From positions 1-26,217 of the IMG/VR virus record IMGVR_UViG_3300045999_002896: a stretch of 26,217 bases of DNA. One strand, written 5' to 3'. Positions 1 to 26,217 of the stretch are shown one piece after another; the stretch's first letter is position 1, and each line of letters starts with the position of its first letter. The stretch comes from a virus. The notes beneath the pieces were generated by a model, which worked only from the letters and a program-made list of their open reading frames with translations, did no database searches and was not told the DNA's origin. Made by a program: the position numbers and the translations under genes.

Positions 1-28
1 TCTTCGTCTTTTTGCCGTCGCAAAACAT
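1..28 (-). CDS. Possible divergent gene, 5' end only (cut by left edge)
   Basis: On the minus strand an ATG at 28-26 opens nine codons (MFCDGKKTK) without a stop before the window ends. A TATCTTTG element lies upstream on the same strand (62-55), at a plausible distance for a Bacteroidetes -7 box. Nine codons is far too short to prove a gene. It is listed because it is correctly placed behind a promoter-like element and would make this the junction of two divergent transcription units. Confidence 0.25.
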
Positions 29-54
29 TTTAAACACTAAACTAACTTGCGTCA

Positions 55-62
55 CAAAGATA
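55..62 (-). promoter_or_regulatory. Possible minus-strand -7 promoter element
   Basis: Read on the minus strand, 62-55 is TATCTTTG, an exact match to the Bacteroidetes -7 consensus TAnnTTTG. It faces the possible divergent start at 28-26. No TTTG or TTG was found at the expected -33 distance, so only half of the promoter is visible. Confidence 0.3.
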
Positions 63-91
63 TAAATAATTTTGTTAAAAAATATTTTAAA

Positions 92-119
92 TTTGATAAC
101 AAATAAATTATTATCTTTG
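92..119 (+). promoter_or_regulatory. Bacteroidetes-type promoter for the SSB-led operon
   Basis: TTTG at 92-95 and TATCTTTG at 112-119 match the Bacteroidetes -33 (TTTG) and -7 (TAnnTTTG) elements, separated by 16 bases. That spacing is slightly short but close to known examples. The region is strongly A+T-rich, and the ATG of the first gene follows 17 bases after the -7 box with only an A-rich leader (GAAAGAAAAAATAAA) and no strong Shine-Dalgarno sequence. This is the best promoter in the window and probably drives much of the downstream + strand cluster. Confidence 0.6.
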
Positions 120-136
120 CAGAAAGAAAAAATAAA

Positions 137-550
137 ATGATAAAATTAATAGTCGCAGGTCGCATTGGTCAGGATGCTGAAATTAAGTCCGTGGGAGATA
201 CAACCGTTTGTTCTTTCTCCGTGGCACACACGGAAAAGACGTTTGGTAATAATCCCACGGAAAAGACGATTTGGGTGACTTGCTCAATGTGGGGTGAGCG
301 TGGTTCAAAGCTTGCACCGCACTTGGTAAAGGGAACGTACGTCGTGGTTGAAGGAACAGGCGGCGTAAATGCGTATATGAAAAACGGAGAACCCACGGGA
401 ATCATTCGTTGTATGGTAAATAATATCGAGTTTGGAGGCAAGGCAACGGCATGGGAGAGTAACTCTGGCGGGTATGTTAATCCATTGACAAGTCCAGTTG
501 TACAGGAATTAAAAAAAGAATTAAACGCTGACGAACCATTTCCATTTTAA
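137..550 (+). CDS. ssb: Single-stranded DNA-binding protein
   Basis: This 137-residue protein binds and protects single-stranded DNA during phage replication and recombination in the cytoplasm. The N-terminal ~100 residues have the OB-fold pattern of bacterial SSBs (start MIKLIVAGRIGQDAEIK, then FSVAHTEK, WVTCSMWGERG, and LVKGTYVVVEG). A short variable linker follows. The last residues, DEPFPF, form the acidic-aromatic tip that in SSB recruits partner proteins. Length is somewhat below the ~170 residues of cellular SSBs, because the linker is short, as in many phage versions. The ATG lies directly behind the promoter at 92-119. The gene is first of the cluster, and the next start follows its stop by one base. 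Confidence 0.93.
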   Translation: MIKLIVAGRIGQDAEIKSVGDTTVCSFSVAHTEKTFGNNPTEKTIWVTCSMWGERGSKLAPHLVKGTYVVVEGTGGVNAYMKNGEPTGIIRCMVNNIEFGGKATAWESNSGGYVNPLTSPVVQELKKELNADEPFPF

Positions 551-551
551 T

Positions 552-776
552 ATGACACCTGAGTATCAAAGGCAATATCGGGAGAACATGACCGAGTACC
601 AAAAGCAAAAGTTAAGGGAATATTTCAGACTTTATCACCAGAACCAAACGCCCGAAAAGAAGGCTGAAAAAAGGTTAAGAAATCAAGCGTGGTATCAAGC
701 GAACAAAGAGAGGGTAAATAAATACCAAATGGAACGTTATTACAGATTAAAAGAACAAAAAAATGAATGTGAATAA
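552..776 (+). CDS. Hypothetical protein, small, basic, helical
   Basis: The 74-residue product is very rich in Lys, Arg, Gln, Glu and Tyr (start MTPEYQRQYRENMTEYQKQK) with no long hydrophobic stretch. It looks like one long charged helix or coiled coil, with repeated short Tyr-containing blocks (YQRQY, YQKQK, YFRLYH, YQMERYYRLK). I do not recognise a family. The composition would suit nucleic-acid binding, but that is inference. The start follows the SSB stop after one base, and the end overlaps the next small gene by 14 bases, so it is probably co-translated with both. Confidence 0.65.
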   Translation: MTPEYQRQYRENMTEYQKQKLREYFRLYHQNQTPEKKAEKRLRNQAWYQANKERVNKYQMERYYRLKEQKNECE

Positions 777-936
777 ACAAACGCCCGCCGTGTTTTCGGT
801 GAGTTATCGGGACGAAAAAATAAGAAAGAAGTTGCTTGATTTACAATTTCAACTCTGGAAGGAAACGAATGTCAAACACTCGATGGAGGAGGTGTTAAAT
901 ATTTTATTGGACACATACCAAAAGCATCACAAATGA
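763..936 (+). CDS. Hypothetical 57-residue protein, possibly ribbon-helix-helix
   Basis: This reading frame runs from ATG at 763 to TGA at 934-936 and encodes 57 residues (start MNVNKQTPAVFSVSYRDEK, end LNILLDTYQKHHK). It overlaps the previous gene by 14 bases and meets the next gene at an ATGA junction, which is the packing style of its neighbours. A short strand-like start (AVFSVSY) is followed by two predicted helices (EKIRKKLLDLQFQLWKE and SMEEVLNILLDTYQK). That order resembles CopG/Arc-type ribbon-helix-helix DNA-binding proteins. The DNA-binding role is only a suggestion, but the coupling makes a real gene likely. Confidence 0.6.
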   Translation: MNVNKQTPAVFSVSYRDEKIRKKLLDLQFQLWKETNVKHSMEEVLNILLDTYQKHHK

Positions 937-1937
937 GGTTAGGCATTGTAACCAATTTAACCAGCCCAACGACCGACTACTACCGTTCGGTTAATCCATT
1001 TATGCGGCTTCGCTCCCAGATGGTAAATTTAACCATTACCTATTTGAACCCTGAGACCGTCAAATGGTACGATTTTTACGACGTTGACGTTATCCTCTTC
1101 CAACGTCCCAACGGTGACGGAATGTTATCAATGATCGCGGAGGCAAAGAAGATGGGGAAGAAAATCATCCTTGACCACGACGATTTATTGCATGAGGTCA
1201 ACGCCGCAAATCCAGCGTCGGCACACTTCGGAAAAACACAGGTAAAAGAATCGGTTGAAAAGGCTTTTAAGTACGCAGATTATATCATTGTTTCAACGCC
1301 CTTTCTCAAAGAGTTTTACAAACAATTCTTTGACGAAAGTAAAATAATGGTGATACCCAACGCTATTGACTTTCAAGTGACGCCCCTTTGCCCCGTGTCA
1401 CCTGATAAGCTGGAGGCAAAGGTAAAGCGCGTTTTGTGGCGTGGTTCAATGACGCACATTGAGGACTTGAAAACCGTGGATACGTTTTGGCATTATGTCA
1501 GCAGCCGCAAGGACACCGAGGTGGCATTCATTGGAATACCTGAGTGGCTTGGAAAAACATTGTATCCAAATGTAAAGGTCATACCGTGGAACAATTCATT
1601 GTTTCAATATTTCGAGCTGATCAAAAACAGTTCGGCACATTACGCCGTGTTTCCTTTGACGAATGACAATTTCAACCAAAGCAAGTCGAATAACTTTGCT
1701 ATGGAGATGCTTGTCACAGGTTGTGTACCGTATGCACCGAAGGAAATCACGGAGTTCAATGTTCCAGGCGTTCGGTTGTACGAGGGTTCAGACGATTTGT
1801 ATTATCAATTTGAAAAGGCTTTGGAAAAGGATGGGAATTATTTTAACCATTTGCAGGCAGGCAGGAAGTGGCTTTTGACTGAGCGAAATTTGCTCACCGT
1901 CAACAACAAACGTAAACAAGTGTTAAAAGGAATATAA
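933..1937 (+). CDS. Glycosyltransferase, GT-B fold (GT1/GT4-like)
   Basis: The 334-residue product has the layout of GT-B glycosyltransferases. The N-terminal half begins with a strand and loop (MRLGIVTNLTSPTTDYYR) and carries the acidic DHDD motif (residues 81-84) followed by a segment often seen in phage-encoded members, then VSTPFLKEF. The hinge IPNAIDF (141-147) leads into the C-terminal donor-binding half (VLWRGSMTHIEDL). A K-SNNF-E-G pattern there (251-263) matches the usual sugar-nucleotide-binding 'E....G' helix. It presumably moves a sugar from a nucleotide-sugar to an unknown acceptor such as phage DNA, a virion protein or the cell surface. The start overlaps the preceding stop (ATGA), and the stop overlaps the next start (TAATG). 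Confidence 0.82.
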   Translation: MRLGIVTNLTSPTTDYYRSVNPFMRLRSQMVNLTITYLNPETVKWYDFYDVDVILFQRPNGDGMLSMIAEAKKMGKKIILDHDDLLHEVNAANPASAHFGKTQVKESVEKAFKYADYIIVSTPFLKEFYKQFFDESKIMVIPNAIDFQVTPLCPVSPDKLEAKVKRVLWRGSMTHIEDLKTVDTFWHYVSSRKDTEVAFIGIPEWLGKTLYPNVKVIPWNNSLFQYFELIKNSSAHYAVFPLTNDNFNQSKSNNFAMEMLVTGCVPYAPKEITEFNVPGVRLYEGSDDLYYQFEKALEKDGNYFNHLQAGRKWLLTERNLLTVNNKRKQVLKGI

Positions 1938-2191
1938 TGGCAACAGCAGGAGAAAATAATAATTTATCGTTTGACCCAAACGAAAAAGAAAACACGGCAA
2001 AAGATTTGTATAAATCAAACACCGAGTTTAACGCTAATCAACCACAATCTTCAGGCGCTTTTTATGACGCCGAAGCCGAAAGACAATGGAAAGAAAGGGC
2101 GGCTGCAATCAATGCACAAAGGCGGTTGGAAAAGAAAATTGAAACAAAGGTTTACAAGCGATTAATTAAAGAGTTGCTGAAGAAAATATGA
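1937..2191 (+). CDS. Hypothetical protein, small, charged
   Basis: The 84-residue product has a polar, Asn-rich, probably disordered first half (start MATAGENNNLSFDPNEKEN) and a basic helical second half (ERAAAINAQRRLEKKIETK, ending LIKELLKKI). There is no signal peptide, transmembrane segment or recognisable enzyme motif. It lies between the glycosyltransferase and the ParB-like gene, overlapping each by one to four bases. I do not recognise a family. In this position small proteins sometimes serve DNA packaging, but nothing in the sequence shows that. Confidence 0.6.
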   Translation: MATAGENNNLSFDPNEKENTAKDLYKSNTEFNANQPQSSGAFYDAEAERQWKERAAAINAQRRLEKKIETKVYKRLIKELLKKI

Positions 2192-2703
2192 AGCTAAAGG
2201 ATATAAAACCAAACCCGAACAACCCACGCGTCTTGAGGGACGACAAGTTTCAAAAGCTAAAGCAAAGTATCACCGAGTTTCCAAAGATGCTTAGCCTTCG
2301 CCCAATGGTCATTGATGAAAACAACGTAGTACTTGGGGGAAACATGAGGCTTCGCGCTTTGCAAGAACTTGGATTCACGGACATTGAAGACGCATGGGTA
2401 AAACGAAGCAGCGATTTAACCGAGGACGAAAAGAAGCGGTTTATCATTGCGGACAATGTGGCTTTCGGAGAATGGGACTGGGACACACTTGCGAACGATT
2501 GGGAGGTGGTGGACTTGGAAGCGTGGGGGCTGGAGATACCGTTTTACGACGAAGAAGTGAAGGAGGAACAAAGCAAAGAGGACGAGGAATTTAAAACACT
2601 TGAATTAAAATTCAATGCTTGGGATTATAAAAACGTGGTTGCAAGGTTGAAACATATAGATAGCAAGTCGCTTGAATCAGCATTGATAAAGGCACTTGAA
2701 TAA
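2188..2703 (+). CDS. ParB/sulfiredoxin-like domain protein
   Basis: The 171-residue protein is a stand-alone ParB N-terminal-like domain. The first strand and motif (KLKDIKPNPNNPR, residues 2-14) and the box GGNMRLRALQELG (50-62) fit the ParB/Srx fold, in which the G-x-R-x-x-A region binds nucleotide. In phages this domain often lies just before the terminase genes, alone or fused to a DNA methylase. No methylase domain is present here. After residue ~115 the sequence becomes acidic and probably flexible. The role may be in packaging or DNA recognition, or a nuclease/CTPase-like function; none is proven. The start overlaps the preceding stop by four bases (ATGA). Confidence 0.78.
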   Translation: MKLKDIKPNPNNPRVLRDDKFQKLKQSITEFPKMLSLRPMVIDENNVVLGGNMRLRALQELGFTDIEDAWVKRSSDLTEDEKKRFIIADNVAFGEWDWDTLANDWEVVDLEAWGLEIPFYDEEVKEEQSKEDEEFKTLELKFNAWDYKNVVARLKHIDSKSLESALIKALE

Positions 2704-2721
2704 CGCGATAAAACCGTGAAA

Positions 2722-3060
2722 ATGGCAAATAACCCTAAGCATAAAGAAAACTTGAAACCTTTTCCAAAAGGAAACAACGCAAACCCCAACGGACGCCCTA
2801 AGAAACTTCCAGCCCTTGACCTTATCATGGCAAATGTAATGGGTCAGGAAAAGGACGGTATTACGGCAGCCGAAGCCATTATCATGAAGCTAAGGGAACA
2901 GGCGGCAAAGGGTGACATCAAGGCGGCTCAGTTGCTCCTTGACAGGGCATACGGGAAGGCAAAGCAAAACATTGATATCACGACGCAAGGGGAAAAAGTC
3001 ACCGTGCCAACGATTATATTTACAAAGGAAAATAATAACAATGAAAAAAATAATGATTAG
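2722..3060 (+). CDS. DUF5681 protein, candidate terminase small subunit
   Basis: The product has 112 residues from ATG 2722; a GTG two codons earlier (2716) is an alternative start. The N-terminal segment KPFPKGNNANPNGRPKK is the signature of DUF5681, a basic Gly/Asn/Pro-rich motif. The middle (AAEAIIMKLREQAAKGDIKAAQLLLDRAYGK) is a helical block typical of the family. Such proteins are regularly found just upstream of phage large terminases and are thought to act as the DNA-recognising small subunit. That role is inferred from position. The last 20 bases are overlapped by the start of the DUF4406 gene. Confidence 0.72.
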   Translation: MANNPKHKENLKPFPKGNNANPNGRPKKLPALDLIMANVMGQEKDGITAAEAIIMKLREQAAKGDIKAAQLLLDRAYGKAKQNIDITTQGEKVTVPTIIFTKENNNNEKNND

Positions 3061-3385
3061 TCAGCCAATGAATGGCTTAACAGAGGAACAAATTACTAAC
3101 GCTCAAAACAAGTTTCTTGAATATGCCAAAAAAGAAAACTTAGAGCCTTTAAATACTTACTTTAAAGATGAATGGTATTCTCAAGATTCCATGAACTTAA
3201 GAGGAATTGTTCAAATACCTGTATGTTTTTTAGCAAAGTCACTTGAATATATGAGCGAATGCAGTACTGTTTATTTTGCAAAAGGCTGGGAGAATGCGCG
3301 GGGTTGTAAAATTGAACATGAAGTTGCTTTGCAATATGGCTTAGAAATTATTTACGAGGCAAATGAGTTGAACGAATTAGCTTAA
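3041..3385 (+). CDS. DUF4406 / nucleoside 2-deoxyribosyltransferase-like protein
   Basis: The 114-residue product starts MKKIMISQPMNGLTEEQI and carries later family features: AKSLEYMSECSTVYFAKGWE, then ARGCKIEHEVALQYGLEII. These match DUF4406 proteins, which have the fold of nucleoside 2-deoxyribosyltransferases. The frame is open further upstream, but that part overlaps the previous gene and has no family resemblance, so I place the start at ATG 3041 (ATG 3053 is possible). Phages use related enzymes in nucleotide salvage or base modification; the substrate here is unknown. The gene is more A+T-rich than the terminase genes on either side, which suggests separate acquisition. Its stop overlaps the terminase start (TAATG). 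Confidence 0.75.
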   Translation: MKKIMISQPMNGLTEEQITNAQNKFLEYAKKENLEPLNTYFKDEWYSQDSMNLRGIVQIPVCFLAKSLEYMSECSTVYFAKGWENARGCKIEHEVALQYGLEIIYEANELNELA

Positions 3386-4614
3386 TGGAGATAAAGGTTA
3401 GTGACAAATACCAAGCCCTGTGGCAACCGCGCACGCGTTACTTCCTCATCACTGGGGGACGTGGTTCGGCAAAGTCTTTCACTGTGGGGCTTTGGGCTTG
3501 CAATATGTTACTTGCTTACAAGAATTGGAAGGTACTTTTCACGCGTTACACGTTATCAAGTGCCAACATTTCCGTTATCCCTGAGTTCAGGGAAAAGATT
3601 GACTTACTTGGCGTTGGTGATGAGTTCAATATGACCAACGCGCAGATTGGACACAAGGTGACAAAGAGTGAAATAATATTCTCAGGAATTAAAACAAGTT
3701 CAGGAAATCAAACGGCAAAATTAAAATCGATACCTGGGCTAAATGTTTTCATCGTGGACGAGGCTGAAGAATTTGTAAGCGAAAAGGACTTTGATACAAT
3801 CGACGAATCAATACGTATGCCTGACACGCCAAACCTTGTTATCCTTGTCATGAACCCGCAAGACGTGGAGCATTGGATTTGGAAGCGGTGGTTTGAAAAA
3901 TCGCACCGCATGGAGACGATTGACGGGCATTCGATACCGATAAGCACGCATGAGGACATAACGCATATTCATACAACGTATTTGGATAATTACCATAACA
4001 TAAGTAAGGATTATATTGCAAAGATTGAGGCGATAAAAAGCAAGTCACCTGAGGCATACGCTCACAGGTTTCTTGGTAAATGGCTGGATAAGAAACAGGG
4101 CGTTGTATTTCCAAACTGGGTGGAAGGCGAATTTGATGAATCTTTGCCTTTTGCTTACGGGCTTGACTTCGGGTTTTACCCCGATCCTTTGGCATTGGTC
4201 AAAGTCGCGGTTGATACCACGGCAAACAAGATATACGTAAAGGAAATCATTTACGAACAAAGTCTTTCTTATGACATGGTTTTGACAAAGATTAGGAATA
4301 GCATTGAACTTGATGCCATGGTTGTTGCTGATACAAGCGAACCACGTTTGATTGACGCGCTTACCTCGAATGGTATCAATGTACATAAGACGGAAAAGTA
4401 TGCTGGCAGCGTGGTGGATGGAATAAAGAAAATGGCTGATTTTACGATCGTGGTCACAGAGGAATCGTATAATTTAAAATTTGAATTAAGAAATTATATT
4501 TGGAACGATAAGAAATCTTCAACGCCAATGGATATGCATCAGCATGGGATTGACGGCGCACGCTATGCCTCAATGAGGCTTTTGGAAGGTTCAGACGTAT
4601 TGGCATTTAATTAA
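3385..4614 (+). CDS. terL: Terminase large subunit (packaging ATPase/nuclease)
   Basis: This 409-residue motor protein cuts concatemeric DNA and pumps it into the prohead through the portal. ATPase features are Walker A GGRGSAKS (residues 24-31), Walker B VFIVDEAEE (121-129) and the coupling motif MNP (156-158). The C-terminal RNase H-like nuclease shows the three expected acidic positions in GLDFGF (Asp261), VVADTSEP (Asp316) and GIDGARY (Asp390). Overall it resembles the PBSX/Terminase_3 group, and its length is normal. The upstream DUF5681 protein is the likely partner. The start overlaps the previous stop by one base. Confidence 0.95.
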   Translation: MEIKVSDKYQALWQPRTRYFLITGGRGSAKSFTVGLWACNMLLAYKNWKVLFTRYTLSSANISVIPEFREKIDLLGVGDEFNMTNAQIGHKVTKSEIIFSGIKTSSGNQTAKLKSIPGLNVFIVDEAEEFVSEKDFDTIDESIRMPDTPNLVILVMNPQDVEHWIWKRWFEKSHRMETIDGHSIPISTHEDITHIHTTYLDNYHNISKDYIAKIEAIKSKSPEAYAHRFLGKWLDKKQGVVFPNWVEGEFDESLPFAYGLDFGFYPDPLALVKVAVDTTANKIYVKEIIYEQSLSYDMVLTKIRNSIELDAMVVADTSEPRLIDALTSNGINVHKTEKYAGSVVDGIKKMADFTIVVTEESYNLKFELRNYIWNDKKSSTPMDMHQHGIDGARYASMRLLEGSDVLAFN

Positions 4615-4620
4615 AAAGAT

Positions 4621-4962
4621 ATGGAAAAACAAACGACGGTTGAATTTTTAGTAAAGTTTCCTGAAATTTTAGGTAAATCAAATACCACGAGTTCAAAAGA
4701 CGTAATAATAAATCCTATTAAGCAAAGCAAGCAAATGACACCAAAGGAAAAAGCAGACGAATTATTCACACATTATTATAACATGATTCAAAGCATCGGG
4801 GGCGAACTTGGTCAGGAGATCCTCGTTTCCATCCTCGCAAAGCAAAGCGCGTTGTTTGCGGCACGGGAGGTATTGAAAGAAAAGTGGAACATTGAGGTAC
4901 AAGGCAGCGAAGATGAATATTATTATTGGGAAGAAGTTGAACACGAAATTGAAAGCATATGA
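4621..4962 (+). CDS. Hypothetical protein, MTPKEKA family (copy 1, extended)
   Basis: The 113-residue product has a 38-residue N-terminal extension of unknown role. It is followed by a domain that starts MTPKEKADELF (residue 39, internal ATG at 4735) and ends YYWEEVEHEIESI. That domain is paralogous to the next two gene products. Small proteins of this kind (MTPKEKA start, central ALIA..E helix, YW..V..EI end) are common in Bacteroidetes phages, but I know of no assigned function. The start at 4621 is chosen because it follows the terminase stop by six bases; translation from 4735 would give a 75-residue form like its neighbours. It meets the next gene at an ATGA junction. Confidence 0.68.
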   Translation: MEKQTTVEFLVKFPEILGKSNTTSSKDVIINPIKQSKQMTPKEKADELFTHYYNMIQSIGGELGQEILVSILAKQSALFAAREVLKEKWNIEVQGSEDEYYYWEEVEHEIESI

Positions 4963-5165
4963 CACCAAAGGAAAAGGCGCAGGAGTTAGTTGATAAGTTT
5001 AGGAATGAAATAACCTCATTTTTAGGCGATAACATGAAAAAAATTAATGCTAAAAAATGCGCATTGATTGCCGTGGATGAGATTTTAAATATAAATTCAG
5101 TTGACAAAGACTTTAGTTTATCTTTTTATTGGCAAGACGTAAAAGACGAAATACAAAACCTATGA
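4959..5165 (+). CDS. Hypothetical protein, MTPKEKA family (copy 2)
   Basis: The 68-residue product is the minimal form of the family: MTPKEKAQELVDKFRNEI, then CALIAVDEILN, then FYWQDVKDEIQNL. It is predicted to be all-helical and acidic-basic mixed, with no membrane segment. It is flanked on both sides by paralogues and joined to each by ATGA overlaps, so the three are probably made together. Function unknown. Position after the terminase and before the tail chaperone says only that it belongs to the late cluster. Confidence 0.7.
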   Translation: MTPKEKAQELVDKFRNEITSFLGDNMKKINAKKCALIAVDEILNINSVDKDFSLSFYWQDVKDEIQNL

Positions 5166-5404
5166 CACCAAAAGACAAAGCAAGGGAGTTGCATTTACAA
5201 ATATATGACCAATTGCCATACAGGCATAATGTCACGGGTGAATACGACGGATTTAAAAAGGCAAAGGAAATAGCCTTGTTTTTAACCGAACAAATCATAA
5301 GTAACAACCAAACGATTTGCGGACAACTTGGCTCAGACGTGGATGAAAACACGGCGTACTGGTGCGAAGTTGAGCTGCATTTAAAAAATATCATAACGAA
5401 ATGA
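5162..5404 (+). CDS. Hypothetical protein, MTPKEKA family (copy 3, divergent)
   Basis: The 80-residue product starts MTPKDKARELHLQIYDQL and ends AYWCEVELHLKNIITK, with a helix KKAKEIALFLTEQI in the middle. It keeps the start and end motifs of the two previous gene products but has diverged in between. The frame is open from about 5129, but ATG 5162 is chosen because it forms the same ATGA junction and the same MTPK start as the other copies. Function unknown. Confidence 0.68.
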   Translation: MTPKDKARELHLQIYDQLPYRHNVTGEYDGFKKAKEIALFLTEQIISNNQTICGQLGSDVDENTAYWCEVELHLKNIITK

Positions 5405-5700
5405 CAAACAACGAAAAGGCGGTTTATATCATTCACCTGATTGAGGAAATAACCAAAGAGATACAAGAACACCCCATGCGAAGGAAACAATTACTACTCC
5501 TTCGCTCCCACTTGGAAAAGGCGGTGCGGTTGACTGGCACAGGAATGTACAGAGAATTAAAACGCCCTGAGTCATTGCCCCTTGTTAGCCATGCAAAAGC
5601 ATTGCCGCAAGAGATAACGGAAAAACCAAAAAGCGTGGAACCGAGCGCAATAATTGCAGATAACATTCCCGAACCAACAAGAAAAAGCAAACGCAAATAA
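5401..5700 (+). CDS. Hypothetical protein
   Basis: The 99-residue product has a helical, charged N-terminal part (MTNNEKAVYIIHLIEEITKE, then RRKQLLLLRSHLEKAVRL) and a Pro/Lys/Ser-rich, probably disordered C-terminal part ending TRKSKRK. No signal peptide or enzyme motif is present. It overlaps the previous gene by four bases (ATGA) and the tail chaperone gene by one base (TAATG). I do not recognise the family. Confidence 0.62.
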   Translation: MTNNEKAVYIIHLIEEITKEIQEHPMRRKQLLLLRSHLEKAVRLTGTGMYRELKRPESLPLVSHAKALPQEITEKPKSVEPSAIIADNIPEPTRKSKRK

Positions 5701-6593
5701 TGGTACAATTTCATTTATCTCATTCAGATACAAAGTATTTTTACCCTGAGACCGCAGCGGATATAACTTTGGAGCAATACGTTTACTTCCATAAGTTTAT
5801 TTTACCTCAATACCCCGAGGTTGAACTTGATGCTTTGATAGCGCAAAAGCAAATGAAGGCGGCGTATTATAAAATCAAACCGTATGCAAAGAAACTTGGC
5901 GTTGACTTGCTTAAATTGTGGGCGGACGTGGTCAAGGAATGTGAAATAATCCTTTTGACAAAAGATGTCAAAGACAATGTACGTCGTTTCCTTCCAGCAT
6001 TGATTGATCAGTTTAATCAAAGTCAAAGTAAGCTTGTAGAATGCTTTGAAATCATGGACGAAGTCTGGGAGGCTCAGGTAAAATACCCGTACATGGCAAA
6101 GGTGGTAAACTATTTCACGGGCATTCCCTTAGACGCGTGTTATGGCAAAGTTGCCGAAAGTCTGGAGTTGAAATATTTAACCTTCATGTTCTCAAAGATA
6201 CTCAATGCAATAAGTGTACCCGAGGAATTGAAATACAAACAGATATACGACTTTAATGGCACTTTGTATTATTTACCTGATAAGCTAATGGCAAAATCCA
6301 CGTTACTTGAATTCGCTGAGGCAGCGCAATTTGACAAAGGACGCAAAGCAATTGAAAACAATGACGCTCAGGGCTTGCTTCATGTTATTGCCGTGTTGCT
6401 CAGGAAAAAGGATGAGGCATATAGCGACGAGGTTTTTCAAAGAAATTGCATTGACTTTTTAAAATTGCCATTACAAGTTGCTTTTGAAGTTGGTTTTTTT
6501 TTGACGAAGTTAAGCGAGAGTTATCAAGTAGATTTGCAGACCTCTATGCTCAAAAAGGCGATGGAAAGTATGCCGCCGCTTCAAAGCAATTGA
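5700..6593 (+). CDS. Tail assembly chaperone, short (G-like) form
   Basis: The 297-residue product is a soluble, helical protein (start MVQFHLSHSDTKYFYPETA, then ITLEQYVYFHKFI). It is encoded just upstream of a short frame that can only be translated well by shifting reading frame. That arrangement is the hallmark of G/GT tail assembly chaperones, which coat the tape measure protein during tail building. The shift site is a run of nine T at 6494-6502 (codons GGT TTT TTT TTG, residues 265-268). Ribosomes that stay in frame add about 30 more residues and stop at 6593; those that slip back one base make a longer product of about 358 residues. The chaperone role is inferred from architecture and position, not from a strong sequence motif. 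Confidence 0.62.
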   Translation: MVQFHLSHSDTKYFYPETAADITLEQYVYFHKFILPQYPEVELDALIAQKQMKAAYYKIKPYAKKLGVDLLKLWADVVKECEIILLTKDVKDNVRRFLPALIDQFNQSQSKLVECFEIMDEVWEAQVKYPYMAKVVNYFTGIPLDACYGKVAESLELKYLTFMFSKILNAISVPEELKYKQIYDFNGTLYYLPDKLMAKSTLLEFAEAAQFDKGRKAIENNDAQGLLHVIAVLLRKKDEAYSDEVFQRNCIDFLKLPLQVAFEVGFFLTKLSESYQVDLQTSMLKKAMESMPPLQSN

Positions 6594-6775
6594 ATGACAA
6601 GTATGGTTGGTACTTGACAATTAAGAAAATAGCTGAGTGCGGATTGTTCAACTTGGCAGGGTTCACGCCCTTACAATCAAGCGAAAAGGCAAATTTGTAC
6701 GAGGTCTTTCAATACCTTGCGAGCAAAGCGGCTGAGGATAACCTTTACAATGAGATACAAAAGCAAAAGAAATGA
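6488..6775 (+). CDS. Frameshift extension (T-like domain) of tail chaperone
   Basis: In the -1 frame relative to the upstream gene, reading is open from just after a TGA at 6485-6487 to TGA at 6773-6775. There is no ATG or GTG start; the first possible start, TTG 6590, would cut off about a third of the open frame. The T9 slip site lies at the very beginning of this open region. After a slip the added sequence reads FDEVKRELSSRFADLYAQK and later KYGWYLTIKKIAECG, a short helical domain like those following tail chaperones in other Bacteroidetes phages. The best reading is that it exists as part of a -1 fusion. A sequencing error in the T run, or a separate TTG-started 61-residue protein, are the alternatives. 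Confidence 0.62.
   Translation, partial: SWFFFDEVKRELSSRFADLYAQKGDGKYAAASKQLNDKYGWYLTIKKIAECGLFNLAGFTPLQSSEKANLYEVFQYLASKAAEDNLYNEIQKQKK
6492..6503 (+). other. Probable -1 ribosomal frameshift site (T9 run)
   Basis: The upstream frame reads GGT TTT TTT TTG here. It contains the heptamer T TTT TTT, on which both tRNAs can re-pair after slipping one base back. The -1 frame has a stop at 6485-6487, seven bases before the T run, and is then open to 6775. Transcriptional slippage on T9 would have a similar outcome. I could not verify a downstream stimulatory hairpin by eye. Confidence 0.6.
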
Positions 6776-7227
6776 CACTATTAGAAATAGCAGACTTATT
6801 TAAAAGTACCACGGACGCAACGCAAGGGTTAAACGGCTTTTCATTCGGTTGGGCTTCGGACAGGACGCGGTCACAGGATTACGATTCCGTGGGCATAAAC
6901 AGTATAAACTTATTCCCCAGAGTTTTCTTTGCCGTGCCAACGCTTGTCAACAACCCGATAACACGACGCGACGTGTATCAAATTACTTTGTTCTTTGATG
7001 ACTTGCTTGGTTACAATGAAGACGGAACGGTTAACGAGGATACGCAAATAGAAAAGTGGTCAGCCTTGACGGTGTTGGCTGAGAAATTCATGTTACAAAT
7101 AAATACAAATAAGCAGACGGGCAATATTTCCGAAGGCGTTCAAATGACATTGGATAGCTTTTCATCGATACAAAGGTTAATAAGTGTACAAGCGACATTC
7201 AACTTAAACGTTATTTCATCATGTTAA
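6772..7227 (+). CDS. Phage tail/neck protein, unassigned
   Basis: The 151-residue product has no catalytic motif and mixes helix with strands (RVFFAVPTLVNNP, then DVYQITLFFDDLLG, ending QATFNLNVISSC). Similar-looking proteins in Bacteroidetes phages sit next to gp10-like tail completion proteins and may be tail-terminator or neck components; this comes from pattern and position only. The start overlaps the chaperone extension by four bases (ATGA), and the end overlaps the next gene by seven bases. Confidence 0.6.
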   Translation: MTLLEIADLFKSTTDATQGLNGFSFGWASDRTRSQDYDSVGINSINLFPRVFFAVPTLVNNPITRRDVYQITLFFDDLLGYNEDGTVNEDTQIEKWSALTVLAEKFMLQINTNKQTGNISEGVQMTLDSFSSIQRLISVQATFNLNVISSC

Positions 7228-7748
7228 TTGAGTTACAAATCTTAGCGGATGACATTGCGCAAATGGCAATTGAAGCCGTGGCGAATGAGTGGAAAGCACA
7301 GGGACACAACCTGACAGGCGCAGCCATAAAAAACATGGAAACGGTTATACGCATGGAAACCGATAAGATTATCATTGAAGGCTTTATTCCTGATTACATG
7401 GCAATAAATAACTCAGGAGTCACGGCGGCGCGGATACCATACACGCCCAATAGCGGAAACAAAACAAGCAAGTATATTTCAGGCTTAATTGAGTACGTTA
7501 AAAAACGCATGGGAAAAAGTGACAAAGAGGCAAAGGGAATCGCCTTTGCCATTGCCTCAAAGCACAAGAAAGAAGGGATGCCAACAATAGGAAGTAAGCG
7601 GTTTAGCCAAACGGGAAAGCGAACGGGCTTCATTGAAGAAGCATTGGATAAGAAGCAGGCTGAAATGTCAGACTTAATAAACAGCGCGATTTATCAAAGC
7701 ATGACAATTACCGTCGAATCATTTTACAAATCAATTTTAAACAGATGA
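7221..7748 (+). CDS. HK97 gp10-like tail completion protein
   Basis: The 175-residue product carries features of the HK97 gp10 / Mu gpG-like family of head-tail joining or tail completion proteins: an early helix and GHNLTGAAIKNMET (residues ~29-42), a strand segment with IIIEGFIPDYM, a central IPYTP followed by a basic loop, then FAIASKHKKEGMPTIGSKRF and a C-terminal helix. Family members close the upper end of the tail tube or join it to the neck. It lies directly before the large tail genes and overlaps both neighbours by a few bases. No export signal is present, as expected for a virion part. Confidence 0.68.
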   Translation: MLIELQILADDIAQMAIEAVANEWKAQGHNLTGAAIKNMETVIRMETDKIIIEGFIPDYMAINNSGVTAARIPYTPNSGNKTSKYISGLIEYVKKRMGKSDKEAKGIAFAIASKHKKEGMPTIGSKRFSQTGKRTGFIEEALDKKQAEMSDLINSAIYQSMTITVESFYKSILNR

Positions 7749-8947
7749 GTTACACGATAAACCCCGATACCATATCAAGCAGCCTTTACCCCGTGGCGTT
7801 TCGTTCCATTGAACCGTCTGGGGTTATTCAACAGCAAGTCAACGTTTATCTTGATGGAACATTGGAAGGCTCGTTCTTGGCGGCTCAAACGGGAACAAGT
7901 GGAACGTCGGCGGTGTTTGATACAAATGTTCAATCGTTTTTGATTACTCAACTTGCACCAAAGACAAACGCGAAAACAAGTTTCTTTGGAAACCTTTACG
8001 GTTTCAGTCTTACAAATAATACGGACGTTATTTCATCATTGTATTGCACCGCGTTTAATCAAACCGTTAATTCATCGGGCTTCGTCGTTACCTCAACGGC
8101 AGCGCAAAGCAGCACCACGGCATACGTTTTGCCTTCATTGTTTGTGGATGGGGAATATGACATGGGGGACTTTTATCAACCCTCAGCAAATCCTTTTTTA
8201 TTCCTGACACAAAGGAATGATTTTATTAAATGCAATTCCTCGGGTAACATATTTTTAAGTTACCTCGGGCGTGGAACAAATGCGGCTCAATTTGAATTTT
8301 ATTTAAAGTCTGGAAGTTCAGCCGTTACCATTGTAGACAATTTAAATTCCACGGCAAACAATGATTTATATTCATTGTCCGCTGGCGTATCAAATATATT
8401 TGGAAGCAGTGCCATTTTTCATGCTGGCAATTTTCCAACCAATCCAGATTTGTACGATTATTACGATGTCTCCGTTGGCTCATACGACGGTGCATTCACG
8501 CGCCTAAGCGAAAGGCAACGTATTTACATTTATCCAAATTGCAACGATAGCATTGAGCTTCATTGGTTCGGCAAGCATGGAGGCGCGGAAAGTTATCAAT
8601 TCATGGGACTAATGATTGATAAGCAAACCAGCAACGCGGATACGATTAACCTTGCGCAAAGGTGGAACATTGCAGCAAGTCCAAAAGCAAATACCTTTGA
8701 TAAAAATGTGATTAAGGTTAATCAAAGGTCAAACAAAAGTAAGACGGTCACGGTGGCGGTAAGTCATGAGGATGCGTTGTACATTGCCACAATGTTTAAT
8801 TCTCCTGAGGTGTACATTATTGAAAATGGAAAATATGTTAATGTAACCATTGCTAACGGGGAGATAAACACGGATAACAACAGGGCAACCGACATTGGTG
8901 TTACGTTTGAAATCATTTATCAAAATACGCCAGTCGCTCAGCTATGA
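7745..8947 (+). CDS. Tail structural protein, unassigned
   Basis: The 400-residue product is rich in Ser, Thr, Asn and aromatic residues and appears mainly beta, as virion proteins usually are. A segment IELHWFGKHGGAESYQFMG (about residues 276-294) resembles a motif I recall from tail or baseplate proteins of Bacteroidetes phages. No catalytic, signal or membrane feature is seen. It lies between the tail completion gene and the 811-residue tail protein and overlaps both by four bases. It could be a distal tail or baseplate component. It is not the tail tube on present evidence, because a better tube candidate lies at 17778. Confidence 0.6.
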   Translation: MSYTINPDTISSSLYPVAFRSIEPSGVIQQQVNVYLDGTLEGSFLAAQTGTSGTSAVFDTNVQSFLITQLAPKTNAKTSFFGNLYGFSLTNNTDVISSLYCTAFNQTVNSSGFVVTSTAAQSSTTAYVLPSLFVDGEYDMGDFYQPSANPFLFLTQRNDFIKCNSSGNIFLSYLGRGTNAAQFEFYLKSGSSAVTIVDNLNSTANNDLYSLSAGVSNIFGSSAIFHAGNFPTNPDLYDYYDVSVGSYDGAFTRLSERQRIYIYPNCNDSIELHWFGKHGGAESYQFMGLMIDKQTSNADTINLAQRWNIAASPKANTFDKNVIKVNQRSNKSKTVTVAVSHEDALYIATMFNSPEVYIIENGKYVNVTIANGEINTDNNRATDIGVTFEIIYQNTPVAQL

Positions 8948-11379
8948 TAAAATTATTTATAAATAATCAAGAGGTCGATTTAAACCAAAAGGATGTCAAT
9001 GTCACCATTGATTACTCCATTGAAAATATTGAGCTTGGTAATATTTCAGGGGCGCACTCAAAAAGGAATGTAACATTACCCGGAACAAAGACGAACATTG
9101 ATATTTTTGAAAACATTGAAACACCAAATGTCATTGTCACCAATGCTTACAAGTTGTTACCCGCACGGCTGGAGGCAAATGGCGTTCCAATTCTTACGGG
9201 AAAAGCGCGACTTGATTCAGGCGAATTAACCGCGATGAACCACGGATTCAAAGCGAATAATTACAAGGTTGCATTGATTGGAAACAATGCGGATTGGTTC
9301 GCAGACGTTGGTAACATCTTAGTAAGGTCACTTGGTTGGCAGGACATAACCGTATCCACGGCAACGGTAAAAACGAATTACAATCCATTGACTTCAGAAC
9401 ATTGTTTCATCTTGATGAAATGGAAAGCGTGGGAAAATGAAACGTACATTGTAGACAATGAGTTGACGCCAGCCATTTTCATTTGGCAAATATTGGAAAA
9501 GGCGTTTCAAAACAAAGGATACCAATTAAACAGCATTTTTAAAACAGATCCTTTCAGCCGTTTGATTATACCAATGGGGCTTAATCTTGATGCTGATTAC
9601 ATTGCGGATTTTGTAAACTTACGGGCTTCCAATCCATCGCCTTCGTCCTTCGTTTATTCCTCAGGTGATTACGGGACGGTTGACATTGCCTTTACAAATG
9701 AAACCACGTCACCCAACTTTGACACGGGAGGCAATTACTCTGGCGGCGTTTATACCGTGCCAATAAATGCGTTGTATGAATTAATCGCTGAGCTAAACGT
9801 TACCTTAACGGCTTCTATTGGTGACTTAAACCAATTTGCAGAACTTATTCTTTTCTTTGAAGTCAATGGCAACGTTGTTTCCGTGTACGATTTAACCAAT
9901 GAAACCACGTTAAATGATTCCATTGCGCTTGAATTTCTGGGGGACTTGGTGGCAGGTGACTTGGTTAAAATGAGGCTGAGGTACGAGAACGTAACATTTA
10001 ACCTTGTTATCGGTGGCTCATTTTCCGTGGTGGCACAAAAGGAGGGATTAGAGCAAGGCGAAACGGTAAATTTGGAATACATCATACCTAATAGTTGGTA
10101 CGTCAAAGATATTATTGCGGACTTAACAACCATTTTTAACCTTGCATGGGAAACCGACGTACTAAGCAAACAGGTGTACGCGTATCCAAAAGACAATTAT
10201 ACGGTAAGGTATCGAGCCAATGCAAGCGGCGCGATTACCCTTACAACCTTTGACGGCTTTTTTCAAGACACGTATAAGTATGATTTGAATACCCGTTACA
10301 TTGATGGAAGCGAATTAACCATTCTTGACAATTACAAATCAAGTCAAGTGCTGGCGTATGCCACGGATGATGATACGACAAACAAAGAAGAAGCAAGGCG
10401 CGGCGTTAACATTTACTCAGGGGGTTACAACTTTCCAGAGGATCGTTTTCCAAATGGCATTGAATTTCTTTATACAAAGTTCTTTGCAAAAGCCATTCAT
10501 ATAAACGACGTTGCCATTACCACGGGTGGAACATACGGGGCGCAGATGCCACTTGTTTTTGGCGACGATTATAATACCGTTCCCGATGCAGAACCCAATT
10601 ACAACTTGGCACCTCGTTTGCTTTATTACGCAGGCAGGCGCAGCGGCTTAGACGGATACGTTCGTTTGTATGATGAAGCAAGTTCTGCGGCTTCGGCTTT
10701 TGATTTTCCTGCAGCGTTCATGGTAAATTACAACGACCCGAGCGGTGGCGATTTTAACCTTTCCTTTTCAGATGAAGTCACAAATTATACAAACGTGATG
10801 CAAGGCGTTTTTAAAACGTTCCACCTTCAAACCTACAAGCGAATAGAACTTGGGAAGCAATATACCACGTTTGTCAAATGGGAAAACAAAGACATAACGC
10901 AACTTTCCTTCAGGCGCAAGGGAATGATTGGAAGCTCCAATTTTATTATTCAGGAATTGGAATACAATCCAAAGTCCAATAGCCCAGCAAGAACGGTTAT
11001 CTTATACGACGAAAAGCCAAATGTAAATGATTTAAGCAAAGTTTCAAATACGATTACTTTAGCAGGCGCACCGCCGCAAGGTGGAACGGTGACAGGATCG
11101 GGCAGCGGATTGGTTGGAGCGAATGGGGCGACGGTAAATATTCAGTTATCTTATACGCCGTTCCTCAACTCAATGACCAATGTTCTTGTATTACCGGTAA
11201 ACTCAGGTATTACTCAGGTAAGTAACACGAATGCAAATGTACTTGTATTCCAGAACGGGCAAAAGTTGCTTCCAATCATTCAATATATTATCGGTGGCTC
11301 AACCATTGGAATAAACATTGATACCCATTACGATGGGGCAAATTATGAAGTTATTGTAAACGGCGTAACAAAGGGATAA
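8944..11379 (+). CDS. Large tail protein, baseplate/hub-like
   Basis: The 811-residue product begins MIKLFINNQEVDLNQKDVNV and soon shows a segment NISGAHSKRNVTLPGTKTN. I recall this pattern (a 'S..VTLPGT..N' block near the N terminus) from long tail proteins of Bacteroidetes phages. The bulk is beta-rich with many aromatic and Asn residues. The last ~75 residues (from about 11146) form a module containing VLVFQNGQKLLPIIQY and GANYEVIVNG. Related modules occur twice in the fibre protein at 20432, which suggests a shared external, possibly Ig- or fibre-like domain. The gene overlaps its neighbours by one to four bases and directly precedes the tape measure gene. A hub or receptor-side role is inferred. 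Confidence 0.62.
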   Translation: MIKLFINNQEVDLNQKDVNVTIDYSIENIELGNISGAHSKRNVTLPGTKTNIDIFENIETPNVIVTNAYKLLPARLEANGVPILTGKARLDSGELTAMNHGFKANNYKVALIGNNADWFADVGNILVRSLGWQDITVSTATVKTNYNPLTSEHCFILMKWKAWENETYIVDNELTPAIFIWQILEKAFQNKGYQLNSIFKTDPFSRLIIPMGLNLDADYIADFVNLRASNPSPSSFVYSSGDYGTVDIAFTNETTSPNFDTGGNYSGGVYTVPINALYELIAELNVTLTASIGDLNQFAELILFFEVNGNVVSVYDLTNETTLNDSIALEFLGDLVAGDLVKMRLRYENVTFNLVIGGSFSVVAQKEGLEQGETVNLEYIIPNSWYVKDIIADLTTIFNLAWETDVLSKQVYAYPKDNYTVRYRANASGAITLTTFDGFFQDTYKYDLNTRYIDGSELTILDNYKSSQVLAYATDDDTTNKEEARRGVNIYSGGYNFPEDRFPNGIEFLYTKFFAKAIHINDVAITTGGTYGAQMPLVFGDDYNTVPDAEPNYNLAPRLLYYAGRRSGLDGYVRLYDEASSAASAFDFPAAFMVNYNDPSGGDFNLSFSDEVTNYTNVMQGVFKTFHLQTYKRIELGKQYTTFVKWENKDITQLSFRRKGMIGSSNFIIQELEYNPKSNSPARTVILYDEKPNVNDLSKVSNTITLAGAPPQGGTVTGSGSGLVGANGATVNIQLSYTPFLNSMTNVLVLPVNSGITQVSNTNANVLVFQNGQKLLPIIQYIIGGSTIGINIDTHYDGANYEVIVNGVTKG

Positions 11380-14297
11380 TGTCAAAAGTAATAGGTTTTC
11401 AAATAGTAATAGACGGACTTGGCAAAACGGTTGAAACGGCAACGGAGTTGAAAAGAGCCATTGCCGACGTAAACGCGGAAATCAAGAAAACAACCGACGT
11501 TCAAGAAATCAAGAAGCTTGAAGCGAAGTTGGTTGACTTGAAGGCGGCGCAAATGGAAGTTAACAAAGTTGTTAAGGAGCAAATCAAAAGTCGCAACGAA
11601 GAAATAACCGCAACTGACAAAGCCAACGGAGCTTATCGCAAGTTAAGCAAAGAGTTAAACGACCAACGCAACCGATACAAAGATTTGGCGGCGGCTGAGC
11701 AGGAATCAAGTCAGGAGGCAAAAGATTTATTAGTAAGTATCAACAACCTCGATAAAAAGCTAAAGGGCATTGATGCCACGGTTGGACAATTTCAAAGAAA
11801 CGTCGGTGGTTATACCGAGGCATTGGGGCAATTTTTCCCGAAACTTGGGGGAACTGTGGGTCAGGTTACTGGATTAATAGGTGGTTTATCACAGGGAATA
11901 ACTGGATTAAGCGCAACAACAGGAGCATTCAACAAGTCGCTTGGTGCTATTGGAATAGCATTGACCGCATTTAGTGGCATATCTGAAATATTTCAAAGTA
12001 TAAATGAATCGGTTTCTGAAACAAAAGAGTTATCTAATCAGGTTGCAGGATTCACGGGGGCAACGGGAAACGTATTGAGCGATTTTGTAAGCAAGTCAAA
12101 AGCAATATCAACCACATATAAAAAGGATGTAAATGAAATTACCGTCGCAGCCAACACGGCAAGCAAAGCATTAGGCATTGGTTTTAATGAGGCGTTGGAT
12201 GCCATTGAGGCAGGATTTAGAAAGGGCGCAGATAGTAATGGGGAGTTCTTAGATAATTTAAAAGAATATCCAACGCAATTTGCAGCGGCTGGATTAAGCA
12301 TTAAAGATTATTTAGCCATTTCAATCGAGGCGGCAAATCAAGGAGTATTTTCAGACAAAGGCTTGGACGTTGTTAAGGAATTTGGATTAAGAATTAGAGA
12401 ACAAACAAAAACTTCCAAAGACGCATTGATAGGTGCATTTGGTGAAGAATTTACAGGAGAGTTATTTGAAAATTTAAACAATGGCTCAATAACAACCGCC
12501 GAGGCTTTGTCCTTAGTAAGCGGCAAAATGGGAGACACTGAGGTTGCAGGAGATAAATTACAGACGGTTATTGCAGATGTTTTTGGCGCGGCTGGTGAAG
12601 ATGCTGGTTTGGCTTACATTCTTTCGTTGGAAAAGATTTTAAAAAATACTGACGATGTAACAAAGTCAACAAACCAGTATCAAACACAACAGGAAATTCT
12701 TTATCAAACAAACCTTGACTTGGAAGCAAGTCAATCAGAATTAAATGAATCATTCACAAAGTTTGGAGGAGAATTTACAATTATATCCTCTAAAGCAAAG
12801 ATATTTTTTAACAACTTATTAGGCGGTTTACTTGATTTTGCAAATGAGTTTCCTGCAACCTTAAAAGCAATGGGGGCAGGGTTAACGACCTTTTTTACAA
12901 CGGGAAGCATAAGTGGTGCATTGAAAGCAAATAGAGATGTATTTAGAGCCGAAAAACAAAAGATAGATAAGGAGGATAAGTTAGCCATTGAGAAAGCTGA
13001 AAAGAATCGGATTGCACTTGAAAAGCAAAACGCCGAAGAACAAAAGAAAAGATTAAAAGCTCAAAATAAAGAGTTAAGCACCACGGCAAATAAAGGAGGC
13101 AGGGACGCGGCAAAAGAATATGCGGCTGGTTCCCTTGCAGCCCTCGAAGACGAAAGAAGCAAATTACAAACCGCTTTTTCCAACGCCGTGGTTGGCTCGG
13201 GAACACAGAAAGAACTTGCGGTAAAGTTGAACGCAATTAATAACCAAATCAAGTCAGCGGTTGAACAACAAAACCAAATCTTAGCCGATGCGGCGCGTGG
13301 TAACTTGCTTAATAACTTGAAAAACGCGGAACAACTTGCAACCTTGCCATTGACGACAAAGCCGCCAGAATTATTAAAAAAGGAGGTTGAAGATATTCAA
13401 AAGGTGTTTAAAGAGGTTACAAAAAACGCGGACGACTTTAGGGACGAACAAAAGAAAAAAGAGGAACAAGATTTAGAGGAACGGGCAAAGAGAATTGAAA
13501 CTTATTTGCAAACCGCTTCTTTAGTCACCGACTTTTTTTCTACGGTACAGCAAGCGCGTTTTAAAAAGGATGCTGACCAATTAAATGAACAAATCGAGTT
13601 AACGGAAGAAAATATTGCAACGCTTGAAGCCAAAGCAGAAAAAGCAAGTGGCATAAAAAAGAGGAGATTAGAAAAAGAAATTGTTCAGGAAAAGGCGTTG
13701 TTAGAATCAAGAAACAAAGAAGCCGAAGCATTGCAATTAAAAGCGGCGAAGGCTGAAAAGAAAATAGCCATTCTTCAGTCAATAATACAAGGGGCTTTGG
13801 CGGTAAACAGGGCTTTAGCCGTTCCACCTGGTCCGCCATTTACTATTGGTTCAGCCATTTCTGCAGGTGTTTTCGCAGGAATACAAACGGCAACGATTAT
13901 TGCCCAGCCCCTTGCTGAGGGTGGCGTGGTCACAGGGCAACGGGTGAATCAAAAGCAAAACATACCAACGCGTTCAAATGGTGACAATGTTCTTGCTTAT
14001 GTTAAGCGTGGTGAGGTGGTATTGAACCAACGTCAACAAAGTTTACTTGGTGGTTCTCCCACGTTCAGGAAACTTGGTATCAAAGGTTTCGCGGAAGGTG
14101 GCATGGTTCCACCGATAAGCCCACCGATACAAGGCTTAGGTTTACAGGGTAACATGAACGAATTTTTGCAAGTCATGGAGGCAAAGACGGACGCGATAAA
14201 CAACAGGATAGACAGGTTACAAGCATACGTTGTGAGTGAGGACATTGCGCGCGATCTTGCTGAGGGAAATAAATTGAAAATAAACGCCACTTTATAA
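11379..14297 (+). CDS. Tail tape measure protein
   Basis: The 972-residue product sets tail length and is held inside the tail tube during assembly. Evidence is its size, the largest in the tail block, and a long Lys/Glu/Ala-rich helical N-terminal part (residues ~20-125, with KLEAKLVDLKAAQMEVNKVV). Gly-rich hydrophobic stretches follow (VGQVTGLIGGLSQGITG near 165; GAIGIALTAFSGI near 190). A second coiled coil occupies ~550-800 and a hydrophobic stretch lies near 800-855 (AILQSIIQGALAVNRALAV, ISAGVFAGIQTATIIAQPL). The C-terminal EGG and GEVVLNQRQQ motifs are often seen in tape measure proteins. No lysozyme or peptidase domain was noticed. It lies downstream of the chaperone pair but with the other tail proteins between them. 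Confidence 0.85.
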   Translation: MSKVIGFQIVIDGLGKTVETATELKRAIADVNAEIKKTTDVQEIKKLEAKLVDLKAAQMEVNKVVKEQIKSRNEEITATDKANGAYRKLSKELNDQRNRYKDLAAAEQESSQEAKDLLVSINNLDKKLKGIDATVGQFQRNVGGYTEALGQFFPKLGGTVGQVTGLIGGLSQGITGLSATTGAFNKSLGAIGIALTAFSGISEIFQSINESVSETKELSNQVAGFTGATGNVLSDFVSKSKAISTTYKKDVNEITVAANTASKALGIGFNEALDAIEAGFRKGADSNGEFLDNLKEYPTQFAAAGLSIKDYLAISIEAANQGVFSDKGLDVVKEFGLRIREQTKTSKDALIGAFGEEFTGELFENLNNGSITTAEALSLVSGKMGDTEVAGDKLQTVIADVFGAAGEDAGLAYILSLEKILKNTDDVTKSTNQYQTQQEILYQTNLDLEASQSELNESFTKFGGEFTIISSKAKIFFNNLLGGLLDFANEFPATLKAMGAGLTTFFTTGSISGALKANRDVFRAEKQKIDKEDKLAIEKAEKNRIALEKQNAEEQKKRLKAQNKELSTTANKGGRDAAKEYAAGSLAALEDERSKLQTAFSNAVVGSGTQKELAVKLNAINNQIKSAVEQQNQILADAARGNLLNNLKNAEQLATLPLTTKPPELLKKEVEDIQKVFKEVTKNADDFRDEQKKKEEQDLEERAKRIETYLQTASLVTDFFSTVQQARFKKDADQLNEQIELTEENIATLEAKAEKASGIKKRRLEKEIVQEKALLESRNKEAEALQLKAAKAEKKIAILQSIIQGALAVNRALAVPPGPPFTIGSAISAGVFAGIQTATIIAQPLAEGGVVTGQRVNQKQNIPTRSNGDNVLAYVKRGEVVLNQRQQSLLGGSPTFRKLGIKGFAEGGMVPPISPPIQGLGLQGNMNEFLQVMEAKTDAINNRIDRLQAYVVSEDIARDLAEGNKLKINATL

Positions 14298-14561
14298 ATG
14301 TGTAATTGCATGAAGACAGATAGCATTTGGGGAGAACTTGGTTCACGGATTCCCGAGGAATACAAGGCGCAAGTTACCGCCACGGTCAATAGGACTTATC
14401 GGGTTTTAAGCATTGACCCGAACGACATGGATTATTTATTTAATATTTATAACAACTTTGTCAATAATTATGAGCCTGAGCGGCGTAATTGTCCCGCGTG
14501 TCGTACAAAAGTAGTTGGTAAAATGAGGCAAATTGTAAATTATTGGAACGAGAATGGATGA
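14298..14561 (+). CDS. Hypothetical protein with cysteine pairs
   Basis: The 87-residue product starts MCNCMKTDSIWGELG and contains CPAC near residue 66. Together with the N-terminal CNC these two cysteine pairs could bind one zinc ion. The middle is a mixed helical segment (EEYKAQVTATVNRTYRVL), and the C terminus has a basic stretch (RTKVVGKMRQIVNYW). I do not recognise the family. It starts right after the tape measure stop and overlaps the next gene by eight bases. An alternative start at Met5 would lose the first cysteine pair. Confidence 0.6.
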   Translation: MCNCMKTDSIWGELGSRIPEEYKAQVTATVNRTYRVLSIDPNDMDYLFNIYNNFVNNYEPERRNCPACRTKVVGKMRQIVNYWNENG

Positions 14562-14904
14562 ATTTCAAATGATTAACGAAGATTTATTGCAGGATTTTAC
14601 CCATGAAATCTTGAATAAATACAGTTCATTTTGCCAAAAGGAAGGCATTGTTCCCAGCTTTTTTCACCTTATTAGCTTTCTCGTTAAAACGGACGTGGTG
14701 AAGGAAAAGACGGTGGCGAAATATATGGTCATGCACCTTTACCCAAATAGCCTTTATTCGAATGATTCAAAAATGGATGCCATGATGGAAATAAGCATAC
14801 GCACGGGTATTTCTAAGAAGCACGTTTATAACATGGTTCAGCATCCTGAGCGGTTTGGTTTTCAAATCAAGCAAAAAAGAAAAGATAAAAAGAAGACAGA
14901 GTAA
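14554..14904 (+). CDS. Hypothetical protein with HTH-like segment
   Basis: The 116-residue product has a helical body (start MDEFQMINEDLLQDFTHEIL). The segment MDAMMEISIRTGISKKHVY (about residues 74-92) has the spacing of a helix-turn-helix, with ISIRTGISKKHVY as the turn and recognition helix. It ends in a very basic tail (KQKRKDKKKTE). This suggests DNA binding, perhaps a regulator of the head genes that follow, but no family was recognised. It overlaps the previous gene by eight bases. A promoter-like TAATTTTG element lies across its stop codon, upstream of the protease gene. Confidence 0.58.
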   Translation: MDEFQMINEDLLQDFTHEILNKYSSFCQKEGIVPSFFHLISFLVKTDVVKEKTVAKYMVMHLYPNSLYSNDSKMDAMMEISIRTGISKKHVYNMVQHPERFGFQIKQKRKDKKKTE

Positions 14905-14909
14905 TTTTG
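14902..14909 (+). promoter_or_regulatory. Possible internal -7 promoter element before head genes
   Basis: TAATTTTG matches the Bacteroidetes -7 consensus TAnnTTTG and lies 21 bases before the ATG of the protease gene, within the A+T-rich gap 14905-14930, one of the longest non-coding gaps after the left edge. No TTTG was found at the normal -33 distance (the nearest, 14854-14857, is too far), so the promoter is uncertain. Confidence 0.3.
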
Positions 14910-14930
14910 TAAATAAATTATTTTTCTTTT

Positions 14931-16310
14931 ATGACATACGCCGATTATCCAGATGCTGCAAAGAACAACGCACGACGCGCACTTGACCACAAAAAGAATG
15001 GGTCAGACTGCGGAACGCTTGTCGGCTGGCAACGGGCGAATCAAATCGCCAACGGCGAGGGATTAAGCGAAGAAACGGTTCAGCGTACCTATTCCTTTTT
15101 AAGCCGCGCGGAAACGTATGACCAGGGCAAATATTTTGATGAAGATGGTTCTGAAATTTGCGGCTCAGTAATGTATGACGCATGGGGTGGAAGTGCGATG
15201 AGGGTTTGGGCTGAGGCAAAGTACAAGGCGATACAAAAGGACAAAGCAAAAAACATGGCAAAAGTAAGTATAGATATTTTAGGGGAAATTTCGGAATCGG
15301 TTAATTCTTACAACTCGGTAAGGGCAAAGATTAACCAGGCGAACGGGCAGCCAATTAATTTAACAATATCCTCTGGCGGTGGCAGTGTCACCGAAGGAAT
15401 GGGTATTGCTGACTTAGTTGCTAATTATCCCGAAGAAACCACGGCAACAGGAATCGGCTTGGTAGCAAGCATTGCAACGGTTGTACTGTTGGCAGCGGAC
15501 AATGTAAAGATGACGGAAAACGCCTTCATGATGATTCACCGACCTTGGAGTTATACGATGGGTAACGCCGACGAACTTGAGGCAACGGCTGAATTATTGG
15601 ACAAAATGGAGGCAAAGTTACTTGACATTTACACGGCTTCGGTTATTAAACGCAGGGGATACCAAAACAACCTAAAAGAAATTATTACGAATATGATGGC
15701 AGCCGAGACTTGGCTGACCGCTCAGGAAGCGCTTGAATTTGGCTTCATTGATGAAATTGTTAAAGTTGGCGAAAAAAACATAGATATGTTACCGTTGCAA
15801 AATAGCCTAAACAAGTTCTTAAATGTTCCAGCCGCATTATTAACAAATACAAAAAAAGACGATGACATGGGTAATTCCATTTTAGAAAAAATCAAATCCC
15901 TTCTTAATAGCATAGATGAAACTCCCGTTGTGGAAAATGTTATTGAGGAGGAGGAAAAAGTAATTGAGGAGCCTGAGATGGATGAAGTTGAAAAAGCTAT
16001 TTCCATGTTAAAGGAGAAAGGTTACATTGTAATGTCACCCGATGAAATGGATGCCATTAACTCAAAGCAAAAAGAGGAAATGGAATCAATGTACAAAAAG
16101 ACCGATGAACAAAAGAACTCTATCAATGAAATTGAGGCGGTCCTTGAAACATTGGGAAATGAATTGGTTGCACTTCGGGCGCAAGTAAAAAAAGGCGTTG
16201 GACTTCCTTCGGGCGGCTCAGCACATGAAAAGGTTCAAGAAACAAAAGCGAAATCGAGTTACTTTGATTCTTTCGCTTCATTAGTTCAAAACAAAATCTC
16301 ACAAAGATAA
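14931..16310 (+). CDS. Prohead protease (ClpP-like) fused to scaffold-like domain
   Basis: The 459-residue product has three parts. Residues 1-105 form a domain with DCGTLVGWQRANQIANGE and SVMYDAWGG, a Cys/Gly/Trp-rich unit known from phage proteins near capsid genes. Residues ~109-285 are a ClpP-type serine protease (start MAKVSIDILGEI), with the nucleophile in GLVASIAT (Ser180), the histidine in MIHRPW (His203) and the helix with AAETWLTAQEALEFGFIDE. Residues ~313-459 are acidic and coiled-coil-like, as expected of a scaffold (EEEEKVIEEPEMDEVEKAI). The protease should mature the prohead and the scaffold part should guide capsid assembly. ATGs at 15255 (residue 109) and 15867 (residue 313) could give shorter protease and scaffold products, as with lambda C/Nu3. 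The stop overlaps the next start (TAATG). Confidence 0.85.
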   Translation: MTYADYPDAAKNNARRALDHKKNGSDCGTLVGWQRANQIANGEGLSEETVQRTYSFLSRAETYDQGKYFDEDGSEICGSVMYDAWGGSAMRVWAEAKYKAIQKDKAKNMAKVSIDILGEISESVNSYNSVRAKINQANGQPINLTISSGGGSVTEGMGIADLVANYPEETTATGIGLVASIATVVLLAADNVKMTENAFMMIHRPWSYTMGNADELEATAELLDKMEAKLLDIYTASVIKRRGYQNNLKEIITNMMAAETWLTAQEALEFGFIDEIVKVGEKNIDMLPLQNSLNKFLNVPAALLTNTKKDDDMGNSILEKIKSLLNSIDETPVVENVIEEEEKVIEEPEMDEVEKAISMLKEKGYIVMSPDEMDAINSKQKEEMESMYKKTDEQKNSINEIEAVLETLGNELVALRAQVKKGVGLPSGGSAHEKVQETKAKSSYFDSFASLVQNKISQR

Positions 16311-16771
16311 TGGCAACAGCAAACGTCAATGGTTTTCTCGATTCAAACACATACGTCGGGCAAAACAGTTTAAACCGCACCAACCCGTATGCCAACGCGC
16401 AAGGGATAAACGCGGAGCAATTATACGGAATTGATACCTTTGAGGATCGCATTCCCGTTTCCTTCACTTATGGCACTTCCACGGCTGGTAATCGCTTAAG
16501 CGTTGCACCGTTGACAGGTGTAACAAGTGCAAGTGATTTTTACAAAGTTACCGTCGTTGATGAATCAGGTAACGAGGCTTATGCCAACTGGCAATCCTCA
16601 GCACCAACTGCAATTTTACAGATAACAACCACGGCGTTGAACAAAGGCAACGATTGGAAGGTGTTATTTGCAACGGCAGCGGCTGGAGCAAAAACCGAGT
16701 TTTCATTTGTGATTGAGGATTCATTGGTTTTAACCAATACGTCTGCAACTATTTCTTACCCAAATCTTTAA
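16310..16771 (+). CDS. Putative head decoration/structural protein
   Basis: The 153-residue product is small, Thr/Ala/Asn-rich and apparently mainly beta (start MATANVNGFLDSNTYVGQN; later FEDRIPVSFTYGT and FYKVTVVDESG). It lies between the protease/scaffold gene and the major capsid gene, where phages often encode a capsid decoration or stabilising protein. There is no further family evidence. The start overlaps the previous stop by one base, and a 12-base A-rich gap separates it from the capsid gene. Confidence 0.55.
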   Translation: MATANVNGFLDSNTYVGQNSLNRTNPYANAQGINAEQLYGIDTFEDRIPVSFTYGTSTAGNRLSVAPLTGVTSASDFYKVTVVDESGNEAYANWQSSAPTAILQITTTALNKGNDWKVLFATAAAGAKTEFSFVIEDSLVLTNTSATISYPNL

Positions 16772-16783
16772 AATTAAAAACAA

Positions 16784-17767
16784 ATGGCATTAGTTGAAAT
16801 AAGCCAACTTGACGTATCCTTCAGAGGTACTGAGGCAAATAACATTTTTTTAGAGCCTGTTTTCTTTGATGACGATTTACGCGGTCAATTCCGTGTACTT
16901 GGAAACGTCGCCAATAAAAAGAAAATGGTTTTCGTTCAGCAACTTGAGAACATTGTAAGAAAGTACTCAGGCTGCGGATTTAATCCCGTTGGCTCGGTTG
17001 ACATTTATCAGCGTACCATCGACGTTGAAAAAATGAAGGTGGATCTTGAAATGTGTTGGGATGAGTTCGAAGACACGGTTTTTGAAGAGTTGTTAAAAAC
17101 TGGCACAAGGCTTCCAGATGTTTCGGGAACGTTAATTGAGAATATTTTATTGACCCGTACACAACAGGCGATAAGAAATGATATTACCCGTCTTTCTTAC
17201 TTCGGTGACCAATCAAGCAACAATCCTAACTTTGATTCATTAGACGGTTTTTGGACGGTGTATTACCCTCAGTTGGTTACGCAAGACTTGGTTCCACGTT
17301 GCAACACAGGCTCAGGTACAGACCTTGGCGCGGGTGACGGCTTCGCAATCCTTCGCGCCGTGTATGACCAAGCGCCTTTACAGTTGAAAGGTTTACCTGC
17401 TAACCAAAAGGTGTTCAATGTAACGCAAAGCGTTTATTCTCAGCTTCGTGAGGACATTGAAAACGGCGGTGGCGGCGACTACGGTTTATTGCAATTAATC
17501 AATGGCGTTGAGCAATTTACCTTCCGTGGCGTAACTGTGATTCCTCAATTCCGTTGGGATGACATTGCAACAAGTTTAGGAACAACTAAGCCGCATTATG
17601 TTGAATATACCACGCCTCAAAACAAGGTACTTGCAACGGACGTGTTAAGTCCTGAAACGGCTTTGGAACTTTGGTATGACCAGAAGGACGAAAAGGTGTA
17701 TATCAAGGCACGCTTCAAAATGGGCGTAAATTATATTCACCCATCATTAATTAGCTTAGGCTACTAA
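16784..17767 (+). CDS. Major capsid protein (HK97-fold type)
   Basis: The 327-residue product is of typical size for a HK97-fold capsid protein and directly follows the protease/scaffold and decoration genes. It begins MALVEISQLDVSFRGTEANN, with an early segment that fits the N-arm. Middle segments such as LKGLPANQKVFNVTQSVYSQLRED and VEQFTFRGVTVIPQFRWDD fit the P- and A-domain pattern of capsid proteins from Bacteroidetes phages, where a test for a folded subunit is followed by 'F.G..VI....WD'. The end, KARFKMGVNYIHPSLI, is the usual C-terminal strand. About 415 copies would form a T=7 shell if it follows the common plan; that number is general knowledge, not seen here. Confidence 0.82.
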   Translation: MALVEISQLDVSFRGTEANNIFLEPVFFDDDLRGQFRVLGNVANKKKMVFVQQLENIVRKYSGCGFNPVGSVDIYQRTIDVEKMKVDLEMCWDEFEDTVFEELLKTGTRLPDVSGTLIENILLTRTQQAIRNDITRLSYFGDQSSNNPNFDSLDGFWTVYYPQLVTQDLVPRCNTGSGTDLGAGDGFAILRAVYDQAPLQLKGLPANQKVFNVTQSVYSQLREDIENGGGGDYGLLQLINGVEQFTFRGVTVIPQFRWDDIATSLGTTKPHYVEYTTPQNKVLATDVLSPETALELWYDQKDEKVYIKARFKMGVNYIHPSLISLGY

Positions 17768-17777
17768 TCAATAAAGA

Positions 17778-18326
17778 ATGAGCGCAATAACAAGCGGTTG
17801 GCTTAATCAATGTACAGACGGGACGTGCGCTGGTGGTATTGGTAAGTTTTACATTGCCAATGCTAACCAAGTCGCAAGCGTTACCAATAACGCCTCAGGA
17901 GCAACCACGGCAATAGCCATGACCTCCACGGCTGGCGTATTTTACGAAATTGAGTTTAGGGATAACTCAGGAGCGTTCACGGAAACGGTGACACAGGATC
18001 CAGATACTTTGTCTGTAGCCATTGAGCAAAGTTTGGTTGGAATCATTAATTGCCGCGATCAAGAATTACGTAACCTAATTCAAGACATGGCAAATCAGGC
18101 TTGCGGCTTGGTTTGCGTACACGTGGAAAACACGGGCAATTATTGGATTTGGGGCGTTGAACTTGTTGGCGGTAAGAAAAGGGTTGCAAGGTTGACAAGT
18201 GCCGAAGGTTTATCGGGTGCATTGTTTACCGATTCAAACCAAGAAACGCTTACCATTACTTGCAGAACCACGAACAAAGCGAGGTTTATCGTTAACGGCG
18301 AAACAGTGATGAACGCCTTAGATTAA
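17778..18326 (+). CDS. Probable major tail tube protein
   Basis: The 182-residue product has a pattern I associate with tail tube proteins of Bacteroidetes phages: a central long helix-strand region (LSVAIEQSLVGIINCRDQEL, then LIQDMANQACGLVCVHVEN), followed by GNYWIWGVELVGG, then a turn and LTSAEGLSGALFTDSNQETL leading into a final strand ending in VNGE. Six cysteines in the first ~120 residues (CTDGTC, C-R, C-L-V-C) are unusual for such a protein. It follows the capsid gene and precedes a small gene and the portal, away from the other tail genes. A head protein cannot be excluded. Confidence 0.55.
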   Translation: MSAITSGWLNQCTDGTCAGGIGKFYIANANQVASVTNNASGATTAIAMTSTAGVFYEIEFRDNSGAFTETVTQDPDTLSVAIEQSLVGIINCRDQELRNLIQDMANQACGLVCVHVENTGNYWIWGVELVGGKKRVARLTSAEGLSGALFTDSNQETLTITCRTTNKARFIVNGETVMNALD

Positions 18327-18333
18327 TTTGAAT

Positions 18334-18570
18334 ATGATAGTTAGAGATAAAAGCAAACAAATGCTTTACGTGGGTGCAGACCTTTCGGGCAAAGCTGGAA
18401 TCATTCGAAAAACTATCGGCGAACTTTCACAAAACGAATTGAGGGCTTGGTACAAATCAAGCCCTCAGGACGTTGGGCAACACGTCATTTATACCCCTGA
18501 GAAAAAAAGCTATGAGCCAACAATTAAAGAAAATACAGGCAGTCCCGAACAGGAACAACAGGGTAAGTAA
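18334..18570 (+). CDS. Hypothetical protein
   Basis: The 78-residue product starts MIVRDKSKQMLYVGADLSGK and contains a helical piece GELSQNELRAWYKSSPQDV before a polar, probably disordered end (SPEQEQQGK). A TTG two codons upstream (18328) is an alternative start. It begins just after the tube-like gene and its last 59 bases are read in another frame as the start of the portal gene. I do not recognise a family. Small proteins before the portal are sometimes neck or accessory parts. Confidence 0.58.
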   Translation: MIVRDKSKQMLYVGADLSGKAGIIRKTIGELSQNELRAWYKSSPQDVGQHVIYTPEKKSYEPTIKENTGSPEQEQQGK

Positions 18571-19921
18571 AAGGAATCAAAGCCCTTTACTTGCTTCCGT
18601 TACTTTAGACACCTCCAATACAATGCTTGTAAAGGAGGATATTTTTAATGAGCCGTCACGGGAGAGGCTTGATTTTACAGGGGCAAAGTGGGTAAGGTTC
18701 TTCACTCAAAAGGATGACTTTTTAAAAAGCCTTATAGCTATTGTAAATAATTCGCCGACGTTACGAAGGATAATAGAAGATAAAACAAACATGGTCGTCG
18801 GTGACGGCTTCATCCCAATGAAGGGCAAAGCAAATACCTTGCTTACCACGTCCATGAAGGGCGAAGTTATCACCGACGATTCTTTAAGCGAAATAGAAGA
18901 TGTTATTTCACAGGTTAATTTACACGGGCAAAATCTTCAGGAAGTTTTGGCTCAACTTGCTTTTGACTATGATGCTTTTGGGAATAGCTTTTGCGAAATT
19001 GTTAAAGGCAAAGTAGGCAGCGAGCCATTCACTTATATTTACCATGTACCCGTTTATAACATTGGTATAAGTAAAGCGGAAGCGGATCAGATAATTAAAT
19101 CAGTTGGCATTTACGATAATTGGGAAGAGGTGCCACTTACCACCGACGGCGTATTTTACGAGAGCGAAGGATTCAGGGAAGTACCAATTTACCCAGACTT
19201 TAAGAAATTTGAAGACGGAACGCAAAGAAGCGTTGTTCATGTGAAGCAATACGCGGCAGGATATTTTTACTTTGGTTTACCTGAGTGGATTGGCGCGAAA
19301 ATGTGGGCTGAGATTGAATATCGCATTCAAAGATTTAATACAAGTAAATTTGAAAATGGTTTCATGCCTTCTGGGGTGATGCAATTCTTCGGCTCAATTA
19401 CGCCCGACCAGGCAAAGAAATTGGTTGAAGGCATAGAAAGCAAGTTCACGGGAATGGGGAATAATCATAAGTTATTTGTTCAAGTTCTTAGGGACGAAAA
19501 ATTAAAAGCAAATTGGATTCCCACCTCAAAGGAAAGCGAGGGCGAATTTTTAAATTTGCAAAACTTGGCAGCCTCAGCCATTGTCGTGGCTAACAGGTGG
19601 AGCAAGTCACTTGCAGGCTTCGCCACGGAGGGGCAACTTGGAAGCAATCAACAGATACGTCAGGAAATGGAATATTTGCAAAGTACGGTGATTAAACCGC
19701 GCCAAAACTTGATGTTATCTAAAATAATAAATCCTTATTTAGCCGAAATTGGGCTTTATAACCCAGCCTTTAAAGATGTTCAATTCTCAATATCAAACAC
19801 TTTACCCGTGTCATTCATGGGTGAAATAAAGGTTGAGGATAATTTGACGCAAGACGAAAAAAGGGAGATATTAGGTTATTCACCAATCGAAACAAATGAG
19901 CCAATTAATACAACCGTCTGA
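18512..19921 (+). CDS. Portal protein
   Basis: The 469-residue product would form the dodecameric ring through which DNA enters and leaves the head and to which the terminase docks. The family pattern is clear: an N-terminal basic region, then SLIAIVNNSPTLRRIIEDK (inner stem-like helix), QVNLHGQNLQEVLAQLAFD and the following DAFGNSFCEIVKG wing segment, YIYHVPVYNIG, VVHVKQYAAGYFYFGLPEW, and a long helix in the C-terminal part (IRQEMEYLQSTVIKPRQNLM). It belongs to the PBSX/HK97-like portals. The frame is open from TTG 18473, but ATG 18512 is the more likely start. It overlaps the previous gene by 59 bases and the next by 26. Its place about 14 kb after the terminase is unusual. Confidence 0.85.
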   Translation: MSQQLKKIQAVPNRNNRVSKRNQSPLLASVTLDTSNTMLVKEDIFNEPSRERLDFTGAKWVRFFTQKDDFLKSLIAIVNNSPTLRRIIEDKTNMVVGDGFIPMKGKANTLLTTSMKGEVITDDSLSEIEDVISQVNLHGQNLQEVLAQLAFDYDAFGNSFCEIVKGKVGSEPFTYIYHVPVYNIGISKAEADQIIKSVGIYDNWEEVPLTTDGVFYESEGFREVPIYPDFKKFEDGTQRSVVHVKQYAAGYFYFGLPEWIGAKMWAEIEYRIQRFNTSKFENGFMPSGVMQFFGSITPDQAKKLVEGIESKFTGMGNNHKLFVQVLRDEKLKANWIPTSKESEGEFLNLQNLAASAIVVANRWSKSLAGFATEGQLGSNQQIRQEMEYLQSTVIKPRQNLMLSKIINPYLAEIGLYNPAFKDVQFSISNTLPVSFMGEIKVEDNLTQDEKREILGYSPIETNEPINTTV

Positions 19922-20435
19922 GGTTATAAGCGGCGGAGTTGCAAGACCAACGCCTGCAGACATAAGACTTGATAAAAGCCTTATAAGCCCTCACATTCAA
20001 GATGCGGAGTTTCAATGGATTGTCCCAGCTATTGGCGTATCTTTTTACGATGCCCTTGTTGAGGACAAAGGAAGTTCAACAGCCTTTACGTCAACGGCTT
20101 ATCAAGCGTTATGGAATGATCATTTAAAATCCTTTTGCGCCAACGCCGTGTTATACGAGGCAGCTCCGTACATGGTTATGCAACTTGGTACAAATGGGCT
20201 TTATACGCTTGATAACGAGTATGGGCAAAACGTGGGGGTTGACGGCTTGAAATTTTATCAAGACACGATGCTTCAAAGGTTAGGGGTAAAGAAGAAAAGG
20301 ATTAAGGATTATTTGTGCACTTGCGCAAGTAATTTAATAGGCTTTATTCCGAGTGCCATTGGTTGCCCTGAGGCAACTTGCGACGAGGATGAAGAAATAT
20401 TTGACATTTATAACACGATGGGGATAGTACTATGA
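19896..20435 (+). CDS. Head-tail connector, DUF6712-like
   Basis: The 179-residue product has features of DUF6712 / gp6-like connector proteins: an early helix-strand part (MSQLIQPSEVISGGVARPTP), IQDAEFQWIVPAIGVSFYDA and a helical middle (LWNDHLKSFCANAVLYEAAP). The end is Cys/Asp-rich (CTCASN, GCPEATCDEDEE). Such proteins form the ring between portal and tail. It starts 26 bases before the portal stop and ends four bases into the fibre gene. The cysteine-rich C terminus is not something I recall in the family. Confidence 0.68.
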   Translation: MSQLIQPSEVISGGVARPTPADIRLDKSLISPHIQDAEFQWIVPAIGVSFYDALVEDKGSSTAFTSTAYQALWNDHLKSFCANAVLYEAAPYMVMQLGTNGLYTLDNEYGQNVGVDGLKFYQDTMLQRLGVKKKRIKDYLCTCASNLIGFIPSAIGCPEATCDEDEEIFDIYNTMGIVL

Positions 20436-23400
20436 GTGAAGAAATAAAACCAAAGAAAGAACGTAAGTTTTTAAAGGCATTAGGAAAAATCGGAGAGGTT
20501 TTGATTCAAGAACTTTTTTTCAGAGTAGGGAGCAATTTGATTCGAAAGATTGGAGGCAAAAAACCATTGCCTTCAATTCTTTTTATATTCCTTTCCCTCA
20601 GCCTTTTTGCCCAATTCCCAAACACATTAAACAAACAACGCCTTGGCTTCCAAACGACGGGCGACGGGCTGACATGGCGCGGTTCAATTTCCGACACGGC
20701 TTCCATTCAACCGATAAACAACCAAAACGCATGGGTTATTCTCGATACCGTTAATTTAAAATTTTATTCATTTGATTTTACTTCCAACGTTTGGAACTTA
20801 GTTGGCGGTTCGGCTTTTGAGCAGCCCGTGGATTCATTGTTTTTCAACGTCAATGTTCCGACAAACAACGTGGACACGGCAAAAATGCGATGGGATTCGG
20901 ATTTGGGTACGGTGGTTTTAGGAATGTATGACAATGTACCAAACGAACTTGGATTCAAAAACTTTTGGTTGGTTAAAAATCAAACAGGCTCAACCATTAC
21001 CAAAGGCAGCCTTGTTTACGCAAATGGCACGGTTGGCGCAAGTGGTAGAATAACGGTTGCAAAGTTTATCGCCAACGGCTCAATAGATGCAAAGTATTTA
21101 CTTGGAATAACGGCACACGATTTAAGCAACGGCAAAGATGGTTACGTTATTTCATACGGGAAAATAAGACAAGTCAACACTGATACCTTTGCGGCTGGTG
21201 CGATCCTTTACCCTTCGCCAACGGTGGCAGGTGTTTGGACGGACGTTGAACCCATTGCGCCTAACATTGATATGCCTATTGGCTTTTGTATTAATAGTTC
21301 TTCAAACAATGGGACAATAGCCATACGCGTAGCATCGGGTTATAAATTATCAGAGCTTCATGACGTTGCTATTTCTTCACCTATTGACAAGGCTTCTTTG
21401 TATTATTCTGGTGGATTATGGCGAGATACAACTGCAACGCTTTTAGTAAGCGATACGGCTGCAATGTTAGCCAACTACGCAACCAAAGAATACGCAGATA
21501 CAACGGGAAGGTTATATGCAAGACAAGATTTTACAAATGCTTCATCCTCAACTTTGACATGGACACAAAGCGACACGTTGATTCCTGGGGGAGTTAATGT
21601 TGTTCAAGTTTACCGTAATGGACAAATTTTATTGCCTTTGCAATACACGATACCAACGTCAACAAGCGTGGTTATTGCAGCTTCATCATTCAAAGTCAAT
21701 GATAATTATACGGTTATTTTTCCTCGTGGTGGCGGTGCAGGAAGTGGCGGAGGATCGGGAAGTTTAACATCTATTTCAGGCGGCACGGGCATCCTTGTTT
21801 CGCCTGACCCGATAACAACCACGGGAACGGTTTCGGCTGACCTTTCTGTTTTAATGGAGTTAACCGATACGTCTTTATTAAATCTTACCTCAAGGCTTGC
21901 GACAAAGTTAAACATAAGCGACACGGCGGCGATGTTATCAAATTACAACACGCGTATAAATAGTAAATTAAATATTTCGGATACCTTATCAATGCTTGCG
22001 CCTTACTTTAAGGATGCTGATACAAGTTTATTAAACCTTAATTCACGTTTTGCATTGAAATTAAACTCCGCCGACACGGCTTCATTGTCCTCAAGAATAG
22101 ATGTAAAAGGAAGCGGCACGGTTACAGGTGTTGCAACAGGTTATGGCTTAAGCGGTGGAACGATTACCACGACAGGAACTTTGTTACTTGATTCAGCCGT
22201 TGTATTTTCGCGAATAAGGGATTCCATTGTTGACGTTGCCATTGGTAATGATACCATAAAGATTTTAAAACAGGAATACGCACCAGCCACAACAAGCGTT
22301 TTAACTTGGACAATTACGTCAAAGTTTCCGATTCAATCAAAGGCATTTATTTTGGTTTTCAGAAATGGTCAGCTTCTTATTAATGACCAATATAATTTAA
22401 CTGATACTAATAAAATTACCATTGTTTCCAATTCCTTTAAATCAGGGGCTAATTACACGGTGGTCACGGTTTCTGGCATTGGTTCGGTTGGGACGGGGGT
22501 GTTTCCAAACCCCGTTTACCCTGAGGCAGGGATAGCGGTATCAACAGGCAGCGCGTGGGCTTCAAGCATTGCAAATAATTCAAGCAATTGGAACGTCGCA
22601 TTCAATGACAAAATAAACAATGCTGAGTTCTCAGGAACAAATACAAAGACGTTGACTTTGACCCAATATGACGGGGGAACATTTACGCCAACGTTTACCG
22701 ACTTGCAAGGGGTGACAGGCGTAACGGCAGGAACAGGTTTAACAGGTGGAACGATAACATCCACGGGAACGGTGGCAGTTGATTTTACCACAGTTGCACC
22801 ATTGGCAAGTCCTACGTTTACGGGAACGGTTTCGGGGATAACGAAAAGTATGGTTGGCTTAGGGAATGTGGATAATACTTCGGATGCTAATAAACCAATA
22901 TCAACGGCAACGCAAACGGCGTTGAATCTTAAATTTAATACCGCTGATACCTCTCAATTAAATCTTACTTCCAGATTTGCAGGTAAATTAAATTATACTG
23001 ATACGTCTTTTTTGTTTACTCAATCAGATACAAATCAATTAAATTTAACTTCCAGATTTGCGTTAAAAGCAAATTTAGCCTCACCAACCTTCACGGGTAC
23101 GGTTTCGGGGATAACGAAAAGTATGGTTGGATTGGGCAATGTGGATAATACTTCAGATGCAAATAAGCCCGTATCAACGGCAACGCAAACGGCGTTAAAT
23201 GGTAAAGAAAATACTATTACTGCAGGAACGACAGGACAATATTTTAGAGGAGATAAAACATTTCAAACCTTAAATAAAAGTGCGGTTGGATTAGGCAATG
23301 TAGATAATACTTCGGATGCTAATAAACCAATATCAACGGCAACACAAACGGCGTTGGATTTAAAGGTAAACATAAGCGACACGGCTTCGATGCTTACACC

Positions 23401-24487
23401 TTACTTTCGAGATGCTGACACATCATTATTAAATTTAACTTCCAGATTTGCGGCTAAATTAAATTTATCGGACACCTTAAATATGTTAGTGCCATACCTT
23501 CGGAAGGCTGATACAACTTTATTAAATTTAACTTCCAGATTTGCGGCAAAGCAAAACACATTAAGCGGCACGGGCTTTGTCAAAGCAAGTGGCACAAGCA
23601 TAACGTATGATAATTCAAGTTACCTTACAACTGGTACAGCAGCATCAACGTATTTGCCATTGACAGGGGGAACTTTGACGGGAGGGTTGACGGGAACAAC
23701 TGGAAGTTTTGGAACTATTGGAGGGAATATTGCATGGGAATCAGGTAATTTTAAAATAAAACCATATACTAATTATTCATCAGAAAATTTTGGTATAGTA
23801 TTTAATTCTTTATCTGCAACAGAAACCATGGATTTTTATTGGTTTGGCTATTCTGAACAACCTCGTAGGGCATTTAGATTTATAGATGGAAGTACAGATT
23901 CTGAAAAAATGCGCATAGAGCCTTTTACTGGAAATGTAGGAATTAATCAAACAGTACCTTCATTTAAACTTGACGTCAACGGCACTCTTAATGCCACGGG
24001 CGCAACGACACTTGGCTCAACCTTGGCGGTATCGGGCAACATCACAGAAGCTGGAAACAATGTTTTAACCAACCTTGACACGGCTTCGTTATCAAGTCGT
24101 ATTGATTCAAAGTTCAATAGTTCAGGCGGCACAATTTCAGGCGCGGTGACATTGTCCACAACTACGGCAACGCCTTCAAGTTTACTTGGTAAAGATGGAA
24201 TTAATGTAGTTGGCACGGTTACAACGGTGGCACAAACAGGGTTAATGACCAGGGGTGCAACCACGGCGACAACTGGTTCACCTTCGGCTGTGTTTAACGT
24301 TAATCATGGACTTGGTGCAAATCCATCTGCGGTGCTAATTACTGGTCTTGGAGCATCTGGAGCGCAAAAATTAATTTATGAAGTTTACGCTAAAAATGCA
24401 AATACCTTTAGTGTCCAAGTTTGGAATTACGATGGAACAGAGGCTGCTGGAATTTCGGTACAAATATATTGGTTAGCAATAAAATAA
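20432..24487 (+). CDS. Tail-fibre-like protein with internal signal-like segment
   Basis: The 1351-residue product is repetitive. Residues 1-45 are basic and helical (MSEEIKPKKERKFLKALGKI). A hydrophobic segment (PSILFIFLSLSLFAQ, residues 47-61) then looks like a Bacteroidetes signal peptide, and TTG 20537 could start a product with it at the N terminus. Next comes a module shared with the following gene (LGFQTTGDGLTWRG, then WVILDTVNLKFYSF). The rest contains two RNGQ modules (21544-21740, 22283-22485), three Gly/Thr-rich turns, six LNLTSRFA-type repeats, three LGNVDNTSDANKP repeats, and a GNVGINQT motif that normally precedes an S74 domain, which is absent here. A host-binding fibre is the best guess. 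It overlaps the connector gene by four bases. Confidence 0.72.
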   Translation: MSEEIKPKKERKFLKALGKIGEVLIQELFFRVGSNLIRKIGGKKPLPSILFIFLSLSLFAQFPNTLNKQRLGFQTTGDGLTWRGSISDTASIQPINNQNAWVILDTVNLKFYSFDFTSNVWNLVGGSAFEQPVDSLFFNVNVPTNNVDTAKMRWDSDLGTVVLGMYDNVPNELGFKNFWLVKNQTGSTITKGSLVYANGTVGASGRITVAKFIANGSIDAKYLLGITAHDLSNGKDGYVISYGKIRQVNTDTFAAGAILYPSPTVAGVWTDVEPIAPNIDMPIGFCINSSSNNGTIAIRVASGYKLSELHDVAISSPIDKASLYYSGGLWRDTTATLLVSDTAAMLANYATKEYADTTGRLYARQDFTNASSSTLTWTQSDTLIPGGVNVVQVYRNGQILLPLQYTIPTSTSVVIAASSFKVNDNYTVIFPRGGGAGSGGGSGSLTSISGGTGILVSPDPITTTGTVSADLSVLMELTDTSLLNLTSRLATKLNISDTAAMLSNYNTRINSKLNISDTLSMLAPYFKDADTSLLNLNSRFALKLNSADTASLSSRIDVKGSGTVTGVATGYGLSGGTITTTGTLLLDSAVVFSRIRDSIVDVAIGNDTIKILKQEYAPATTSVLTWTITSKFPIQSKAFILVFRNGQLLINDQYNLTDTNKITIVSNSFKSGANYTVVTVSGIGSVGTGVFPNPVYPEAGIAVSTGSAWASSIANNSSNWNVAFNDKINNAEFSGTNTKTLTLTQYDGGTFTPTFTDLQGVTGVTAGTGLTGGTITSTGTVAVDFTTVAPLASPTFTGTVSGITKSMVGLGNVDNTSDANKPISTATQTALNLKFNTADTSQLNLTSRFAGKLNYTDTSFLFTQSDTNQLNLTSRFALKANLASPTFTGTVSGITKSMVGLGNVDNTSDANKPVSTATQTALNGKENTITAGTTGQYFRGDKTFQTLNKSAVGLGNVDNTSDANKPISTATQTALDLKVNISDTASMLTPYFRDADTSLLNLTSRFAAKLNLSDTLNMLVPYLRKADTTLLNLTSRFAAKQNTLSGTGFVKASGTSITYDNSSYLTTGTAASTYLPLTGGTLTGGLTGTTGSFGTIGGNIAWESGNFKIKPYTNYSSENFGIVFNSLSATETMDFYWFGYSEQPRRAFRFIDGSTDSEKMRIEPFTGNVGINQTVPSFKLDVNGTLNATGATTLGSTLAVSGNITEAGNNVLTNLDTASLSSRIDSKFNSSGGTISGAVTLSTTTATPSSLLGKDGINVVGTVTTVAQTGLMTRGATTATTGSPSAVFNVNHGLGANPSAVLITGLGASGAQKLIYEVYAKNANTFSVQVWNYDGTEAAGISVQIYWLAIK
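21733..22790 (+). repeat. Three Gly/Thr-rich fibre repeats
   Basis: Three related segments occur within the fibre gene, at about 21733-21842, 22113-22200 and 22708-22790. Each encodes a pattern like GTG(L)-GG-TIT-TGT (for example GYGLSGGTITTTGTL and GTGLTGGTITSTGTV) followed by a short acidic/hydrophobic strand (ADLS, LDSAV, VDFTT). These look like turns between fibre modules; the DNA copies are similar but not identical. Confidence 0.65.
21865..23552 (+). repeat. Six LNLTSRFA-type coding repeats
   Basis: Short repeats encoding patterns such as DTSLLNLTSRFAAKLN occur near 21865, 22017, 22942, 23025, 23413 and 23507, interleaved with segments of the form ISDTAAMLxxY. The later copies are nearly identical in DNA (AATTTAACTTCCAGATTTGCG occurs at three places). 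They probably encode a repeating helical or beta-turn fibre shaft, and the DNA identity could allow recombination between copies. Confidence 0.7.
22805..23357 (+). repeat. Three LGNVDNTSDANKP coding repeats
   Basis: Copies at about 22805-22926, 23079-23200 and 23277-23357 encode the block VGLGNVDNTSDANKP(I/V)ST followed by ATQTAL. The first two also share the upstream segment encoding SPTFTGTVSGITKSMVG. LGNVDNT-type repeats are widespread in phage tail fibres. At DNA level the first two copies are nearly identical over more than 90 bases, so they arose by recent duplication or are kept alike by recombination. Confidence 0.8.
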
Positions 24488-24495
24488 ATAAAAAC

Positions 24496-25767
24496 ATGAA
24501 ACAACTCATTTCCCTCTTCCTCTTCCTTTTGCCTTGCCTTGCATTGGCACAGTATCCGAGCAATGGCAATCAAAAAATAACGCTCGGAGAACAGACGACT
24601 GCGGATGGGCTAATTTGGCGGGGCGTACTTGCGGACACGGGTATTATTACCCCGTCAAGTGATACAAGCGCGTACATAATTCTTGACACGGTTAATCATA
24701 GATTTTACAATTACAACCGTGCTACAAATGTTTGGAGCGTAACTACAATAGGTTCTATTTCATCAGGATTAACAGGTGTTTTGCCTTTGGGAAATGGTGG
24801 AACGGGCAGCGCAACGCAAAACTTTGTAGATTTGACAACGACGCAAACGGTGGCAGGGGCAAAGACTTTTAGTAGTACAATTACGGGCGCAAGATTTGAC
24901 CCAACAAGTTCAAGTGTAAGTGGTAATGGAATGTATTTACCTGCGGTAAATAAATTAGCATTAAGTACAAATTCAGTAAATAGATTTACTATCGATGAAA
25001 ATGGTGTTGTTTTAATTAATACAACTACAAAACCTTCAGTAGCTGGAGGTGGTTTTTTTATTAGTAGAGGAAATCCATCATATACCCCTTCATTTCAAAT
25101 TTTTGGCGGCGCTCATGCATCTGTCATGTATGGAAGTGAACCTGGTTTTACTTTTTCAAGCGGATTAGGGAGTGCTGGAACATTGGAGAACACTGAACAA
25201 GCAATAGCTGGAATGGGTATAATGTATATAAGTGCAACTGATTATCAAAATTTTAGGATTGGAACTCAATCTAATCATAAAATGTTTTTTTTAACAAATA
25301 ATTCTACAAGAATTACAGTTGATAATGATGGTGATGTAGGCATAGGTACATCAAATCCAGCCGTTCAATTTCACACAACAAGCAACGTAAGATTTGCAGG
25401 GTTAGTAAATTATGACCCAGTTGAAACAGATGCAGATGGTGATATAATAGATGGTGGCGCATCTGATTTTAATTTAAAAAACAGTATTGAGCCTATTAAT
25501 TACGGACTTAATTCTATAAATCAACTTAAACCAGTGTCTTATCTATGGAATGATGTAAATAGAAAACTTGACTCAACAATTCCAGATATTGGGTTTATTG
25601 CTCAAGATGTTATGGATGTTATACCTGGAGCGGTAAGAAGTAATGGTGATGGCGATTTACAACTAAATTACAAAGCAATTACTGCAACATTAGTCAAAGC
25701 CATCCAAGAGCAACAAGCCCTCATTAAAGCCCTTGAACAAAGAATTATTAACCTCGAAAATAAATAA
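24496..25767 (+). CDS. Secreted-type fibre/spike protein with S74 chaperone domain
   Basis: The 423-residue product starts MKQLISLFLFLLPCLALAQ, a standard Sec signal peptide ending ALA-Q, with ATG 24496 eight bases after the previous stop. It is followed by the module shared with the upstream fibre (LGEQTTADGLIWRG, then YIILDTVNHRFYNY). A middle region leads to GDVGIGTSNPAVQF and then an S74 intramolecular chaperone domain: SDFNLKNSIEPI (with the Ser-Asp expected for self-cleavage), LKPVSYLWND, DIGFIAQDVMDVIP and a C-terminal coiled coil (KAIQEQQALIKALEQRI). S74 domains help trimerise fibres or spikes and then cut themselves off. A signal peptide on such a protein is unexpected. The middle (about 24890-25670) is more A+T-rich than its flanks. 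Confidence 0.8.
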   Translation: MKQLISLFLFLLPCLALAQYPSNGNQKITLGEQTTADGLIWRGVLADTGIITPSSDTSAYIILDTVNHRFYNYNRATNVWSVTTIGSISSGLTGVLPLGNGGTGSATQNFVDLTTTQTVAGAKTFSSTITGARFDPTSSSVSGNGMYLPAVNKLALSTNSVNRFTIDENGVVLINTTTKPSVAGGGFFISRGNPSYTPSFQIFGGAHASVMYGSEPGFTFSSGLGSAGTLENTEQAIAGMGIMYISATDYQNFRIGTQSNHKMFFLTNNSTRITVDNDGDVGIGTSNPAVQFHTTSNVRFAGLVNYDPVETDADGDIIDGGASDFNLKNSIEPINYGLNSINQLKPVSYLWNDVNRKLDSTIPDIGFIAQDVMDVIPGAVRSNGDGDLQLNYKAITATLVKAIQEQQALIKALEQRIINLENK

Positions 25768-25768
25768 A

Positions 25769-26217
25769 ATGAGATACCTATTTTTATTCCTTCCCTTGTT
25801 TTCCTTTGCGCAAGACGTTGTCAAAGACACGGTGTATATTCAAAAGCAAGGCAACATTTATTACATTATTCAGCAAACGACTTTGTCTGATTCAACTGTT
25901 ACAGGTTCAAAGCAAATATTAGGCGATTCTGCAACGGCTATTCAAAGCCTTGTTACCGATGCTGAAAGGCAAAGCAACACGTTAGCCATTCATGCAAAGC
26001 CTATTATCACAAAGGGCAAAGCGGTGCAAAGGATAAATTATTACAATGATTTGCACGTTCAAATAAGTGGCAAGCCTGTCTATTTTACAACGGCTCAAAG
26101 AGACACGGCAAAGTTTCTTGGAGACTGGAAGTTAAATTTTAACGGTGAAATCATTGACGGAGTAATTGAGTTAAACAACAACAAGCGTTTAATTTTCAAT
26201 CCTGATAACGGCAAATC
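25769..26217 (+). CDS. Hypothetical protein with signal peptide, 3' end cut by window
   Basis: From ATG 25769, one base after the previous stop, the frame stays open to the window edge (149 codons). It begins MRYLFLFLPLFSFAQ, a Bacteroidetes-type signal peptide with predicted cleavage before Gln15 or nearby. The mature part continues DVVKDTVYIQKQGNIYYIIQ and later has mixed strands (NDLHVQISGKPVYFTTAQ, GDWKLNFNGEIIDG). I do not recognise a family. It is the third gene in a row that begins with an export signal, which suggests a group of exported or virion-surface proteins. The product is truncated here. Confidence 0.68.
   Translation, partial: MRYLFLFLPLFSFAQDVVKDTVYIQKQGNIYYIIQQTTLSDSTVTGSKQILGDSATAIQSLVTDAERQSNTLAIHAKPIITKGKAVQRINYYNDLHVQISGKPVYFTTAQRDTAKFLGDWKLNFNGEIIDGVIELNNNKRLIFNPDNGK

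Follow-up and report, generated by a model that had tools for sequence, protein, structure and literature searches.

In a tailed phage represented by a 26.2-kb virus contig of the IMG/VR collection (26,217 nt, hereafter the window), the locus at positions 5700–6775 is almost certainly, on the evidence of its sequence, a single gene that gives two products by programmed recoding. A 0-frame ORF on the plus strand (5700–6593) encodes a mostly helical short form of 297 amino acids and carries, near its 3′ end, a run of nine T residues (T9, plus strand, 6494–6502), which is read GGT TTT TTT TTG in frame 0 and includes the heptamer U_UUU_UUU at 6494–6500. ORF reading shows that the −1 frame of the same strand has a TGA at 6485–6487, is then open from 6488 to 6772 and is closed by a TGA at 6773–6775. 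The open region (6488–6775) has no start codon, and none of its 95 residues (6488–6772) is Met. Standard decoding would stop at 6593 and produce the short form, while a slip on T9 would shift reading to the −1 frame and produce a long form of 358 amino acids that ends with a conserved 91-residue C-terminal domain, encoded from 6500 on. The computed length of the product of a slip after 6500 is 267 + 91 = 358 residues. A reading of this DNA made earlier from the sequence alone had pointed out T9, the startless −1 frame open at 6488–6775, a 297-residue short form and a long form of ~358 residues, and all of these were borne out by the letters and the computed lengths. A homopolymer count over the whole window found only this run of at least nine; the next longest are one T8 and several runs of seven.

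T9 is common to ~30 close relatives of the window gene, which come from different metagenomes. T9 is retained, along with the 0-frame stop and the −1 frame, in all close relatives that span the site, the exceptions being contigs that end earlier. A set of 28 related loci contains 29 T9 runs, 28 of them at the slip site, and only four T8 runs. Distant relatives, with identity down to ~27–34%, were retrieved by homology to the −1 domain with the T-run not part of the query. Cluster counts were used throughout (clusters at 90% identity of the C-terminal domain; 7 clusters at 50%), the raw 276 loci containing some contigs more than once. The split-frame relatives form 54 clusters, with T9 in 51, T10 in 3 and no other length. 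T9 is also present in two sequenced isolates, Nonlabens phages P12024S and P12024L. T is fixed at the synonymous sites of the tract in 7 lineages (log10 P of −2.2 for the Phe codons and −3.9 for the preceding codon). The chance of all synonymous positions of the tract being T is ~10^−6 over the 7 merged clusters, calculated with codon use from the rest of the same genes and with clusters treated as independent. The first scan of genome contigs and the phylum sample gave no match.

Homopolymers are prone to errors, and a broken copy of a single-ORF relative exists in Flavobacterium phage 6H; the frameshift could in principle stem from faulty sequencing or be an accident in a gene that has decayed. 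We regard this explanation as extremely improbable. The sequence-only reading had raised the doubt that T9 was a misread T8 or T10; a read error is excluded because the same T9 recurs in the ~30 metagenome relatives, in the distant split relatives and in the isolates, as well as in a copy integrated in a bacterial genome. Both frames are, moreover, under purifying selection. Among 22 unique close relatives, pN/pS was 0.12 for frame 0 upstream of the tract and overlap, and 0.094 for the −1 frame downstream of the 0-frame stop, where the other two frames gave 1.6 and 2.5. In the dual-coded overlap (plus strand, 6503–6593) pN/pS of the same relatives was below 1 in both frames, and pS fell about threefold, to 0.13 (frame 0) and 0.17 (frame −1) from 0.38 and 0.31 outside. 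Selection thus acts on the end of the short form too, an argument for both products being in use. Most other groups show the same two-frame pattern; the exception is one small group of four sequences with few changes, in which the 0-frame ratio exceeds 1. In phages of the P12024 type (L222–L297), the dual-coded stretch past the slip mostly measures 40–67 codons and takes up as much as about three quarters of the C-terminal domain; both of its frames are constrained in most groups.

Searches of named phages by tblastn with the window proteins encoded at 5700–6590, 7221–7745, 7745–8944 and 8944–11376 gave no matches. The 0-frame protein was modelled with AlphaFold (pLDDT 84, mostly helical), and comparison of the model with a viral library gave matches in P12024S and in Flavobacterium phage 6H. 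The P12024S match, gp38, carries T9 in the other codon phase, CTT TTT TTT TAT, and the −1 ORF of this phage matched the profile of the C-terminal domain with an E-value of 1.5e-8. The protein annotated as gp39 (L206:2164–2331) is this domain taken from an internal ATG. Its coding region opens at the slip site, ~84 bases (~28 residues) before the annotated ATG. We conclude, from comparison of the reading frames, that gp38 and gp39 of P12024S are one split gene mis-annotated as two. They have the same two-frame layout, T9 and a homologous C-terminal domain as in the window, and differ in the codon phase of T9 and in being annotated as two unrelated hypothetical proteins (PHROG 32199 and 38404). 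The gp39 annotation is what speaks for the −1 frame being a separate gene that has a start codon of its own. That this is so we consider very improbable, given the lack of any Met in the −1 frame of the window, the beginning of the conserved domain at the slip site and the existence of relatives that carry both parts fused.

Such fusions are found in Flavobacterium phages 2A and laban6-1, in Cellulophaga phage Ingeline_1 and in a gut contig, where the homologous protein is encoded by a single uninterrupted ORF. The profile of the long form aligned with the single-ORF proteins of Duneviridae through the slip junction (hhalign 95%, E 3e-8, the E-values being those of single pairwise comparisons). 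Among viral contigs, all 18 relatives of the Duneviridae type are single ORFs of 277–306 aa. The Duneviridae protein (PHROG 25418) is a homologue of the long form, and its gene likewise belongs to the tail module and precedes that of the tape measure protein, but it lies in one frame and lacks T9, and hence no short form arises by a slip. Duneviridae apparently make the fused form only, so that not all members of the family would have a short:long ratio. In Flavobacterium phage 6H gp10 is interrupted (L207:10340–10390) relative to the one ORF of phage 2A, either by a true disruption or by a sequence error. The fetched stretches of Riemerella phage RAP44, Bacteroides phage BS-TP2, Olleya phage Harreka_1, Leeuwenhoekiella phage Arctus_1 and Cellulophaga phage phiST contained no homologue. 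In a genome from the same family as a Winogradskyella MAG, one contig carries a P12024-type copy with T9 (L323; G218:C1:2638655) at a depth of 2.6 Mb; given this location, some members are probably prophages.

The homologue search suggested by the sequence-only reading turned up both frameshifted and fused versions. The invariant run, the selection on two frames and the natural fusions strongly support a −1 event on T9 that joins the frames. That reading had named, as evidence to the contrary, homologues whose second gene starts independently and which lack a slippery site; none was seen among the homologues found. Homologues without the slippery site exist, and in those both parts form one ORF.

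Two arrangements of the tract were observed. In the window type, [G/A/S/Y]T+FF+TTR, one T precedes the Phe-Phe codons and two follow (GGT, GCT, TCT or TAT before; TTG or TTA after). In the P12024 type, [V/I/L]T+FF+TAY/TGG, two T precede and one follows (GTT, ATT or CTT before; TAT, TAC or TGG after). A further locus, L324, comes from a genome whose bacterial family also includes a Winogradskyella MAG; it combines a P12024-type domain with the window-type arrangement, a phase switch inside the P12024-type family. In all window-type clades the +1 frame is closed right behind the T-run (window 6502–6504; L142:3257–3268; L143:4001–4012), with TGA, TAA and TAG all in use as the stop; in P12024-type members a +1 stop usually lies within 4–5 codons of the run. 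Since the +1 frame is closed just after the run, reading of transcripts one T shorter would terminate immediately.

The slip would consist of a stutter of RNA polymerase on T9 that lengthens the run by one U (T9 to T10). A −1 slip of the ribosome on U_UUU_UUU is a close alternative or may contribute jointly; it yields the identical protein to a one-U insertion by the polymerase. The tract has the marks of both processes: a conserved A/T run of about nine or longer, typical of transcriptional slippage (T9 or T10 in the 54 clusters), and an in-frame X_XXY_YYZ heptamer, typical of ribosomal slippage (T_TTT_TTT, T1–T7 of the run, in both phases). That a length of at least nine is held across two codon phases, with flanking T's compensating, favours polymerase slippage, although the phase change is seen in few lineages and the flanking T's are also explicable by conserved amino acids of both frames. 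As far as the tract itself can tell, slippage by RNA polymerase appears slightly the more probable of the two.

A classic programmed −1 ribosomal frameshift would be a tandem slip of tRNA-Phe on U_UUU_UUU, in the style of lambda G/GT, with T8 and T9 owed solely to the residues that each frame encodes; we give it somewhat less than an even chance. A stimulatory downstream structure and an upstream Shine-Dalgarno-like element are common, though not universal, in programmed ribosomal −1 frameshifting. RNA structure downstream of the run, which the sequence-only reading had proposed to predict, was not conserved (z-score 0.48; consensus energy −0.11 kcal/mol over 19 sequences; pseudoknots outside the search), and an Rfam search gave no match. 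A ribosomal slip needs only 7 T, whereas no split member has fewer than nine, with the extra T's compensating around Phe-Phe, and other heptamers (A_AAA_AAG, G_GGA_AAG) never occur in the family. On the other hand, the in-frame heptamer is perfect in both codon phases, this is the route used for tail chaperones of many phages (PMC5009743), and shifting of HK97-like pairs was 6–7% experimentally (PMC3711429). The earlier claim that the slip is exactly that of lambda-type phages holds as far as −1 joining is concerned; the all-U heptamer as the only one, the lack of structure and the keeping of length over phase point at least equally to polymerase slippage.

Polymerase slippage, the slightly preferred mechanism, has precedents. 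T9 slips efficiently in bacteria in vivo, and such slippage is used by Thermus dnaX (PMC5009743); insertions in A/T runs, mostly +1, climb exponentially with run length (PMC5574713). Thermus thermophilus dnaX (nine A/T) and Shigella mxiE likewise rely on a long A/T run to make an alternative-frame product by polymerase slippage. Those are bacterial genes with slippage, whereas the present case is a phage tail gene for which slippage is predicted from sequence.

Within the tail module, terminator-like, neck-like and presumed tube genes separate the recoded gene from the tape measure gene downstream. The next gene (plus strand, 6772–7227) overlaps the −1 frame by ATGA and encodes a 151-aa protein that, by position and length, may be a tail terminator. 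Its place and length are kept between families, but it is not counted as proof of synteny because homology between families is undetectable. In some relatives this gene has a C-terminal extension of ~430 aa with repeats and a part that looks lectin-like (L030:7076–8818), which suggests that the extension is virion-exposed. It is followed by a gene for a 175-aa protein (plus strand, 7221–7748), judged by gene order to be neck/tail-completion-like; its positional equivalent in P12024S has weak matches to HK97-gp10_like and PHROG 5. The tape measure protein, with which a tail assembly chaperone would be expected to associate, is encoded at 11379–14297 on the plus strand (PhageMin_Tail, E 7e-12; PHROG tail length tape measure). 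The tail genes are followed by those for a protease and for the presumed capsid and portal (14931–19921), whereas head genes usually come first, and a fibre-like protein (24421–25767) ends with a Peptidase_S74 chaperone-of-endosialidase domain. Judged by its terminase large subunit (plus strand, 3385–4614), whose nearest named phages infect Bacteroidota (Riemerella, Nonlabens), the window is a phage of Bacteroidota.

From its gene position, two-form design and helical fold model, the pair is probably a tail assembly chaperone of the G/GT-like kind. The tape measure protein would be covered by many short and few long forms, the latter recruiting tail-tube subunits through their additional C-terminal domain, as gpG/gpGT do in lambda. 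Lambda gpG/gpGT and HK97-type pairs likewise consist of a short protein and a minor −1 extension, are encoded in the tail module in overlapping frames and have a startless second part. The differences are that the short form is about twice as long as the lambda/HK97-type ones (297 aa), an unusual length for a G-type protein that the sequence-only reading had rightly remarked on, that the tract is all-T instead of a GGGAAAG-type heptamer, that the gene stands before the terminator-like and neck-like genes, and that no match of sequence or fold is detectable. G/GT-type pairs are normally encoded between the tube protein and tape measure genes, and known tail chaperone families are often mutually unrelated. 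Pfam and PHROG gave no named chaperone match, the weak ones (MOM1, GH127 etc.) being judged chance; the PDB gave no sequence-profile match and a best Foldseek E-value of 0.5. A structure model of the C-terminal domain was unusable (pLDDT 63).

The gene order unlike that of lambda, the lack of a chaperone family or fold match and the single fused form in Duneviridae would also fit another protein with the same recoding, namely a neck, tail-initiator or morphogenesis protein with an optional C-terminal domain. This reading is a serious but lesser possibility: the helical fold lacks virion-like beta domains, the tail-module location goes together with the two-form design, and no other small chaperone-like gene lies ahead of the tape measure gene. 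The tail chaperone named by the earlier reading is thus upheld by position, two-form design and helical model, and weakened by gene order and the Pfam, PHROG and PDB searches. Taken as a whole, recoding by a slip on T9 that yields a chaperone pair is the best explanation, and we consider it likely.

Recoded phage tail genes are an already known kind. What is new is this family, its strict T9 instead of a mixed heptamer, the contrast of split and fused versions and the annotation correction. A literature search, with subscription journals mostly outside its coverage, found no report of the recoded family or of a tail-protein ratio set by polymerase slippage. Tentatively, a large family of Bacteroidota phages may make its chaperone pair via polymerase slippage on an obligatory T9 and not by ribosomal frameshifting, with the short:long ratio set at transcription and the Duneviridae protein unsplit and made in the fused form only. 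Three unannotated PHROG families are linked into one recoded gene of Bacteroidota phages, and the annotation of gp38/gp39 is corrected for the cultured phages P12024S and P12024L. One and the same protein occurs both split at T9 and fused, which allows a clean comparison, and the family offers a testable case of polymerase slippage that may control the ratio of a tail-assembly protein.
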